Shown: piece after piece, positions 1-64,000 of the stretch
Numbering within the stretch: the stretch's first letter is position 1
How the letters are laid out: every line of letters begins with the position of its first letter
From: Dyadobacter arcticus
Lineage (GTDB): Bacteria > Bacteroidota > Bacteroidia > Cytophagales > Spirosomataceae
Direction: 5' to 3'
Length of the DNA: 64,000 nt
NCBI RefSeq assembly: GCF_011762185.1
Contig: NZ_JAASQJ010000003.1
Span: 62,001-126,000 of the forward strand
Program-made: the position numbers and the translations under genes
Notes under the pieces: generated by a model
Told to the model about the DNA's origin: nothing
What the model saw: only the letters and a program-made list of their open reading frames with translations
The model's database searches: none

Positions 1-1115
1 TTTTCCTCAATTAATCTCAGAAGTTCACCTTCACTGGATATGCCTACATTGAAATCCCCATCGGTTGCCAGAATAATACGGTTGTTACCTTTTGGAAGAA
101 AGTTTTCTTTGGCAAGTTTGTAAGCCATTTCTATTCCCTCTCCACCCGCCGTCGAACCACCGGCTTCCAGGTTATCCAATGCCTCTTTGATCTTCATTTT
201 CTCATTTCCAGGAGTAGGTTCGAGTACCACGCCGGCCGCACCTGCATAGGCAACTATGGAAATCTTATCCTCCGTCCGAAGCTGGTCCACCAACAACTTA
301 AATGCCTGTTTGAGCAGGGGAAGTTTATTTTCATCCATCATTGAGCCAGATACATCAACCAGAAATACAAGGTTGGAGGCGGGAAGGTTTTCCGCAGAAA
401 CTGTTTTGCCCTGCAAGCCGATATGTAGCAGCTTCAATCCATCATTCCAGGGTGAATTTGTAAATTCTGCGTGAATGGAAATCGGATGGGTACCAGTTGG
501 TTGCGGATAATCATAATCAAAATAATTGATCATTTCTTCAATTCTAACCGCATCGACAGGTGGCATCTGGCCGGCATTCAGAAAACGACGTACATTGCTA
601 TACGCTGCCCGGTCAACATCTACTGAAAATGTGGTAACCGGATCGTGTCCAGTGAATTGAAAGCCGTTTTCATTAATCGGATTGTAATTTTCAGTGTTTG
701 GGCGGGCGCGACTTACGTTTCCTTGTAAGACCGAGGAAGGTGCCGCAGCCATTTTTGAAAAAGAATGTAAAACCAGACTTTCGCTCTGCTGATCCCGTGC
801 GACCGGTTCTTCCGTTGGAATCGCTTGCCCTGCCATCAGGGTTACGGACATTGTAGATGCGGAGGTAAGCTTTACTTCATTGGTAATAAACCCAGCGTGC
901 GTGAATACCAGCATTTTGGAATAAACGGGCACAGCAATTGAGAATTTTCCAGCAGAGTCGGTTTTTGCCTTTGCCTTACCTCCGCGCACGGAGACAATGA
1001 CATCTGAGATAGGTAACTGGTGTACATCCTGAACGGTACCAGTGATAACTCGTTCGGGTACAAGGGCAAATGCGCTGAAAAACAGGGCGAGGAGAATCAC
1101 AATCTTTCCTTTCAT
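1..1115 (-). CDS. vWA domain surface protein, YfbK-like (partial, C-terminus off window)
   Basis: The visible 371 residues start at an ATG whose complement is 1113-1115. A hydrophobic N-terminal signal is followed by a carboxypeptidase-regulatory-like beta domain (about residues 22-95), then the conserved N-terminal block of YfbK-type proteins, then a von Willebrand A domain with the MIDAS motif DVSGSM and a later TDGDFNVG segment. The family is thought to bind metal-dependent ligands at the envelope; its substrate is unknown. The gene diverges from an ECF sigma factor, which suggests a shared control region. The frame stays open to base 1, so the rest of the vWA domain and any C-terminal domain lie outside. 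Confidence 0.88.
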   Translation of the reverse strand, partial: MKGKIVILLALFFSAFALVPERVITGTVQDVHQLPISDVIVSVRGGKAKAKTDSAGKFSIAVPVYSKMLVFTHAGFITNEVKLTSASTMSVTLMAGQAIPTEEPVARDQQSESLVLHSFSKMAAAPSSVLQGNVSRARPNTENYNPINENGFQFTGHDPVTTFSVDVDRAAYSNVRRFLNAGQMPPVDAVRIEEMINYFDYDYPQPTGTHPISIHAEFTNSPWNDGLKLLHIGLQGKTVSAENLPASNLVFLVDVSGSMMDENKLPLLKQAFKLLVDQLRTEDKISIVAYAGAAGVVLEPTPGNEKMKIKEALDNLEAGGSTAGGEGIEMAYKLAKENFLPKGNNRIILATDGDFNVGISSEGELLRLIEE

Positions 1116-1161
1116 AGTCAATCAAGTTTTTGTTTTATTGACTTGATGCAGGTTACACGGG

Positions 1162-1197
1162 AATTCCATAAAGTTTTGTAAAAAAATTTATGGAATT
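1162..1197. promoter_or_regulatory. 11-bp perfect inverted repeat between divergent vWA and sigma genes
   Basis: AATTCCATAAA at 1162-1172 is matched by its exact reverse complement at 1187-1197 with a 14-base A/T-rich spacer. It lies between the divergent starts at 1115 and 1253. Just to its right, TTTG at 1197-1200 followed after 20 bases by TAATTGG is an imperfect Bacteroidota promoter for the sigma gene. The repeat could be an operator for a dimeric regulator; that is inference. Confidence 0.4.
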
Positions 1198-1252
1198 TTG
1201 ATAAAACCGCATCTAATGTGTAATTGGCTGACGGGATCTTGTCTTTAAGCAT

Positions 1253-1849
1253 TTGCATGTGAAGTTTTTAAAAATATTTCCGGTTAAAACCAAAGACACT
1301 TCTTCCGAAGGTCAGCAACTGGCATTATACCGCAAAACAGGTGATATTAATCTGCTGGGAACACTTTATGAACCTTATATGGAGATGGTGTATGCGATTT
1401 GCTATAAGTTTTTGAAGAAAGAAGACGAGAGCAAGGATGCCGTAATGCAGATTTTCGAGAAACTTGTCTCGGACCTGAAAAGACATGAGGTTGAAAACTT
1501 TAAAAGCTGGCTGCATAGCGTTGCCCGGAGCCATTGTCTGATGCAAATCAGGTCTCGGCATGTGTTTATTGTGAATGAAGAAATTCCGGAAACATACGGA
1601 AGCACTGAATTTCAAAATGAAGAATGGGAGCACTCCATCAATTTGAATAGCCAATTGGACTCATTGGAAAAGTGTTTGGAAATACTGGTCTTAGAGCAAA
1701 GAGTGACTGTTGAGCTGTTTTATAAGCAGGAGAAATGTTACAAAGAAATTTCCGGACAGACCGGATTCGATTTAAATAAAGTGAAAAGCTATATTCAGAA
1801 CGGAAAGCGGAACCTGAAAATTTGCATGGATAAAAATGGTAGTATCTGA
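1253..1849 (+). CDS. ECF-type RNA polymerase sigma factor
   Basis: A 198-residue sigma-70 family protein. Region 2 is visible around residues 35-100 (LYEPYMEMVYAICYKFL, then a segment resembling the core-binding helix and FKSWLHSVARSHCL). Region 4 is at about 140-195, with a helix-turn-helix around YKEISGQTG. The start is TTG at 1253; GTG at 1259 is an alternative and there is no clear ribosome binding site. Its 3' end overlaps the next gene by 14 bases, which implies translational coupling with the membrane anti-sigma-like protein. It probably directs transcription of an envelope regulon that may include the divergent vWA gene. Confidence 0.88.
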   Translation: MHVKFLKIFPVKTKDTSSEGQQLALYRKTGDINLLGTLYEPYMEMVYAICYKFLKKEDESKDAVMQIFEKLVSDLKRHEVENFKSWLHSVARSHCLMQIRSRHVFIVNEEIPETYGSTEFQNEEWEHSINLNSQLDSLEKCLEILVLEQRVTVELFYKQEKCYKEISGQTGFDLNKVKSYIQNGKRNLKICMDKNGSI

Positions 1850-2888
1850 TTCAAATTCACCCATCGGCTTCAATGATTTTCACCGCTATAAAAGCGGTGA
1901 AATGTCTCATGCCGAACAACATAAGCTCGAAAAGCGGATGCTGGAAGATCCAATGGTCGCAGAGGCTTACGAGGGATTTCTACTGATGGGGGCGGACGCA
2001 TCCAAGTCTGGGGAGATCCGGCTGGATTTAACTGCCGGATTGAAAAACGCAATGGGGAACAAACGTAAAAACATGATCCCGCTGTGGGCTTATGCTACCG
2101 CTGCGTCCGTGATCATTAGCCTTGGCGCGTATTGGCTGGTTTTTATTTCAAACAGGGGTGAATCTAATAAGCGTATGGTTGCCGTCGAATTCCAGAAAGA
2201 ATCAGCTAAGATCGGCCCGAAAGAAGAAATTGGATCAGTGAATGTGCCAAAAACGGCGCCGACAAAGATTGAAGCCCTTCCTCAGAAAACGGTGCCCGCA
2301 CCTATACCTTCAAGCTCACCGGCTCCGGCTGCAGAGGAAAGCGATCCTAACCAATTGGAAACATTAGCGGCGGCAGATCAGGCAGAAGAGCAGCTTGCAG
2401 TCTCCGAGCCGATACCCACGGTGGGCGATCCCACGGCGGGCGATCCCGCGGAGGGCGATCCCACGGCGGGCGCACCTGTTGCACCCGCCTCCGCTGCTCC
2501 TGCCGTGTCGCAGCAATTCGCAAAAAAGGCTGCCAGCCCACTGCACGCTAATGCCATCAGTGCAAACCAGGTTAATGCCAAGCTCGCGGCTCGGGGAAAC
2601 ACGATCGCTACCGATTCGCTGCCTGCTCCCCGCATCGGATGGAGCGCTTATCAGACTTACCTTCATATAAGTACTTTCCTGGAACAGAGAAACGAAGATC
2701 TTACGGTTTCTTTCCTTGTCAATACCGATGGTTCGTTGACGAATTTGACGGCGGTTGGCCCCAAAGACCTTCGTCGTGAGGCTATCAGGATAGTACAGGA
2801 AGGCCCTGCCTGGCAGCCTTTACTTCGCAATGGTAAAACCATTAACGCCCGCAGCCAGGTTCGACTGCACTTCCATTCTGCCCAATAA
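1836..2888 (+). CDS. Membrane anti-sigma-like protein with TonB-type C-terminal domain
   Basis: A 350-residue single-pass membrane protein. The cytoplasmic N-terminus (residues 1-80) has an anti-sigma-like look (FNDFHRYKSGEMSHAEQH, then a helix with ALEDP-like spacing), but no zinc-binding HxxxCxxC was seen. A membrane segment spans about 81-104. A Pro/Ala-rich periplasmic linker contains four copies of a five-residue repeat, and residues 265-350 resemble the TonB C-terminal domain (VSFLVNTDGSL, then AWQPLLRNGK). Overlap with the sigma gene suggests it restrains that sigma factor. The TonB-like end suggests it senses or contacts an outer membrane partner; this is inferred. Confidence 0.72.
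   Translation: MVVSDSNSPIGFNDFHRYKSGEMSHAEQHKLEKRMLEDPMVAEAYEGFLLMGADASKSGEIRLDLTAGLKNAMGNKRKNMIPLWAYATAASVIISLGAYWLVFISNRGESNKRMVAVEFQKESAKIGPKEEIGSVNVPKTAPTKIEALPQKTVPAPIPSSSPAPAAEESDPNQLETLAAADQAEEQLAVSEPIPTVGDPTAGDPAEGDPTAGAPVAPASAAPAVSQQFAKKAASPLHANAISANQVNAKLAARGNTIATDSLPAPRIGWSAYQTYLHISTFLEQRNEDLTVSFLVNTDGSLTNLTAVGPKDLRREAIRIVQEGPAWQPLLRNGKTINARSQVRLHFHSAQ
2415..2474 (+). repeat. Four tandem 15-bp repeats inside the anti-sigma-like gene
   Basis: Four in-frame 15-bp units encode PTVGD, PTAGD, PAEGD and PTAGA. The units are nearly identical at DNA level (CCCACGGCGGGCGAT and variants) and are more G+C-rich than the flanks. They form part of the proline-rich periplasmic linker. Copy number could vary by slippage without breaking the frame. 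Confidence 0.85.
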
Positions 2889-3195
2889 TTTTCCCCCAAA
2901 GTAACAACCAACAATTTGTAGAACTAATTTTAAAAATTTAATGGTTTTAGGTAGCATATTTTTTGTATTATAGTTTCTAGTCCGTAATTTTACTCATTAC
3001 ATACAACTACTCACTTCCACATTCATGCAAATCTCGAGCTCTTTCAATGAGATTTAATGTGCTCACACAATGCGTTAGGCCAGTTTTTGCGTCATTCGAC
3101 CAGTCGTCGATAAATAAATACCGCATATTTCAAGATCAAATTTTGTTATGGCAAGTATTATTACTAATTCTACCAAATAATTGTAATAGAATTAG
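2889..3195. other. Intergenic region, 307 bp, no gene recognised
   Basis: A/T-rich spacer between the anti-sigma-like gene and the response regulator. I found no convincing terminator hairpin, no RNA gene and no full -33/-7 promoter pair. The longest open stretch (3047-3202, 51 codons) overlaps the next gene and has no recognisable features. Confidence 0.6.
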
Positions 3196-3615
3196 ATGTT
3201 AAGACCAGATTTTTTTACTCAACCCATGGATAATAGAAAAACGCTCTTGATTATAGACGATGAACCGAGCATTACAAAAATTCTGGAACATTTTCTTAAG
3301 AAAGATTTTAATGTGATTATTAAAAATGATGGCTCTGAAGGAATGCTTTGGCTTGAACAAGGCCAACAAGTAGATCTTATTATTGCCGATTTGCATATGC
3401 CAAACCTGAATGGTAAGGACTTTTTGAAAGTCGCAAAGGCAAGCAATCTTTATTCCGAAATACCGATCATCATCTTGTCCGGTTCCGACGAAAGCAGCGA
3501 ACGCATTCAATGCTTGAATCTTGGCGCCGACGATTTTATGGTCAAGCCATTTAACCCGATGGAAGTACATGCGAAGATCAACGCGATCCTTCGCAGAAGC
3601 AAAAGATTCTCCTAA
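3196..3615 (+). CDS. Single-domain response regulator (receiver only)
   Basis: 139 residues containing one CheY-like receiver and no output domain. The acidic pair follows LLIID near residues 21-23, the phosphoacceptor is D65 in IIADLHMPNLNG, the switch Ser is in IIILSGSDES, and the conserved Lys is in FMVKPFNP. ATG at 3226 would start right before the first beta strand and may be the true start. It lies 11 bases upstream of the initiating sugar transferase, so it is probably co-transcribed with EPS synthesis. No histidine kinase is nearby; the two Hpt proteins in this locus are candidate phosphodonors. Confidence 0.9.
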   Translation: MLRPDFFTQPMDNRKTLLIIDDEPSITKILEHFLKKDFNVIIKNDGSEGMLWLEQGQQVDLIIADLHMPNLNGKDFLKVAKASNLYSEIPIIILSGSDESSERIQCLNLGADDFMVKPFNPMEVHAKINAILRRSKRFS

Positions 3616-3626
3616 TCAGTAATACC

Positions 3627-4841
3627 ATGGAATTGACAGTAAACCCTCCAACACCGGTTGTTGAGGTAAAGCCCTACATAGTACAATTCAGGATCATTTA
3701 CCTGAACGCCGACTTCGAACATTACATCAATTTTTCTGAAAAATTTGCCGAATCGCTGCAAGTAGAGTATTTCGGCACCAAAGAGGGTGTTCTCGAAGCG
3801 TTACAGGAGAATTATCCTGCGGATGTGATCGTTGCGCACGCAGGAAGCGGTGGGCTGGAATTGCTGGATATTATCCGCAGCAGCTCAGGATTTGGTAATA
3901 TTCCTTTCGTATTAATGGTCGACCGGCTTAGCCAGGAAGCGATAGACACAGCGCGTGCCAAACATGCTGACGATGTTTTTTCGGTCCGTTTCGATGAGGG
4001 TGACCTTTTAACCAGAATAAAATACTTCAAAAAACGGCAATGGTACGTTGCCAATAAGGCTTCAAAAATTATCGGCTCACAAGGCAACCGCACGCCATTT
4101 TGGAAACGGGCAATTGATGTACTTACCACAGGAACTGCCGTGCTGCTATTGCTTCCGGTATTTCTGCTGATAGCGCTTCTCATCCGCCTCGATTCAAAAG
4201 GCCCTGTCTTTTACCGTTCCAAGCGGGTTGGCAGCGGTTATAAAATTTTTGACTTGTATAAATTTCGCACGATGCGTACGGATGCGGATCAGCTGATCCG
4301 AAAAATGGCTGCGCTGAGCATGTACAACAAGTCGACGGAACCGGTCCAGCAAATTGAGAATAACGGGTTATGCGAGGAATGTCAGGCAGGGGGTAAATGT
4401 AAAAGTCTGCTATTTCACGACGGTAAAGAGATTTGCGAGAAGCTTTATCATTTTCAGAAAGAGCAGAAAGCGGCTTTTATGAAATTTCAGAATGATCCCC
4501 GGATCACTCGTTTTGGCCAGTTTCTGAGAAATTCAAGTCTTGACGAGTTGCCGCAGCTCATTAATATTTTGAAAGGAGATATGTCATTGGTTGGAAACCG
4601 TCCGTTGCCACTTTACGAGGCGGAAAAAATGACTACGGATGATAAAATCTTTCGTTTTGCCGGCCCGGCAGGACTCACAGGTTTGTGGCAGGTTACTAAA
4701 AGAGGGAAAGGGAAAGCGGATATGTCCGAGGAGGAGAGGACCCAGCTTGATATTACTTATGCCAAAGAGTTTTCTTTCAAAATGGATATGCAGATCATAC
4801 TTAAAACATTCCCTGCACTTCTTCAATCAGAAAACGTATAA
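3627..4841 (+). CDS. Initiating sugar transferase with N-terminal pseudo-receiver and Cys cluster
   Basis: 404 residues. Residues 160-400 are a bacterial sugar transferase (phosphoglycosyl transferase of the WcaJ/PglC superfamily): membrane helix at 162-187, then KGPVFYRSKRVG, YKFRTM and the catalytic Asp-Glu pair D305-E306 in SLDELPQ. It should move a sugar phosphate from a nucleotide sugar to undecaprenyl phosphate. Residues 20-135 resemble a receiver domain, but the phosphoacceptor position reads VIVAHAG and the conserved Lys is replaced (SVRFD), so it is probably not phosphorylated. An insert carries C249, C252, C258 and C270, spaced like a zinc or iron-sulfur site. Both additions look regulatory. 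Confidence 0.88.
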   Translation: MELTVNPPTPVVEVKPYIVQFRIIYLNADFEHYINFSEKFAESLQVEYFGTKEGVLEALQENYPADVIVAHAGSGGLELLDIIRSSSGFGNIPFVLMVDRLSQEAIDTARAKHADDVFSVRFDEGDLLTRIKYFKKRQWYVANKASKIIGSQGNRTPFWKRAIDVLTTGTAVLLLLPVFLLIALLIRLDSKGPVFYRSKRVGSGYKIFDLYKFRTMRTDADQLIRKMAALSMYNKSTEPVQQIENNGLCEECQAGGKCKSLLFHDGKEICEKLYHFQKEQKAAFMKFQNDPRITRFGQFLRNSSLDELPQLINILKGDMSLVGNRPLPLYEAEKMTTDDKIFRFAGPAGLTGLWQVTKRGKGKADMSEEERTQLDITYAKEFSFKMDMQIILKTFPALLQSENV

Positions 4842-4890
4842 AAGTAATTTTTCCAGCACTTAATTTTCTTAAACCACACAACCCGTTTAG

Positions 4891-5559
4891 ATGAGATATA
4901 TCTACGCACTGTTTCTCTTCACACTCTCTTTTTCTCCCCTCAAAGCCCAGGACATTCTCGCCCAGGAAATTTCTTACCCTTACCTCGACAAATTAATCGA
5001 GGTTGCTAAGAAGAATTATCCAAGATTGAAATTGTATGAGTCCAGAGTCGAAGCTGGCAGTTATGCAGAGAAAAAAGCAAGGCTTTCCTACTTCGAGATT
5101 TTGTCTTTCTCCTATTTATATAGTCCCGACAGGCTTGCAAGCAGCATTAATCCCAATTTTCTGAACGGATACCAGTTTGGGTTCTTCGTCAACATTGGCT
5201 CTCTCCTTCAAAAACCTTCTCTGATCAAACAGGCTAAAAGCGAACTTAAAGCGCTTGAATATGATCGTGACAGCTATCAGCTATCATTGGAAGCGGATGT
5301 TAAGCGGAGGTATTTTTCCTATGTCCAGTTCAAAATGCTTCTCACTGTAAAGGCAAATGCATTGCAGGATGTGTCCGAAGTGGCCGAAGAGCTGAAAGTA
5401 AAATTTGAGAAAGGTGAAAGTTCTTTTGAAGAATATAGCAGGGCGCAGGTTGTTATTTCCGACAGGTTGCAAAGCAAAATAGCCGCAGAGGCAGATGTGC
5501 TGATTTCGAAAGCCACCTTAGAAGAATTATTAGGCCAAAAACTCGAAGACATCCAATGA
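4891..5559 (+). CDS. Half-length TolC-like outer membrane efflux protein
   Basis: 222 residues with a signal peptide (cleavage probably after SPLKAQ). The remaining sequence resembles one repeat of the TolC/OEP family: helical segments (LIEVAKKNYPRLKLYESRVEAG; later LEALEYDRDSYQLSLEADVKRRY) around a short beta region, ending in SKATLEELLG. Typical TolC proteins have two such repeats and exceed 400 residues, so this is half size. It overlaps the Wzc-like gene by 4 bases (ATGA), so it may be the outer membrane component for polymer export, replacing Wza. That role is inference. Confidence 0.72.
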   Translation: MRYIYALFLFTLSFSPLKAQDILAQEISYPYLDKLIEVAKKNYPRLKLYESRVEAGSYAEKKARLSYFEILSFSYLYSPDRLASSINPNFLNGYQFGFFVNIGSLLQKPSLIKQAKSELKALEYDRDSYQLSLEADVKRRYFSYVQFKMLLTVKANALQDVSEVAEELKVKFEKGESSFEEYSRAQVVISDRLQSKIAAEADVLISKATLEELLGQKLEDIQ

Positions 5560-7742
5560 CAGAACTTTCCCAATTCCTCAGAATATTATACCGAAATAAG
5601 TTCATCCTGATATTTGTGCCCCTCATAACAGTAGTGGCCGCTTATTTTTTGGTTAAAGTGCTTCCTGATCAGTACAAATCACACGGCAGCATTGCCACCG
5701 GGCTGGTGGATAAAACCGAGCAGGGCTTAATGAGCAGCGGTACTGAACAGGATTTCGAAATATCCCGGAAGTTTGACAACATTATTCAAATGATGTCCCT
5801 CAAAAAGGTATTGGATCAGGTTTCCTATCAGCTGCTTCTACACGATTTGAGGGAAACCGAGAAAAATGATTTCGCAAAACCGTCCAAATTATTGGGCGAA
5901 ATGAGCCAGCAGGAGCGCTCTCAGGCGCTTACATTGATCACAAAGAAATACAAAGCCCAGGAAGAATTGCTTCCCGATAAGCCTTTTGAAAAAAAGCTTC
6001 AAAATGTATTGTCTGACATGGAGTTTGATGCCGAAAGCATTCAAAAAAAACTCACTGTTTTTAGAATGGCAAACAGTGATTACGTAAACATTGAATTCGA
6101 GGCCAAGAATCCGATGATGACCGCATTCGTGATCAATACGCTGACCAATGAATTTATTAATATGTATGCAGCACGGCTGGCGACGAACTACAACCGGACC
6201 ATTAATTTTCTGGCAGATTTCCTGGAACAAAAGAAGGTAGCATTGCGCGTGCAGATGAATGGCTTGCGAGATTTTAAAATCCGTAATCGCGTACTTAACC
6301 TCGACGAACAGGCGAAAAGTCTTTACGGGCAAATGGCTGAATTCGAGTTGAGGCGGGAAGTCGCTAAAAAGGATGTTATCGCATATGGCGTTGCCATAAA
6401 AAACATCGATAACAGGTTTAGTAGCAATGATCGTAAGTATTTTGAAAGTGCCGTATCTACCATCAATCAGAACATTGTAGCTACGAAAACAATCCTGCGG
6501 TCGGCGAATGAAGCTTATGTGAAAAGCAATTTCGACCCAAAATATAAGACAACGCTCGACTCTGCCCAGGCAAAACTTTCGGCCCAGATCAACGAATCGA
6601 CTGACCGCTATCTGTACAGCCCATTGACCCTTAAACAAAACCTGGTCACCGAAAAGCTGACAATGGAAGTCGCAAGAGATCTAGCAGAGAACAGTTTGTC
6701 CACCATCGAAACGGAATTGGGACGGTTAAATGTAAAATTTGACGGACTCGTGCCCAATGAGGCTAAAGTGCAGGAATTTGAAACGGCGATTGACATTGCG
6801 GGGAGAGAATATATGGAGGCCTTGCAAAAATATAATGATGCGAGATTGCTTTCCAGTTTTCCCGCTAAACTTAAAGTTGCAGAAAAGGCATTGCCTGGAA
6901 CGATACAGCCTTCCAAAAAGATTGTTCTAATTATACTCTCAGGGATTATCAGCCTTGCATTCTGCCTGTTCGTACTATTTATCTTGTACTTTTTCGACAA
7001 TTCCATCCGGTATCCGCAGCAGCTCGCCAATGCCACGGACCGTCCAGTACTTGGCTTTGTTAATCAGGTCAGCGGTGGTTTCAACCTCAGCCAGTTACAA
7101 AACGAAAGCTCGCAGGAACGGAAAGTGGAGCTTTTCAGAAACCTGATCCGATCAATACGGTTTGAGCTGGACAACGAGTATCCCGATCCCAAAATCATTT
7201 CGGTTACCAGTCTGGCCGAAGGAAACGGGAAAACGCTGCTGACAATCAGTCTTGCGTGGGCTTACTCAAAAATCAACAAACGCGTCCTGATTATTGACGG
7301 GAATTTCAGCGATTCCGACATTACCAAACTCAACACCGGGGCGAAGTATGTGGAAGATTATTTCGAAAATGGCTCTACCGTTCCGTTGGAAAATCAAAGA
7401 GGTTCAATCTGCCTGCTGGGCAATAAGGGTGGCGACGTTTCCCTGTACGAACTGACAGGCGAAACCCAGATTCGGGAAGCATTTAATTCATTGAAAACCA
7501 AATTTGATGTAATCCTGATCGAGGCTGATTCGCTGGTATCTATGAATAAAGCAAAGGAATGGATCACATTCTCTGATACCGTCGTCTCTGTTTTTGAAAG
7601 CGGCAGGACCATTTCTTACGCTGACAGGTCAAAAATAGAATATCTGAAAAACCTCAATGGGAAAATGGCTGGATGGGTACTTACCGGCGCACAGGATGTT
7701 TTGAATCAGACAGGCAAAGTTTCTAAACATGTAACTGAATGA
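5556..7742 (+). CDS. Wzc-like chain-length/export protein with atypical ATPase domain
   Basis: 728 residues. An N-terminal membrane helix (about 13-35), a long Wzz-type periplasmic region with coiled coils (to about 445), a second membrane helix (456-480), and a C-terminal BY-kinase-like P-loop domain. Walker A is AEGNGKT near 554-560, the A' motif VLIIDGNF near 577-584, and the Walker B region VILIEADS near 652-659. The usual DAD/DTPP forms are changed and there is no C-terminal tyrosine cluster, so autokinase activity is doubtful. The expected role is control of EPS length and export. Overlaps by 4 bases on both sides make it part of a tight operon. Confidence 0.85.
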   Translation: MTELSQFLRILYRNKFILIFVPLITVVAAYFLVKVLPDQYKSHGSIATGLVDKTEQGLMSSGTEQDFEISRKFDNIIQMMSLKKVLDQVSYQLLLHDLRETEKNDFAKPSKLLGEMSQQERSQALTLITKKYKAQEELLPDKPFEKKLQNVLSDMEFDAESIQKKLTVFRMANSDYVNIEFEAKNPMMTAFVINTLTNEFINMYAARLATNYNRTINFLADFLEQKKVALRVQMNGLRDFKIRNRVLNLDEQAKSLYGQMAEFELRREVAKKDVIAYGVAIKNIDNRFSSNDRKYFESAVSTINQNIVATKTILRSANEAYVKSNFDPKYKTTLDSAQAKLSAQINESTDRYLYSPLTLKQNLVTEKLTMEVARDLAENSLSTIETELGRLNVKFDGLVPNEAKVQEFETAIDIAGREYMEALQKYNDARLLSSFPAKLKVAEKALPGTIQPSKKIVLIILSGIISLAFCLFVLFILYFFDNSIRYPQQLANATDRPVLGFVNQVSGGFNLSQLQNESSQERKVELFRNLIRSIRFELDNEYPDPKIISVTSLAEGNGKTLLTISLAWAYSKINKRVLIIDGNFSDSDITKLNTGAKYVEDYFENGSTVPLENQRGSICLLGNKGGDVSLYELTGETQIREAFNSLKTKFDVILIEADSLVSMNKAKEWITFSDTVVSVFESGRTISYADRSKIEYLKNLNGKMAGWVLTGAQDVLNQTGKVSKHVTE

Positions 7743-8914
7743 AAATCATTTGGTTTTTATGGTGGCTGGTCCAATGGGCAATCGGATTTTATCTGATTTT
7801 CCCCATCCTGCTTTTGTTGATCAACCTATTTGTGCCTAAAAAAGGCAAGCGGATCGTTTTGCCTGGAAAGTCGCCTGAGGCCGATTATGCGCTGATCGTA
7901 GCTACTTATGAGCAGGTGCAACAGCTCCCGGATGTGATTGCGTCTATTTTGAAACTTGATTATTCTAATTATCTCATCTACATCGTTGCTGATAACTGCG
8001 ACACGTCTGGCCTTCATTTTTCCGACGAGCGGGTCATTCTCTTAAAGCCGGAGAAGATCCTTGCCAGCAATACCCGGTCGCATTTTTTTGCCATCAAAAA
8101 TTTTAAAAGACAACACGAGCGACTGGCGATTATTGATAGTGACAATCTGGTAGATAGCAGGTTCCTGAATGAGCTGAATGTACTTTTCGATCAAGGATAT
8201 GAGGCGGTTCAGGGTGTTAGAAAAGCAAAAAACCTGGATTCTGTTTATGCGTGTCTGGATGCCGCGAGGGACATTTACTATCATTATTACGATGGTCATA
8301 TGTTGTTTGAAGCCGGGTCGTCCGCCACATTATCCGGTTCGGGGATGGCTTTTACCGTTTCGCTTTACAATGAGGCATTGGGTGGTTCGGATATCACAGG
8401 AGCAGGATTTGACAAAATTCTGCAAAATGCTATAGTGAGCAGGAAAAAACGAATAGCATTTACCGGGCACGCAGTTGTTTATGACGAGAAAACCTCTGAA
8501 TCTGAGCAGCTTGTAAAACAACGTTCGCGATGGATCAATACCTGGTTTAAATACTTCAAATTCGGGTTTTCACTGATTTTTAATGGCGTGCGGAATTTAA
8601 ACTGGAACCAGTTTTTGTTTGGATTTGTGCTATTGAGGCCGCCACTTTTTATTTTTCTGATCGTCTCTGTTTTATTGATGGTTTTAAATCTTTGGATTGC
8701 GCCAATAGTGAGTTTGTTTTGGCTGATAGGGCTCAGCCTTTTTGTAGCCGGATTTATAATTCCGCTTTTCAATGCTTCTACCGACCGCCGGATCATCAAT
8801 TCGCTAACTTCGATACCTGTATTCATGTATTACCAGGTAATTTCTTTGCTTAAAGCGAAAAAGGCGAACAAAATATCAGTCGCGACCAAACACAATTACC
8901 GAAAGGCCCCATAA
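7739..8914 (+). CDS. Processive-type family 2 glycosyltransferase, membrane protein
   Basis: 391 residues: an N-terminal membrane helix, a GT-A fold (ALIVATYEQ, then the metal-binding IIDSDN), and QRSRW fitting the QxxRW signature of processive GT2 enzymes, followed by two to three C-terminal membrane helices. It should extend or synthesise a polysaccharide at the inner membrane. Its start overlaps the Wzc-like gene by 4 bases. Confidence 0.87.
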   Translation: MKIIWFLWWLVQWAIGFYLIFPILLLLINLFVPKKGKRIVLPGKSPEADYALIVATYEQVQQLPDVIASILKLDYSNYLIYIVADNCDTSGLHFSDERVILLKPEKILASNTRSHFFAIKNFKRQHERLAIIDSDNLVDSRFLNELNVLFDQGYEAVQGVRKAKNLDSVYACLDAARDIYYHYYDGHMLFEAGSSATLSGSGMAFTVSLYNEALGGSDITGAGFDKILQNAIVSRKKRIAFTGHAVVYDEKTSESEQLVKQRSRWINTWFKYFKFGFSLIFNGVRNLNWNQFLFGFVLLRPPLFIFLIVSVLLMVLNLWIAPIVSLFWLIGLSLFVAGFIIPLFNASTDRRIINSLTSIPVFMYYQVISLLKAKKANKISVATKHNYRKAP

Positions 8915-8924
8915 AACGCAGTTT

Positions 8925-9068
8925 ATGAAAGTTTTCCCTTCTAAGACAAGCAGGAAAAAGCTGCGGGAGCCCGAGCTTTCCCGCTTGCAGACAATCACGA
9001 GAACCATTGCTCTGATCCTGGCATTCATCAGCGTTTTTGTTTTCTTTTTTAAAATATTGTTTTTCTAG
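8925..9068 (+). CDS. 47-residue membrane protein in the EPS operon
   Basis: ATG at 8925 opens a 47-codon frame ending in TAG at 9068. The product has a basic, charged N-terminal half (KVFPSKTSRKKLREPELSRL) and one C-terminal hydrophobic helix rich in Phe and Ile (about residues 27-47). It fills the gap between a glycosyltransferase (10 bases upstream) and the polymerase (12 bases downstream) exactly as an operon gene would. Its function is unknown; small single-pass proteins often assist membrane complexes. Confidence 0.6.
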   Translation: MKVFPSKTSRKKLREPELSRLQTITRTIALILAFISVFVFFFKILFF

Positions 9069-9080
9069 ATTTCCAAGCGG

Positions 9081-10571
9081 GTGAAATACTCAATATCAGG
9101 CGAAGCACTTCACGACAAAATGCCCACTCCGTTGTTGGACCGGGTGAATGGCCCTGTTGGGATCATTCTATTGTCAATAGTTGCGATCGCCCTGGGAATT
9201 GCGTCCGTTTACGGCGGTTTGGTTTCCGGTTTGCTGATCTTGATCGGCATGGTCGCTATTCCGGCAGTTTATGCGGTGATCGTGTACCCAATGTTTGGGA
9301 TTGTCGTGTTGCTCACGATGGCTTTTTTTCTGTTTTTCATTTCGCGCATGGGCGTGAATTTTCCGCTTGGAACGATGATGGACGGATTGCAGGCAATGCT
9401 GATTTTGGGTTTTTTGATCAAGCAGAAAAGCAGCTGGGATTCAAGTATTTACAGAAATCCGGTATCTGTGATGATATTCGTATGGATCGGGTACAACCTT
9501 TTTCAGGTAATCAATCCCTGGGCCGAGTCGCGGCTTGCCTGGATTTACACCGTGCGTACCGTTGCGATCGTCACGCTTATGTACTTTGTTTTTATCTATC
9601 ATCTGAGATCGGTCAAAGCCATTCGCACGGTGATCATTACGTGGATTATTTTGTGTACATGCGGTGCTATCTATGGTTTCAAACAGGAATACTTTGGATT
9701 TGCTCCTCAGGAATTACAGGATTTGTTGAGCAATCCATTGACAGTAAGCCTATTATTCATCAACGGGAGCTGGCGAAAGTACTCTTTGTTCTCTGACCCG
9801 GTTTCCTTTTCCTACACCATGGTGGGCGGAAGTCTTTTGTGTATTGCCCTTCTATCCGGAAAGACCAGTCTGAAAATGAAGTTCATCCTGGGAATACTGA
9901 CTGTTTCGTTTCTGATGGCAATGCTTTATTCTGGTACACGTGGTGCATATGTGCTGGTACCGGTAGCTCTGATCCTCTTTGCATTGCTAAATTTCAGCAA
10001 AAAAATAATGCTTGTATCCTGCGTCGGTGCGGTATTTATTGCTTTTTTAATCGTAATGCCCACAGGAAATCCAACATTGGCCCGGTTCCAGACGGCCTTC
10101 CGGCCCTCCGACGATCCGTCATTTAATGTCAGAAAATTCAATCAAAAACGTATTCAGCCGTACATTTTGACGCATCCGATTGGTGGGGGACTGGGATCTA
10201 CCGGGGCTTGGGGCGCTCGTTTTGCGCCGCAGCATTTTTTGGCAAGCTTCCCGCCAGACAGTGGTTATATGAGGGTTGCCGTAGAAACAGGCTGGATTGG
10301 GTTGCTGATCTTTTGCATTCTAATATTCAACATTCTGAAAATGGGAATCAATAACTTTTATCGAATCAGAAATCAGGAGCTGAGAACCTATTGCCTTGCC
10401 ATGACTTTGGTAGTATTTGCGTTACATGTTGGTAATTTTCCGCAGGAGGCCATTGTGCAGTTTCCTAACAATATCCTTTTTTATGTAGCAGCAGCTATCT
10501 TGCAAACTGCTTACCTGGTGGATAAGAAAGAAAGTAAAGAATCACTTCCCTCGAACAAAATAGAAGTTTAA
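9081..10571 (+). CDS. O-antigen ligase/polymerase family protein (Wzy/WaaL-like)
   Basis: 496 residues with about 10-12 membrane helices and the family's large periplasmic loop near residues 325-400 (AGGGLGSTGAWG-like stretch, then PPDSGYMRVAVETGWIG). These proteins polymerise or ligate lipid-linked repeat units on the periplasmic side. GTG at 9081 gives the full length; ATG at 9120 (residue 14) is an alternative. It is the last gene of the plus-strand EPS run and its stop overlaps the end of the convergent Hpt gene by 4 bases. Confidence 0.88.
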   Translation: MKYSISGEALHDKMPTPLLDRVNGPVGIILLSIVAIALGIASVYGGLVSGLLILIGMVAIPAVYAVIVYPMFGIVVLLTMAFFLFFISRMGVNFPLGTMMDGLQAMLILGFLIKQKSSWDSSIYRNPVSVMIFVWIGYNLFQVINPWAESRLAWIYTVRTVAIVTLMYFVFIYHLRSVKAIRTVIITWIILCTCGAIYGFKQEYFGFAPQELQDLLSNPLTVSLLFINGSWRKYSLFSDPVSFSYTMVGGSLLCIALLSGKTSLKMKFILGILTVSFLMAMLYSGTRGAYVLVPVALILFALLNFSKKIMLVSCVGAVFIAFLIVMPTGNPTLARFQTAFRPSDDPSFNVRKFNQKRIQPYILTHPIGGGLGSTGAWGARFAPQHFLASFPPDSGYMRVAVETGWIGLLIFCILIFNILKMGINNFYRIRNQELRTYCLAMTLVVFALHVGNFPQEAIVQFPNNILFYVAAAILQTAYLVDKKESKESLPSNKIEV

Positions 10572-10939
10572 AGTCCCTTTAAAATTTGTAACCCTAGTTT
10601 GGATTCATTTTCAAGATCGTAGAGGACGCCTGTCAGGTTCGCAATTGGTTCGTTGCGTTTTAGCGTGGATTCAATTTCCTTATATTTAGTAGAAGTTTTC
10701 AGTAATCCAACTGAAAACAGTGAAGACCGGTATTTGTGTATAGCCTGTTTCAAAACATCATAGTTCGCAGCCTTATTTGCATCGGAAATGTTACCTAATT
10801 GAATCACTGTCTCAGTTTCAAACATATTGATCAATTCGCCTTTCAATTCCGCATCTCCTCCCGTTATCTCGTCAAGATAAGCCAGATCAATCATGGATAG
10901 GTTGTTTTCCGGATTATCACTGGTCTCGTTAATTTCCAT
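10568..10939 (-). CDS. Stand-alone Hpt (histidine phosphotransfer) protein
   Basis: 123 residues, mostly helical. H68 in AIHKYRSSLFSVG fits the Hpt core HxxKxxxxxxxG, with Arg in place of the Lys and Gly at 78. The preceding helices (YLDEITGGDAELKGELINMFETE) are typical of Hpt bundles. It should shuttle phosphate between a hybrid kinase and receivers. It has its own strong predicted promoter and lies tail to tail with the EPS polymerase. It may serve the receiver-only regulator at 3196 or the receiver-phosphatase at 21178. Confidence 0.8.
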   Translation of the reverse strand: MEINETSDNPENNLSMIDLAYLDEITGGDAELKGELINMFETETVIQLGNISDANKAANYDVLKQAIHKYRSSLFSVGLLKTSTKYKEIESTLKRNEPIANLTGVLYDLENESKLGLQILKGL

Positions 10940-10976
10940 GTTCTGCTATAATAGGTTTTGTGTAGGGGTTAAATCG

Positions 10977-11007
10977 CAAAGCTAGTGATTGTAGCTACTT
11001 GAACAAA
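10977..11007 (-). promoter_or_regulatory. Bacteroidota-type promoter for the Hpt gene
   Basis: On the minus strand TTTG (complement of 11004-11007) is followed after 19 bases by TAGCTTTG (complement of 10977-10984), a full match to the TTTG-N19/20-TAnnTTTG consensus of the primary sigma factor of this phylum. The implied transcript start is near 10970, about 30 bases ahead of the Hpt start codon. Confidence 0.7.
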
Positions 11008-11052
11008 ATACTTACGGCCTAAATTTGACAAATGAGAGCGAAATGATTTTGA

Positions 11053-12624
11053 TTATCTGATGGGCTCGAACACAGTATGTTCATAAATTTTGTAAGCCCC
11101 GATTTCCTTTGCAAGGCGGTATTGGCTGTTTTTTATTTTGTCTAAATCCGGAATAATTTTGAAATGAAAAGGCGTGGTAGATTCGATGATGTATTTTGTC
11201 GTTTTAGATAGAATTGCATTCCGAAAATTGGCATAACCTAAAACACCGGATTTTACATTGGATGATTTAAATATGTCCAGTTCTGGGATCAAACAATACT
11301 TAAAAAGAATATTATTTATTCCCCTTCTCCCGTAAGATTCCTCAATAATTGACTCGTCATTTAAATTTGCAAACACATACTCTCCTGGCTTTAAATTAGT
11401 CCTGACATATTCAGCAACACTTGCTGCCAATTGTTCCCGAGTTAGCGTCTGATTATTGTTGTCAAATTCCAGCTTTTTTACCTCCTTATATTGATGAACT
11501 ACATTAAGAACGCATATTCCGGAAAAATATAATGTGAACGCAATAGACGGATAGTAACTGGTTGGCGATTGGGATTGCAATGCTTTTAATTGCCAGGCGA
11601 AAAGCAAAAGTGAAACTGTAAAAAAAGGCGCAAAATAGGCCACATTCGAGCCGCTTTTTAAAACGGTAATCCCTGCAAACGCAAGCATTGCACAAGCGCA
11701 AAAGCACAGAAAACGGGTAATGATATCAGCCTTGAAAATATTCCATCGATAGAATGTGATGAGCAATACGAAAAATGCGGGGATCAGTATTTTGATTTTA
11801 AAACCATTTCCAAACACATAAAAGATAAACCAAGAGGTGTCAATCCCATTGGCAACGCCTCCGATCACATTCAAGAAGAAGACTTGTTTGTAAAGTAAAA
11901 ATAGGATCCCAGCACATAGCGCAAAAGATAAGATAAAACTTAATAAGCTGATTTTCAAACCTTTCCAATCTCCGACAAAAACAAGGAAACTCAATAATAT
12001 GACGGGAATCTGGACGCCGCTTTGCTTAACAAAGATTACCGTGGCTGCAACCACGGAGGCAAGGATCAGATTAACACGGCCGGACGCCCTGTCTTTGAGG
12101 TAGCCCAGAAAAAAGTACACGGAAAGAATGATCATGAAATCCATAAGCGAATCCGGGCGGACTGTAAAACCCTGCCGGAAAACGCACACAAAACAACCTA
12201 ATCCCAATGCTATTGAAAGCGGAATAGATAAATTGAGTTTTCGGAAGGAAATCCGGAAAACAATGAATGCGAGAAGGAGATTAATTATAACATTAGCACC
12301 TCTTCCAATGCGGTAAAGCTGGTAAATATCTGTTTCCGGATCCAGCCCACAAATCCAGGCAACTAATCCGCAGATATAATGATACATTGGGGTGTATTGT
12401 GTAATCGTAAACGGAATATATCCGGGATCGGTGTATATTTTCCCATCAAAAAGCAATCTCTGGATGCTGTAAATGACATTCTGCTCGACCCCACCCAAGT
12501 CGGAATGATGGCTTTTCGCCAGAATTATTCTTAAAATCAGCGTAAAAACGAAGCAGATTGTAATGAGTAACGCTGTAAAAGAATAGATTTTTGTTGTCGA
12601 ATACGGTTTATCAAACAAATTCAT
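11053..12624 (-). CDS. Polytopic membrane glycosyltransferase-like protein (ArnT/GT39-like)
   Basis: About 523 residues with some 10-12 membrane helices and a soluble C-terminal domain. The first loop after helix 1 carries acidic residues (SDLGGVEQNV) at the place where GT-C enzymes hold their catalytic Asp, and there is a TVRPDSLMDF segment in a later loop, as in ArnT/PMT-like proteins. It probably uses a polyprenyl-phosphate sugar in the periplasm. ATG at 12624 is preferred over an upstream TTG at 12630. Linked by position to the EPS genes; the exact family is uncertain. Confidence 0.7.
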   Translation of the reverse strand: MNLFDKPYSTTKIYSFTALLITICFVFTLILRIILAKSHHSDLGGVEQNVIYSIQRLLFDGKIYTDPGYIPFTITQYTPMYHYICGLVAWICGLDPETDIYQLYRIGRGANVIINLLLAFIVFRISFRKLNLSIPLSIALGLGCFVCVFRQGFTVRPDSLMDFMIILSVYFFLGYLKDRASGRVNLILASVVAATVIFVKQSGVQIPVILLSFLVFVGDWKGLKISLLSFILSFALCAGILFLLYKQVFFLNVIGGVANGIDTSWFIFYVFGNGFKIKILIPAFFVLLITFYRWNIFKADIITRFLCFCACAMLAFAGITVLKSGSNVAYFAPFFTVSLLLFAWQLKALQSQSPTSYYPSIAFTLYFSGICVLNVVHQYKEVKKLEFDNNNQTLTREQLAASVAEYVRTNLKPGEYVFANLNDESIIEESYGRRGINNILFKYCLIPELDIFKSSNVKSGVLGYANFRNAILSKTTKYIIESTTPFHFKIIPDLDKIKNSQYRLAKEIGAYKIYEHTVFEPIR

Positions 12625-12963
12625 TGACAAAACTACGGAACGGGGTGGGTTAAGTAATCTGTGGGGATAAATTGGTAGTGCAAGTATTATAAATAATTTA
12701 GTAATTACAACTTATTGGTCATATTTAAAGCTTTTCAAGGTTAGTTTTTTTTTGATGGAACGATGAATCGGTTGTGCATGGGATTAAATGTTAAATATTC
12801 CTTAAAAATGTTTAAGTTCCGATCAAATATCTGACGAAATATAGCGATTTTTAAGCTTTGTTTCCTTGCGGTAATATTGTTGTAAAATGGCCGCCGGTAA
12901 GTGATTTTTATCTGTATAACCGCGATATAAAATTGTAATGTGTGAAGGAATAATGGCTAAAAC
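12625..12963. other. Intergenic region between divergent glycosyltransferase genes
   Basis: About 330 bp, markedly A/T-rich, with AAAGCTTT-like palindromes near 12728 and 12855. It must hold divergent control signals for 12624 (minus) and 12964 (plus), but I could not place a complete -33/-7 pair on either strand, and saw no RNA gene or small coding frame. Confidence 0.55.
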
Positions 12964-13917
12964 ATGCTAAACAAATTACTTAGTTTTATAGTCCTTGTCA
13001 AATACGGACGATTGCCGATTGATATCAGATATTTTTACAGGGATACTTACTATTGTCAGCTAGTACAGCTGAAATATATTTTAAGGGATTACATCTTCAA
13101 GAGAAAATATAAGGACATTGACTTTCAAGGCGAATTTGCTCCTGAATTACAGTTTGTGCTCCCCTTTGCCTACTGGCATTACAAGAATGGAACATTAAAA
13201 AAGACCGAAGGATGTACTTACACCAAAGAAATGTATTTCTTTTCGCCAGCGCATTCGGAGCCTTATGATATCCGGACAGAAGAAGGGAATTATAATTACG
13301 AGATGCCCCGGATTTTATACAGCCAAAATTATGATATGAAAAAATGGCTTCCGGTGCCATTTAAGCAGTATTATCAAAATAGCATTTACAAGTATGACAA
13401 ACCTATACTAATTATTGCCAACCGTTATAATATGGAGTGGGGCGGTCAACCGATCAGTTTTTTTAGTATTGAGATTTTATCATACATTCTGGAAAAGGTG
13501 AAAGGTAGTTACACGGTCATTTACAATCGGCCCCGCCCACACCATATTACAATGGACAACAGTGATATTTATGATCTGAACGAACATAAATGGTTGGAAG
13601 AGTCTTATCCTGAGGTTATTCTGATGGAAAATTTGTTCAAGGAAAATAAAGGGAGTGCCAATAATTTCAACCATCTACAATTAATGGTTTATGCCAATGC
13701 GGACAAGTTTATCTCCATCCACGGTGGTACCGCCACACTCGCCAGTTATTTCGGGGGAATCAATTTAATCCTTTCAAAAAAGGGTCCCGAACATCATTTC
13801 AATTGTTATCATAAACTGTATCCAAAGCTTTCCGGGGCGAAAATCATACACGCAAAAACAGATGACGAAGTTAAAAATTATGTAGATGAGATTTTTGCAA
13901 AGGAGATTGCAGCATGA
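12964..13917 (+). CDS. Uncharacterised protein, probably glycosyltransferase-like
   Basis: 317 residues, no signal peptide, no clear family. The C-terminal half has strand-helix alternation (PILIIANRYNMEWGG; YTVIYNRPRPHH; then FISIHGGTATLASYFGG), which resembles the nucleotide-sugar-binding half of a GT-B or GT61-like enzyme, but no diagnostic motif is complete. Its stop overlaps the next glycosyltransferase by 4 bases, so the two are translationally coupled and likely act in the same EPS step. The function remains unassigned. Confidence 0.7.
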   Translation: MLNKLLSFIVLVKYGRLPIDIRYFYRDTYYCQLVQLKYILRDYIFKRKYKDIDFQGEFAPELQFVLPFAYWHYKNGTLKKTEGCTYTKEMYFFSPAHSEPYDIRTEEGNYNYEMPRILYSQNYDMKKWLPVPFKQYYQNSIYKYDKPILIIANRYNMEWGGQPISFFSIEILSYILEKVKGSYTVIYNRPRPHHITMDNSDIYDLNEHKWLEESYPEVILMENLFKENKGSANNFNHLQLMVYANADKFISIHGGTATLASYFGGINLILSKKGPEHHFNCYHKLYPKLSGAKIIHAKTDDEVKNYVDEIFAKEIAA

Positions 13918-15122
13918 AATTAAGAGGACATCGCATCATCGTTTTTGGCCTGCCCCGGTTTGATTCCAAAATTGAATCGACGAATTATACCATTGCCAAG
14001 ATGCTGGCCAGGGAAAACAAGGTATATTATGTCGAGCATCCGTATACGATCAAGGACTACCTTCGTCTCAGGGATTCACCTGAAAATGGAAGGCGTAAGG
14101 AATACTTTTCGTTACTGAATGATGATGTTTTGGACACGGATGTGACTGATTTCAAAGTAATTATCCCGCCAGTTTTGCTGTCCATTAACTTTTTACCAGA
14201 GGGAGCGATATTCAGGGCAGCCTTGAAATTCAATGAGTTTCTGATCCGCACAAAGCTGAAAAGGATCATTCACCGTCACAAAATCAAGGATTTTATTTTT
14301 ATCAATTCCTTCAACTTCCATTATCCCAATGTTGCCGAGGGGTTGTCGCCGAAACTCACAGCCTACTATTGTGTGGATCCGATCATTGTTCCGTTCGATG
14401 CCCGGCATGGCGTAGTTTCCCAAAATAAATTGCTTAGGAAAAGTAATATTGTTTTTTGCACAAGCCGCCAGTTGTACAATCAAAGTAAGCTTTTAAATTC
14501 TGCCACTTTTTTTGTTCCCAATGCTGCGGATCTCAGCCATAGTCAAAAGGCGCTGGATGAAACTTTGCCAGTAGCTTCTGTTTTAAAGGATATTCCAAAA
14601 CCCGTTATAGGCTATTTCGGTAATATTGAGCGGCGTATGGATTACATTATGCTGCATGAAGTGGTAAAATTAAACCCCGACAAAAGTTTTGTTTTCGTTG
14701 GGCCTCAGGACGGAGGCTATATTCCCGACTGGTTTTACAATACCTCTAATGTATACTCGACGGGTAGCGTGCCTTACAGCGAGATGCCTGCTGTAATTAA
14801 AGGTTTTGATGTTGCTTTGCTGCCATTCAAGCGCGATGAGGTAAGTGCAACGATTTTTCCGCTGAAACTTTTTGAATATCTGGGAGCTGGAAAGCCGCTC
14901 GTGTCCATCAATTTTAATGATGATCTGAAAGAATTTACTGGAGAAACCGTCGCTTATTGTGGTGATCCAATATCATTTTCCAATGCCATTGCCGACGCGT
15001 TGCTGAATGATACCGAAGAAAAAAAGCAGCAGCGGATCCAGGTTGCAGCCGATAATACCTGGGAAAAGCGTGTAGAGCAGATTTCAGATTTGCTCGCCAA
15101 TGCCGTTGCTGCTAAACGTTAG
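13914..15122 (+). CDS. Glycosyltransferase, GT4-like (GT-B fold)
   Basis: 402 residues. Two Rossmann-like halves: an N-terminal acceptor domain (IIVFGLPRFDSK) and a C-terminal donor domain with IGYFGNIERRMD and the GT4 signature FPLKLFEYLGAGKPLV, in which a Glu contacts the donor sugar. It should transfer a sugar from a nucleotide donor onto the growing lipid-linked repeat in the cytoplasm. Coupled to the preceding unknown gene by an ATGA overlap. Confidence 0.87.
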   Translation: MKLRGHRIIVFGLPRFDSKIESTNYTIAKMLARENKVYYVEHPYTIKDYLRLRDSPENGRRKEYFSLLNDDVLDTDVTDFKVIIPPVLLSINFLPEGAIFRAALKFNEFLIRTKLKRIIHRHKIKDFIFINSFNFHYPNVAEGLSPKLTAYYCVDPIIVPFDARHGVVSQNKLLRKSNIVFCTSRQLYNQSKLLNSATFFVPNAADLSHSQKALDETLPVASVLKDIPKPVIGYFGNIERRMDYIMLHEVVKLNPDKSFVFVGPQDGGYIPDWFYNTSNVYSTGSVPYSEMPAVIKGFDVALLPFKRDEVSATIFPLKLFEYLGAGKPLVSINFNDDLKEFTGETVAYCGDPISFSNAIADALLNDTEEKKQQRIQVAADNTWEKRVEQISDLLANAVAAKR

Positions 15123-15136
15123 TTTTTGCTTTCTAC

Positions 15137-15988
15137 CTACAATTTTTCAATCTCTTTTGGCGCTTTGGAATGCAGGTTGAACAGTAAGCCTTTGAATTCC
15201 TTTACAACCCGTTTCGTGAAAAGGCTGACAAAACTTCCGTCCCTTTTCAAAGTTCTTGCGCCAGTCCAGGCGCGGGCTTTGTTATTTTTAACTTGTTTTA
15301 TTTTACCATAACTCATTAAAGCATAAGCCATTCGCCCGTCCTCACCTCGGACATTCTTCATCACAAAGCCTATTTTCAGACTCAAATCTTTTAAAAATCC
15401 CATACTGATCCCATACGTATTGAGATAGGGGCGGTTCAGGTGGCGGTATTCAGCGACAATATCTTTGGCTTTTTCCAAAAGCGCGAGCTGCCAGCGTGAA
15501 TATCCTTCCTCGCTGATGAACGAATATCTGCCATAAACGCAAACGACCTCGGGTTGCGTGAGCACCTTCATCATTTCTTCCAGCCAGCAATTGGGATAAA
15601 AGCAATCGGCATCGGCCAGCAAAATGTATTTTCCCCTTGCATTTTCCAAACCAAGCTGACGCGCAGGCCCCGGTCCCTGAATGGACTGAAAAACCGTCCT
15701 CACATGCAATGCGTCAATGGTTTGCTGGGTTTTGTCAGTGGAATTATTGTTGACAACCAAGATTTCAAAAGGCCTTGAAGTGGCCATATCCGACAAAGTG
15801 GCCACGCATCGCAGCAGATTCACTTCTTCATTCCAAGCCGCAATCATAATGGTAACCAGCGGATCGGACGTTTTTTTTGCGTCCAGCCTTGCATTAATTT
15901 CACTAAAAACACGCTCCGGAACTTGATCAAAGGAGTTAAAAGGGTAATTGTATTGACCTAGCCAGTCCGGGTTTTGAAAGAATGACAT
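15137..15988 (-). CDS. Family 2 glycosyltransferase
   Basis: 283 residues, GT-A fold: VTIMIAAWNEE at the donor-binding strand, VVNNNSTDKTQ, and the metal-binding LLADADCF. No membrane helix apart from a weak C-terminal segment. It is the last gene of the long minus-strand run that begins at 22880, 40 bases after the flippase, and converges on the GT4-like gene with a 14-base gap. Confidence 0.87.
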   Translation of the reverse strand: MSFFQNPDWLGQYNYPFNSFDQVPERVFSEINARLDAKKTSDPLVTIMIAAWNEEVNLLRCVATLSDMATSRPFEILVVNNNSTDKTQQTIDALHVRTVFQSIQGPGPARQLGLENARGKYILLADADCFYPNCWLEEMMKVLTQPEVVCVYGRYSFISEEGYSRWQLALLEKAKDIVAEYRHLNRPYLNTYGISMGFLKDLSLKIGFVMKNVRGEDGRMAYALMSYGKIKQVKNNKARAWTGARTLKRDGSFVSLFTKRVVKEFKGLLFNLHSKAPKEIEKL

Positions 15989-16028
15989 TGGAAATTTGTC
16001 TTAAACAGTGAGCAATTGAGGTAAACGT

Positions 16029-17372
16029 CTAGGTAAGACGCGGTTTGATATACTTCATAAAGAATTCGGGATAGAACCGATAGGCATAGATAAAGGTGTT
16101 GAGTGTGTTGACTTTCAGGATGCGGTTCAAAATTGTTTGGGCAATGGTAAAGCTGACAATGTTGGAAATCAATGTTGCATAAGCGGCGCCCATGACGCCA
16201 ATCCTGCTGATTAGTATGTAGTTAAGACCAAGGTTAATTACGGCATTGAGCATAACCAGCATGAAATTGATCTTTGGCCTGCCAATGGAATCCAGAATGG
16301 TACCGCATTGCCTGCCAAATGGAATCAACAGGCAGTATAACACGGTGACTTTCAGGATCGGAACGGTTTCTTCGTATTTATCCCCAGCTATAAAACTGAC
16401 CACAAAATCGGGAAACAGGAAGAGGAAAAGCAATGCGGGTATCAGGACGGCGAGGATGGTACCGACCGATTTTTCATAAAGATACTTAATGGCTGCCTCC
16501 CCATCCGTGGCGAGCCTTCTGGCGCTTTGAGGAAAAACGATCACCGCAATGGCATTGGTCGGGATGTCAACCAGGTTCATAATTCTGACAGCAATGTTGA
16601 ATGCGCCGGAAGCGGCCGGGGAAAGCAGCGAACCCAGCATCATCTGATCAATGGTACTGGAAAGGATGGATCCGATGGATGTTCCAAATGCATACTTACC
16701 ATAGTTCAAAAGCTTTTTGACCCATTCTGTGGTGACTTGAAATGCAAAGTTGAGCAGGTCTTTTACAAAAAAGTATTCAACCATTATGCTTAATAATAAG
16801 GCAAGGGCTTGAATATAAACCAGTTCAATCAAATTGATTTTTATCTTGAAAAAGAAACAAATCACCAGGTAAATGAAGAATACACCCTGCTTGACAAAGT
16901 TCGTAACGAAGATTCCATTAAATCGGAAATTAGCCTGCTCCATCCAATGAAATTGGGAAAGAATGCCCGAAAACAGGTAAACGACGCTGTACAGCATGAA
17001 CAATGGCACAATTTCCTCGGACTTCCAGATCTGTCCCAGATAATGGGCAATCACAAGGTTAATCAGAATACATAATAAGGTGAGGCCGCCGCACAGCGCG
17101 AAAGAGGCAGACAGGATTTTGTTATGTTCGCTTGATTCTGAGAATGATAGATATTTGATCAATGCGTTCTGTATCAGGCCGCTACGTACCATTTCGAAAA
17201 TGGTGGTGGTGGCTACGAAAAGCGTCCACACACCAAATGAATGTTTATCCAGCATGCGGACCATCAGGTAAAACCCACCAAAGCCGAATAGGACGCTGGT
17301 GAAATTTTGCATTACATTGATAATCCCTGATTTCAACCAATACTGATCATTACTTGATTTTTCACTTGCCAT
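16029..17372 (-). CDS. Polysaccharide flippase, Wzx/MATE-like
   Basis: 447 residues with about 12-14 membrane helices arranged as in the polysaccharide transport (PST) family of the MOP superfamily; the loop NIAVRIMNLVDIPTNAIAV is typical. It should flip the undecaprenyl-linked repeat unit to the periplasm, which together with the Wzy-like polymerase and Wzc-like protein points to a Wzx/Wzy-type pathway. Confidence 0.86.
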   Translation of the reverse strand: MASEKSSNDQYWLKSGIINVMQNFTSVLFGFGGFYLMVRMLDKHSFGVWTLFVATTTIFEMVRSGLIQNALIKYLSFSESSEHNKILSASFALCGGLTLLCILINLVIAHYLGQIWKSEEIVPLFMLYSVVYLFSGILSQFHWMEQANFRFNGIFVTNFVKQGVFFIYLVICFFFKIKINLIELVYIQALALLLSIMVEYFFVKDLLNFAFQVTTEWVKKLLNYGKYAFGTSIGSILSSTIDQMMLGSLLSPAASGAFNIAVRIMNLVDIPTNAIAVIVFPQSARRLATDGEAAIKYLYEKSVGTILAVLIPALLFLFLFPDFVVSFIAGDKYEETVPILKVTVLYCLLIPFGRQCGTILDSIGRPKINFMLVMLNAVINLGLNYILISRIGVMGAAYATLISNIVSFTIAQTILNRILKVNTLNTFIYAYRFYPEFFMKYIKPRLT

Positions 17373-17426
17373 AGAGCAGGGCCTGGAATTGAATGCGAAC
17401 TTGATAGGTCATAGAAACGGGTCAGA

Positions 17427-18191
17427 TCATTTACCCTTCAGAAAATCGTAATTGAATTTCAAATGGCGATATAAGTGCCTGGATAAAGAAACAAGTGGAT
17501 TTTCTGTTTCCCTCCAGAAGTTTCTGCGTACCGTGCTAGGCTCTAACGAGGAGTTGATCTGATCGAACAATGTAGTATACGCTTCGAAAAACAATCCTTT
17601 TCCTTTGTTTTTGAGCACCGACATCATCATTTGATATTCAGTAACTTCCACTTTCAGGCCTTCAGGATATCGTCCGAAACGCTCAAAAAAGGTACTCCGC
17701 CTCAAATGGGGATGATCGCTATAATAATAGAACTTCTTATATCCCGGATTAAGCAATTTGAATTCCATATCCGAAAATCCGCGTTTGTAGGGTTTCAAAT
17801 ACGGATATTTGAAGTACGCGTAAAAACGGACAAAATCCAGCTCTTTTCTGTCCTTCATGAAGCCGAGGGCATGGACCAGGTTTTGCGGAAAAATGAGCTG
17901 CGGCACAAAATCTTCCTGAACATATAATGTGTAAGGGGTTTTTACCGCGTCCTGGCCCTTATTAATGTTATTACCCAATCCTTTATTTTTAGGAGTGGTA
18001 ACCAGATTAAATTTATAGGTGCCTTTCAGCCCATTGATGTAGTCAACGTGCTCTTGCTTACTTCCATCATCGGACACCACAATGTCGCCGAAACTACATC
18101 CGAGATCGCTAAAATTTTTCAGCAATCTCTCCAGTGAAGTACTTCTGTTATAATGGGTTACGAGTAATGTTATCTCATCAAAACTGTGCAT
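17427..18191 (-). CDS. Family 2 glycosyltransferase
   Basis: 254 residues with a GT-A N-terminus (ITLLVTHYNRSTSLERLL, then IVVSDDGSKQEH) and the acidic YVQEDFVP at the metal site. It is soluble and slightly short for the family. Part of the minus-strand EPS operon, 12 bases behind the GT8-like gene. Confidence 0.83.
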   Translation of the reverse strand: MHSFDEITLLVTHYNRSTSLERLLKNFSDLGCSFGDIVVSDDGSKQEHVDYINGLKGTYKFNLVTTPKNKGLGNNINKGQDAVKTPYTLYVQEDFVPQLIFPQNLVHALGFMKDRKELDFVRFYAYFKYPYLKPYKRGFSDMEFKLLNPGYKKFYYYSDHPHLRRSTFFERFGRYPEGLKVEVTEYQMMMSVLKNKGKGLFFEAYTTLFDQINSSLEPSTVRRNFWRETENPLVSLSRHLYRHLKFNYDFLKGK

Positions 18192-18203
18192 ATCCGCGAG
18201 GAT

Positions 18204-19094
18204 CTATTTAAGGTATCCTGAAACAATTTTTCTCAATTTGTTGTAAGCTTTCCGGCTCAGCCTAACCCAGTCTGGAACAGGTTGGTGGTCTTTCCAAGGC
18301 GTCATCCGCAGGTATTTGTAAAATTCTTCCTTATATGCGAGGTTGCAGTTGTAGGATTTGAAAATGGGCTTAATGTCCAGATAGTGAATGATATATGGAT
18401 CCTTGACGTCCAGAATGGCATAGCTGTTCCAGCGCTCGTCTAAAATCACCCATTGGTTTACCAGTACCACGTTTAGTCCGTATTGATCCGGGAAGCTTGC
18501 CCAGGAGAGATTGTCGAAAATGCATTTAAGTATCTTGGTGGAAAAGTCACCCTCTCTCCATTTAATGGGATCAACCAGGAGCAAGCCTGCATTAAAGTAT
18601 GGAGTTTGCGGGTCAAAGCCCAGTTCCTTATAGTTGGGGACGCCTCCCCATTCGCTGCTGACAACTTTTGCGAGATCGGCAACTGCCCCAAAAAGCTTAT
18701 CTTCAAGGTCAGTATGCCATAATTTTGAAATCTCTTCCACTACGATCATATCCACGTCCAGGTATAAAAATCTTTCAGTGTCCTGTGGAATGATATATGG
18801 ACCAAACAAGCGGAGATAGCTGGTGATCGGGAATGCAGATTTGTCGACTGGTATTTTGACATTCGGAGGGATAACTTCCTGGGATTTGCACCAGTACATG
18901 GTCGTCATTTCCGGATTGCTTGAAGCCTGTACCTTTTTCTTGTTTGACTCTGAAACCCCGTCGTCGATGATATAGAGGTCAATTTTTTCAGGGGTTTTGT
19001 GATTAACCTCGATGGATTTGATTAATGCCCCCAGCAAAATCACATAGTGATTGTCAGTGGCAACAATAATGGTAATTTTGTCTTTAATGCTCAT
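18204..19094 (-). CDS. Family 8 glycosyltransferase
   Basis: 296 residues. Clear GT8 features: IIVATDNHYVI at the start, the DxD metal site in FLYLDVDMIV, FNAGLLLVDPIKWR, and DQYGLNVVL, then a basic C-terminus. These retaining enzymes move glucose or galactose from UDP donors, as in LPS core synthesis. It follows the acyltransferase in the minus-strand operon. Confidence 0.9.
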   Translation of the reverse strand: MSIKDKITIIVATDNHYVILLGALIKSIEVNHKTPEKIDLYIIDDGVSESNKKKVQASSNPEMTTMYWCKSQEVIPPNVKIPVDKSAFPITSYLRLFGPYIIPQDTERFLYLDVDMIVVEEISKLWHTDLEDKLFGAVADLAKVVSSEWGGVPNYKELGFDPQTPYFNAGLLLVDPIKWREGDFSTKILKCIFDNLSWASFPDQYGLNVVLVNQWVILDERWNSYAILDVKDPYIIHYLDIKPIFKSYNCNLAYKEEFYKYLRMTPWKDHQPVPDWVRLSRKAYNKLRKIVSGYLK

Positions 19095-19123
19095 ATAAAG
19101 GTAGTTATGACTTATTTTGACTG

Positions 19124-20257
19124 TTACGGAGTTTTTAATTCAGGTTTTTGGTCGATTACTTCGACACGTGTTCTGGGTTTCGATTTGTATGCAAATCGCA
19201 TTTCAATGTATTTGTAAGTCCCTGCCGAGAAAATATAGATGATTAAAAAGTTGACTATAAAAAGATAGGAATAGGCCGTCTCAGGAAATTTCAATATCCG
19301 GATGAAAACCACATTGAAAATGCTGATCATCAGCGCGTGACTCATGTAAATGGAATAGGAGTACTTACCAAGGTTTTGCAGCAATTTGATATTCTTGATG
19401 GAACGGGATATAATTCCCCTTTCGAAGGCAAAAATATAGATACTGGCAAAAAATAAGGCTTCATATACAAACCCGATATCTTTCAAGCTTTGCCCATTGC
19501 AGATCAGGACAATGATCGCTATCACGGCGAGAATTTCAGCAGCGGTGAACCAGGACGAATGGGTTAATGAAAATGTGCTGTAACTCAGCCTGAAAATATT
19601 GACGCAGATTGCACCCAGAAAAAAACCGACGATCCCTCTGAGGAAACCGTAATCGAATGTGAAATCGATCTTGAAACCATTTTGAATGGATATTAATGCT
19701 CCCGCAGCAACCAGTACCATTAGGAAGTAAATCCAGTTTTTCGCCCTATCCGCTCGCAGTACGAAAATGGTAAGGGTAAGTGCGGCGAAAATAATGTAAG
19801 CAATCATTTCTGCACTGATAGACCAGCTTGGAATATTCCAGCTTACATCTTTAGGATCAAATATGGGTGTGGAGTTGAGTAAGAAAAGGGATGTAATGAA
19901 GGTGAAGATATTATTATCCGGATCATTTGGGTTGTTGACTTTTACAAAGGTTGTCAACATGTTTTTGGCAAACTCTACCGCAACGAACAGGATCAGCATG
20001 AATAAATGCAATGGATAGATCCTGAGAAACCGTTTTTTAAGAAACAACTTTACCTCGTCGATCGTCGAGATCGCCTGGTAACTGTATGCGATGACAAAAC
20101 CGCTGAGCACGAAGAAAAAGTCGACGAACATATCCGCATTGGCGACAAAGCTGTTGTTGATGACAGGCGTTTTTGCAAAAGGGCTCAGGTGATACAAGAA
20201 TACAAGCGATGCAAACAGTCCCCGAAAAATATCCAGTACTTCAAACCGATGTTTCAT
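19124..20257 (-). CDS. Acyltransferase family 3 membrane protein
   Basis: 377 residues with about 10 membrane helices. The N-terminal signature of this family is present (FEVLDIFRGLFASLVFLYHL, with the conserved Arg and His, then DFFFVLSGFVI). It likely O-acetylates or otherwise acylates the sugar polymer across the inner membrane. The start is one base from the stop of the HATPase gene, which joins the signalling module to the biosynthetic genes in one transcript. Confidence 0.9.
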   Translation of the reverse strand: MKHRFEVLDIFRGLFASLVFLYHLSPFAKTPVINNSFVANADMFVDFFFVLSGFVIAYSYQAISTIDEVKLFLKKRFLRIYPLHLFMLILFVAVEFAKNMLTTFVKVNNPNDPDNNIFTFITSLFLLNSTPIFDPKDVSWNIPSWSISAEMIAYIIFAALTLTIFVLRADRAKNWIYFLMVLVAAGALISIQNGFKIDFTFDYGFLRGIVGFFLGAICVNIFRLSYSTFSLTHSSWFTAAEILAVIAIIVLICNGQSLKDIGFVYEALFFASIYIFAFERGIISRSIKNIKLLQNLGKYSYSIYMSHALMISIFNVVFIRILKFPETAYSYLFIVNFLIIYIFSAGTYKYIEMRFAYKSKPRTRVEVIDQKPELKTP

Positions 20258-20258
20258 A

Positions 20259-20831
20259 TCAGATTGCTTGCAGGTTAAACGTACTCAAAAACCGGTTTGT
20301 AGCAGATTCAGGCTCATAATGATATTCGAATGTGTCCGATGCTTTCGTCAAAATCAATAACCCAAAATGTTCGTTGGTATCCTTCAATAGTGCTGGCATT
20401 GCCGGATCGCCAATTTCCTGAATATAAAAAATAACGTGGTTGGCATCATCTGCCACCGCCCAAAGAGATTCGCTTCCGTTATGCGATACCTGAATTTTTT
20501 TTGGAAAAGATGCACTTTCAAGCGGCCAGACAATTTTTTTATCCTCATCACACCTATGGAGTGATAGCGGATTGCCGTTGTCTTTTTTCTCAAAAAGCAG
20601 TTGCGTTGCATTCATTCTGATCGTCAATAGACACTCTTCCACATCCGAATGTTTTATGGCATTGGTAAGCATTTCCGTAATCACCCATTTGGTGCGAGTG
20701 ATGACGCCTAATCCAATGTTATTGCCTGCCGCACTTTGCTCGATATGGGCAATGCAAAGATTGACTTTATCTGAAACTGCTTCCAGGTCGCATTTAAAAA
20801 TCGTTTCAAATCTATCGCTGTACCCGTTCAT
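20259..20831 (-). CDS. HATPase domain protein, RsbW/SpoIIAB-like anti-sigma kinase candidate
   Basis: 190 residues with a GHKL ATP-binding fold: N box TEMLTNAIKHS with E53 and N57, G1 box KDNG with D84. There is no membrane helix and no dimerisation/His domain, as in serine kinases of partner-switching systems. The last third diverges from RsbW. Start overlaps the STAS gene by 4 bases. It probably phosphorylates the adjacent STAS protein, whose free form would then hold or release a target. No sigma factor lies in the operon, so the target is unknown. Confidence 0.8.
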   Translation of the reverse strand: MNGYSDRFETIFKCDLEAVSDKVNLCIAHIEQSAAGNNIGLGVITRTKWVITEMLTNAIKHSDVEECLLTIRMNATQLLFEKKDNGNPLSLHRCDEDKKIVWPLESASFPKKIQVSHNGSESLWAVADDANHVIFYIQEIGDPAMPALLKDTNEHFGLLILTKASDTFEYHYEPESATNRFLSTFNLQAI

Positions 20832-21172
20832 GCGTTGTTTAATGTTGCTGTCGCCTCGTCATAGTCTTTAAAAATTTTAAAGACCTTGTCCATTCTGATC
20901 AGTGTCAGAAGGTTATGCACATCAGGTTTTAGAGAAACAAGATAGATATCGATATTCCTGGGCAGCGCATATTTGAGTGCCACCACCAAGCTTCCCAGGA
21001 AAGAGCTGTCGATGTAATTTACGTTTTCAAAGCTCACGATAATGAGCCTCGCACCCTGTACCATCAGGCTGATCATTTCCTCTTTAAATGGGTCTGAATT
21101 GGCTAGGCTGGCCTCAACGGGTAAGATGGTTGCCATTACAACCCGGTTTGTTTCGCGCGTTTTTAAGATCAT
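20828..21172 (-). CDS. STAS domain protein, RsbV/SpoIIAA-like antagonist
   Basis: 114 residues forming one STAS domain. The phosphorylation motif is VNYIDSSFLG, with S56 directly after D55 as in RsbV-like proteins. The Gly that usually follows the Ser pair is replaced by Phe. It lies between the PP2C gene (5 bases upstream) and the HATPase gene (4-base overlap), giving the standard phosphatase-antagonist-kinase order. Confidence 0.87.
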   Translation of the reverse strand: MILKTRETNRVVMATILPVEASLANSDPFKEEMISLMVQGARLIIVSFENVNYIDSSFLGSLVVALKYALPRNIDIYLVSLKPDVHNLLTLIRMDKVFKIFKDYDEATATLNNA

Positions 21173-21177
21173 GAGGG

Positions 21178-22335
21178 TTAAATTTTTTCAATAAATATGA
21201 TACTTGCATCGTCCATTTGATTGCTATCATCAATGCGGTCCAACACTTGTGTTTGAATCAGGTCAAAGCTTTCAGGTTGACTTAAATACGGACTGATTTT
21301 CTCAACAAAAAATGGATAATCACTCTTTTTGGACCCATTGGAAGGAATGTCGATCATTCCATCTGTAAAAATGACGAGACTATCGCCTGTTAGCATTTGA
21401 ATGGTCTGTTTATCATAAAAACCATCTTCCAGCAATCCGAGCAGCAAGCCCGAAGATTGGACTGTTGTAATTCTCTTATCGCTGAACCTGAAATTGATCA
21501 GCGGTAAATCGCCTGCACCGGTATAATGTACAGCGCCGGTCTGGCTGTCGAGCAGGAGAAGTGAAAGACTTGAAAGGATATTTTGAAGACTTTCATCGAG
21601 ACAAATCAGTTTATTGATCTTTTGGGTAATGGTATCAAGACCAAAATCATTATCAAGGACGCAAAACCGGATCGCCGCGCGGATGTAGCTTAGAAAACCA
21701 AACGTAAAAAACCAGGCTTTCCACTTCTTTCCCATGATATCGCCCAGGAATGCAAAACAAAACCGGCCGTCGACCTGAACAAAATCCAGAAAATCGCCCC
21801 CAGGATATCCCCGGTAACCTTTATGCCAGAAATGGATCCGAAAGCCGGGCACTTCGGGAGCTTTGACGGGAATGGACTTTACATTCAATGTATCCGCCGC
21901 AATTTTCAGCTCCCGGACGGATCTTGTATGCTCATTTTGTAAGGATCTGATAATGTTATTTAGCTTGGAAATGATAACAGGAATAGGTGTTTCCTTATTT
22001 ATAAAATCCAGCGCGGACATGCTTAAACCTTCCAGTACCAGGGAATTATCTGTAAAAGATGTTAGGAAAACAAAGGGAATGTCACTGATAATTGGGTTCA
22101 TTAAAACGGCCTGCCGAAAATCAAAACCGTTCATTTCAGGCATATCGTAATCGGAGAGGATCAAGTCGGGTGTTTCAGTGACTAACATTTCCAATGCATC
22201 CGACGCAGATTCGCAAAGAACGCACTGGTAGCCCGCCCGGATCAGGGCAGCTTCCACAACTTTGCTGAATAACCGGCTGTCTTCAACCAAAAGTATTTTT
22301 TTGACAGCCGCAGGGGCTTCGGAAAATGCGATCAT
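21178..22335 (-). CDS. Receiver-PP2C (SpoIIE/RsbU-type) phosphatase
   Basis: 385 residues. N-terminal receiver (residues 11-130) with acidic VEDS, phosphoacceptor D62 in SDYDMPEMNG and a Lys in FINKETP. A short linker leads to a SpoIIE-type Ser/Thr phosphatase domain (about 175-385) with the metal-binding motifs GGDFLDF, LGDIMG, FTDGMID and DDAS. The loop that usually reads GHG is GKKWKAW. It should dephosphorylate the STAS partner when the receiver is phosphorylated. Overlaps the upstream membrane gene by 4 bases. Confidence 0.9.
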   Translation of the reverse strand: MIAFSEAPAAVKKILLVEDSRLFSKVVEAALIRAGYQCVLCESASDALEMLVTETPDLILSDYDMPEMNGFDFRQAVLMNPIISDIPFVFLTSFTDNSLVLEGLSMSALDFINKETPIPVIISKLNNIIRSLQNEHTRSVRELKIAADTLNVKSIPVKAPEVPGFRIHFWHKGYRGYPGGDFLDFVQVDGRFCFAFLGDIMGKKWKAWFFTFGFLSYIRAAIRFCVLDNDFGLDTITQKINKLICLDESLQNILSSLSLLLLDSQTGAVHYTGAGDLPLINFRFSDKRITTVQSSGLLLGLLEDGFYDKQTIQMLTGDSLVIFTDGMIDIPSNGSKKSDYPFFVEKISPYLSQPESFDLIQTQVLDRIDDSNQMDDASIIFIEKI

Positions 22336-22880
22336 TTCTTTTTGAAGTTTAGCACAAGCAAAAGCACACCGCCAAAAATGATCATCAATGAAAAAAGGTC
22401 CATAACCGTGACGCCGTCGTTGCTATTGAAATAATAAACTGTGAAAATTTCAAAGCTAGGTGGAGCAGGCATGATGATCATGGCCAGTCCTGCGACGACC
22501 AGCAACACGGCCAGGATAAGCATAATGCCTTTCTGTAAAGCACCGGTTTTGGCTTGTTCATTTCCTATATTGCTATCAATCCGGTTTTCAGCGAGCAGCT
22601 TTTCAAGGCCTTCCAGCAATTCTTCCCTGGATAGATTGTTATCCCCATCCAGCATTTGAAAGGGTGCTATTTTTTTCTGGGTTAAGGCAGACTTACGGAA
22701 AGCTTCCGCGATTTGCTGTTGGTAAAGACGGGATGAATTGCTATCCACCACCGAGATACTGATGAGCTCAATCAATTCCCGTACTTTGTCGGATAGTATG
22801 TTTTTTTCAGGGCTGTTTTTTGAAAATTGACTGACTCGATTGTCCAAAACCTTATTAATGTTCAGAGATGATATTTTCAC
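22332..22880 (-). CDS. Small membrane protein heading the partner-switch/EPS operon
   Basis: 182 residues, no recognised family. The first 110 are soluble and helical with an acidic patch (DGDNNLSREELLEGLEKLL); two membrane helices follow at about 112-134 and 150-178. It overlaps the receiver-phosphatase by 4 bases and is first in the operon, so it may anchor or modulate the phosphatase at the membrane. This role is inferred only from position and topology. Confidence 0.75.
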   Translation of the reverse strand: MKISSLNINKVLDNRVSQFSKNSPEKNILSDKVRELIELISISVVDSNSSRLYQQQIAEAFRKSALTQKKIAPFQMLDGDNNLSREELLEGLEKLLAENRIDSNIGNEQAKTGALQKGIMLILAVLLVVAGLAMIIMPAPPSFEIFTVYYFNSNDGVTVMDLFSLMIIFGGVLLLVLNFKKK

Positions 22881-23065
22881 TTTGCCAACATTTAATTAGA
22901 TTTTAACGGACTGTTGAGGCAATTTTTGGATACTACGGACAAAATCGGGTGCTTAAACCTACATTTTTCTTAAAGCTATATTTTTATTCTTATTTTTGAA
23001 ATAGTTCTACAATTCTACTATAATATTCCTTCATTCAGACCGTTTCCAGAAGTCATTTTTCCAGA

Positions 23066-23983
23066 ATGAAAAAAGTTTCCATTGTGACGGTCAATTTCAA
23101 TCAACCCCAGGTTACAGAGGACTTGTTAAGGTCGCTACAAGAGGTCAATAACTACCCTAATGTCGAAATAATCGTCGTGGACAATGGTAGTACGGTCAAC
23201 CATGTACGAGATTGGCAAAGGAAATATCCAGAAATTATTTTTGTTAGGTCGGAAAAAAATACTGGTTTTGCAGGGGGGAATAATATTGGGATCGGTTATG
23301 CAACCGGTGAATATTTATTTCTGATCAATAACGACACCGAGGTTACAGCCGAACTAGTTGGAAGGCTGGTTTTAGACATGGAAAGTAATTGTAAGATCGG
23401 AATAATATCTCCTAAAATCCATTATTTCGATCATCCAGGTATGCTGCAATACACTGGCTACACACCTATGAATTATTACACGGCTCGAAATGCGTCTATC
23501 GGACAGTTTGAGCAGGACAAAGGACAATACGATTCATTGAGTGGAGTAACCGGCTATGCGCATGGGGCAGCGATGATGATCCGGCGGGAAGCGCTGGAAA
23601 AAGCCGGCATGATGTCGGAAAACTATTTTCTGTATTACGAAGAGCTGGACTGGTGTGAACGGATCAGAAAAGCGGGCTACGAAATCCATGTAGACCTAAA
23701 TGCATTGATTTATCATAAAGAATCTGTGTCAGTGGGCAAAAGGTCCGCATTAAAGGAATATTTTATGAACCGCAACCGGATCCTTTTTATCCGGAAAAAT
23801 GCGCCCGGCTTCACTTTTTTTATTTTCTGCTGCTATTTTTTTGCGACGGTGGTCCCGAGAAATCTATTACAATACATGAAGAATAGGGAGTTTAGCTTCA
23901 TTCCCGTTTTTCTCAAATCAATCTCCTGGCATTTTACCAATAAACCGGATAGCGACAACCTGGGCTACCGGATGACCCGTTAA
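23066..23983 (+). CDS. Family 2 glycosyltransferase, rhamnosyltransferase-like
   Basis: 305 residues, GT-A fold with IVTVNFNQPQVTEDLL, VVDNGST, NTGFAGGNNIGI and the metal site INNDTEV, the pattern of WbbL/rhamnosyl transferases. A hydrophobic stretch (FTFFIFCCYFFATVVP) near residue 250 may associate with the membrane. The upstream region contains TATTTTTG at 22991-22998, matching the -7 element, without a clear -33. Confidence 0.88.
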   Translation: MKKVSIVTVNFNQPQVTEDLLRSLQEVNNYPNVEIIVVDNGSTVNHVRDWQRKYPEIIFVRSEKNTGFAGGNNIGIGYATGEYLFLINNDTEVTAELVGRLVLDMESNCKIGIISPKIHYFDHPGMLQYTGYTPMNYYTARNASIGQFEQDKGQYDSLSGVTGYAHGAAMMIRREALEKAGMMSENYFLYYEELDWCERIRKAGYEIHVDLNALIYHKESVSVGKRSALKEYFMNRNRILFIRKNAPGFTFFIFCCYFFATVVPRNLLQYMKNREFSFIPVFLKSISWHFTNKPDSDNLGYRMTR

Positions 23984-23985
23984 TC

Positions 23986-25158
23986 ATGGAAATACTCTTC
24001 TGGCTCAGTTTGTTTGTCGTATTTTATACATTCCTTGGATATGGGATCGTACTCTATGTGCTGGTGCGAATAAGGCGAGCTCTAAAAGGCAGGAGATTGG
24101 CCCCAGGTGTGGATCAGGAATTTCCAACATTGACGCTAATCATTGCTGCGTATAATGAGGAAGGTATCATTGAAGAGAAGATTAAAAACACATTGGAATT
24201 ATCTTATCCTGCTGGAAAACTGAAACTTATCTTTATTACCGACGGCTCATCAGACCGTACACCGCAGATTGTAAGTGCCTACAAGCAGATCAAACTCATG
24301 CATACGCCTGCTCGCAGCGGAAAAATTCTTGCGGTGCATCGGGCCATGCACGAGGTGGACAGTGAGGTGGTGGTTTACACCGACGCAAACACATTTTTGA
24401 ACCGGGAAGCGTTATTGCTCATTGCACGACATTACGCGGATCCAACGGTAGGGGCGGTTTCGGGAGAAAAAAGGGTAATGCAGGATGTTGTTTCCGATGC
24501 GACTGCGGGTGAGGGTTTCTACTGGAAATATGAGTCCACACTAAAAAAGTGGGATTCTGAGCTCTATTCGGTGGTTGGGGCTGCGGGAGAGTTGTTCAGC
24601 GTACGTCGTTCGTTATATAAAGAAGTGGAACCTGACACAATCCTTGACGATTTTATGATCTCCATGCGTATTGCTCAGCAGGGTTACCGCATTATCTATG
24701 AGCCTGATGCCTACGCGTCGGAGTTATCTTCTGAAAACATTCAGGAAGAATTGAAACGAAAAGTCAGGATTGCGGCAGGAGGGATCCAATCCATTTTGCG
24801 TCTTCCAGCATTACTGAACCCGTTTAATCATCCAATGCTTTCATTCCAATACATCAGTCATAGGGTGTTGCGCTGGACTATTACCCCCTTTTTGATGATT
24901 CTCGCACTGATTCTGAACATTTTGATTGTTGCGAGGGGAGGAGGGTGGTTCTATGGACTCATATTGGCTGCTCAGTTTTCTTTTTATACCCTGGCATTGG
25001 CTGGCTGGATTCTGGAAACGCGGAAAATAAAAGTGAAAGCACTATTTGTCCCTTATTATTTCTGCGTCATGAATTATGCTGTAATCGCGGGGATCCGCAG
25101 ATATATCAAAGGATCGCAAAGTGCAGCCTGGGATAAGGCAAAAAGAAAAAGCGCATAG
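23986..25158 (+). CDS. Family 2 glycosyltransferase, membrane-anchored
   Basis: 390 residues: N-terminal membrane helix, GT-A domain (LTLIIAAYNEE, ITDGSSD, YTDANTF, ILDDF), a KRKVRIAAGG segment at the position of QxxRW, and about three C-terminal membrane helices. Two bases separate it from the preceding glycosyltransferase, so the pair forms an operon. Confidence 0.88.
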   Translation: MEILFWLSLFVVFYTFLGYGIVLYVLVRIRRALKGRRLAPGVDQEFPTLTLIIAAYNEEGIIEEKIKNTLELSYPAGKLKLIFITDGSSDRTPQIVSAYKQIKLMHTPARSGKILAVHRAMHEVDSEVVVYTDANTFLNREALLLIARHYADPTVGAVSGEKRVMQDVVSDATAGEGFYWKYESTLKKWDSELYSVVGAAGELFSVRRSLYKEVEPDTILDDFMISMRIAQQGYRIIYEPDAYASELSSENIQEELKRKVRIAAGGIQSILRLPALLNPFNHPMLSFQYISHRVLRWTITPFLMILALILNILIVARGGGWFYGLILAAQFSFYTLALAGWILETRKIKVKALFVPYYFCVMNYAVIAGIRRYIKGSQSAAWDKAKRKSA

Positions 25159-25196
25159 TTTTGGGCTAAGCGCTCGTCAAAATCAATTTTATCACG

Positions 25197-25565
25197 TCAG
25201 ATCAATTTCAACCTTTCGGACTCTGTTTCGAGAATCGGGGTCATTGTATTCAGCTCATTTGAGATTTCCAGGTACATTTCCATTAAATCCTCAGCACTTG
25301 CATCATTCTTAATCGCCCGCTCCAGTGCATCCACCTTTGGACGGATTTTTGTGAGCCCGGTCATTGTAAAGGAAGGTTTCATGCCATGGACAATACTAGC
25401 TGCTTCTTTTTTGTTGTTCGCCAGCAGCGCATTGTGCAATAAAGTCCAACGGGGAAGAGAGTCGCTTAAAAAGGCATCAAAAATCATGTACAGGATTACC
25501 GGATCTTCGCCATAAGCCTGATCGATATATTCGGCATCCAGGGCAGGATTGAGTTCTAAAGCCAT
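25197..25565 (-). CDS. Stand-alone Hpt protein (canonical)
   Basis: 122 residues, helical. H60 and K63 in SIVHGMKPSFTMTG match the Hpt core exactly, with G70. Like the Hpt protein at 10568, it lies tail to tail with the end of a plus-strand glycosyltransferase run. It may pass phosphate to the receiver-PP2C protein or the receiver-only regulator. The complement of 25657-25664 reads TAGTTTTG, a possible -7 element, but no -33 is visible. Confidence 0.87.
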   Translation of the reverse strand: MALELNPALDAEYIDQAYGEDPVILYMIFDAFLSDSLPRWTLLHNALLANNKKEAASIVHGMKPSFTMTGLTKIRPKVDALERAIKNDASAEDLMEMYLEISNELNTMTPILETESERLKLI

Positions 25566-25669
25566 TGGTTTCTAGTTAAAAGTTTCTCAGCCGCAAGAGT
25601 CTGAAGTAATAAAGTACATGAGGTCCGGTCCTATTTCCAGCACCTTTCCAACTCTGCAAAACTATGCAA

Positions 25670-26683
25670 TTATTGATTTACTGGTTCTTTCACCTCCACA
25701 TTTGCGGGTTGTTTGGCTTCATCTTTTGCTTTTCTTTTGAAATAGCGACGGAACAAGAAATTTGATCTAAGCGCCTGCATATTTTCGTCCAATTTCTCTG
25801 TGCTCGTTTCCAGGTTTTTCAAAGTCCCTTTCAGGTTTGCCGCTGTGGCCTCATCATGCATTAAAACACCAAGCGGGCTTGTCGTATTAGAATTGAGGTC
25901 TGCACTAGCTGTTTTGAGGTTATTGACCATCACATTAGCAGAAGAAACGGTTTCGCTCAACTTTCCAATGGTACCTCTTAAGTCGCGCATGATAATGGTA
26001 TCCGTCGCAAAGTCATTGGCCAAGCCACCTTTTTGATTTAATTTTTCAGTGAAGCCGGATACAGAAGCGGTTAATGTTTGAGCATTTACAGCCGCTTTCT
26101 TCATCGCCGCCATCGTTTGATCCACATCGTTATATAGTGTCTTGTCATTTAGCAACATACCCACGGTACCTTTGCCTTCAAGGATATTTTTGCTGATGGT
26201 TTTGAATGCGCTGGTAATACCAAGCAGGTTTTTGTTATTTTCAGAAAGGACAGCAAGCATTTCCTCCGTACTTTCCATTTTTTCAACCAACAATACATCC
26301 CCATCCTCAATAGACGGCACTTTTTGCGTTCCGCCGTAAAGAACAATGATTTTGTTCCCAATTAATCCATCGGTGCTCACCTTGGCTTTGGCATTCTTCC
26401 TGATGAACTCCTGGGATTTTTCCTCAATATTTAACAACACTTCTACCCGGGAGTTTGTCAGGAAACGGATGGACTTTACAGTCCCGATCTTGACGCCGGA
26501 GTACCAGATATTGTTGCCTTGTTTCAATCCATTTACATCATCAAAGATTGTTTTGACGGTAATGGTGGAGGAAAATACTTTCTTCATACTTCCAATGGTA
26601 AGTATCCCGACGACAAAAATGATTATGCCGATTACGACGAAGAGACCTACGGTTATGGAGCGTTTTCTTGTTGATGTTTCCAT
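25670..26683 (-). CDS. mlaD: MlaD-like MCE family lipid transport protein
   Basis: 337 residues: one N-terminal membrane helix (about 10-32), an MCE domain (about 38-120, with VRSIRFL-type strand and GLIGNKIIVL), then a long coiled-coil region and a basic tail. It is the periplasmic substrate-binding part of a phospholipid ABC transporter that maintains outer membrane asymmetry. Two bases downstream of the ATPase gene. The symbol is assigned by family and context. Confidence 0.88.
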   Translation of the reverse strand: METSTRKRSITVGLFVVIGIIIFVVGILTIGSMKKVFSSTITVKTIFDDVNGLKQGNNIWYSGVKIGTVKSIRFLTNSRVEVLLNIEEKSQEFIRKNAKAKVSTDGLIGNKIIVLYGGTQKVPSIEDGDVLLVEKMESTEEMLAVLSENNKNLLGITSAFKTISKNILEGKGTVGMLLNDKTLYNDVDQTMAAMKKAAVNAQTLTASVSGFTEKLNQKGGLANDFATDTIIMRDLRGTIGKLSETVSSANVMVNNLKTASADLNSNTTSPLGVLMHDEATAANLKGTLKNLETSTEKLDENMQALRSNFLFRRYFKRKAKDEAKQPANVEVKEPVNQ

Positions 26684-26685
26684 TA

Positions 26686-27480
26686 TTACTGAATAAAATT
26701 ATAATCGTAAAAACTTTTAACTTGGGGCTCTTGTGTTTCAAAAACTTCTTCAAAGGTACCTTGCCTCAGAAATTGTCCGTCCAGAAGCATGGCAATGCGA
26801 TCGCCTGTTGCCCGGGCACAGGTAAGATCATGAGTAATAATGATGGAGCTGGTGTGGTACTTTTCTTTCACCTCATTGATCAGCTCATTGATTTCCAGGC
26901 AGGTAATTGGATCAAGTCCGGCAGTTGGTTCATCGTAAAGCATAATTTCTGGTTTCAGGATCAATGTCCGGGCGATACCAATGCGTTTACGCTGTCCACC
27001 CGAAAGTTCAGAAGGCACCTGATTAATAGTTTGCAATAGTCCCACGGCATCAAGCACATATTCGATCTGTTCATTAACCTCGGAACGAGATAAATTTGCA
27101 ATGTTTCTGACCAACGGAAATTCCAGGTTTTCGCGCACAGTCATACTGTCGTACAATGCACTGTTTTGAAATGAAAATCCAATTTTCATACGGAGATCGC
27201 GCAGTTGTTTGTCATTAAGGCTGGATGCTTCTTGTCCAAGTACATGACATTTTCCACGATCCTGCCTGAGTAGCCCGGCGATAATCTTGATCAAAACTGA
27301 CTTTCCGGTTCCTGACCGCCCCAACACAACCACATTCTCTCCTTTATCAACTTTCAAATCAACGCCCCGAAGTACATGCAGATCTCCGAAGGATTTATGG
27401 AGGTCCTGAATTTCTATTACTGGTTCCGCGGAAAGTGTTTCACCAGAAAGCGTTTCTTCGGCTCTGTTCAATGTCTCCAT
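26686..27480 (-). CDS. mlaF: MlaF-like ABC transporter ATPase
   Basis: About 264 residues from the ATG at 27480, one base after the permease stop; a longer frame from 27513 would overlap the permease. Walker A is GRSGTGKS, signature LSGGQRKRIG, Walker B IMLYDEPTAGLD, H-loop ITHDL. The QRKR form of the signature is typical of Mla/Ttg2A ATPases. It powers lipid movement through the MlaE-like permease. Confidence 0.92.
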   Translation of the reverse strand: METLNRAEETLSGETLSAEPVIEIQDLHKSFGDLHVLRGVDLKVDKGENVVVLGRSGTGKSVLIKIIAGLLRQDRGKCHVLGQEASSLNDKQLRDLRMKIGFSFQNSALYDSMTVRENLEFPLVRNIANLSRSEVNEQIEYVLDAVGLLQTINQVPSELSGGQRKRIGIARTLILKPEIMLYDEPTAGLDPITCLEINELINEVKEKYHTSSIIITHDLTCARATGDRIAMLLDGQFLRQGTFEEVFETQEPQVKSFYDYNFIQ

Positions 27481-27481
27481 T

Positions 27482-28270
27482 TTAAATTCTGAAATAGTTA
27501 GATACCTGAACAATGATCACTTCCTCAATGAAAATGAGGAACATAGAGATAACAACTGCGGAATTCGCAGCCTTACCCACGCCTTCTGTGCCTTTATTAG
27601 CATTATATCCCTGATAACAACCGACAATCCCAATGGTAAATCCATAAGCGACCGCCTTGGCTAGCGAGGTGAAAATGTCCAGGAATGTAATCTGTTCAAA
27701 TGCGTTCTCGAAAAAGGCCCTGAAACTGGTACCTTCATTTAGAGCGACATTCATATAGGCACCCAACAGACTTACAGCCGTACAATAAAACATTAAGATC
27801 GGAATGGAAATCGTGGATGCCAGTACCCTGGTTACCACCAGGAATTTAAACGGGTTCACCGCCGAAACCTCCATCGCATCTATTTGCTCAGTAACCCGCA
27901 TAGAACCCAATTCCGCACCAATGCTTGATCCTATCTTCCCCGCACTGATTAATGCAGTTACTAATGCGGCCAAAGCTCTCACAATCGCGATAGCTACCAA
28001 TGAAGGAAGCCAGGAGACGGCGCCAAATTCTGCAAGAGAAGGTCTGGACTGTTTAGTAAATACCATTCCGGTAATAAATCCCGTCATCCCGATCAACAGG
28101 AGGGACTTATTTCCAATCGCATAGCATTGCTTTATAATTTCTTGAAATTCCATCCTTCCTTTAAAGGCTTCTCTGAAAAAACGGATAAAAAAACTGTATC
28201 CGTTGTAAACTGCCAGAAAGGCGGAATCTAAACCTTTGTTGTAAACCTGTTCCTTTTTCTTAGCGCTCAT
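27482..28270 (-). CDS. mlaE: MlaE-like ABC transporter permease
   Basis: 262 residues with about five to six membrane helices and the conserved MlaE loop GAELGSMRVTEQIDAMEV. It is the inner membrane channel of the MCE lipid transporter. First gene of the mlaE-mlaF-mlaD run; the EcsC-like gene lies 46 bases upstream in the same direction. The periplasmic carriers mlaB and mlaC are absent here, as is common in this phylum. Confidence 0.92.
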   Translation of the reverse strand: MSAKKKEQVYNKGLDSAFLAVYNGYSFFIRFFREAFKGRMEFQEIIKQCYAIGNKSLLLIGMTGFITGMVFTKQSRPSLAEFGAVSWLPSLVAIAIVRALAALVTALISAGKIGSSIGAELGSMRVTEQIDAMEVSAVNPFKFLVVTRVLASTISIPILMFYCTAVSLLGAYMNVALNEGTSFRAFFENAFEQITFLDIFTSLAKAVAYGFTIGIVGCYQGYNANKGTEGVGKAANSAVVISMFLIFIEEVIIVQVSNYFRI

Positions 28271-28316
28271 TCAAATATTGTGCAAAGTGATCGTCGATGT
28301 TGTCTGTATTTTGTTA

Positions 28317-29090
28317 TTAGGATGCTTGGGGCAAAAAGGACTGCGTTTCACTATCAGGCAATGTTCGATCTTCGAGCCAGCGCATTCTGTAAGCGTTCAT
28401 GGCGGTTTTCCCCAGACTGGACAGCAAGCGGTAGTTAACAATCAGCCCCACCGCAGCCCCGATTCCGGGAATAAGCTGCGCCATTTTAGCAAGGTCAATA
28501 TAATCCCGGTATTCCTGCTGGAAAGATTTCCAATCGAATTGGTGAATGTCGTCGGGTAAACCGCTGCTTTTAGCCGTCCAATGCGTCATTTGTTCGAAAA
28601 TCTTTTGCCGCTTTTTTTGGCTTGAAAATGCGAGCTGGAAAATATGAAGTATAAAAAGCCGCTCTTTGTAATCATTAATAGGGCGACCATACAGGGCCGC
28701 AATTTCAAAAAGCAACTTAATTTTGATGGCAATCAGAATGGGGAAATCAGCCAATGCAAGCAAGAACCCTCCGGCACCGGCTATTCCGCCTTCGGCTGCT
28801 CCTGCATTTTTATAAAAGTTAATTTTTTTCAAAACGTCCTTTTCGATTGCTTCCAAATTGCTGCCATATAGTACAGGCGAAGTCGTGAATTCCGCGCCGG
28901 TAAGTACACCGCGGATCATTTGTTTGATCGTGGCTGTGATAGCCTGATGTACCTTGTCCGGAATAATGCTGTTGATCTTGTCCTGCACAGCCTTTGAAGT
29001 TCTGTCGACAAGATTGGGGTTTTTTTGCATTTTTTGCTGCCATTTCAGCAAATCCTGCGTTACTTTTTCTTCGTACGTCGATAGATGCAT
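28317..29090 (-). CDS. EcsC family protein
   Basis: 257 residues. EcsC-like features: helical N-terminus, a hydrophobic Ala/Gly-rich segment (GAAEGGIAGAGGFLLALADFP) followed by a second around IPGIGAAVGLIVNYRLL. The molecular role of EcsC proteins is unclear; in Firmicutes they accompany an ABC exporter. Here the gene precedes an MCE lipid transporter, which may mean a shared envelope function. Confidence 0.8.
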   Translation of the reverse strand: MHLSTYEEKVTQDLLKWQQKMQKNPNLVDRTSKAVQDKINSIIPDKVHQAITATIKQMIRGVLTGAEFTTSPVLYGSNLEAIEKDVLKKINFYKNAGAAEGGIAGAGGFLLALADFPILIAIKIKLLFEIAALYGRPINDYKERLFILHIFQLAFSSQKKRQKIFEQMTHWTAKSSGLPDDIHQFDWKSFQQEYRDYIDLAKMAQLIPGIGAAVGLIVNYRLLSSLGKTAMNAYRMRWLEDRTLPDSETQSFLPQAS

Positions 29091-29162
29091 ATCGGTTTCC
29101 TGGTTCTGTTAGCCAGTTAGCAAAAATCGTTCCAAGTGACAACGATGATACCTATATGTAGG

Positions 29163-31163
29163 TCAGCGGACCAGTATTTTGCTTGTCCATTCTTTGTCTG
29201 CTGATTTGAACCTGATTAGGTGAAGTCCGGAAGAAAGATTTGGAAAGGTTAACAAAACATCACGGGCTGCTCCGATTTTCTGCTCTGATAGTTTCTGGCC
29301 TTTTGTATTCAGAATTGAAATCATCCCATTCACAGGTTTGGTAAACCGAATGTTAACAGGCTGATCCTTAACCAATGGATTGGGGAAAACGGAAAACATA
29401 CTTTCCGTTTCTACTCCTAAAATAATAGGTACTGGCGCTTTGATTTCGGCAAAGGCAAAACCCACCGACTCTGAACTGGGACTGGATGCCTTTAATCTGT
29501 AAGTAATATTCAAAGATGCATTGCCGGGATTGTCAAGGAATTCGGTAGTTTGCCCGGTTAGAGTACCAACTGCGCGATATTCTCCGTCTTCCGAAAACTT
29601 TCTTTCCAGGAGATAGGTGGTTGCACCAGGGATAGGTTCCCAATTGAGCTTCACACTTTTATCACCGTTTTCGATGGCAGTGAGCACTGGCGTTGCCAGG
29701 CCCGTGGAAACCTTGACCTCATAAAAAGTGAACGCCCGCATACCCAGTTTGTTTTTTATGTATGGCCCATTAAAAGGATAATAGGGTCCTCCCTGTTCCA
29801 GAAACATAGGCAGATAGCTAAGAATTGAGCCTCCCTGCGGGCCATTTAATTCCAGAATGATCCGGTTTTCTTCTGCCTTCCCGGAAGTAACAGCTGTGGA
29901 AGATCCATCCAAATAGATGAAATCTTTCAGGTCCAGCGTCACATTGCCGTTGGGTTGATATTTTTCGGGATATACCAGTTCCTGGCCCTTGTCAAATACA
30001 AGAATTATTTGCTTTCTGTCATTGTTTGTGTAAAAAGCCTTTCTAAGGGATGGGGAATTGATGTTCAGAGTGTCTTTCGATCCATAAAAATCACGTTTGA
30101 TCAGACGAGATAACTCCTGGCCGCTTTGCACATTGCCTTCATGACCGTAATGTAAGCCATCGAATCCCTTTGTACCCACGGTTGCAAGCGACCGGACGTC
30201 CGGGTAAACGTCGGGGAGCCTTCTTTGGTAATCCCTCAATATTGCGCCAATAGGTGATGGATAATAGATAATGTCGATCTGGAAAACGTAAAATTTCTGA
30301 ATGCCAGGGAAGTCGGTTTTGAGGTTATTCCTCAGCTTTCCAAAATTCCCTTCCCAATCGGCCCCTTCATGGTAAGCCTCCGTTTCGCCCTGACGGAAGA
30401 TGTAAGCTTTTACCGCATTCGCCAATCCGGCTTTTCGTACCCGATACAGCATTCTTCCATAACCAGTATTAAAGTCGGTGGGATTACTTTCGTTCCTGAT
30501 CGCATGTCCAAAAGCGGACGACCAGTGGAAACCTGCATGGATCAGGCAATTTGGAATTCCCGAGGTCTGCATCAGCTGTTTCTGAATTTCGAACCCCATC
30601 GTTCCTACGCCGTTGTCGTAGGCGTTCCTGTTCGACAATGTCCATAAAGTATCTGCGGCATTATAAGCAGCCGTATTCAGATCCTGCGTGATCTTGCCGA
30701 AAGTCCTGCAAAACCGGTTGGTATCTGATTCACCAAAAAAACCTGTGGAATTGGACTGCCCTGACAGGACATAAACATCCCCGCTGACAATGTTTTGCCT
30801 GTTTACGACCAGAACTGAATCTGCATCCTTGCAGACATGAAGTTGGAAATCATATCCCGCAAGTTCAGCTTTAATTTTTGCTTCGGCTGTGAAATTGCCT
30901 TTTGCTCCGTTGTACGAGATGGGCGCCCTGAAATATTTGAAGGGTAAATTATTCCGGGTAACCTGTACAGAAATGTACTTCCATCCCGCAGTTTCCAAAA
31001 TTCCTGCTATCGCCACTGTCCCTTCGTCCTTGGCATCACGTGGATAGAGCTGGTAATCCTGAGGGAGTTTGCTAAATACCACTGAATAGAACCTCTGCCC
31101 TGAACTAACTGAAATTGATATTACATAAAGGGCCGCTGTAATCAGAAAATTTCTCGCGATCAT
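29163..31163 (-). CDS. Secreted SGNH/sialate-esterase-like protein with T9SS sorting tail
   Basis: 666 residues. Signal peptide (cleavage near SSGQ), then an SGNH-type esterase domain with GQSNS (S137 as likely nucleophile) and DGLHYGHEG supplying the Asp/His. A fibronectin III-like domain follows (about 500-575), and the last 80 residues are a type A T9SS sorting domain (FSVFPNPL, then SSGLHLIRF). It is predicted to be exported by the type IX system and to remove acetyl groups from glycans. Confidence 0.87.
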   Translation of the reverse strand: MIARNFLITAALYVISISVSSGQRFYSVVFSKLPQDYQLYPRDAKDEGTVAIAGILETAGWKYISVQVTRNNLPFKYFRAPISYNGAKGNFTAEAKIKAELAGYDFQLHVCKDADSVLVVNRQNIVSGDVYVLSGQSNSTGFFGESDTNRFCRTFGKITQDLNTAAYNAADTLWTLSNRNAYDNGVGTMGFEIQKQLMQTSGIPNCLIHAGFHWSSAFGHAIRNESNPTDFNTGYGRMLYRVRKAGLANAVKAYIFRQGETEAYHEGADWEGNFGKLRNNLKTDFPGIQKFYVFQIDIIYYPSPIGAILRDYQRRLPDVYPDVRSLATVGTKGFDGLHYGHEGNVQSGQELSRLIKRDFYGSKDTLNINSPSLRKAFYTNNDRKQIILVFDKGQELVYPEKYQPNGNVTLDLKDFIYLDGSSTAVTSGKAEENRIILELNGPQGGSILSYLPMFLEQGGPYYPFNGPYIKNKLGMRAFTFYEVKVSTGLATPVLTAIENGDKSVKLNWEPIPGATTYLLERKFSEDGEYRAVGTLTGQTTEFLDNPGNASLNITYRLKASSPSSESVGFAFAEIKAPVPIILGVETESMFSVFPNPLVKDQPVNIRFTKPVNGMISILNTKGQKLSEQKIGAARDVLLTFPNLSSGLHLIRFKSADKEWTSKILVR

Positions 31164-31228
31164 CTATTGAAAAGTTGAGTATACACTAAAGAGGAATTTA
31201 GGCGGCTTATCAATTTAGGCGCACTGGC

Positions 31229-31500
31229 TCAATCGATGGGCATTACTATGCTTTTCCCAAGTACCAGATCCTTTGATGAAAAGGCATCAAAATGAACTTG
31301 TTCATCATAAGGTGCTGAAAATGTAGGATATATCCAGAATGTTTTATCAAAAATGATTCCCTCCGAATGAGCATACCAGCCAGGAAAAACGAGGTCACTT
31401 TTTTTTCGGCCAGAGTAGCCGTCGAATTTTTCTGAGAAGATTGTGAATAGGATAAAAGACTTTGAATGCTTAGGAAAAGCAGCCAACCGATTTTTTTCAT
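31229..31500 (-). pseudogene. Small secreted protein gene frameshifted at an A8 tract
   Basis: ATG at 31500 opens a frame with a convincing signal peptide (KKIGWLLFLSIQSLLSYSQ). After an A8 run (complement of 31399-31406) that frame gives an unremarkable tail, while the +1 A frame gives a more protein-like end (DLVFPGWYAHSEGIIFD, YDEQVHFDAF) ending at 31229. One added A joins them into a product of about 90 residues. It may be a decayed gene, a slippage switch or a sequence error. Confidence 0.5.
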
Positions 31501-31559
31501 TACGAGGATTTTGAGCAAAATTAAGTAACCATTATAAAGTTCTTAAAATTTACTCAAAA

Positions 31560-32702
31560 TTAATATACTTCACCAGCACCCCCGCCGCCAAAATTACCGC
31601 CCCCGAATTCAAGTCCGTTTTCTTGAGGCGCTTGTCCAAGGTTTTGAGCAACCCATATCGCTTCCAGATTCGCCAGTTTGCGTTGACCTTCTTGTTCGTC
31701 GGACACGCGGTGTTTAGGTGTATGGAGATATTTGATCACACTTACAGCCGCTGCGATCATAACTATACCTGCTACCAGAAGTTCCTGAGCAATAGTGAGC
31801 TGACTGAAAAAGCTTCGATAAGTATAAATGGAAAACGCAAAAGTGAGCAGACCAATGATGAATAATACCCGGTCATGTCTTTTCAATCCAGCGATGACAT
31901 AAAATGCTGGAATTGCAGTGGTAAAGAAATAGAAGACTGGCGCAAAAGCTATTTGTGGAGAAACCGGTAAATTCAGTTCATTGAGCAATGCATTGCCTTC
32001 CCTGACGATGAAGTAATTGCCGCCAAGGTAAAAGGTTACCAGTGATAGTGCTTTGAGCACTTTTATACAATCGGCATAGTAAAGGCTGCGGTTGTTCCTG
32101 ATAGAAAAATAAATGCCGGCTGCAAGGATCATGATCGCAAATGGTAACAATGCTTTGCTCAATGGGAATTTCAACATCAAACTAGCCAGTAAGGTAAACA
32201 GCGCCCCAAAACATCCGATAGTTGTAAGCAGGTCGGCATAGCGCAATGTGGCCAGCGTAAATAAGATCAATGAAAATATGCAGTATACCAACACGTCAGC
32301 ATCTTCGAATAGGATAAACATGGGCACGAAAGCAGCGGTTATGGCTGCATAAAGCAGCGCATTATCGACACCTGAATGAAATAGCTTTCTGTTTTTGATC
32401 AGGTATTCCAGAGAAATAAGATAGCAAACGCACGCGATCATGCTTAGAAAAGAAAACGCGTCATCGCCCCCAGCTTCCAGGAAGAAAATGGAAATAAAAC
32501 CAACAAAAAATGAACAGGCAATGGTCGCGAAAATGAAAAGCCCAATTTTGACAAAGATACCAGGACGGTAAAATTCTTCGGGGAATTCAACTTTGATCTG
32601 CGCTTCCTGTTCAGGGGTAAGCAAATTCTTTGCTCGCCATCTCGATGATACCTGTGAGATATAAAGGTTTTCGATCCAGTGGAGGTTATATGCTTTTTTC
32701 AT
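31560..32702 (-). CDS. Polytopic membrane protein of unknown function
   Basis: 380 residues: a soluble N-terminus (WIENLYISQVSSRWRAKNLLTPEQ), about 8-10 membrane helices, and a Gly-rich tail (GGGNFGGGGAGEVY). It overlaps the DUF2157-like gene by 4 bases. The pair resembles the two-gene DUF2157/DUF4401 arrangement seen elsewhere; assignment of this partner to DUF4401 is a guess. Confidence 0.72.
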   Translation of the reverse strand: MKKAYNLHWIENLYISQVSSRWRAKNLLTPEQEAQIKVEFPEEFYRPGIFVKIGLFIFATIACSFFVGFISIFFLEAGGDDAFSFLSMIACVCYLISLEYLIKNRKLFHSGVDNALLYAAITAAFVPMFILFEDADVLVYCIFSLILFTLATLRYADLLTTIGCFGALFTLLASLMLKFPLSKALLPFAIMILAAGIYFSIRNNRSLYYADCIKVLKALSLVTFYLGGNYFIVREGNALLNELNLPVSPQIAFAPVFYFFTTAIPAFYVIAGLKRHDRVLFIIGLLTFAFSIYTYRSFFSQLTIAQELLVAGIVMIAAAVSVIKYLHTPKHRVSDEQEGQRKLANLEAIWVAQNLGQAPQENGLEFGGGNFGGGGAGEVY

Positions 32703-33667
32703 TTTTTAATACCTAAAAACACTTTGTATTTTAATAGGAAAACAATCACTCCGGCACTGGAAAGCATAAAATATAATGATCCCAGAGCAAAAGCTGCGTC
32801 ACTTCCAATCGATTCGAATATGGAATAGGTAATGATGACATATCCATAAACAACGCCCATCAGAAGAAACAGAAGCGAATGCGCCTGCCGAGAACGCAAT
32901 ACGAAAAAGACAGACAGCCCGATTCCAATACAGAAATAGACAATTTTAAAAGGATGTGTGAATAAACCCACCAGCGCGGCAGCTGGAGCAAGATTGCCGC
33001 CCATGAAAAGGTATGTGAAAGAAAAATGTGCTTTAATCTGTTTTTCGCACGACAGCCAGCCCAATGCAACCAGAGCGATCCCGAGAATAACCGCTGAAAT
33101 GACGAGCCGCTCCTCTGTAAAGTCATTCTCCGAAAGGATAGACAATGGTGCAATAGTCAATCCCAGCCAGGATGCAAGGCCGGTAATTCCCATAGATAGC
33201 GCTCCACGGTGGTCGAAGCGATAGGCCGAGAAGAGAAAAACGATGGTCGGGATGATAATAGCCACACCGTAACGGGTACCAAATAGCGTATATTGAAACT
33301 GTAAGTAACCTTCCAAAGCCAGAAATGTCGTGCAGCCTAGCAACAATACATAGTCTGAAAGCTTATTGGGGTTTTTTACTTCATCGTGGCTGTATGGAAG
33401 GCTGTGCTTAAAGGTATATGCAAAACACGCAATGGTAAGGCAAGCTATGGTCGCAATAATAACTTGATGGCCAATGGTATCAATGTTTTCATAAATAATA
33501 ATTCCAATTCCTGAGGTTAAAAACAGGATGCCGAGGTACAGGATGGAACGGAGTTCCCAATGAATGGAAAATGGCCTGGTGGTCTCGTAGGAGGAAATAA
33601 CTGAGGACTGTTGATCAGAAATTATTTCCTTATCTACCAATGCTTTGAGAATAGTTCGGGTATTCAT
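32699..33667 (-). CDS. DUF2157-like membrane protein
   Basis: 322 residues with about 9-10 membrane helices. The N-terminal soluble helix (TILKALVDKEIISDQQ) followed directly by a Trp/Glu-containing first helix matches the DUF2157 layout. The function of the family is unknown. Coupled by ATGA to the downstream membrane protein. Confidence 0.75.
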   Translation of the reverse strand: MNTRTILKALVDKEIISDQQSSVISSYETTRPFSIHWELRSILYLGILFLTSGIGIIIYENIDTIGHQVIIATIACLTIACFAYTFKHSLPYSHDEVKNPNKLSDYVLLLGCTTFLALEGYLQFQYTLFGTRYGVAIIIPTIVFLFSAYRFDHRGALSMGITGLASWLGLTIAPLSILSENDFTEERLVISAVILGIALVALGWLSCEKQIKAHFSFTYLFMGGNLAPAAALVGLFTHPFKIVYFCIGIGLSVFFVLRSRQAHSLLFLLMGVVYGYVIITYSIFESIGSDAAFALGSLYFMLSSAGVIVFLLKYKVFLGIKK

Positions 33668-33774
33668 GAAGATAGGGACGGCGAGAATGATAATGTATGC
33701 AACTTAGGAAATGACCGGACCAAAGGATGAGTTGAGTTATCCAGTGGATTGTTATTATTAGCGAGCGGTAAATA

Positions 33775-34551
33775 TCAAAATCGTAATACGAAATCTTCCT
33801 TAACCTGCTCAGTTCTAAAGAATACAAGCCCAATCCAGAACAGGTCTACTGTAAGAGTGACTCGCGGATGTGCCTTAATATGTTCCCAAGCTGCCGTCAT
33901 CTCCTTTGACCAGTATATGTCGTCAAAAATAAAGACGGATTCATTTTTTATGAGAGGTAAACATTGTTCGAAGTAGCGAACGGTAGGCTCAAAACGATGG
34001 TTTGCATCGAAATAAGCAAAGTCAACAGGGGAACTCAATGTTTCGAGGCTTTCAGGAAGCGTATGGTCGATATTACCGACTATGATTTCAATATTCCGCG
34101 CATTTAGGTCCGCAAAATGGTGTCCTGCTTTTTTTGCTGTTTGTGGGCAGCCTTCAAAACTTAAAATCCTGGCGTCACCTTTTGCTTTGGACAAATATAG
34201 CGTCGTTAATCCTAATGAGGTACCCAATTCAAGCATGGTTTCTGGCTGAAACCGCTGCACGAGCCGATAAAATAGCTTGCCAAATTTTTCGGGCTTCTCA
34301 GCATTTCGTGCGATTGTCCTGATCTTACGCGTATTGGACTTATTCACTCTGGACCCCGCACCGAAATCCAGGATTTGTATTTTTTCATCAGAGCGAAGAA
34401 GTTTTTCGCGTAAAGATTTTATTGAAGAGTATGCTGAATTTGATTCGCTTTTAGCCCTGATAACCTGGGTGTAGAGATCAAAAAGAAAAGGCGAGTGAAT
34501 GGAATGTTCGTTTCCTGCCCGAAACAGATACTTGAGATAGGCTGCAATCAA
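33775..34551 (-). CDS. SAM-dependent O-methyltransferase-like protein
   Basis: 258 residues. Class I methyltransferase core: motif I MLELGTSLGLTTLYL, then ARILSFEGCP, NIEIIVGNID, VDFAYFDANH, and a metal-dependent O-methyltransferase-like FIFDDIYW. The substrate is not evident. Transcribed from its own position between the DUF2157 pair and apaG. Confidence 0.85.
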   Translation of the reverse strand: MIAAYLKYLFRAGNEHSIHSPFLFDLYTQVIRAKSESNSAYSSIKSLREKLLRSDEKIQILDFGAGSRVNKSNTRKIRTIARNAEKPEKFGKLFYRLVQRFQPETMLELGTSLGLTTLYLSKAKGDARILSFEGCPQTAKKAGHHFADLNARNIEIIVGNIDHTLPESLETLSSPVDFAYFDANHRFEPTVRYFEQCLPLIKNESVFIFDDIYWSKEMTAAWEHIKAHPRVTLTVDLFWIGLVFFRTEQVKEDFVLRF

Positions 34552-34602
34552 AATGCTTGGATATTTGGCGCGATTACTTAGGATTGGAAGCTGAATCCTG
34601 GA

Positions 34603-34989
34603 TTAATTCAAACGGTAGGGGGCAACCAGCGAAAATGCGGGAATAATCACCTTGAATTGCCTGCCGTCCAGTACTCGCTCCATTAAGTAGGTACCAGACA
34701 TTTTTCCAAGATCTGTTCGAAGGTTACAACCAGAAACATAGTCATGCACATCCCCTGGCTCCAAAATAGGCTGAAGGCCCACAATTCCCGCACCTTCCAC
34801 TTCCCTCACCGTACCATTGGCATCGTAAATGTGCCAGTGCCTTCTCAATAGCTTGACAGTATGTTCAGAATGGTTTTCAATCAAGATTTTATAGGTAAAA
34901 ACGAAATGGTCTTGACCGGGATTGGAGTAATCCGGCTGGAATTCGGTCAAAACGGTGACTTTTACACCATCAGTTACTTTGGAAACCAT
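34603..34989 (-). CDS. apaG: ApaG domain protein
   Basis: 128 residues, the usual length for ApaG. Conserved pattern: FVFTYKILIENHS, LLRRHWHIYDANG, VEGAGIVGLQPIL and the end GTYLMERV. The fold is fibronectin III-like. ApaG is linked to magnesium/cobalt resistance in enterobacteria and binds nucleotides; its role here is not shown by context. Divergent from ung. Confidence 0.93.
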   Translation of the reverse strand: MVSKVTDGVKVTVLTEFQPDYSNPGQDHFVFTYKILIENHSEHTVKLLRRHWHIYDANGTVREVEGAGIVGLQPILEPGDVHDYVSGCNLRTDLGKMSGTYLMERVLDGRQFKVIIPAFSLVAPYRLN

Positions 34990-35088
34990 AGAAATTGAGG
35001 GTGTTTGGCGGTTTGCGTATTGATATTGCTACTTTGTAGAAACATGGTAACACTTCCTTCTGAACGAAAATAGTCATCAATCCATGAT

Positions 35089-35120
35089 AAAACCAAATCA
35101 AAAACACATAATTTGGTTTT
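35089..35120. promoter_or_regulatory. 10-bp perfect inverted repeat upstream of ung
   Basis: AAAACCAAAT at 35089-35098 is repeated in reverse complement at 35111-35120 with a 12-base spacer, ending 20 bases before the ung start and lying between the divergent apaG and ung genes. It could be an operator, or a hairpin in the ung leader. Confidence 0.4.
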
Positions 35121-35140
35121 AAAAAACTAAAACCTACAGT

Positions 35141-35806
35141 ATGGATGTAAGAATTGACCAGTCCTGGAAAGAGAGGCTGGCTCCTGAGTTTGAAAAAGAA
35201 TATTTTGCCTCGCTGGTTTCCTTCGTGAGAGAAGAATATAAATCAAAACAAATTTTTCCGCCCAGCAAGCAGATCTTTAAAGCTTTTGATTTTTGCAGTT
35301 TCCCTGATTGTAAGGTAGTCATTTTAGGACAGGATCCATACCATGGATTGGGGCAAGCTAACGGACTTTGTTTCTCTGTAAATGATGGCGTTAGGATGCC
35401 ACCTTCATTGGTCAATATTTTTAAGGAAATTCAGGATGACCTTGGAAAGCCAGTTCCAAAAAGCGGAAACCTGGAACGGTGGGCGAAGCAAGGTGTTCTT
35501 TTGCTCAACGCTACATTGACCGTGCAAAGCGGTGTTGCCGGGTCGCATCAAAATAAGGGTTGGGAAAGATTTACAGACGCGGTAATCAAATGCCTGTCTG
35601 ACGAAAAAAAGGATCTTGTATTTATGCTTTGGGGAAGGTATGCGCAAGAAAAAGGTGCAATCATCAATGCAACAAAGCATGAGGTTTTGAAAGCCAAACA
35701 TCCTTCACCCATGTCCGCAAACAACGGAGGTTGGTTTGGGACCCATCATTTTAGCAAAGCCAATGCTTTTCTTGACAGTAAGGGCAAGGAACCGATTGAG
35801 TGGTAA
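35141..35806 (+). CDS. ung: Uracil-DNA glycosylase, family 1
   Basis: 221 residues, normal length. The water-activating motif GQDPYHGLGQANGLCFSV and the DNA-minor-groove loop HPSPMSA are intact, as is LLLNATLTV. It removes uracil from DNA to start base excision repair. A terminator hairpin follows at once. Confidence 0.97.
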   Translation: MDVRIDQSWKERLAPEFEKEYFASLVSFVREEYKSKQIFPPSKQIFKAFDFCSFPDCKVVILGQDPYHGLGQANGLCFSVNDGVRMPPSLVNIFKEIQDDLGKPVPKSGNLERWAKQGVLLLNATLTVQSGVAGSHQNKGWERFTDAVIKCLSDEKKDLVFMLWGRYAQEKGAIINATKHEVLKAKHPSPMSANNGGWFGTHHFSKANAFLDSKGKEPIEW

Positions 35807-35809
35807 ACG

Positions 35810-35842
35810 AAAAAAAGAGTAGGGATTCCCGACTCTTTTTCA
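35810..35842. terminator. Bidirectional terminator between ung and Dabb gene
   Basis: AAAAAGAGT with GGG pairs with CCC and ACTCTTTTT around a 3-base loop, one A/G mismatch in the stem. The A and T runs on both sides serve both converging genes. Confidence 0.8.
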
Positions 35843-35869
35843 AATTTTCACTCCTATTACTATTGTTAA

Positions 35870-36274
35870 TTACTTCTCAATGTTGGAATTCATTTCCAGC
35901 ACCTTATCCCATTTTGCTTCGTTTGATTCCACAAACTCTTTACGGTCTGCATTGGAAGCATATTGCTGTGCAGCTTCCTTTGTACGGAAAGTGAGATAGT
36001 GAATTACGTCGAATTCGTTTTTGCCCGCTTCAGAATTCTGAACATGACCAGCGGAATAGGCAACCAAGTCTTTCGCTGCATTCTTCATTGATGCAAAATC
36101 ACGTAAATGCTTATCCACATCTTCAGGAGTTGTCCCTGCTTTAAACTTAATACAAACAACACGCTGAATTTCTGCGGGTTTGTGTGGTACGTATGCTCCG
36201 TAAATCACCAGCATGAACACGCATAGTGCAAAGACGGGTACCAAATATCCTAATGTTTTATTTTTCGTTTTCAT
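35870..36274 (-). CDS. Membrane-anchored Dabb (stress-responsive alpha/beta barrel) protein
   Basis: 134 residues: an N-terminal membrane helix (about 8-28) and one Dabb-type ferredoxin-like domain (VVCIKFKAGTTPEDVDKHL, later FDVIHYLTF and ANADRKEFVE-like end). The biochemical role of such single-domain proteins is mostly unknown. A TACCTTTG element (complement of 36316-36323) may be its -7 box. Confidence 0.82.
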   Translation of the reverse strand: MKTKNKTLGYLVPVFALCVFMLVIYGAYVPHKPAEIQRVVCIKFKAGTTPEDVDKHLRDFASMKNAAKDLVAYSAGHVQNSEAGKNEFDVIHYLTFRTKEAAQQYASNADRKEFVESNEAKWDKVLEMNSNIEK

Positions 36275-36587
36275 ATTCCAAAATCAATAAAATACACTTC
36301 TAAAATTTAATGCTTCAAAGGTAAAACAAATATTTTTAATTGCATTATTTGTATATAAAATATAATTAATTTTGTCAAAGTGTTAATGAAAGAAACATTT
36401 ATAAGGCGAAGTTGATAAGAGCAGAATAAAATTTGGGTAGTTAACTCTGTGAAAAATGTGGGCAATGCGACCCTACCAGGTTTATGAAAGTCATTTCCGA
36501 CTTGCCTTTATAGGCATTTTGAAAATTTTGGATTAAAATTTTGTTGAAACCGTTACTTTTTTTGCAAAGAGCGTCATAATAGGTGTA
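36275..36587. other. Intergenic region, 313 bp, divergent promoters
   Basis: A/T-rich spacer between the Dabb gene (minus) and the zinc hydrolase gene (plus). The only motif I can point to is TACCTTTG on the minus strand (36316-36323), an exact -7 element with only a weak -33. No RNA gene or small coding frame longer than 27 codons was evident where I read it. Confidence 0.5.
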
Positions 36588-37652
36588 GTGAACAGTTTTT
36601 CACTCTCCAAATTTTGTATGGCTCGACTCATAAAGCAGAATCTAAAAAAGTCAGGAAAAAGTAAGTTTTTTTGCAAAACTCGATGGGTCGTCAGTGTAAT
36701 AGCACTCTTTTTAAACCTGCCATCCTTCGCAAATGGGCATTGGGGATTCTGGGCACATAAGCGAATTAACCGGCTGGCGGTTTTTAGGTTGCCACCGGAA
36801 ATGCAGTTTTTCTTTAAAAAGAATATTGACTACTTGTCTGAGAACGCAACAAATCCGGACAAGAGAAGATATGCCGCGGTTGGGGAAGCGGAAAGACATT
36901 TCATTGACTTGGATACTTATGGAGATAGCGCACTCCATATTTTACCTAAATTCTGGCAGGACGCAGTGAAGAAAATAGGGGAGGACAGCCTGCAGAAGCA
37001 TGGTATTGTACCCTGGCACGTTCAGCTCTCCTGTTACCAACTTACAGAAGCTTTCAAAGCAAAAGATGCAGCAAGGATTTTAAGGCTTTCGGCAGATCTG
37101 GGGCATTACATTGCTGATGCACACGTGCCTTTGCATACGACACGAAACTATAACGGACAATTAACCAATCAGGAAGGTATTCATGGTTTCTGGGAGTCGA
37201 GATTGCCCGAATTATTTGCTGAAGACTATGACCTTTGGAGCGGCCCTGTTGTTTATAAGGATGACATTGCTAGGGAGATTTGGAAGGCTGTCGCCGAGTC
37301 GAACGCTGCATCAGACTCTGTTTTTCGTTTCGAAAAAGAATTAACCAAGCAATTCAAAGCGGACAAGAAATACAGTTATGAGCTTCGAAATAATATATTG
37401 ACGCGTACTTACTCCCGCGAATTTTCGACAAACTATCATCAGTTACTAGACAACCAGGTTGAACTAAGGATGAAAGCTTCGGTAAAAATGGTCGGCGATA
37501 TCTGGTACACTTGTTGGGTTAACGCCGGGCAGCCGGATCTTAGGGAGATGGCGGGTTTTACATTTGAAGGAAAAGAAAAGGAAAGCGAAGCAACGGAACA
37601 GAAAAGCTGGCTAAGACGGCTTTTCCATGTCAGGCCAGAGGCCGAAGACTGA
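36588..37652 (+). CDS. S1/P1-nuclease-type zinc hydrolase (zinc-dependent phospholipase C fold)
   Basis: 354 residues; ATG at 36618 (residue 11) may be the true start since a signal-anchor (WVVSVIALFLNLPSFA) follows it. The mature protein begins near NGHWGFWAHKRI. The trinuclear zinc-site pattern is visible: WGFWAH, HFIDLD, LGHYIADAHVPLH, and GIHGFWES. Such enzymes cut single-stranded nucleic acids or phosphodiesters; which applies here is unclear. Probably periplasmic or secreted. Confidence 0.82.
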   Translation: MNSFSLSKFCMARLIKQNLKKSGKSKFFCKTRWVVSVIALFLNLPSFANGHWGFWAHKRINRLAVFRLPPEMQFFFKKNIDYLSENATNPDKRRYAAVGEAERHFIDLDTYGDSALHILPKFWQDAVKKIGEDSLQKHGIVPWHVQLSCYQLTEAFKAKDAARILRLSADLGHYIADAHVPLHTTRNYNGQLTNQEGIHGFWESRLPELFAEDYDLWSGPVVYKDDIAREIWKAVAESNAASDSVFRFEKELTKQFKADKKYSYELRNNILTRTYSREFSTNYHQLLDNQVELRMKASVKMVGDIWYTCWVNAGQPDLREMAGFTFEGKEKESEATEQKSWLRRLFHVRPEAED

Positions 37653-37660
37653 TTATCAGC

Positions 37661-38182
37661 TTATTGGATTTCCGAAAGCAATATTTTAGCGGTTACTAAA
37701 AGTTGGCCTGCATGACGTTGCGTATGCTCCGCTGCATGAAAAAGTAGCCCGAGATGAGTAGATGGGACCATGGCGCGGCCAACATATCTTATTTCCGTTA
37801 AGGTGGATTCGTCGGTTTGCTTAAGTTGCATAATGGCCCTTTGTATTTCCTGAGTCAGTAAGTTGAGGAGATTGCGGTAAGAGCACCCATGAAATGGTTC
37901 TTTCTCTTCCGTTTTCAAATAAGCTAGTTGCGTTTCGCTAAGGGATTCACCTCGGGCGTAAGTGAATAAACGGTCGAGAACACCTGCGAGGTGTTGGAGG
38001 TGAAACCCTACCGACGCAACTCCTGATGGTTTTGCCCACAATAATCTGGTAGGAAACCGGTCCTGAAACAAGCTTATTTCTTCCTGTGCCTGCAATAGTG
38101 AATGCGCGACTGGCTGCAACAAAGCAGGTACGCCCGCAAGCGGACCGCGTAACCAGACTTCCGGCTTTTCGATATTTTTCAT
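37661..38182 (-). CDS. DinB family protein
   Basis: About 173 residues from the ATG at 38182 (a longer frame exists but its extra 48 codons cross the helicase terminator). Four-helix bundle with the DinB metal-ligand histidines in GFHLQHLAGVLDRL and FHAAEHTQRHAGQL. Likely a thiol-dependent transferase of the DinB/YfiT superfamily; the substrate is unknown. Confidence 0.85.
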   Translation of the reverse strand: MKNIEKPEVWLRGPLAGVPALLQPVAHSLLQAQEEISLFQDRFPTRLLWAKPSGVASVGFHLQHLAGVLDRLFTYARGESLSETQLAYLKTEEKEPFHGCSYRNLLNLLTQEIQRAIMQLKQTDESTLTEIRYVGRAMVPSTHLGLLFHAAEHTQRHAGQLLVTAKILLSEIQ

Positions 38183-38196
38183 AGGATAAGTAGTGC

Positions 38197-38226
38197 AAAA
38201 AGGGACCTTTTTACAAGTCCCTTTTA
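38197..38226 (-). terminator. Terminator of the DEAD-box helicase gene
   Basis: Read on the minus strand, AAAAGGGAC pairs with GTCCCTTTT around a 10-base loop, 21 bases after the helicase stop and just before the DinB start. Confidence 0.8.
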
Positions 38227-38246
38227 TATTTTCAATAAGAATCGAC

Positions 38247-40034
38247 TTATTTGGCAATATCGATTTGAACAGGTTTTCCCTTAATCGTATTTCCGTCCAT
38301 AGCACGCAGTACTGCACGAGCATCACGCTCTGGAACGTCTACAAAGGTAAATTTGTCATAAATGTCGATCGCTCCGATGGTTTTCCCAGGAATGTTAGCT
38401 TCTCCGGCAATCGCGCCAACGATATCTTTTGGCATAATATGGTCTTTACGGCCAAGGCTGAGGAATAAGCGGGTCATTCCAACTTCGGGAGCAGATGGGC
38501 GACGGGTTTCATCGCGGCTGACACCTTCCGAACGCCTGGATTCACCCCGTGCAGCAGGGGCGTAGCGATCTGTACCGCGGCGCTCGGTTTCTCTGCGGTC
38601 ACCACCTCTCTCAAACCTGCTTCCGGTCGAAGGGCGACGTTCGAACCTGTCACTTCCACCTTCACGACGTGCGCCTTCACGCTCGCCGCGTCTTTCTTCC
38701 CAAGCCATGTTACCGTCAGCATATTCGTTTTTCTGAACACCCATGATTTGTTTAGCCATGGCACCTACGATTTGTTCAGTAGAGTATCCAGCATGATGCA
38801 GCATTTCGAGAACGTCGTTATACAACTCCTGATCATCCGCCTCCTTGATGGAGGCCGCTATATTTTCTACAAATCGGGCTTTCCGGACACCAACGATATC
38901 TTCATAAGAAGGAATGACGCCTTTCTCAATTTTTACTTTGGTATATCCTTCGATAGATTTCAAACGATATTTTTCATCACGGGCTACCAAAGAAAACGCT
39001 TTTCCAGACATACCGGCACGGCCAGTACGACCGATACGGTGAACGTAATATTCTTCATCCAACGGAATATCATAGTTGATCACTCCGTCCAGGCCGCTTA
39101 CGTCAATGCCACGGGCAGCAACGTCGGTAGCAACAAGGATGGTAGTTACACCAGCCTTAAATTTGCTCATTACATTACTCCTTTGTTGCTGACGTAAATC
39201 TCCATGGATACCTTCTGATGCATAACCTCTCAATTGCAGGTCTTCTACAATCTCATCAACTTTTCTTTTGGTATTACAAAAAACAAGGAGGGATTTGAGG
39301 TGATGCATGTCAATCAGACGGGTCATCACTTCAACCTTCGCCTGTGGCTTCACTTCGAAATAAACCTGCTCGATATTTACGTTAGTCAATTCATTGCGAA
39401 CTACCTTAATAAGGATCGGATCATTCTGGAAACGCTTGGTGATCGACATGATCGGTTTCGACATTGTTGCAGAAAAAAGAATGGTCTGGCGATCTGCCGG
39501 CATATCTGCCAAAATGCTCTCAATATCTTCGCGGAAGCCCATGTCAAGCATTTCATCTGCTTCGTCAAGGACCATCATGCGAACTTCGTCGAATTTAAGC
39601 GTCTTACGTTCCATATGGTCCATCACACGGCCAGGCGTACCAACCACGATATGTACTCCTTTTTTGAGTGAACGGATCTGGCGGTCAATCGAATCGCCAC
39701 CATATATAGCTTCAATCCTGATGCCACGCATATATTTGGCAAGGCGGCCAATTTCTTCGGAAACCTGAACCGCTAACTCACGGGTAGGGCAAAGTACAAG
39801 CGCTTGTACTGAATTGCTGGTAATATCAATTTTTTCAAGGACGGGAATACCAAAAGCGGCCGTTTTGCCTGTTCCGGTTTGAGCCTGTCCGATTACATCG
39901 GCTCCTTGCATCACCACAGGAATTCCCTGTGCCTGGATAGGAGAGGGCTTTTCAAACCCCATTTCTGTTAAGGCTTTAAGAATGTTTTCTGAGAGGCCAA
40001 GCTCTGAGAATGTTTCGAAAGTTTCAGTTGTCAT
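38247..40034 (-). CDS. DEAD-box RNA helicase, DeaD/CsdA-type
   Basis: About 595 residues from ATG at 40034; the frame runs open further upstream but that part is not helicase-like. All core motifs are present: Q motif (KPSPIQAQ), GQAQTGTGKT, PTRELA, TPGRVMD, DEAD, SAT, DVAARGID and HRIGRTGRAG. An Arg/Glu/Gly-rich linker follows and the C-terminus is a DbpA-type RNA-binding domain (MTRLFLSLGRKD, then IGAIDIYDKFTFVDV). Likely assists ribosome assembly or RNA decay in the cold. It has a long predicted 5' leader. Confidence 0.95.
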   Translation of the reverse strand: MTTETFETFSELGLSENILKALTEMGFEKPSPIQAQGIPVVMQGADVIGQAQTGTGKTAAFGIPVLEKIDITSNSVQALVLCPTRELAVQVSEEIGRLAKYMRGIRIEAIYGGDSIDRQIRSLKKGVHIVVGTPGRVMDHMERKTLKFDEVRMMVLDEADEMLDMGFREDIESILADMPADRQTILFSATMSKPIMSITKRFQNDPILIKVVRNELTNVNIEQVYFEVKPQAKVEVMTRLIDMHHLKSLLVFCNTKRKVDEIVEDLQLRGYASEGIHGDLRQQQRSNVMSKFKAGVTTILVATDVAARGIDVSGLDGVINYDIPLDEEYYVHRIGRTGRAGMSGKAFSLVARDEKYRLKSIEGYTKVKIEKGVIPSYEDIVGVRKARFVENIAASIKEADDQELYNDVLEMLHHAGYSTEQIVGAMAKQIMGVQKNEYADGNMAWEERRGEREGARREGGSDRFERRPSTGSRFERGGDRRETERRGTDRYAPAARGESRRSEGVSRDETRRPSAPEVGMTRLFLSLGRKDHIMPKDIVGAIAGEANIPGKTIGAIDIYDKFTFVDVPERDARAVLRAMDGNTIKGKPVQIDIAK

Positions 40035-40207
40035 TATATTTATTTTTGTATTAATTCTTTGAGAAAAAACGCAGTTAAAATTTCCCACCAATGTGACTTT
40101 CATTTCAAACATTGTTAGGAAATGATATGTCATTATTCCGTTAGTAGTCCAAAAAAATTGGGCTATATCACGATACCAAAGGAAGAACAAACGATCAGTT
40201 AAAAAGG

Positions 40208-40267
40208 GGATTTCGCAAAGCCCACCACAACCATCCGTGGGGCTCTGCATGCGGAAACGGTAAATCC
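40208..40267 (-). promoter_or_regulatory. Foldable element in the helicase leader
   Basis: GGATTT at 40208-40213 pairs with AAATCC at 40262-40267; inside it CGC/GCG and AGCCC/GGGCT arms can stack around a C/A-rich centre. It lies in the predicted untranslated leader. It may be a structured RNA element; I did not recognise a known riboswitch. Confidence 0.35.
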
Positions 40268-40354
40268 AACCGGACGAAAGGTGGTTGGCAGCTATTCAAA
40301 TGCTAAACCGTATAAGAAGCAGAGAAGCGAACGGATGTTCGTTCAAATTTTATG

Positions 40355-40385
40355 CAAAAGTAAGATTAATATTGAAATAAACAAC
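40355..40385 (-). promoter_or_regulatory. Bacteroidota-type promoter for the helicase gene
   Basis: On the minus strand GTTG (complement of 40382-40385) is followed after 19 bases by TACTTTTG (complement of 40355-40362), fitting TTG-N19-TAnnTTTG. The start would be near 40348, giving a leader of about 310 bases before the ATG at 40034. The whole 40035-40474 gap is therefore leader, promoter and the ald terminator; I see no gene in it. Confidence 0.6.
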
Positions 40386-40419
40386 GCAGGGATAAAAATA
40401 ATTGTAATATTTCTAGAAA

Positions 40420-40454
40420 ATCAAAAGCCTGGCAGGTTTGCATCCCGCCAGGCT
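40420..40454 (-). terminator. Terminator of the alanine dehydrogenase gene
   Basis: On the minus strand AGCCTGGC pairs with GCCAGGCT around a 13-base loop and is followed by TTTGATTTT, 21 bases after the ald stop. Confidence 0.82.
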
Positions 40455-40474
40455 CGCGCATCAGGTTTGTTGAA

Positions 40475-41587
40475 TCAGAATAACTCTTTTACATCGGTAT
40501 AAGGTAGGTTCCAAGCATCAGAAACACCCTTAAAAACGATTTTTCCATTTACCACATTTAATCCTTTAAGAAGTTCCTCATTTTTAGAGCAAGCCAATCT
40601 CCAGCCCTGGTTAGCCAATTGGAGTGCGTATGGTAAAGTTGCATTGGTCAAAGCCAGTGTGGAAGTATAGGGTACCGCGCCGGGCATGTTGGCTACGCAA
40701 TAATGTACAACGCCGTCGACTTCATAAATTGGATCTTCGTGTGTCGTAGCTTTGGATGTTTCAAAACACCCGCCCTGGTCAATGGCTACATCCACCATTA
40801 CGGTTCCGGGCTTCATTAATTTCAGCATGTCGCGGGTAATCAGAGACGGGGCTTTTGCACCTGGAATAAGGACGCCACCAATAATTAGGTTTGCGCTTTT
40901 TACCAATTCACGAATGTTGTACTCATTGGACATTACGGTATCTACATTGGCAGGCATAATGTCTTCCAAATACCGCAGGCGGGGGAGACTGATATCTACA
41001 ATGGTTACATTGGCCCCAAGTCCTGATGCCATTTTGGCTGACTGTGTTCCAACAATTCCGCCGCCCAGTACCAACACATTTGCGGGTTTAACACCGGCAA
41101 CACCGCCAAGCAGAATTCCAAAGCCACCCATTGGTTTTTCCAGATACTTAGCTCCTTCCTGCACGGCCATCCTGCCTGCTACTTCGCTCATCGGAACGAG
41201 CAGAGGAAGGCTTCTGTCGGTTTTCTCAACTGTTTCGTATGCCAGGCAAACCGCTTTACGACTGATCATTGCGTGTGTAAGTGGCTCGGATGAGGCGAAA
41301 TGGAAGTAAGTGAATAATAGCTGATCTTCGTTGATGAGCTCATATTCACTCGCAATTGGTTCTTTTACCTTAATGATCATCTCGGCAATGCCGTACACTT
41401 CCTCAATTGTTGAAAGAATAACAGCTCCTGCCTCTGTGTAAAGTTCATCGCTAAAACCGCTTCCTTTTCCCGCCTCAGTTTGCACATAAACGGTATGTCC
41501 ATGTTTGCGGAATTCAGTTGCGCCAGCAGGTGTTAGCGCCACGCGGTTTTCGTTGTTTTTAATTTCTTTGGGAACTCCAATGATCAT
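40475..41587 (-). CDS. ald: Alanine dehydrogenase
   Basis: 370 residues from the ATG at 41587, the standard size. N-terminal catalytic motif IGVPKEIKNNENRVALTP, Lys in MIIKVKEP, His in TYFHFA, and the NAD-binding VLVLGGGIVGTQSAKMA. It interconverts L-alanine and pyruvate with NAD. The divergent Lrp/AsnC gene is the expected regulator. CAAAATTA at 41627-41634 is the complement of a -7 box (TAATTTTG). Confidence 0.96.
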   Translation of the reverse strand: MIIGVPKEIKNNENRVALTPAGATEFRKHGHTVYVQTEAGKGSGFSDELYTEAGAVILSTIEEVYGIAEMIIKVKEPIASEYELINEDQLLFTYFHFASSEPLTHAMISRKAVCLAYETVEKTDRSLPLLVPMSEVAGRMAVQEGAKYLEKPMGGFGILLGGVAGVKPANVLVLGGGIVGTQSAKMASGLGANVTIVDISLPRLRYLEDIMPANVDTVMSNEYNIRELVKSANLIIGGVLIPGAKAPSLITRDMLKLMKPGTVMVDVAIDQGGCFETSKATTHEDPIYEVDGVVHYCVANMPGAVPYTSTLALTNATLPYALQLANQGWRLACSKNEELLKGLNVVNGKIVFKGVSDAWNLPYTDVKELF

Positions 41588-41762
41588 TGTGATGGATTGT
41601 AACAGTGTCGATAGTTTTAAACAGTTCAAAATTACGTTGTTATGGAAAAAGATTCTACTAACGGTCAATAAGACAGAAAAGAAACCTATTTTTGGAAAGT
41701 TTGGTAATAAAAAATTCTGTTAGCCTCCCCTTTAATTGAGGATACACAATAAAAAAAACTTT

Positions 41763-42224
41763 ATGCAGCCCGACCTTACTGATCGCAAAATTCTTGAACT
41801 CTTGCAGCAAAATGCGCAGATGACCATTAAAGAGATTGCCAGCAGGATCAATTTGTCGGTCACACCGGTGCATGAGAGGATCAGAAAGCTTGAAAAAGAG
41901 GGTTTTATAGATAAGTATGTATGCTTGCTTAACAGGCGCAAATTAGGTAAGACTTTGCTGGTTTACTGCAACGTTACCCTCGACAAGCAGCGTAAAGAAA
42001 GCTTTGAGGACTTCAACCAGGCGATTGTCAAAATGAGTGAAGTACTCGAATGCTCAGTAGTTTCCGGTAATTTCGACTATATGCTGAAAGTTGTCGTCGA
42101 AGATGCCGAGGCATATAACCAATTTTACCAGCACAAACTTTCTGCATTGAAAAGTGTGTTACACATCAGCAGCTATTTTGTAATTTCCGAAATCAAGCAC
42201 ACGACCGGAATTTCGGTTATCTGA
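41763..42224 (+). CDS. Lrp/AsnC family transcriptional regulator
   Basis: About 153 residues from ATG 41763 (a TTG frame begins at 41736). N-terminal helix-turn-helix (LTDRKILELLQQNAQMTIKEIA, SVTPVHERIRKLE) and a C-terminal RAM effector domain (VLECSVVSGNFDYMLKVVV). It is divergent from ald, the classic arrangement for a regulator responding to alanine or another amino acid. TATTTTTG at 41687-41694 is a possible -7 element. Confidence 0.93.
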   Translation: MQPDLTDRKILELLQQNAQMTIKEIASRINLSVTPVHERIRKLEKEGFIDKYVCLLNRRKLGKTLLVYCNVTLDKQRKESFEDFNQAIVKMSEVLECSVVSGNFDYMLKVVVEDAEAYNQFYQHKLSALKSVLHISSYFVISEIKHTTGISVI

Positions 42225-42259
42225 TTTCAAAAACGTTAAGGGTAATTTTCACGGATCAT

Positions 42260-42295
42260 GAAGCTAATAGCTAACAGCTATTGGCTTAAAGCTTC
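42260..42295 (+). promoter_or_regulatory. Inverted repeat just upstream of the radical SAM gene
   Basis: AAGCTAATAGCT at 42261-42272 and AGCTATTGGCTT at 42276-42287 form a 12-bp stem with one mismatch and a 3-base loop; GAAGC at 42260-42264 can instead pair with GCTTC at 42291-42295. It ends 5 bases before the start codon, so it could mask translation initiation or bind a regulator. It lacks a T tail. Confidence 0.45.
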
Positions 42296-42300
42296 AAACA

Positions 42301-43323
42301 ATGAATAAAAATTTTAAGGACGGCTTGAACCTGATGTCCAAAGTGACGGTGAAGAGGGCTTGGAATGCCGTTCAGATATTAAGCAGTTATTTTTATTCAA
42401 AAGCTACTGGCAATCCTGTTCATTGGGGAATGCCCATTGCCATCTCATTTGAACCAACCACATCCTGTAACCTGCGCTGCCCCGAATGCCCGAGCGGCTT
42501 ACGTTCATTCACCAGGCCGACTGGCATGATGGAAGAGAAGCTTTATAAAAAGACAATTGATGAATTGGGTGAAACATTACTTTATCTGATTTTTTATTTC
42601 CAGGGTGAGCCCTACCTCCACCCCAAGTTTTTTGAACTGGTACAGTATGCTCATGATAAAGGAATATACACCGCCACTTCAACCAATGCTCATTATCTTA
42701 CGGACGAAAAAGCAAGGAAAACGGTCGAATCTGGTCTTGACAGATTGATTATCTCGATTGACGGCACTACCCAGGATGTGTACCAACAATATCGGATAGG
42801 GGGTAACCTTGAAAAAGTATTGGAAGGAACGAGGAATATTATCAAATGGAAAAAGGATCTGAAATCCAGTACACCGCATGTTATATTCCAGTTTCTGGTC
42901 GTAAAACCGAATGAACATCAGATTGAAGATGTAAAAAGGCTGGCAGAGGAAATGGGTGTAGATGAAGTTGGTCTAAAAACCGCGCAGATATATGATTACG
43001 AGGAAGGTTCAGATCTTATACCAACGATTGAAAAATACGCCCGTTATGCAAAGCAGGAAGACGGCAAATATTCTATAAAAAATAAGTTTGTTGACCATTG
43101 CTGGAAAATGTGGCATTCATGCGTAATAACCTGGGATGGGGCCGTGGTACCGTGCTGTTTTGATAAAGATGCCGAATATCAGCTGGGGGATATGAAACGG
43201 CAGACGTTCCGCCAGTTGTGGAAAGGGGAAAAGTATAAGGATTTCCGTGCTTCCCTCATCAGATCCCGTTCTGAGATTGAAATGTGCAAAAACTGCACAG
43301 AAGGAACGCAAGTGTGGGCGTGA
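42301..43323 (+). CDS. Radical SAM protein with SPASM-like C-terminus
   Basis: 340 residues. The [4Fe-4S]-SAM motif CxxxCxxC is at C56, C60 and C63 (TTSCNLRCPECPSG). The C-terminus carries a SPASM-like cysteine set (HSCVITWDGAVVPCCFDKD, later MCKNC) that binds auxiliary clusters. Family members modify peptides or carbohydrates, or mature enzymes. No precursor peptide or partner is visible next to it, so the substrate is unknown. Confidence 0.9.
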   Translation: MNKNFKDGLNLMSKVTVKRAWNAVQILSSYFYSKATGNPVHWGMPIAISFEPTTSCNLRCPECPSGLRSFTRPTGMMEEKLYKKTIDELGETLLYLIFYFQGEPYLHPKFFELVQYAHDKGIYTATSTNAHYLTDEKARKTVESGLDRLIISIDGTTQDVYQQYRIGGNLEKVLEGTRNIIKWKKDLKSSTPHVIFQFLVVKPNEHQIEDVKRLAEEMGVDEVGLKTAQIYDYEEGSDLIPTIEKYARYAKQEDGKYSIKNKFVDHCWKMWHSCVITWDGAVVPCCFDKDAEYQLGDMKRQTFRQLWKGEKYKDFRASLIRSRSEIEMCKNCTEGTQVWA

Positions 43324-43487
43324 AACATCATCTAATTTTAAGGCGAAATTTATTTTAATTAAATAATAATGTCGATTAAATTGTTGACAATCATATACTT
43401 ATTGGTTGAATTTAAATCTGCGTGGAACATTTTTTGGTGAATTGCCCCGAATAATAGAAATTTGACAATGGTAACACAAATGAATAC

Positions 43488-44285
43488 ATGGGGAAAGTAA
43501 TTGCAATAGCAAACCAAAAGGGAGGAGTAGGGAAAACCACCACTGCTATTAATTTGGCCGCCAGTTTGGCAGCGCTTGAATTCAAAACACTGATCATTGA
43601 TGCTGACCCGCAAGCTAACTCCACTTCCGGGCTGGGATTTAACCCGCAGGAGATGGAGAATAGCATTTACGAATGCATGGTTGAGCAGGCGAAAGCATCT
43701 GATATTATACTAGAAACCGATTTTCCCTTTCTCAATTTGTTGCCTTCTCATATTGATCTGGTTGGGGCGGAGATTGAGATGATCAATCTCAAAAATCGGG
43801 AAAACAGAATGAAAGATGCCATTGCCGAAGTTCGTGATGATTACGCTTTCATTATCATTGATTGTTCCCCTTCACTTGGTTTGATAACAATCAACAGTTT
43901 AACCGCAGCAGATTCAGTTATTATTCCAGTTCAATGTGAATATTTTGCATTGGAAGGCTTAGGTAAATTGTTGAATACGATTACCATTATCCAATCGAGG
44001 CTCAATACAGCGCTGGTGATTGAGGGAATTCTGCTTACCATGTACGACCTGCGTCTGCGCCTGTCCAATCAGGTTGTTAATGAAGTTACCAACCATTTTG
44101 AGTCATTGGTTTTCAACACGATCATTCCACGGAACGTACGCATTAGTGAAGCGCCGAGTTTTGGTATACCTGTTATGGCACAGGATTCGGATAGCAAGGG
44201 TGCGATCAGCTATTTAAATCTGGCGAGAGAGATTCTCAATAAAAATGGTTTGTTTTCTTCAGATAAGCAGATGGGAGTGAACTGA
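43488..44285 (+). CDS. parA: Chromosome partitioning ATPase ParA
   Basis: 265 residues, Soj-type without an N-terminal HTH. Deviant Walker [24 protein letters not shown], and [10 protein letters not shown]. It works with ParB on parS sites to segregate the origin region. It begins the conserved phylum order parA-parB-DUF5683-dapB-lepB. Confidence 0.95.
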
Positions 44286-44314
44286 TTCATAGTTGAAAAG
44301 CACGACTGACACAA

Positions 44315-45232
44315 ATGGAGAATAGCAGTAAGACGAAAAAAATGACGGGTCTTGGCAAGGGTTTGGGCGCGCTTCTGCAAGATTCCGAGAAAGTAAATTC
44401 AAGCAGGAACAATTCAAGGATGTCCGCTGCCGATGTGGTCGGATCCATGAGCGACATCGACGTAAATCTGATCGAGGCTAATCCCTATCAACCCCGAACC
44501 AGGTTTGATCAGGAAGCATTACAAGAACTCGCAGATTCTATCCGTGTACAGGGGATTATTCAGCCCATAACTGTTCGGCAACTTTCGGAAGATTCATTTC
44601 AACTCATATCCGGAGAGCGCCGTTTACAAGCATCCAGATCGATCGGCCTAACCAGCATTCCTGCTTACGTACGTACTGCCAATGATCAGCAAATGCTGGA
44701 AATGGCATTGATCGAGAACATTCAGCGTGAAAACCTTAATTCTATTGAAATTGCGCTGAGTTATCAGCGGCTGATCCTGGAGTGTAACCTCAAACAGGAG
44801 GAACTTGGGGTTCGTGTAGGAAAAAACCGGACGACGGTAAATAATTACATTCGTTTATTAAAATTACCTCCGGACATTCAGGCGGCACTTCGCGACAATC
44901 AGATTAGTATGGGACATGCCCGTGCTATTATAACGATCAATAGCGACCAAAGTCAGCTCAAAATATTTAATAAGATTATTGAGGATGGATGGTCGGTAAG
45001 AAAGGTTGAAGAAGAGGTGAGGAAATTGGGAATGATGAGTAATGTGTCCTTCGCTTCGAAAAAACAGCCGACAATTAATCAGGAAATTAAGTCGTTACAA
45101 TTCCAATTATCTTCTTTTTTCGGGGCCAAAGTTTCTGTAAAAAGTAATGAGGAGCACAAAGGTGAAATCAAAATCCCGTTTACGTCTCAGGATGAGTTAA
45201 AAAAGATATTGGAAACACTGAAATTCAAATAA
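44315..45232 (+). CDS. parB: Chromosome partitioning protein ParB
   Basis: 305 residues. The CTPase/ParB box motifs NPYQPRTRFD, and SGERRLQASR, then the ALIENIQRENLN segment and a helix-turn-helix (LGVRVGKNRTTVNNYIRLL), with a C-terminal dimerisation domain. 29 bases after parA. No parS palindrome was found in the window. Confidence 0.95.
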   Translation: MENSSKTKKMTGLGKGLGALLQDSEKVNSSRNNSRMSAADVVGSMSDIDVNLIEANPYQPRTRFDQEALQELADSIRVQGIIQPITVRQLSEDSFQLISGERRLQASRSIGLTSIPAYVRTANDQQMLEMALIENIQRENLNSIEIALSYQRLILECNLKQEELGVRVGKNRTTVNNYIRLLKLPPDIQAALRDNQISMGHARAIITINSDQSQLKIFNKIIEDGWSVRKVEEEVRKLGMMSNVSFASKKQPTINQEIKSLQFQLSSFFGAKVSVKSNEEHKGEIKIPFTSQDELKKILETLKFK

Positions 45233-45235
45233 GAC

Positions 45236-45937
45236 TTGAAAAACTGGTTTTGGCTTGGGGTTATTTTGTTATTTTCAAGAGGTATTACAGCGCAAACAAC
45301 GATTCAGAAGGACAGCTTGAAAACTCAAAATGTCCCGGTTGTATTGAGTGATAGCATGATTATCGCCGCTGCAGATTCGTTAAAAAAAGTTAAAAGCAGC
45401 GATTCGACAAAGTTTTTTCCTGTTCCCCGGACAGCTACAAAACTCGCTCTTATACCTGGAATGGGGCAGATTTATAATCGGGATTATTGGAAAGCTCCCA
45501 TTGTATATGTAGCATTCGGAGGTGGGCTTTATGCTTATTATCTTAATTCAATTAAATACCGCGACTACCTCAATGCCTACAAGCAGTTTTTTATATTGGA
45601 TAAGGATAGTGTTGATTACGGAAATCTAAAGCCGGAATTGGTTGATTCAACGGTATCTGTTCGGGTGAGGAATTTATTGAATACCAATAGCGAGTATTTG
45701 CCTGCAACAAAAGACCAGGCCGCCCGGGGAAAGAATTACTGGCGTCGCAACCGGGGATTTGCGTTGATTGTGACAGGACTTATATATACGCTTTCCATCA
45801 TAGAAGCAAATGTCGCCGCGCATTTAAAAACGTTTGATTTATCAGACGACCTGACATTAAGAATAGAACCCAAGTTGCAGCAACCAGCCATGAGAACACC
45901 AACTCCTGGGGTCAGACTGGTTTTCAATATAAAGTAG
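45236..45937 (+). CDS. DUF5683 domain protein
   Basis: 233 residues from a TTG start three bases after parB. Signal peptide (NWFWLGVILLFSRGITAQ), then the DUF5683 segment with a hydrophobic ALIPGMGQIYNRDYWKAP stretch and a membrane helix near GFALIVTGLIYTLSI. The function is unknown, but it accompanies parAB and dapB across the phylum. Confidence 0.83.
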   Translation: MKNWFWLGVILLFSRGITAQTTIQKDSLKTQNVPVVLSDSMIIAAADSLKKVKSSDSTKFFPVPRTATKLALIPGMGQIYNRDYWKAPIVYVAFGGGLYAYYLNSIKYRDYLNAYKQFFILDKDSVDYGNLKPELVDSTVSVRVRNLLNTNSEYLPATKDQAARGKNYWRRNRGFALIVTGLIYTLSIIEANVAAHLKTFDLSDDLTLRIEPKLQQPAMRTPTPGVRLVFNIK

Positions 45938-45968
45938 GAGATATTATTATGATTCAAATCGTTAGTTA

Positions 45969-46688
45969 ATGAGAATACTGTTACTTGGGTATGGTAAAAT
46001 GGGGAAAACAATTGAGCAGATTGCTCTTGAAAGAGGACATACCATTGCTGGTAAAATTGACATCCAGAACCGCCCGGAAATGGATAGACTTGGTTCCGAT
46101 GACGTGGATGTTGCCATTGAATTCAGTTCTCCGGAAGCCGCCTTTGACAACATTACTTATTGCCTGAAAAAAGGGTGGCCGGTGGTAAGTGGTACAACCG
46201 GCTGGCTCGAACATCGCAGTGAAATTGAAAATCTTTGCAACGAACAATCAGGCGCATTTTTTTATGCATCTAATTATAGCATTGGCGTAAACCTCTTTTT
46301 TCGTCTGAATCGCCAACTGGCGCGTATGATGAATAGTCAGGATTATCAGCGTTCCATGACAGAGATCCATCATATACATAAGCTTGATGCGCCAAGCGGT
46401 ACTGCCATAACCCTCGCCGAAGGCATCGTGGAAGAAACGGAGAGTTTGAGCGGATGGAAACTCGCACCAGAAGATCAGGAAGGGTATCTGCAGATCGTTT
46501 CTAAACGAATTGGCGAAGTCCCTGGCACGCACATTGTTCGTTACGAATCCGCAGTGGACGCCATTGAAATATCACACACCGCACATAACCGTGCAGGTTT
46601 CGCACTTGGCGCAGTGATTTCAGCGGAATGGTTGTCAGGAAGAAACGGCGTTTTCGGAATGGATGACCTTCTCAAAAATTTAGATTAA
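45969..46688 (+). CDS. dapB: 4-hydroxy-tetrahydrodipicolinate reductase
   Basis: 239 residues. NAD(P)H-binding GYGKMGKTI, VVSGTTGW, and the catalytic EIHHIHKLDAPSGTA with paired His and Lys. It makes tetrahydrodipicolinate for lysine and meso-diaminopimelate, hence for peptidoglycan. Confidence 0.96.
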   Translation: MRILLLGYGKMGKTIEQIALERGHTIAGKIDIQNRPEMDRLGSDDVDVAIEFSSPEAAFDNITYCLKKGWPVVSGTTGWLEHRSEIENLCNEQSGAFFYASNYSIGVNLFFRLNRQLARMMNSQDYQRSMTEIHHIHKLDAPSGTAITLAEGIVEETESLSGWKLAPEDQEGYLQIVSKRIGEVPGTHIVRYESAVDAIEISHTAHNRAGFALGAVISAEWLSGRNGVFGMDDLLKNLD

Positions 46689-46717
46689 TACTTTTAAACT
46701 ACCAATAATCGCATAGG

Positions 46718-47854
46718 ATGGCTATTAATAAAGAATTGACTTCCAGTCCAATTCAAACTAGAAAGAAGAAATCACCAATACGGGAATGGTTTGATTCAAT
46801 ATTATTTGCAGTCATAGCGGCGACATTGATACGCTGGCTATTTTTTGAGGCCTTTACAATACCCACGCCCTCGATGGAGAATAGCCTTTTGGTAGGTGAT
46901 TTTCTATTCGTAAGTAAATTACATTATGGCACCCGTACACCCAAAACGCCTCTTCAGGTACCATTGACACACCAGACTATCTGGGGGACAAACATTCCGT
47001 CTTATACCGACGCCATCCAGTTACCTCAATACCGTCTGCCTGGTTTCAGTGATGTAAAACGGGGCGATGTGGTTGTCTTCAATTATCCTCCCGAATTGCA
47101 ACATCCGCTTGATCTTAAGACCAATTACATTAAGCGTTGCGTCGGATTGCCTGGTGATAGGCTGGAAGTAAGGGATTTGCAAGTGTATGCCAATGGTGTT
47201 GCCGAGGAGAATCCGGTGAGAATGGAGAATGAATATTTTGTTGCTACCAGTACGACGGTGAATGAGACAAAGGTTTTTAAAGAAAACGGCGTTTCTGAAT
47301 ACAATGCTTATACTGAGAGCTATAATGACACCATTCCGAGCAATGACCAACAGGGTTACCTGTTGTTTACGACCGTGGAAATTGCCGCTAAGCTGAAAGC
47401 CTATGATTTTGTGAAAAGTATTACACTGGTAAAATCGTCCAGGGATATCAGTGAGCCAATGCTTTTTCCAACTTCAACATTATTTAAGTGGAACAGAGAC
47501 AATTACGGTCCGGTGACTGTTCCTAAGAAAGGGGTTACAGTACCGCTAACACCTGAGAATGTGGCCATGTATGGGACGGTTATAAAACATTATGAAGAAA
47601 ATGAGGATGTTGTTGTGGATGAAAAGTCTATTAAAATTGCGGGCAAGGTAATCGACGCATATACATTCAAGCAGGATTACTTCTTTATGATGGGAGATAA
47701 CCGCCATAATTCTGCGGACTCGCGTTATTGGGGATTTGTACCCAAGGATCATATTGTAGGCAAAGCAGTATTTGTATGGATGTCCATTGATCCTAACCCA
47801 ACCAGCTTGTTTAATAAAATTCGCTGGAACCGTCTGTTCCGGGTGATCAATTAA
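46718..47854 (+). CDS. lepB: Signal peptidase I (first of a tandem pair)
   Basis: 378 residues. One N-terminal membrane helix, the catalytic Ser S52 in PTPSMENSLLVGD, catalytic Lys K139 in YIKRCVGLPGD, and the end box MMGDNRHNSADSRYWGFVP. About 120 residues are inserted between the Lys box and the final box, as is usual in this phylum. It cuts signal peptides from exported proteins. Confidence 0.95.
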   Translation: MAINKELTSSPIQTRKKKSPIREWFDSILFAVIAATLIRWLFFEAFTIPTPSMENSLLVGDFLFVSKLHYGTRTPKTPLQVPLTHQTIWGTNIPSYTDAIQLPQYRLPGFSDVKRGDVVVFNYPPELQHPLDLKTNYIKRCVGLPGDRLEVRDLQVYANGVAEENPVRMENEYFVATSTTVNETKVFKENGVSEYNAYTESYNDTIPSNDQQGYLLFTTVEIAAKLKAYDFVKSITLVKSSRDISEPMLFPTSTLFKWNRDNYGPVTVPKKGVTVPLTPENVAMYGTVIKHYEENEDVVVDEKSIKIAGKVIDAYTFKQDYFFMMGDNRHNSADSRYWGFVPKDHIVGKAVFVWMSIDPNPTSLFNKIRWNRLFRVIN

Positions 47855-47877
47855 TTTATATTAATAGCTTATGTTAG

Positions 47878-47908
47878 AGAGGAGGTCAAAACGACTTCCT
47901 CTTTTTCA
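47878..47908 (+). terminator. Terminator between the two lepB genes
   Basis: AGAGGAGGTC pairs with GACTTCCTCT (one G-T wobble) around a 5-base loop and is followed by TTTT, 23 bases after the first lepB stop. The second copy must then have its own promoter or depend on read-through. Confidence 0.75.
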
Positions 47909-47985
47909 TTTATATATAAATAAATTTAATATGACTGTTTATTTGCTACTCCGATTGCGTTATCTTGCAATCAAAAATAATCGCC

Positions 47986-49164
47986 ATGCCAGTCACAGAA
48001 CTATTTCAAAAGTCAACAAAACAGAAAAAAAAGAAGTCCTCAGTCCGAGAATGGCTTGATTCAGTTTTGTTTGCAGTTGTTGCTGCGACGATTATCAGAT
48101 GGCTATTTTTCAGTGCTTTCGTGATACCAACTCCTTCAATGGAAAATAGCCTTCTGGTCGGTGACTATCTGTTTGTCAGCCGGCTCCATTATGGTACTAC
48201 CACACCCATCACACCATTGCAAGTGCCTTTAACTCACCAAACCATTTGGGGGACAAAAATTCCCTCATACGTAGATTGGATCCAACTGCCACAGTTTCGG
48301 CTTTCTGGATTTGTGGATGTAAAAAATGGAGATGTAATTGTGTTCAACCTGCCCGTTGAGCATCCAAACGCATTCACAAAATACAGCAATGTGCTGCCTG
48401 ATCTTCATCCCCACCCCACCGACCTGCGATCCAATTACATTAAACGCTGTGTTGCCATTGCGGGCGATCAGCTGGAAGTAAAAGGAGGTCAGGTTTATGT
48501 TAATGGAGAAATACAGGTTAACCCTGCCCGGATGCAGAGCGAATATATTGTGTCAGTATCAACGCCCGTAAATGAGGAAAATGTTTTTCACAAGAATGGT
48601 ATATCCGACTATTCACAATTTACAGAGACATTTAATGATAGTATTGCTGCAAATGACGAGTTTGGTTATGTAGTCAAAACAACATCTGACCTGGCCAGCA
48701 AGCTTAAAACATATGATTTCGTAAAAAGAATCGAGCCAATAATGCTAAGTAAGGGTTTAAAAGAGCCATTTCTGTTCCCTACGACGGACTTATTGGATTG
48801 GAATAAAGATAATTATGGTCCGTTAACGATTCCCAAAAAAGGGACAAAAGTAACATTGACCGGCTCAAACATCGATCTTTATGGTGAGATCATCAAGAAT
48901 TATGAAGGTAGTGAAGGGATTGTGCTGGAAAGCGGCAGGATTACGCAGAACGGTAAGCCGCTTAGTCAGTACACATTCAAACAGGATTACTATTTCATGA
49001 TGGGCGATAATCGCCACGACTCGGCTGATTCTAGATATTGGGGCTTTGTACCCAAGGATCATATCGTTGGAAAGGCAGTTTTTGTTTGGATGTCCATAGA
49101 TCCAAACCCGACCAATTTCTTCAATAAGATACGCTGGGACAGGATTTTTCGGACTATCAAATAA
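47986..49164 (+). CDS. lepB: Signal peptidase I (second of a tandem pair)
   Basis: 392 residues from ATG 47986, closely similar to the preceding gene along its whole length. Catalytic Ser S51 and Lys K153 (YIKRCVAIAGD) and the final box MMGDNRHDSADSRYWGFVP are kept. The main differences are in an extra loop before the Lys box (about residues 125-147) and in the central insert. It is a tandem duplication and may have a different substrate preference. Confidence 0.94.
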   Translation: MPVTELFQKSTKQKKKKSSVREWLDSVLFAVVAATIIRWLFFSAFVIPTPSMENSLLVGDYLFVSRLHYGTTTPITPLQVPLTHQTIWGTKIPSYVDWIQLPQFRLSGFVDVKNGDVIVFNLPVEHPNAFTKYSNVLPDLHPHPTDLRSNYIKRCVAIAGDQLEVKGGQVYVNGEIQVNPARMQSEYIVSVSTPVNEENVFHKNGISDYSQFTETFNDSIAANDEFGYVVKTTSDLASKLKTYDFVKRIEPIMLSKGLKEPFLFPTTDLLDWNKDNYGPLTIPKKGTKVTLTGSNIDLYGEIIKNYEGSEGIVLESGRITQNGKPLSQYTFKQDYYFMMGDNRHDSADSRYWGFVPKDHIVGKAVFVWMSIDPNPTNFFNKIRWDRIFRTIK

Positions 49165-49211
49165 CAAAAAACAGGAAGTGTAGCCTTACACTTCCTGTTT
49201 TTTGTTATTTG
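49158..49211. terminator. Bidirectional terminator, perfect 25-bp stem
   Basis: Bases 49158-49182 are exactly reverse-complementary to 49187-49211 with the 4-base loop GCCT. The stem core ACAGGAAGTGTA is flanked by A and T runs, so it works on both strands. It covers the last codons of lepB and separates it from the convergent GH13 gene. Confidence 0.93.
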
Positions 49212-49221
49212 AATTGACGTA

Positions 49222-51045
49222 TCAGTCTTCCTGGGAGAAAACCAGAGCACTATACGGTGGTATGGTAAGTGTTACGTGATCAGTTAAATTGTCAAGTTCA
49301 CCTTGCATCGTTTCAGAATCGATAATGCCGAGATTTGAGAATTCCCGGTCGTAATTTCCGTTGTCGCTGTTGAACCGAAGATGCCACTTACCAGCTCTCG
49401 GAAACCCAACTTTATAATCGGAATAGGCTTCTATTGAAAAATTGAATACGACGACTACGCTATCCTTTGGGCCACCAACATCCCAGCGATGCATAACAAT
49501 CACTTTTTTATCATTATCGGCGCGGATGATCTGCGTGTTTTGTCCTTGCAAACCCTTGGTAACGCCAAACCAGTTTCTCCGAATGTGGATCAAATCTCTG
49601 TGCAGCGACGCAAATCCGCTGAATTTTTCAAGTCGCGTCCAGTCTATCGGATCGCTATCTGAAAACCATTTATCTTCCAGCATCGGCTGGCCCTGAAATA
49701 TCATAGGAATTCCTGGCGAAGTGAGTACCAACGCAACTCCCAATGCAGCACGTTTCTTAGAAAACCAGTTGTCGACATCACCATCAGCGATCTCCTGGGC
49801 TACTCTTGCCTGGCCGTTGGCTACTTCATCATGGGATTCCGTATAAATGATACGCTGAAAGGAATCGGTATTGTAGCGGTTCATAATCGCCCCTACCACT
49901 GCATTCATATCCCTCTGCTGATCATCAGCCTTAATGATGGCATCTCTGATCGTGTGTACAAAATCGGCATCCCATTGGGAACCATAGCCCATACCACCAT
50001 TTTCAACATCATTTGTAATAAAATCCAGAGAATGCATATCTTCTGCAATAGTAATACAGTTAGGGCAGCATTCACTTATGGCTTTATTGATTCCTTGGAT
50101 CATCGAGATTCCTTCTGGTAGGTCATTCCCAGGATTTCCATCGGCCTTGACATTTCTGATGTAGGGCACCATATCCATCCGCAAACCGTCCACCCTATAA
50201 TCTTTAATCCACATCATGGCATTGTCATGAATGTATTGACGTACTTCCCTGCGACCAAAGTCTGGTCTGGTACTTCCCCACGGAGTTTCCGATTTCCAAT
50301 CGTTATAAAAATAGATTCCACCTCCATCGTTCTCATGCCATCCGTCAAATTGCCATAAGTCGAGATCAGAAGGTCCGAAATGATTGTACACTACGTCCAG
50401 AATAACGGCTATCCCAGCTTCATGAGCAGCCTTTACGAAAGCTTTAAGGCCGTCGGGGCCACCATAATCAGATTCTATTGCAAATGGGTTTGCGGGATTA
50501 TATCCCCAGGAGCGATCTCCCGGAAACTCAGAACAGGGCATTAATTCAACAGCGTTGAAACCCATATCCTTTAAATAGTCTAATTTTTCAATAGCCGTAT
50601 AAAGGGTTCCAACATGGTCGTTTTCCTTTACGTGAAATGTCCCAACGTGCAGTTCATAAATGACCAGTTCGTGCCAGCTTGGGATTTGAAAGGATACATT
50701 GTGCCAATTGAATGATGCATGATTGTAAACGACGCAATTTCCAGCTGAATTGGTCATTTTTAATGAATATGGGTCATTTCTATATAGATCGCCGGAAGTT
50801 GTTTTCAGTAAAAATTTATATTCATCTCCCTCCTTCGAATTTTCAACGAGAGCGCCCCAAAACCCATTTTCTTCCTGCTTAAGTGGATTAGCGGTTTGAT
50901 TCCAATCGTTAAAACTTCCTACAACCATTACACCATCAGCGTGTGGCGCCCAAACCCTATAAAACACTCCTTCCGGATAACATGTTGCCCCCATTCCTTC
51001 AAAATGCTGTATAGCAGGCCTTTCTTCTGTCTGTAAATTTTCCAT
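49222..51045 (-). CDS. GH13 alpha-amylase family protein, branching-enzyme-like
   Basis: 607 residues. N-terminal CBM48-like domain (FYRVWAPHADGVMVVGSFNDW), then a GH13 barrel with the four conserved regions: DVVYNHFG, DGLRMDMVP (nucleophile Asp), TIAEDMH (acid Glu) and YTESHDE, and a C-terminal beta domain. The layout matches 1,4-alpha-glucan branching enzymes and related debranching enzymes, but it is shorter than classic GlgB. No signal peptide, so cytoplasmic glycogen metabolism is likely. No other glg genes are nearby. Confidence 0.87.
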   Translation of the reverse strand: MENLQTEERPAIQHFEGMGATCYPEGVFYRVWAPHADGVMVVGSFNDWNQTANPLKQEENGFWGALVENSKEGDEYKFLLKTTSGDLYRNDPYSLKMTNSAGNCVVYNHASFNWHNVSFQIPSWHELVIYELHVGTFHVKENDHVGTLYTAIEKLDYLKDMGFNAVELMPCSEFPGDRSWGYNPANPFAIESDYGGPDGLKAFVKAAHEAGIAVILDVVYNHFGPSDLDLWQFDGWHENDGGGIYFYNDWKSETPWGSTRPDFGRREVRQYIHDNAMMWIKDYRVDGLRMDMVPYIRNVKADGNPGNDLPEGISMIQGINKAISECCPNCITIAEDMHSLDFITNDVENGGMGYGSQWDADFVHTIRDAIIKADDQQRDMNAVVGAIMNRYNTDSFQRIIYTESHDEVANGQARVAQEIADGDVDNWFSKKRAALGVALVLTSPGIPMIFQGQPMLEDKWFSDSDPIDWTRLEKFSGFASLHRDLIHIRRNWFGVTKGLQGQNTQIIRADNDKKVIVMHRWDVGGPKDSVVVVFNFSIEAYSDYKVGFPRAGKWHLRFNSDNGNYDREFSNLGIIDSETMQGELDNLTDHVTLTIPPYSALVFSQED

Positions 51046-51162
51046 ATACTCTTTGAGTATTATTATTATTTTTGAGGTAAGCTTCTAAACGTATACTGGC
51101 AAAATGTGTGCCAGATAAGTATACGCGCAGGGGATTTCATTCCAACTCAAAACACACTATAT

Positions 51163-52287
51163 ATGTTACCCTCCGACGAAACAGAGAAGATCTGTATTCT
51201 TGCTTTAATTCAAACGCCTGGTGTAGGCTCTGTTACCATTCGTCAGCTAATCAGTTATTGCGGCGGCGCCTCCAATGTTTTCCTTTCTGATTATAAAAAA
51301 TTGATAAAAATCCCTGGGATAGGAGATAAGGTTGTGAAAGCCGTATTGAGCAAAAGCTTCTTGCAGCTCGCTGAAATTGAATATCAAAAATGCACTGATA
51401 CCAGCGTACAACTCCATTTTTACAATGATGCCACTTTCCCCTCAAGATTAAAGGCCTTATATGATGCACCTGTCGTCCTTTACTCAAAAGGTAACATTGA
51501 CTTCAATGCAGCACGAACCGTAGGCATTGTTGGGACGCGTCAGATCAGCGACTATGGAAAAGCAGTGACAGAAAATACGATTAAGGATCTGGAACCGTAC
51601 AAAACACTTGTTGTAAGCGGCCTTGCTTATGGCGTAGACATTACGGCTCATCGTGCTTGCCTGAAAACCAACCTGCCAACGGTTGGGGTTATGGCGAGCG
51701 GGCTGGACATCATTTACCCTTCTTCACATAAACGTACCGCTCAGGAAATGCAGGAAATGGGCGGAATAGTTACCGAAAATACTTTGGGGACAAAGCCCGA
51801 CTTCATGAGATTTCCGGCCCGCAACAGAATTATTGCTGGGCTAAGTGACGTTACAATTGTAATAGAATCCGGTAAAAAAGGAGGAAGTCTGATCACAGTT
51901 GAATTTGCCCAGAATTACCATCGTGATGTGTATGCCGTTCCTGGTATGATTGGGAGCGGGCAATCGGAAGGATGCAATTACCTAATCAGAGATCACAAGG
52001 CATCGATTTTCACTTCTGTGGAGGATATGGCAAATGCATTGGGATGGAATCAGGAAAAGAAACCTGAAAATATTACGAAGGTATTTCCTGAACCAATTAG
52101 CTTTGATGGGTTCACCCAAGACGAGGGTCAGGTATTGTCCCTGATAAAACAGAAAGGGTGTATGCAGATAGACGAATTAGCCTGGCAGTCGGGAATGCAT
52201 TTAAACAAATTGGCGACGCTTCTTTTAAATCTGGAATTCCAGGGAATGGTCCGGTCGCTACCGGGAAAAAAATATGCATTGATCTAA
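51163..52287 (+). CDS. dprA: DNA processing protein DprA
   Basis: 374 residues from ATG 51163; a GTG frame from 51106 is possible but adds non-conserved residues. N-terminal helix-hairpin-helix (LIKIPGIGDKVV), then the Rossmann-like core with VGIVGTRQISDYG, VSGLAYGVDITAH, GLDIIYP and GGSLITVEFA, and a C-terminal winged helix. It loads RecA on incoming single-stranded DNA during transformation. TATTTTTG at 51067-51074 is a possible -7 element. Confidence 0.94.
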   Translation: MLPSDETEKICILALIQTPGVGSVTIRQLISYCGGASNVFLSDYKKLIKIPGIGDKVVKAVLSKSFLQLAEIEYQKCTDTSVQLHFYNDATFPSRLKALYDAPVVLYSKGNIDFNAARTVGIVGTRQISDYGKAVTENTIKDLEPYKTLVVSGLAYGVDITAHRACLKTNLPTVGVMASGLDIIYPSSHKRTAQEMQEMGGIVTENTLGTKPDFMRFPARNRIIAGLSDVTIVIESGKKGGSLITVEFAQNYHRDVYAVPGMIGSGQSEGCNYLIRDHKASIFTSVEDMANALGWNQEKKPENITKVFPEPISFDGFTQDEGQVLSLIKQKGCMQIDELAWQSGMHLNKLATLLLNLEFQGMVRSLPGKKYALI

Positions 52288-52292
52288 ATTAA

Positions 52293-52922
52293 ATGGGTAA
52301 AAGCACCAAATAATATATCCGGGAAGGGGAGGGGTTAACGATTGAGTTTAAGAGGACGGTCGACAGTACTTTTAAGATTGCCAAAACCCTGGTTTCTTTT
52401 GCCAATACATCCGGCGGAAATTTGATCATCGGCATAGCCGATAACGGAGCAATAATTGGGATAGAGTCGGAATTGAACGAACTCCAGAAACTCGAAAAAG
52501 CCACAAGGGAACTTATTGAACCCCTTATTCTGATCAGCTTAAAATCGGAGATCCTGGATGGAAAAAGAATTTTGCACATTGAAGTGCTGGAAAGCGCAGA
52601 TAAACCGCATTACGCGATCAACGAAAGAGGAGAACGCATCATTTACATCAGGGTAAAAGACAAAAGCCTGCCGATACCAAGGTTATTGCTTTACGGTGAA
52701 GGGGACGCGGAAACTGAGAAGTTACTGGGAAGTAAGCACGTGAAGACGCTGATAAACTACTTGAAAGAGACGGATTTTGTTACTGCAAAGATATTTTCCA
52801 AAATAATCAATATTTCAGAAAAGAGGGCTGAGCGAATGTTGCAGGATTTGGCTACGAGGCAGATTCTTCTAAAAATAAATCAAAATAAGCATGAAATATT
52901 CAGCTTGAAATGGGCAAAGTAA
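52293..52922 (+). pseudogene. AlbA_2 (Schlafen-type) DNA-binding protein with early in-frame stop
   Basis: The frame encodes an AlbA_2 domain (EGLTIEFKRTV, then SFANTSGGNLIIGIADNG) and a C-terminal winged-helix-like end. An ATG at 52293 in the right frame is followed by TAA at 52311-52313 after six codons. The next usual start codons (CTG 52389, TTG 52422) lie inside or beyond the conserved EFK block, so they would remove it. Changing the stop to CAA would give a normal N-terminus. It is either a recent pseudogene, a rare start codon at ATC/ATT, or a sequence error. Confidence 0.6.
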
Positions 52923-52957
52923 AAGGCACCTGATCATTCGATTCAAGTGCCTTTTTG
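52921..52957. terminator. Bidirectional terminator between AlbA_2 gene and FKBP gene
   Basis: AAAAGGCAC at 52921-52929 pairs with GTGCCTTTT at 52947-52955 around a 17-base loop that contains a further TGA/TCA pair. It overlaps the stop codon of the AlbA_2 frame and lies 4 bases from the convergent FKBP gene end. Confidence 0.82.
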
Positions 52958-52960
52958 CAT

Positions 52961-53392
52961 CTACTTAATGGCCACGAGTTCCAGTTCAAAAATTAAGTCC
53001 TGGCCTGCAAGAGGATGATTTGCATCCAGAATAACATATTCTTCGGTAACCTCACAAACCACCACAGGTATCACCTGTCCGTTTCCATCCTGATGCATAT
53101 TGAGCGTTCCGCCAATTTCCAAGGGAACATCCGCGGGAATTTGTGCGCGCTCAAAATTAATGATCATTTCCTCGTTAATCGGGCCATACGCCTCCGCATT
53201 TGGGATATGAATTGTTTTCTTGTCTCCGATTTCCATGCCGGTCACACCATCATCGAAACCCTTGATCACCTGACCGCTTCCTAATGTAAAATTCAGAGGT
53301 TCGCGTCCCTCAGAAGAATCAAAAAGTTGTCCGTCCGGCAAAGTTCCTTTATAGTGAACCTCCACATTATCACCTGTCTGCGCCTGCTTCAT
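52961..53392 (-). CDS. FKBP-type peptidyl-prolyl isomerase, SlyD-like
   Basis: 143 residues. The FKBP N-terminal strand VEVHYKGTLPDGQLFDSSEG, GSGQVIKGFDDGVTGM, then an IF (insert-in-flap) domain and the ending DANHPLAGQDLIFELELV are typical of SlyD. The metal-binding His-rich tail of E. coli SlyD is missing. It assists protein folding in the cytoplasm. TAATTTTG (complement of 53454-53461) is a possible -7 element. Confidence 0.93.
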   Translation of the reverse strand: MKQAQTGDNVEVHYKGTLPDGQLFDSSEGREPLNFTLGSGQVIKGFDDGVTGMEIGDKKTIHIPNAEAYGPINEEMIINFERAQIPADVPLEIGGTLNMHQDGNGQVIPVVVCEVTEEYVILDANHPLAGQDLIFELELVAIK

Positions 53393-53458
53393 CGTAATTA
53401 TTTATCTAGTTAAAAAATGTCCTGCTCCTGAAAAGCGATCAGAAATAGGTTGTCAAAA

Positions 53459-54934
53459 TTAATATGCTCGTGCAAAAACAACCCTGCCCGCAGAGGGTTT
53501 TCCAGAGTAGATACAGGTCCCATTTTCTTGCTTCTGATCAAGAGGGATGCACCGGATGGTGGCTTTTGTCTCTTCTTTTATCTTCTCTTCAGTCTCGGAA
53601 GTCCCGTCCCAGTGGGCCAGAACAAATCCGCCTGTGGTATCCAAAATGCTATTGAATTCTTCAAAGGTATCGGCCCGAAAGGTATTCTCATTCTTAAATG
53701 CCAGCGCCTTATTATAAATCGATTCCTGAATGTTGTCCAGCAGCGACTGAATATGCAATGCAATACCATCCAAAGAAACTGTTTCTTTGGTCTTGGTGTC
53801 CCGTCTTGCAACTTCCACGGTTCCGTTTTCCAGATCTCTTGCGCCCATTGCCAGACGTACGGGAACTCCTTTCAATTCGTATTCAGCGAATTTGTAGCCT
53901 GGCTTGTAAGCATCATTGTTGTCATATTTTACGCTGATGCCAAGCTTTTTAAGATCTTTCACTATTTCGGATACCTTATCAGAAATTTGCGACAGCTGCT
54001 CTTCATTTTTGTAAATCGGAACAATGACTACCTGGATCGGGGCAAGTTTTGGAGGCAGGATTAGGCCATTATCATCTGAATGTGCCATAATCAAAGCGCC
54101 CATTAAACGCGTGCTCACTCCCCACGACGTTCCCCAAACATATTCAAGCTTACCGTCCTTATCCTGAAATTTCACATCAAACGCTGTCGCGAAATTTTGC
54201 CCTAAAAAGTGTGACGTACCGGCTTGTAAAGCTTTGCCATCCTGCATTAAGGCTTCAATACAGTAGGTATCTTCTGCTCCTGCAAAGCGTTCATTTTCCG
54301 TTTTTCTGCCTTTGACAACTGGCATTGCCATCCATTCTTCTGCAAACTGCGCATATATCTCAAGCATTTGCTTTGTTTCTGCAACCGCTTCGGTGGAAGT
54401 AGCATGGGCGGTGTGGCCTTCCTGCCAAAGAAATTCTGCGGTTCTCAGAAAAAGCCGGGTACGCATTTCCCAGCGAACTACATTGGCCCATTGGTTAATC
54501 AGTAAAGGAAGATCTCTATAAGATTGGATCCAGTTTTTGTAAGTACTCCAAATAACTGTCTCAGAAGTAGGACGAACAATCAGTTCTTCTTCCAGTTTGG
54601 CGTCCGGATCGACAATAACCCCTTTGCCGTTTGGATCATTTTTTAACCGATAATGCGTAACAACAGCGCACTCCTTGGCAAATCCCTCCACATGTGAAGC
54701 TTCCTTACTCAGATAGGATTTTGGGATAAATAATGGGAAATAAGCATTGCTATGACCTGTTTCTTTGAACATATCATCCAATGCCCGCTGCATCTTTTCC
54801 CAGATGGAGTAACCATAAGGTTTAATCACCATACAGCCCCGTACAGCTGAATTTTCGGCTAAATCAGCCCTTTTCACTAGTTCATTATACCATTCGGAGT
54901 AGTTTTCACTTCGGGTAGGTAGTGCTTTACTCAT
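53459..54934 (-). CDS. proS: Prolyl-tRNA synthetase
   Basis: 491 residues from ATG 54934; this is the short archaeal/eukaryote-like ProS type (no insertion domain between motifs 2 and 3), common in the phylum. Class II motifs are visible: [40 protein letters not shown], and [24 protein letters not shown]. The C-terminal zinc-type extension ends in Tyr. TATCTTTG (complement of 55001-55008) fits a -7 element about 70 bases upstream. Confidence 0.96.
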
Positions 54935-55115
54935 TATTAGGATTATTTTGTAATTAAAATGGAGAATATCATCGTCGAAAACCCGTTTTTGCAGGACTTG
55001 CAAAGATAGTTTTTTATGTTAACTTTGGAATTAATGTATTGTAACGGTCGTTTACATACTAGTTAGGAATGATTTTATATATAAATTAGCAACAAACTTT
55101 TAATCCTTTAAAGCC

Positions 55116-56429
55116 ATGAGTATGATCAATAAAGCAAAATACTTGTCTTTGTTTGTGTTGTTGGGAGCTTTGGGATGTACTTCAAATCAATATGTATCAC
55201 GTTCGGCTGGGGGCTATGACGACCTTTATGGTGGTAATCCAAGTGCCGGAGTTGTGTCAAGAGACAGAGGTACAGATCAAGAAATATCCCGTTCCGATAA
55301 TCCGGATTATGCATATACCGGTGATAATACAGAATCCGGAACCAGTGATTATTATGACGAATCATACCTTTCATCGCGCAGCGTTAACCGTGCTGTTTCT
55401 AATGATGTAGGTTACAATGCAGGGTTTGTAGATGGTTATAACAGGGCTACCGCGAATGCAAATCCTTATTATGGTGGCTTAGGGTCATACTGGCCTGGCA
55501 GTTCAATGGGATTCCAGTTTGGGTTTGGAAATGGATTTAGAATGCGCCCTTACCTGGGTTTCGGAATGGGTTCCATGATGATGGGAATGGGCTATTCTCC
55601 TTGGGGATACAATAGCATGATGGGTTATGGAAGTATGCTAGGTTATGGCGGCATGATGGGTTATGGTTATGATCCATTTGGCTATAATTCATGGGGATAT
55701 AGCCCATATGGTTACGGATCCGGATATTACGACAGCTTTTATGGCGGATACGGATATTCACCATGGGCATACAGCCGACCGGTTATTGTAGTCAACAATA
55801 ATTACGAAAGAGGTATTTCGAGAACGTACGGGCCAAGAGTTGCCACTAACGGCAGAAGTTCGAGGACCTCGGATAGATACAATTCAAATTTCGTGAACTC
55901 TCCAAGATCAGCGGCTGGCTCAGGAGATAGAAGTGGAAGAAGATCAGGCAATACAGTGTCGGCAAATGATACTTATGCTTCTCCAAGATCTGACAGATCA
56001 TACAGCAGAGGCGGTTCAGGTGTGGCTGGGGGAAGGACTAGCAGTGAGTCAATCAGTTCAAAAGGAGCGAGCGAAGGGAATAATGTGTATTACTCTCGCC
56101 CACGTTCGGCAAGCGCAAGTACATATACGCCTGAAAATAATGGAGGAGGTAGTTACTCTTCACCACGCTCCTCAAGAGGAAGCAATTCTTCTTATAATTC
56201 ACCGGCTTACAGTGCGCCCGCAAGAAGCCAGTCTGATTACAGCGCTCCTTCAAGAGGTAATTATTCTGCGCCGAATAGGTCTGAATCTTACAGCGCGCCG
56301 AGCAGAACTTACAGTGCTCCAAGCACGCCAAGTTACAGTGCGCCATCAAGAAGTTATAGCGCACCTTCAAGCGGATCGTCCAGCGGCGGAGGCGGAGCAA
56401 CCCGTTCTTCTTCAAGAGGACCAAGATAA
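55116..56429 (+). CDS. Low-complexity Gly/Tyr/Met/Ser-rich lipoprotein
   Basis: 437 residues. Lipoprotein signal with lipobox LGALGC (Cys near residue 21). The middle (about 120-230) is rich in Gly, Tyr and Met (GYGSMLGYGGMMGYG-like), and the last 190 residues are Ser/Arg-rich and end in repeated YSAPSR units. No enzyme domain. The composition suggests a flexible, adhesive or matrix-forming surface protein. A strong terminator follows. Confidence 0.85.
   Translation: MSMINKAKYLSLFVLLGALGCTSNQYVSRSAGGYDDLYGGNPSAGVVSRDRGTDQEISRSDNPDYAYTGDNTESGTSDYYDESYLSSRSVNRAVSNDVGYNAGFVDGYNRATANANPYYGGLGSYWPGSSMGFQFGFGNGFRMRPYLGFGMGSMMMGMGYSPWGYNSMMGYGSMLGYGGMMGYGYDPFGYNSWGYSPYGYGSGYYDSFYGGYGYSPWAYSRPVIVVNNNYERGISRTYGPRVATNGRSSRTSDRYNSNFVNSPRSAAGSGDRSGRRSGNTVSANDTYASPRSDRSYSRGGSGVAGGRTSSESISSKGASEGNNVYYSRPRSASASTYTPENNGGGSYSSPRSSRGSNSSYNSPAYSAPARSQSDYSAPSRGNYSAPNRSESYSAPSRTYSAPSTPSYSAPSRSYSAPSSGSSSGGGGATRSSSRGPR
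56208..56369 (+). repeat. YSAPSR-type repeats in the lipoprotein gene
   Basis: Seven Tyr-Ser-Ala-Pro units occur at irregular spacing of about 5-10 residues, mostly continued by Ser-Arg or Ala/Asn-Arg. Codon use differs between the units (AGT/AGC, GCG/GCT/GCC), so they are old rather than freshly expanded. Confidence 0.8.
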
Positions 56430-56465
56430 TCCGAATGTGATTTGATGTTATAGATATTCATATAC

Positions 56466-56503
56466 AAACCCTGCAAGATGTCATAATTTTGCAGGGTTTT
56501 CGT
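56466..56503 (+). terminator. Terminator of the low-complexity lipoprotein gene
   Basis: AAACCCTGCAA at 56466-56476 pairs perfectly with TTGCAGGGTTT at 56489-56499 around a 12-base loop, followed by TCGTTT. Confidence 0.88.
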
Positions 56504-56544
56504 TTACTAAGTGTTCAACAAACAAGACATTTATTACAAGAATC

Positions 56545-58101
56545 ATGATTAAAAAAAACGCAGGGGCTACGTTCCTCCTTGCACTTCTTAGCTCATCAAT
56601 TTCATATGGTCAGTATGCTTCGGATGCATTCAGGTATTCGGAAATGAACCAAACCGGCTCGGCCCGTTTTCAGGCGCTGGGTGGAAATCATGCCGCGCTG
56701 GGTGGCGATCCCAGCACAATTCACGGCAACCCCGCCGGACTTGGTTTTTACAACAGGTCTGAGATTTCCATAACACCGGGAATAACAAGCATTAGTACAA
56801 AAGGAAAATATCTGGGAGAAAGCAATTCTGATAGTAAGTCATTGGGTAATGTTGCCCAAGCCTCTCTTGTTATATCAAGTCAACCCGGCTTCCAGAGAAG
56901 GTGGAAGCGATCTTCCCTTGGAATTTCCTTTTCGCGCCAGCAATCTTTTCAAGATGTTTATAATTATTCAGGATTGAATAATCGAAGTGCTTATGTTGAT
57001 AAAGTCGTCGAAGATGCAAATAATGACAACCTGCCGGTTACACGATTGGAAGAGGATTTTGACGCAACAGGCTCTGTAACTGGCGGGCCGGTCGCCTATT
57101 CACTTCCAGCCGCATATTATCAGATGTACCTTCTTAACCCGACTACCGCGGACGGATCGCCCTACGAAGCATTGGATAGAAACAGTGTTGTAGACCAGTT
57201 TGGTAGTTATAGTGCGACCGGCGCGAATACGCAATGGACATTGGCTTATGCAGGAAATCTGGATGATAAATTTTACATCGGAGGTAATCTCGGATTCAGC
57301 AGATTGCGCTATAAATACACGCGAACCTTCCAGGACAGTTATGTAGACAGCCCTGAGCTGGTTTCTGTGGGACAAAGTGAAGACCTGACGGTCACGGGAA
57401 GTGGTGTGAACCTTTCCCTGGGTATCATTTACAAGATCAATCCAATGTTCCAGCTGGGCGGTGTAATAATCAGCCCAACCTTTACATCGATTAAAGAGAC
57501 TTTTTATCAGAATGTAAATGCGGCATATATTGATGGAAAGGTCACCGGACCTGATGGTACGTTGATAACGCCGCCATATACTAATCTTGAAATTGCACCC
57601 AATGATTTCGAATACTCAATGACAGGTCCGTTCAGGGGTAATTTTGGAGCTACTTTCTTTTTGCAGGATAAGGGTTTCATCACCGGCTCGGTTGAGTATG
57701 TCGGATACAGTGGAATGAGGGTAAGGACAAGCTATCTCAGCAGCTCTGACAATCAAGCCTTTAAGGATAATACTAGGGCTGAGATCACGGACCTTTATAA
57801 AAATTCTGTCAATGTCCGGTTAGGAGCTGAGTTTCGCGCAAGCGTGTTTAGGGCACGGGTCGGCGGTGCTTACCTCGCCGACCCATACGTGAATACCGAT
57901 GGGATCAAGCGTGACAAAATGATATTTTCAGCGGGCGTAGGGTATCGTGGCAACAAGTTTTTTGCTGACCTGACAGGCTCACTCACATCGTACAACTCGG
58001 CCTACACACCTTATGCATTAAATAACATTCAGGATTATTCATCTGTGGAAATATCTAACAAGCCTGTCAACGTGCTGTTGACACTTGGGACATTCTTTTG
58101 A
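56545..58101 (+). CDS. Outer membrane protein, OmpP1/FadL-like
   Basis: 518 residues with a signal peptide (cleavage near SYGQ). The N-terminal pattern RFQALGGNHAALGGDPSTIHGNPAGLGFYNRSE is the phylum's OmpP1/FadL/TodX-type signature, followed by amphipathic beta strands to the end (last residue Phe). Probably a 14-strand barrel for uptake of hydrophobic compounds. Confidence 0.87.
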   Translation: MIKKNAGATFLLALLSSSISYGQYASDAFRYSEMNQTGSARFQALGGNHAALGGDPSTIHGNPAGLGFYNRSEISITPGITSISTKGKYLGESNSDSKSLGNVAQASLVISSQPGFQRRWKRSSLGISFSRQQSFQDVYNYSGLNNRSAYVDKVVEDANNDNLPVTRLEEDFDATGSVTGGPVAYSLPAAYYQMYLLNPTTADGSPYEALDRNSVVDQFGSYSATGANTQWTLAYAGNLDDKFYIGGNLGFSRLRYKYTRTFQDSYVDSPELVSVGQSEDLTVTGSGVNLSLGIIYKINPMFQLGGVIISPTFTSIKETFYQNVNAAYIDGKVTGPDGTLITPPYTNLEIAPNDFEYSMTGPFRGNFGATFFLQDKGFITGSVEYVGYSGMRVRTSYLSSSDNQAFKDNTRAEITDLYKNSVNVRLGAEFRASVFRARVGGAYLADPYVNTDGIKRDKMIFSAGVGYRGNKFFADLTGSLTSYNSAYTPYALNNIQDYSSVEISNKPVNVLLTLGTFF

Positions 58102-58103
58102 TC

Positions 58104-58162
58104 AAGCCCAATTTGTAACAAAAACCTGCCGAAAGCAGGTTTTTCTGTTACAAATTAGGCTT
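58104..58162. terminator. Nested bidirectional terminator between OmpP1-like gene and aroK
   Basis: An inner hairpin AAAACCTGC/GCAGGTTTT with loop CGAAA sits inside an outer inverted repeat (58104-58119 against 58147-58162, 16 bp with one mismatch). The outer arm contains the last codons of aroK. Both strands have T runs after the inner stem. Confidence 0.9.
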
Positions 58163-58651
58163 AATCACTTCCAGTAAATGTGATAGGTCTATTGCCCCCG
58201 TTAATGTAAAGTGGGCCCTGGAATAGAATGTTCTGCGTTCTGCGATTTTGTTTGCAAGCGTTTCCTTTAATGATGTAGCGCCAGACAAAATGGGGCGATC
58301 GTCTTTGCCGTGACTTTCAATGCGTTTTGCAAGTTCTGCCGCCGGTACATCCAAATAAATGCTGACACCCATTTGATTGATAACATCCATATTGTCAAAA
58401 AAGCAAGGTGTCCCGCCTCCGCAGGCAAGCACAATGTTGCTTTGGCTTCTCACTTCTTTCAAGATTCGATTTTCAACCTGCCGAAAATAGGATTCCCCTT
58501 TTTCTGAAAATATGGATGAAATGGTCATATTTTGATCCCTCTCAATCAGCTTATCGAGGTCCACGAAGCGGTAGTTTAGCAAGCGGGCAAGCTGCTTACC
58601 TAACGTAGTCTTGCCAGAGGACATCATTCCGACCAAAATAATATTCTTCAT
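58148..58651 (-). CDS. aroK: Shikimate kinase
   Basis: 167 residues. P-loop GMMSSGKTTLGKQLA, shikimate-binding DLD and FRQVENR-like segment (SYFRQVENRIL), and CGGGTPCF. It phosphorylates shikimate at the 3-hydroxyl in aromatic amino acid synthesis. Its start codon overlaps the stop of the upstream membrane protein by one base. Confidence 0.95.
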   Translation of the reverse strand: MKNIILVGMMSSGKTTLGKQLARLLNYRFVDLDKLIERDQNMTISSIFSEKGESYFRQVENRILKEVRSQSNIVLACGGGTPCFFDNMDVINQMGVSIYLDVPAAELAKRIESHGKDDRPILSGATSLKETLANKIAERRTFYSRAHFTLTGAIDLSHLLEVIKPNL

Positions 58652-59742
58652 TATTTCACCAGATCTAAGACTTCCTCGGGAGTGGGTGTATCATTGTAGT
58701 GCCACTTTCCTTTGACAATACCATCCTTTAAAAGCCATAGGCCCGGATTGGACCTCAGAATGGTTTTTAGAACGGTCGCATCGACATAATAATAAGGCGC
58801 AGTGAGCTGGTGCGCATTTAGAAAGCTTACAATTTCTTCACTGTTGCCTGAGGTAAGTATGATTGGTTCGATGCCCTTTGTTTTAACAGAGCTAATCAGC
58901 TTATTTATATCCGGCAATGCAGCGGTATTAATGTCACTGAGACTCTTAATGATCAAAAAAAGCTTACTACCCTTGAATGTTTCTTCGGTAAAATCACCCG
59001 CGTCATTCCAAACTTTGTAATCCGTGATTTTTGGTTTAGCATCCTCATTTAGCACCACCATCTCCTTGAATACGAGCGTCGTATCGCTTGGATACTTTTC
59101 GTATTCAGATGTTTTTCCGTCTTTTTCAAAAATATAAAGATACCTGAGCGGCTCCGATGGTTTGAGTTGACCTGGAATGCTGGCGCCAACTCGATAGGGT
59201 AGCAAATCCATAATCGGTAAGTGCCTGAGCGCATACACCGCAACTCCCAATGATGCTATGGTTGAGAGCACAACGATTATTCCGGTGGGCATGGCCTGAA
59301 ATTTCCGCCTATTCCAAACAATGATAATGATCAAAACCAATAGAAAAAGATCTTTACCAAATGAACTCCAGGGTGTTAACTTAATAGCTGCACCAAAGCA
59401 GCCGCAATCTGTTACTCTATTGAAGTAGGCGGAGTAAAATGTAAGAAATGTAAAAAACAGGATGATAAGCAATAGGAGCCAGGATATTGTTTTTGGTTTA
59501 TAGCCCACAAGCAAAGCAATTCCCAAAACCACTTCGGCAGTACAAAGGAATACCGAAAAATATAATGAAAGAGGAACCAGTGACATGAAGAAATCATGCA
59601 AAGCCGGAAGATCTGCTGCAAAAACCTCAAAGTATTCTTCAAGCTTATATTGGGTACCGATCGGATCATTCAATTTTATCGCACCGGAAAAAATAAATAA
59701 CAACCCAACAATGACACGCGAAATCTGAGCGGCAATTTTCAT
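58651..59742 (-). CDS. BT_3928-like membrane protein: DoxX/MauE-type with thioredoxin-like end
   Basis: 363 residues. Four N-terminal membrane helices of the DoxX/MauE type (VGLLFIFSGAIKLNDPIG) with a CGCFG motif near residue 115, and a C-terminal soluble thioredoxin-like domain lacking a CxxC. MauE-like proteins pass reducing power across the membrane. One-base overlap with aroK suggests co-transcription. Confidence 0.85.
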   Translation of the reverse strand: MKIAAQISRVIVGLLFIFSGAIKLNDPIGTQYKLEEYFEVFAADLPALHDFFMSLVPLSLYFSVFLCTAEVVLGIALLVGYKPKTISWLLLLIILFFTFLTFYSAYFNRVTDCGCFGAAIKLTPWSSFGKDLFLLVLIIIIVWNRRKFQAMPTGIIVVLSTIASLGVAVYALRHLPIMDLLPYRVGASIPGQLKPSEPLRYLYIFEKDGKTSEYEKYPSDTTLVFKEMVVLNEDAKPKITDYKVWNDAGDFTEETFKGSKLFLIIKSLSDINTAALPDINKLISSVKTKGIEPIILTSGNSEEIVSFLNAHQLTAPYYYVDATVLKTILRSNPGLWLLKDGIVKGKWHYNDTPTPEEVLDLVK

Positions 59743-59781
59743 TTTAAAACATTTAAAGAGGAAGCGGCAAGGTCCGGTGAA

Positions 59782-60327
59782 TCAATTGGTTTGAAGGGCA
59801 TTGGATTTGATCAGGCAAAAAACCGAGTAGTTAATGATATCCTGGTAACCGGCTTTCACTCCCTCTGAAACCAATGTTAGCCCCCGGTTATCTTCAATTT
59901 GCTTGATTCTTAACAATTTCATCAGGATAATATCAGTCATCGAACTCACCCTCATATCACGCCAGGCCTCACCATAATCGTGATTTTTATTAAACAAAAG
60001 CTCCCTCACTTCGTTCACCTGTTGATTGTAAAGTTTAGTAAGTTCAGCGTCATCGATTTCTTGCTTTTCTTCCAGTGCGCTGATTTGTATTAAAGCCATT
60101 ACGCAATAGTTGATAATCCCGATGAATTCAGACGACGCGTCTTCATCGACCTTTTGAATGCCTTTTTCCTGAATTGTGCGGATACGCTGTGCCTTGATGA
60201 AGATTTGATCGGTAACGGAAGGGATGCGCAGGATGCGCCACGAGGTGCCGTAGTCCTTGTTTTTTTTACTGAAAAGATCTTGGCAATACTGAATGATTTC
60301 CTGATATTCCGATTCTGTGGATTTCAC
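59782..60327 (-). CDS. DUF1599 protein made of two tandem repeats
   Basis: 181 residues from a GTG start. The two halves align: KNKDYGTSWRILR against NHDYGEAWRDMR, RIRTIQEKG against RIKQIEDNRG, and GIINYCVMALI against DIINYSVFCLI. The DYG and DIIN-type motifs recall nucleotide-related all-alpha hydrolases, but the function is not established. It diverges from folP. Confidence 0.88.
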   Translation of the reverse strand: MKSTESEYQEIIQYCQDLFSKKNKDYGTSWRILRIPSVTDQIFIKAQRIRTIQEKGIQKVDEDASSEFIGIINYCVMALIQISALEEKQEIDDAELTKLYNQQVNEVRELLFNKNHDYGEAWRDMRVSSMTDIILMKLLRIKQIEDNRGLTLVSEGVKAGYQDIINYSVFCLIKSNALQTN

Positions 60328-60407
60328 TGCTACAAATAAAGTTTTCTGATTTCGAAAGATCGGGACAAGCTTAATCGTTGATTCCTTCGTCCTAATTGAA
60401 CAAATGC

Positions 60408-61259
60408 ATGGTGCAAGTTAACAAAAAAACACTCAACATCCGGGGCAAACTGCTTGATCTGTCCACACCCGTGGCAATGGGAATCCTCAATTTAACTTCC
60501 GATTCTTTTTACGCAGAGAGCAGGGCGGGCAATTCCGAGCAGATCGTGGAAATGGCGGGCAAAATGATTGAAGAAGGTGCTAAAATTGTTGACATAGGAG
60601 GCTATTCTACCCGTCCCGGTGCAAAGGAAATCGACATTTCTAAGGAAATGGAAAAGGTCGAGGCCGCATTGGATCCATTAGTAAAATATTTCCCTAATCT
60701 GGTTATCTCAATAGATACTTTTCGCTCCCAAGTGGCCGCCATGGCCGTGGGAAAAGGCGCTTCATTGATCAACGATGTATCCGGCGGAACGCTGGATGAT
60801 CTGATGTTTAAAGTAACCGCGGATCTTAAAGTCCCATACATACTAATGCACATGCGCGGGACCCCTCAGACTATGAATCAGATGACTTCTTACAATCAAC
60901 TTGTTCCGGATATTCTAAAGGATCTTCAAAATAAAATACTGGCATTGAAGGCATTAGGAGTAGCTGATGTGATTATTGATCCTGGATTTGGCTTTGCAAA
61001 AACGATTTCGCAAAATTTTGAATTGATTCAAAATCTGAATGCATTTAACCTGCTTGGTTACCCGCTGCTGGTGGGTATTTCAAGGAAGACAACTATTTAT
61101 AAAACGTTGGATATCTCTGCAAATGAGGCACTTAATGGTACCACGGTTTTGAATATTATGGCTTTGCAGCAAGGCGTCTCTATTCTTAGGGTGCATGATG
61201 TGAGGCCTGCGGTGGAAGCAATAAAACTATGGAATGCTGCTGGCCGTTGTATGAATTAA
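60408..61259 (+). CDS. folP: Dihydropteroate synthase
   Basis: 283 residues from ATG 60408 (TTG at 60396 is the longer option). Pterin-binding MGILNLTSDSFY, GGYSTRPGA, SIDTFRSQVA, NDVSGG, LMHMRGTPQTM, DPGFGFAKT and GISRKT are all intact. It joins p-aminobenzoate to the pterin diphosphate and is the sulfonamide target. 37 bases upstream of cdaA. Confidence 0.96.
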   Translation: MVQVNKKTLNIRGKLLDLSTPVAMGILNLTSDSFYAESRAGNSEQIVEMAGKMIEEGAKIVDIGGYSTRPGAKEIDISKEMEKVEAALDPLVKYFPNLVISIDTFRSQVAAMAVGKGASLINDVSGGTLDDLMFKVTADLKVPYILMHMRGTPQTMNQMTSYNQLVPDILKDLQNKILALKALGVADVIIDPGFGFAKTISQNFELIQNLNAFNLLGYPLLVGISRKTTIYKTLDISANEALNGTTVLNIMALQQGVSILRVHDVRPAVEAIKLWNAAGRCMN

Positions 61260-61296
61260 TATAGTAATTTAGACGCGAAATAATATTGATTTTCTT

Positions 61297-62100
61297 ATGA
61301 ATGTGGGTTTCCTGAACATCAACTGGGCCGATGTCCTCGATGTTTTTTTAGTGTCAATTCTTCTTTATCAGGTATATACCCTTGTCAGGGGCAGTATTGC
61401 GAGTAGGGTTTTTCTGGGTTATTTATTTGTTTACGTTTTTTATCTTGTTGTAAAAGGACTTGGCCTTGGCCTTTTAACTGCGATCCTTCAATATTTCATG
61501 GGCGTAGGAGCGGTAGCATTGATTGTTATTTTTCAACAGGAAATCCGTCGTTTTTTATTGATTATAGGTAAATCAACCATTTATACCAACAACGGTTTGC
61601 TTAAAAAGGTACTGGGAAATTCGGTACTTGATCTTAAGGTGAAAAATCTGAGAGAAATCGTGGATGCCAGCAAAACCATTGCCGCCAATTTTACAGGGGC
61701 GCTGATCGTGGTTAACAAAAGGGATGATCTCACCAAATTTGTAGAAACCGGAGAATTACTGGATGCACGTGTGTCTAAACCATTGCTGGTTTCATTGTTC
61801 AACCAATATAGTGAGTTACACGATGGGGCAGTGGTTATTGTTGACGGTGTGTTGAAGGCTGCCCGATGTGTATTACCGGTTGCCGATGGGGTAGACGTCC
61901 CATCGTCATTGGGCTTCCGGCATAGGGCAGGAATGGGCATGAGCGAAGCAACTGATGCGATCGTAATTGTCATCTCTGAGCAAACCGGAAAGATTTCACT
62001 GGCTGTGGAAGGCGAGCTGCACAGTAATATCCCTAACAACGAATTGGAGAGTCGGATTGAAGAGTACCTGTCGTCGGACGTGCAAAGAATGCGCAAATAA
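61297..62100 (+). CDS. cdaA: Diadenylate cyclase, CdaA-type
   Basis: 267 residues: three N-terminal membrane helices and a DisA_N cyclase domain with the catalytic DGA (LHDGAVVIVDG) and RHR (GFRHRAGMGMSEATDA) motifs. It makes c-di-AMP, which controls osmolyte and cell-wall balance. The CdaR/YbbR regulator usual in Firmicutes is absent. It follows folP as in other members of the phylum. Confidence 0.95.
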   Translation: MNVGFLNINWADVLDVFLVSILLYQVYTLVRGSIASRVFLGYLFVYVFYLVVKGLGLGLLTAILQYFMGVGAVALIVIFQQEIRRFLLIIGKSTIYTNNGLLKKVLGNSVLDLKVKNLREIVDASKTIAANFTGALIVVNKRDDLTKFVETGELLDARVSKPLLVSLFNQYSELHDGAVVIVDGVLKAARCVLPVADGVDVPSSLGFRHRAGMGMSEATDAIVIVISEQTGKISLAVEGELHSNIPNNELESRIEEYLSSDVQRMRK

Positions 62101-62128
62101 GGATTTGGGAAATATATTTAAAGCTAAA

Positions 62129-62160
62129 TTTGGCATTTCAGGAAGCAATTTCTATTTTTG
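62129..62160 (+). promoter_or_regulatory. Bacteroidota-type promoter for rpsT
   Basis: TTTG at 62129-62132, a 20-base spacer, then TATTTTTG at 62153-62160: a full match to TTTG-N20-TAnnTTTG. The transcript should start near 62167, about 30 bases before the rpsT ATG. Confidence 0.78.
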
Positions 62161-62197
62161 CACACCGAAATGGAAGATAGAAAAATATTAATAGAAA

Positions 62198-62461
62198 ATG
62201 GCAAATCATAAATCAGCATTAAAAAGAATACGCGCGAACGAAACCAAGCGTTTGCGTAATCGTTACCAGCACAAAACTACACGTTCATACATTAAGAAAT
62301 TGCGTGAAACGACTGATAAGGCAGTAGCTGTTGAAGTTTACAAAACTGTTTCTTCAATGTTGGATCGTTTGGCAAAGAAAAATATCATTCACAAGAAAAA
62401 AGCTTCGAACCAAAAATCAAAATTGGCAAGATTGGTCAATTCGTTGACAGCAACAGCTTAG
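62198..62461 (+). CDS. rpsT: 30S ribosomal protein S20
   Basis: 87 residues, very basic and helical: [20 protein letters not shown] at the start and [16 protein letters not shown] near the end. It binds 16S rRNA in the small subunit. A monocistronic unit with its own promoter and a strong terminator. Confidence 0.97.
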
Positions 62462-62483
62462 TAATTTTTCTTGACAGATTTTT

Positions 62484-62520
62484 AACCCCGAAAGCTCTGC
62501 TTTCGGGGTTTTCTATTTTT
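62484..62520 (+). terminator. Terminator of rpsT
   Basis: CCCCGAAAG at 62486-62494 pairs perfectly with CTTTCGGGG at 62500-62508, loop CTCTG, followed by TTTTCTATTTTT. Confidence 0.95.
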
Positions 62521-62542
62521 ATTGTATATTGCCTTTTATGTG

Positions 62543-62585
62543 AGAAACCTTGTGGTGCATTTTCTGCATTACAAGGTTTCTTTTA
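62543..62585 (+). terminator. Second hairpin with T tail between rpsT and the next gene
   Basis: AGAAACCTTGT at 62543-62553 pairs perfectly with ACAAGGTTTCT at 62571-62581; the 17-base loop contains two TGCA palindromes. A T run follows. It is either a back-up terminator or a leader hairpin of the downstream gene. Confidence 0.55.
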
Positions 62586-62631
62586 ATGTTCAAGTTATTT
62601 TTTCAAACCACCTAAAACTTAAATTCCTTTT

Positions 62632-63906
62632 ATGAAACAAGTTGCATTATTCGCTGGTTTGGCAGCTTTGGGAAGTTTTTCTTCCTTTGCCCAAGCACCC
62701 ATCACCTTTAATGCCCGGGGCCTGGTCGTTGTATCAGACGGCGATATGTCCGCCTCCGCATTTGTGGATGGAAAGCTACTAAGGGACAACACATCAAAAG
62801 ATCAGCTTACCACAATTAAATTTCCCGTCGAAAGGGGTAGCAAAGGATTAGGAAGCGCAGTTGTATCAAACTCCGCATTGGGATTTTCAAAAACGCTGGC
62901 TGTCCCTTCAAATGGTGGATTGGCCTACGTTTTGGAGAATAGAATTCGTCCCGAAGACGGAGTGGCGGAGTATAAAGACCTTGCAAAGGAATTTCCTGCC
63001 GGTGAAAAATTATTTGTAGTTGACATCCTGAACCTGGGTGCCCCGAAAGCGAAATTCGGTTTTCCAGTAGGTAAGAGGCCAACTTCCATAGATGTAAACA
63101 AAAATGAACTGATCCTTTCAACTTCTGATGCCGGGAAAGAGCTTGTATTTATTGAAGCCGGGCCGGATGGTAAGCCAGCACGTTTTTTGAACTTGCCTGC
63201 GGCACTCGATACTGCTAATAAGATCATTGATATAACCTGGCATCCCTCAGGCGACTTTATCGCATTCACTTTGGACAACTCTAATGAAGTAGGACTTTAC
63301 AAGGTGATACGCGAAGCCGGTAAATTGAAAAATGTTGAAATGGTTGGAAAGCCAGTGAAAGTAGGGACTGAACCAACATTTGGAGAATTTTCAACAGACG
63401 GAAAACATTACTTTGTATTGGATGCAAAAGGTGCACAGGGTAAGGCTACTGGTGAAGGCGAAATTTTGGTGGTGGATTTCTCAATGGATGGATCTGCAGA
63501 GCATAAAGTAGCAGGCCAAACGCCGATCGGGACGAATACCGGTTCTTTTGCAATTAGTCCGGATGGTACAATGCTTGTAACGGTTAATGCAGCAAAAAGC
63601 GGTTCGCCGTGGGCTGAGGCGGGAGCAGGCTCCGGAGCTTCTCTGGCTTTGTTCAAAGTCGCTGCAACTGGTGCATTGACAAAAGTGGCTGATTATCCTT
63701 TTGAAGGAATTTACCCACAAAGCGTTGCTTTTGATAAAGATGGTTCCAATTTGGCTGTTGCCGTTTACGAGTACCTGGAATACGGTATTGGAAATGGTGG
63801 AATAGAGTTCTGGAGTGTTGGCAAAGGCGATGCGCCAGCCCTAAAGAAGCAGGGAGCAAAAATAAGCGTCGGCAAAGGAGCTCATACATTACGGGTTATT
63901 CCTTAA
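62632..63906 (+). CDS. Secreted beta-propeller-like protein
   Basis: 424 residues with a signal peptide (cleavage after SSFAQ). The rest shows repeated blades (ITWHPSGDFIAFTLD, FAISPDGTMLVTVN, SVAFDKDGSNLAVAV) like WD40/lactonase propellers (choice-of-anchor or YncE-like type). No catalytic residues identified and no T9SS tail; probably periplasmic, binding a ligand or partner. A strong terminator follows. Confidence 0.82.
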   Translation: MKQVALFAGLAALGSFSSFAQAPITFNARGLVVVSDGDMSASAFVDGKLLRDNTSKDQLTTIKFPVERGSKGLGSAVVSNSALGFSKTLAVPSNGGLAYVLENRIRPEDGVAEYKDLAKEFPAGEKLFVVDILNLGAPKAKFGFPVGKRPTSIDVNKNELILSTSDAGKELVFIEAGPDGKPARFLNLPAALDTANKIIDITWHPSGDFIAFTLDNSNEVGLYKVIREAGKLKNVEMVGKPVKVGTEPTFGEFSTDGKHYFVLDAKGAQGKATGEGEILVVDFSMDGSAEHKVAGQTPIGTNTGSFAISPDGTMLVTVNAAKSGSPWAEAGAGSGASLALFKVAATGALTKVADYPFEGIYPQSVAFDKDGSNLAVAVYEYLEYGIGNGGIEFWSVGKGDAPALKKQGAKISVGKGAHTLRVIP

Positions 63907-63924
63907 TCATTAACAACCTTTTTG

Positions 63925-63964
63925 AACAAAGCAGGCCGCGCTTTACGGCCTGCTTTGTTGTTTT
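63925..63964 (+). terminator. Terminator of the beta-propeller gene
   Basis: AACAAAGCAGGCCG at 63925-63938 pairs perfectly with CGGCCTGCTTTGTT at 63946-63959, loop CGCTTTA, followed by GTTTT. Confidence 0.93.
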
Positions 63965-64000
63965 AAGTTATCCGGGTAAGCTACATAAGCCCGATTTTTG

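Follow-up and report, generated by a model that had tools for sequence, protein, structure and literature searches.

A partner-switching module beside a conserved glycosyltransferase pair in Dyadobacter arcticus and its possible output through a two-helix membrane protein

Introduction

Bacterial partner switches of the RsbU/V/W type usually free a sigma factor. A locus in Dyadobacter arcticus raises the question of what such a switch controls when it lies among exopolysaccharide (EPS) genes and none of the nine genes of its apparent operon encodes a sigma factor. The locus is part of a 64,000-nucleotide stretch of contig NZ_JAASQJ010000003.1 (the window). A search of the literature by titles and abstract beginnings found nothing on such a switch in Bacteroidota.

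The switch locus

Nine open reading frames (ORFs) run along the minus strand from 22880 to 15137 with overlaps or short gaps, all nine at the coordinates given in the initial annotation of this DNA. The first encodes a two-helix membrane protein of 182 aa with a GTG start (TMP, 22332..22880). It is followed by a receiver-PP2C (SpoIIE) phosphatase of 385 aa (21178..22335), a STAS protein of 114 aa with its predicted phosphoacceptor position, Ser56, in the motif YIDSSFLG (20828..21172) and a GHKL serine kinase of 190 aa with a predicted SpoIIAB/RsbW fold (20259..20831). The TMP and PP2C genes overlap by 4 bp, 5 bp separate PP2C from STAS, and the STAS and kinase genes again overlap by 4 bp. The tail begins 1 bp behind the kinase gene with an acyltransferase 3 family membrane protein (19124..20257, Pfam Acyl_transf_3) and continues, after gaps of 29, 12, 54 and 40 bp, with a GT8 glycosyltransferase (18204..19094, Glyco_transf_8), a GT2 glycosyltransferase (17427..18191, Glycos_transf_2), a Wzx-type flippase (16029..17372, Polysacc_synt_3) and another GT2 glycosyltransferase (15137..15988, Glycos_transf_2).

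The ORFs are real genes, since the reading frames are preserved across 43 relatives at identities of 31-88%, and the four leading genes lie at the same place in all 43 relatives fetched. In one exception, L073, PP2C and STAS are each broken into two pieces. The last four tail genes are variable. The full five-gene EPS tail is found in only 5 of the 43 relatives (6 if L061 is counted), an acyltransferase gene directly follows the kinase gene in 32, and in 9 of the remaining 11 the kinase gene is followed by a glycosyltransferase gene in convergent orientation. Since most relatives lack the tail or have other genes in its place, the nine-gene operon was rejected as a functional unit. The view that the switch heads an EPS operon holds for its linkage to exopolysaccharide genes across genera, but not for any tie to the acyltransferase, GT8 and flippase tail.

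The Bacteroidota-type promoter consensus is TTTG-N17-23-TAnnTTTG, and no full match to it was found on the minus strand between 15000 and 23100, where −7-like matches numbered 5 against 3.7 in base shuffles. The pattern also misses the switch’s own upstream region, so this result does not establish a single transcript.

Switch proteins

The PP2C protein combines a Response_reg domain (Pfam, 1e-18) with a SpoIIE domain (7e-20). Its receiver residues D19, D62 and K114 and its catalytic aspartates D181, D184, D199, D325, D375 and D376 are present in 107-108 of 108 aligned rows. The STAS protein (Pfam STAS PF01740, 1.2e-12) keeps Y53, D55, S56, F58 and G60 in 109/109 rows, and a profile search matches TM1442 and TM1081, which are putative anti-sigma antagonists. 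Ser56 is presumably the equivalent of Ser58 of SpoIIAA.

The Pfam match of the kinase is weak and under the curated cut-off (HATPase_c_2, 8.6e-4), and the protein is recognized by its residues and predicted fold. E53, N57, K60, H61, H155 and G157 are found in 108/108 rows, and D84 and G86 in 104/108. In the predicted structure (pLDDT 88), additional beta structure is inserted between boxes G1 and G2. A fold search returned SpoIIAB as the best match (Z 15.0), followed by RsbW (14.4), LvrC of Leptospira (13.5) and Rv1364c (13.4), with SiaB further down (Z 11.4; 6kko_B, rmsd 3.5 over 135 residues) and histidine kinases at 9.3 or less. The kinase is also the least conserved and fastest evolving of the three, with 31-62% identity to that of the window across the 43 relatives, versus 70-85% for PP2C and 69-84% for STAS.

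The three protein classes of an RsbU/V/W-type switch, a PP2C phosphatase with its catalytic Asp residues, a STAS protein with a conserved Ser and a GHKL kinase with N, G1 and G2 boxes, are all present. The catalytic residues of all three classes are conserved across rows, which bears out the annotation of a complete partner-switch module.

The constant partner of the switch

Divergent from the switch, on the plus strand, lie gGT2, a GT2 glycosyltransferase gene (23066..23983), and hGT2, a membrane GT2 gene (23986..25158) whose nearest NCBIfam model is PgaC/IcaA, at 107 bits and below the cut-off of 422. An Hpt gene adjoins hGT2 (25197-25565). The order Hpt-hGT2-gGT2-TMP-PP2C-STAS-kinase is preserved in 43/43 fetched relatives. 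Among 80 named loci, kept from 134 found, the gGT2-hGT2 pair directly adjoins TMP in 70 and is one ORF apart in L108. Mucilaginibacter, Pedobacter, Desertivirga, Arcticibacter and Filimonas also carry the cassette, and there it frequently stands apart from other matching EPS genes. Of the 38 non-Dyadobacter loci with the pair (L136, on a short contig, was left aside), 16 have no more than one further match to the window’s EPS genes within roughly 10 kb, a span that is shorter where the contig is cut. The steady partner of the switch is therefore the divergent gGT2-hGT2 pair upstream, not the downstream tail.

At least 97% of 44 Hpt rows keep H60, the phospho-His position. Hpt was considered as a phosphodonor dedicated to the PP2C receiver, and this role was rejected: the gene adjoins hGT2 in all four TMP-less Dyadobacter genomes and is thus not tied to the switch.

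A promoter-like block for gGT2 occupies 22966..23010 (plus strand) in the divergent intergenic region. It has the pattern TTTC/TTTG ... TAnnTTTG, followed by GAAATAGTTCTAC. Exact GTAGAANTATTTC is found in the loci of 42 of the 43 relatives, and a TTTG-TAnnTTTG pattern faces gGT2 in 36. No regulon is claimed for GTAGAANTATTTC, which has just two sites genome-wide versus one for the reversed control. The second site (L192) lies in a stretch without a convincing gene start.

The membrane protein TMP

TMP is predicted to consist of a cytoplasmic N-terminal part with the motif LSREELLEGLEKLL (including Arg85), a first transmembrane helix at about 118-137, the loop PAPPSFEIFTVYYFNSNDGVTVMD and a second helix at about 159-178; its structure model is of low confidence (pLDDT 62). 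The first start after the stop is GTG, TTG and ATG in 37, 4 and 2 of the 43 relatives, respectively. The sole Pfam match above cut-off, Pox_I5 (26.9 versus 25 bits, E 5e-6), spans both helices, is only just above the cut-off and is presumed to be a chance helix match; PGPGW (E 0.28) was likewise set aside as a likely helix match.

TMP is present in 44 of 48 Dyadobacter genomes, the window’s own included. Among 149 Mucilaginibacter-genus genomes, 68 have a TMP with the loop, accompanied by hGT2 in 67 and by the switch in 65. Eight have a loop-less TMP, all inspected individually, with hGT2 in one and the switch in seven. The remaining 73 have no TMP; of these, 50 have hGT2 and 4 the switch. Since hGT2 occurs without TMP, here and in 4/4 TMP-less Dyadobacter genomes, TMP control over it would be optional. 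The loop-less TMPs are alike and probably represent a single lineage, so the link between loop and hGT2 may rest on about one context change. They remain with the switch where gGT2/hGT2 are absent, so TMP is linked to the switch in some way that is independent of the glycosyltransferases. In the single loop-TMP genome without hGT2 (G726), TMP lies at a contig end. A genome of a further genus (G602) gave a weak TMP-profile match (E 2.6e-5) with two internal stops.

Arg85 is kept in 104 of 107 TMP rows. The exceptions, L078, L159 and L160, are full-length, loop-bearing TMPs that persist beside gGT2/hGT2 in genomes without a PP2C match. The switch was lost among them in at least two separate events, so that the association of Arg85 with the switch reflects only about two independent losses. 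A fourth switchless TMP (L161) is short, comes from a genome that is 71% complete and retains Arg85. In a single case, L162, TMP and a STAS gene with intact IDSSF are retained, and PP2C and kinase are gone from the locus. The same genome has a second PP2C-STAS-kinase set (L163), which could act in trans. TMP looks like a connector between the switch and the sugar-polymer enzymes.

Output of the switch

The reading favored here, which we hold to be just on the probable side, is a partner switch with a glycosyltransferase machine, not a sigma factor, as its output, in which STAS would act via TMP on gGT2/hGT2. The phosphorylation state of STAS Ser56 would be set jointly by the kinase and the phosphatase, the latter probably controlled through phosphorylation of its own receiver. 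Unphosphorylated STAS would dock on the helical motif in the cytoplasmic part of TMP, in the Arg85 region, and the TMP membrane hairpin and periplasmic loop would turn the gGT2/hGT2 pair on or off. There is a precedent in the Sia system (PMC8457831): unphosphorylated SiaC activates SiaD by binding to helical motifs in its stalk, and phosphorylation blocks this. The model builds on observed gene order, conserved active-site residues, conservation across genera and two co-occurrences, loop with hGT2 and Arg85 with the switch. From these we infer that TMP binds STAS rather than the kinase, and likewise the contact with gGT2/hGT2 and the sign of the control. The fuller version, in which TMP is a two-helix adaptor by which an RsbV/RsbW-type switch controls a PgaC/IcaA-like pair post-translationally, with STAS acting on the Arg motif and the loop on polymer synthesis, is tentative, and we put it somewhat short of an even chance.

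The initial annotation suggested that TMP might be a new input module. In such a reading TMP would sense an envelope signal at the membrane and pass it to PP2C, and the output of the switch would lie elsewhere. This fits the 4 bp overlap of the TMP and PP2C genes in 42 of 43 relatives, the presence of both genes in 72 of the 149 Mucilaginibacter-genus genomes (each alone in 4) and the company that loop-less TMPs keep with the switch where the pair is missing. However, we consider it unlikely: loop-intact TMP outlasts the switch beside gGT2/hGT2, the loop tracks hGT2 and the cytoplasmic Arg motif tracks the switch, L162 retains TMP with STAS after loss of the PP2C gene, and PP2C would more plausibly receive its input through its own intact receiver. 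From these comparisons, an output adaptor is the more probable role for TMP. A transcriptional output, by which the kinase or STAS would control an ECF sigma factor, RpoD or another regulator of EPS promoters and the linkage would reflect co-regulation, seems similarly improbable. In its favor are the SpoIIAB/RsbW fold of the kinase, whose top matches are anti-sigma complexes, the strong conservation of the divergent promoter block and an ECF-type sigma gene at 1253-1849, at the far end of the EPS locus (Sigma70_r2, 3.7e-9), by which the annotated lack of a sigma factor gene is true of the operon but not of the window. The switchless locus L161 also has an ORF that is weakly ECF-like (20% identity). 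Yet no ECF-like ORF was labelled in the 48 non-Dyadobacter loci mapped, as judged by BLAST best hit only, and the promoter block persists at gGT2 in TMP-less Dyadobacter (exact in L181, one mismatch in L179). None of 12 matches to the SigB/F/G-type model TIGR02980 in the D. arcticus genome exceeds the cut-off (best 110.9 bits versus 234, probably RpoD; 1 of 14 control genomes had one above it). With a complete module linked to EPS genes across genera and no such partner above the cut-off, the switch more plausibly acts on something else than a sigma factor; to that extent the initial interpretation is supported, with a route via TMP now proposed.

The kinase could itself be the effector that binds TMP or the glycosyltransferases, and STAS would then antagonize it, which is the canonical RsbW scheme. 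This direction would match RsbV/RsbW, and the rapid evolution and extra insertion of the kinase are compatible with it, but STAS is the more conserved protein and is what L162 keeps where the kinase is gone from the locus; we regard this arrangement as quite improbable. Least of all do we expect a passive linkage, in which the switch would hitchhike in an EPS island and regulate something unrelated. A PP2C-STAS-kinase set does exist in another, TMP-less context (L149, L157, L158), adjoining methylmalonyl-CoA mutase and dnaA genes in L149, whereas genera that belong to different families and orders share the pairing with gGT2-hGT2, and in the 16 loci noted above it has at most one other matching EPS gene close by. 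The TMP-less STAS paralogues differ at L62 and L66, but with four distinct sequences they are too few to draw on.

Comparison with known systems

RsbU/RsbV/RsbW and SpoIIE/SpoIIAA/SpoIIAB of Bacillus have the same three enzyme classes and the closest kinase folds. Unlike them, the Dyadobacter system has no SigB/F/G gene above cut-off, and an extra membrane protein and glycosyltransferases stand in its place.

SypA of the Vibrio fischeri syp locus is, like the STAS protein described here, encoded within a polysaccharide locus and has its phospho-serine at Ser56. It is active when unphosphorylated, and passages of PMC8256260, PMC4517449 and PMC10120452 describe its target as not known, its action being placed below transcription in PMC10120452 and at the start of transcription in PMC8256260. 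SypE, by the same account, is one protein with kinase and phosphatase activities, whereas these are separate genes in the window, in the 43 relatives and in the named loci with both calls. Those passages mention no TMP-like protein for Syp, in contrast to the conserved TMP and fixed glycosyltransferase pair of Dyadobacter. HmpU/V/W of Nostoc punctiforme is a cyanobacterial partner switch at a motility and polysaccharide locus, and PMC8256260 and PMC10120452 suggest for HmpV, too, a target that is not known.

SiaABCD of Pseudomonas aeruginosa is also a partner switch, its SiaB resembles the predicted structure of the Dyadobacter kinase, and the STAS-like SiaC directly activates an enzyme via helical motifs, according to PMC7647112 and PMC8457831. 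SiaC has Thr68 as its acceptor and a diguanylate cyclase as its target; in Dyadobacter the STAS protein is of the Pfam type with Ser56, the proposed output is glycosyltransferases, and neither the nine operon genes nor gGT2/hGT2 gave a GGDEF match. Non-sigma outputs of STAS proteins are thus already known from SypA and SiaC, but output to a glycosyltransferase pair via TMP would be new. If true, it would add a new class to the known outputs of partner switches and give slime-forming Bacteroidota a cellular point of control over exopolysaccharide. Comparative genomics here names testable candidates in soil Bacteroidota, namely the partner TMP, the residue Arg85 and the enzyme pair gGT2/hGT2, and by analogy these would offer a candidate answer to what STAS proteins such as SypA and HmpV act on in polysaccharide loci.

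The Gene Set and Its Active Sites

The module is real and conserved. In the Dyadobacter arcticus genome (6.04 Mb), nine minus-strand genes run from 22880 to 15137 exactly as the initial annotation described them: a two-helix membrane protein (TMP), a receiver-PP2C phosphatase, a STAS protein and a kinase, followed by a tail of exopolysaccharide (EPS) genes for an acyltransferase, a GT8, a GT2, a flippase and another GT2. The domain calls were also right by Pfam and, for the kinase, whose Pfam match is below the cut-off, chiefly by fold. The AlphaFold2 model of the kinase (pLDDT 88) aligns best with SpoIIAB (Z 15.0) and RsbW (14.4), followed by LvrC (13.5), Rv1364c (13.4) and SiaB (11.4), with histidine kinases lower, at 9.3 or less. 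An additional β insertion separates its G1 and G2 boxes.

Alignments of 108–109 rows per protein (102–103 distinct sequences) showed that receiver Asp62 and Lys114 and the PP2C Asp residues are kept, as are STAS Ser56 (109/109 rows) and E53, N57, H155 and G157 of the kinase (108/108). Receiver Thr92 is replaced by Ser in nine rows. The usual PP2C signature is GDVxGHG; that found here, M-G-K-K/R-W..W, differs from it and is present in 108/108 rows. This conservation suggests that the module is kept as a working switch, with a receiver that, judging by its residues, would be functional. The biochemistry of the switch is very likely as predicted.

Conservation within Dyadobacter

TMP is present in 44 of 48 Dyadobacter genomes, including D. 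arcticus itself, and as a single-sequence query it matched none of 174 other genomes of the family. Upstream of TMP lies a divergent pair of plus-strand glycosyltransferase genes, gGT2 (23066–23983) and hGT2 (23986–25158). When 20-kb regions around the TMP match were compared in all 43 Dyadobacter relatives, the order Hpt-hGT2-gGT2-TMP-PP2C-STAS-kinase was found in every one, with PP2C and STAS each in two pieces at L073, a short hGT2 ORF at L067 and one ORF separating gGT2 from TMP at L075. At L034/L005 (genome G014), a TAG stop falls within the aligned part of the TMP gene, near its start; a start further downstream gives an open frame of 167 aa. The Hpt gene (25197–25565, minus strand), which adjoins hGT2, is retained in Dyadobacter whether or not the switch is present.

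The EPS genes at the opposite end of the module are variable. The acyltransferase directly follows it in 32 of the 43 relatives; in nine of the remaining 11, an oppositely oriented glycosyltransferase gene does so, and the four genes therefore form a separate unit. The four-gene set is kept in 43/43, but the full five-gene tail occurs in only five relatives (L033, L062, L065, L068 and L071), or six with L061, where an opposite-strand ORF is called in place of one expected gene.

Distribution beyond Dyadobacter

When 395 genomes drawn from the class were searched with profiles, kinase and TMP turned up jointly in two, both from a second genus that belongs to another order. A PP2C-profile scan of named genomes gave 134 relatives, of which 80 were kept: 32 from Dyadobacter and 48 others that include Mucilaginibacter, Pedobacter, Desertivirga, Paradesertivirga, Arcticibacter, Filimonas and MAGs labelled Taibaiella and Parafilimonas. 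In these 80 loci, STAS always adjoins PP2C, the kinase is called in 79, TMP is present in 76 and the gGT2-hGT2 pair directly adjoins TMP in 70; at L108, one ORF intervenes. Outside Dyadobacter, 16 of the 38 loci that contain the pair have at most one further gene resembling the window's EPS genes within about 10 kb, a count that leaves out L136 (short contig), spans less than 10 kb on cut contigs and is blind to EPS genes unlike the window's. Together, these numbers point to gGT2-hGT2 as the partner that stays with the switch.

Among NCBIfam models, the membrane GT2 hGT2 comes closest to PgaC/IcaA (107 bits against a cut-off of 422). D133, D221-D222 and an RVLRW stretch each show at least 97% conservation across 100 rows, the last resembling (Q/R)xxRW, a motif found in processive enzymes.

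PP2C-STAS-kinase sets without TMP occur at L149, L157, L158, L163, L164 and L165. At L149, by Pfam, the set lies behind genes for methylmalonyl-CoA mutase and dnaA, with an aminotransferase gene facing it; the surrounding ORFs have the same lengths at the other five. These loci give the same switch a second genomic setting.

The Membrane Protein as a Putative Adaptor

Among 149 genomes of the genus Mucilaginibacter (the switch was scored by a match to the PP2C profile at E ≤ 1e-20 and hGT2 by one to its own at E ≤ 1e-120), 68 have a TMP with a periplasmic loop, 67 of them with hGT2 and 65 with the switch; in the one lacking hGT2, G726, TMP lies at a contig end. Eight genomes have a loop-less TMP, with hGT2 in one (on another contig) and the switch in seven, while the 73 genomes without TMP include 50 with hGT2 and four with the switch. 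Fisher tests of TMP against switch (p = 3e-32, all 149 genomes) and of loop against hGT2 (p = 3e-8, genomes with TMP) both overstate the association because the genomes are related, and the eight loop-less TMPs, all examined and alike, probably represent one lineage. Modules with a loop-less TMP and no adjoining gGT2/hGT2 are found at L125, L134, L135, L142, L153, L166–L168 and L195–L197, with a receiver-domain protein and a DUF4412-like protein nearby at L134 and L153; such modules possibly have another output.

Arg85, in the cytoplasmic SREELL motif of TMP, is kept in 104 of 107 rows (these include four duplicate pairs and one re-fetched genome) and in five further TMPs outside them. The exceptions, L078, L159 and L160, are full-length TMPs from genomes without a PP2C match that retain the loop, the helices and the neighbouring gGT2-hGT2 pair. 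In the hGT2 tree, L159 groups with L156 and L173. L078 and L160 fall together with L138, L139, L141, L144 and L145. All of these companions have the switch, implying at least two independent switch losses. L161 is a counter-case: a short, switchless TMP from a 71%-complete genome in which the Arg is kept. At L162, the genes run in one direction as gGT2-hGT2-(hexapeptide protein)-TMP-STAS-acyltransferase; the locus has lost PP2C and kinase, both Ser56 and Arg85 remain intact, and another PP2C-STAS-kinase set lies elsewhere in the genome (L163). Taken together with the loop/hGT2 counts, these cases suggest that the cytoplasmic part of TMP works with the switch, with STAS as its likeliest partner, and that the loop works with the glycosyltransferases. 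That TMP serves as an adaptor has about an even chance or slightly better; its contacts and the sign of its control are putative.

The initial annotation placed the module at the head of a nine-gene operon. That is the poorer account, since the tail varies and the pair is steady; the sequence comparisons are better explained by a partner switch wired via TMP to gGT2/hGT2.

Sigma Factors and the Divergent Intergenic Region

The absence of a sigma factor gene had also been proposed. This holds for SigB/F/G-type factors, none of which scored over the cut-off in the D. arcticus genome (one of 14 controls did), but not for the window, where an ECF sigma gene followed by a gene for a TonB_C-domain protein (1253–2888, plus strand) directly precedes the EPS locus.

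The divergent intergenic region contains a highly conserved promoter-like block facing gGT2 (22966–23010), consisting of GTAGAANTATTTC next to TTTG...TAnnTTTG. The 13-mer is exact in 42 of 43 relatives and almost unique, with two sites in the genome against one for the reversed control; the TTTG...TAnnTTTG pattern occurs in 36 of 43 and has an altered form in the window. Among Dyadobacter without TMP, the block is exact at L181, has one mismatch at L179 and was not seen at L182 or at L180, where the sequence ends inside gGT2. Since it stays in TMP-less genomes, the block seems to belong to gGT2 rather than to the switch.

The genome's other SpoIIE phosphatase, whose N-terminal region is receiver-like, is encoded at 7177–8358 of L191 (C3:404001–422000), behind two histidine kinases; the whole group spans 2535–8358. 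No STAS or RsbW-like neighbour is present among the ORFs listed there, and this looks like a different system.

Comparison with Known Systems

Literature listings that covered few subscription papers showed no description of the module in Dyadobacter or Mucilaginibacter. According to PMC8457831 and PMC7647112, SiaC binds helical motifs and thereby activates the cyclase SiaD, which phosphorylation blocks; HsbA/HsbD and BgrV/BgrR are also cited in PMC8457831. Given these precedents, a STAS-type switch protein with an output other than a sigma factor is not a new idea. What appears to be new is the output, a membrane adaptor combined with a glycosyltransferase pair.
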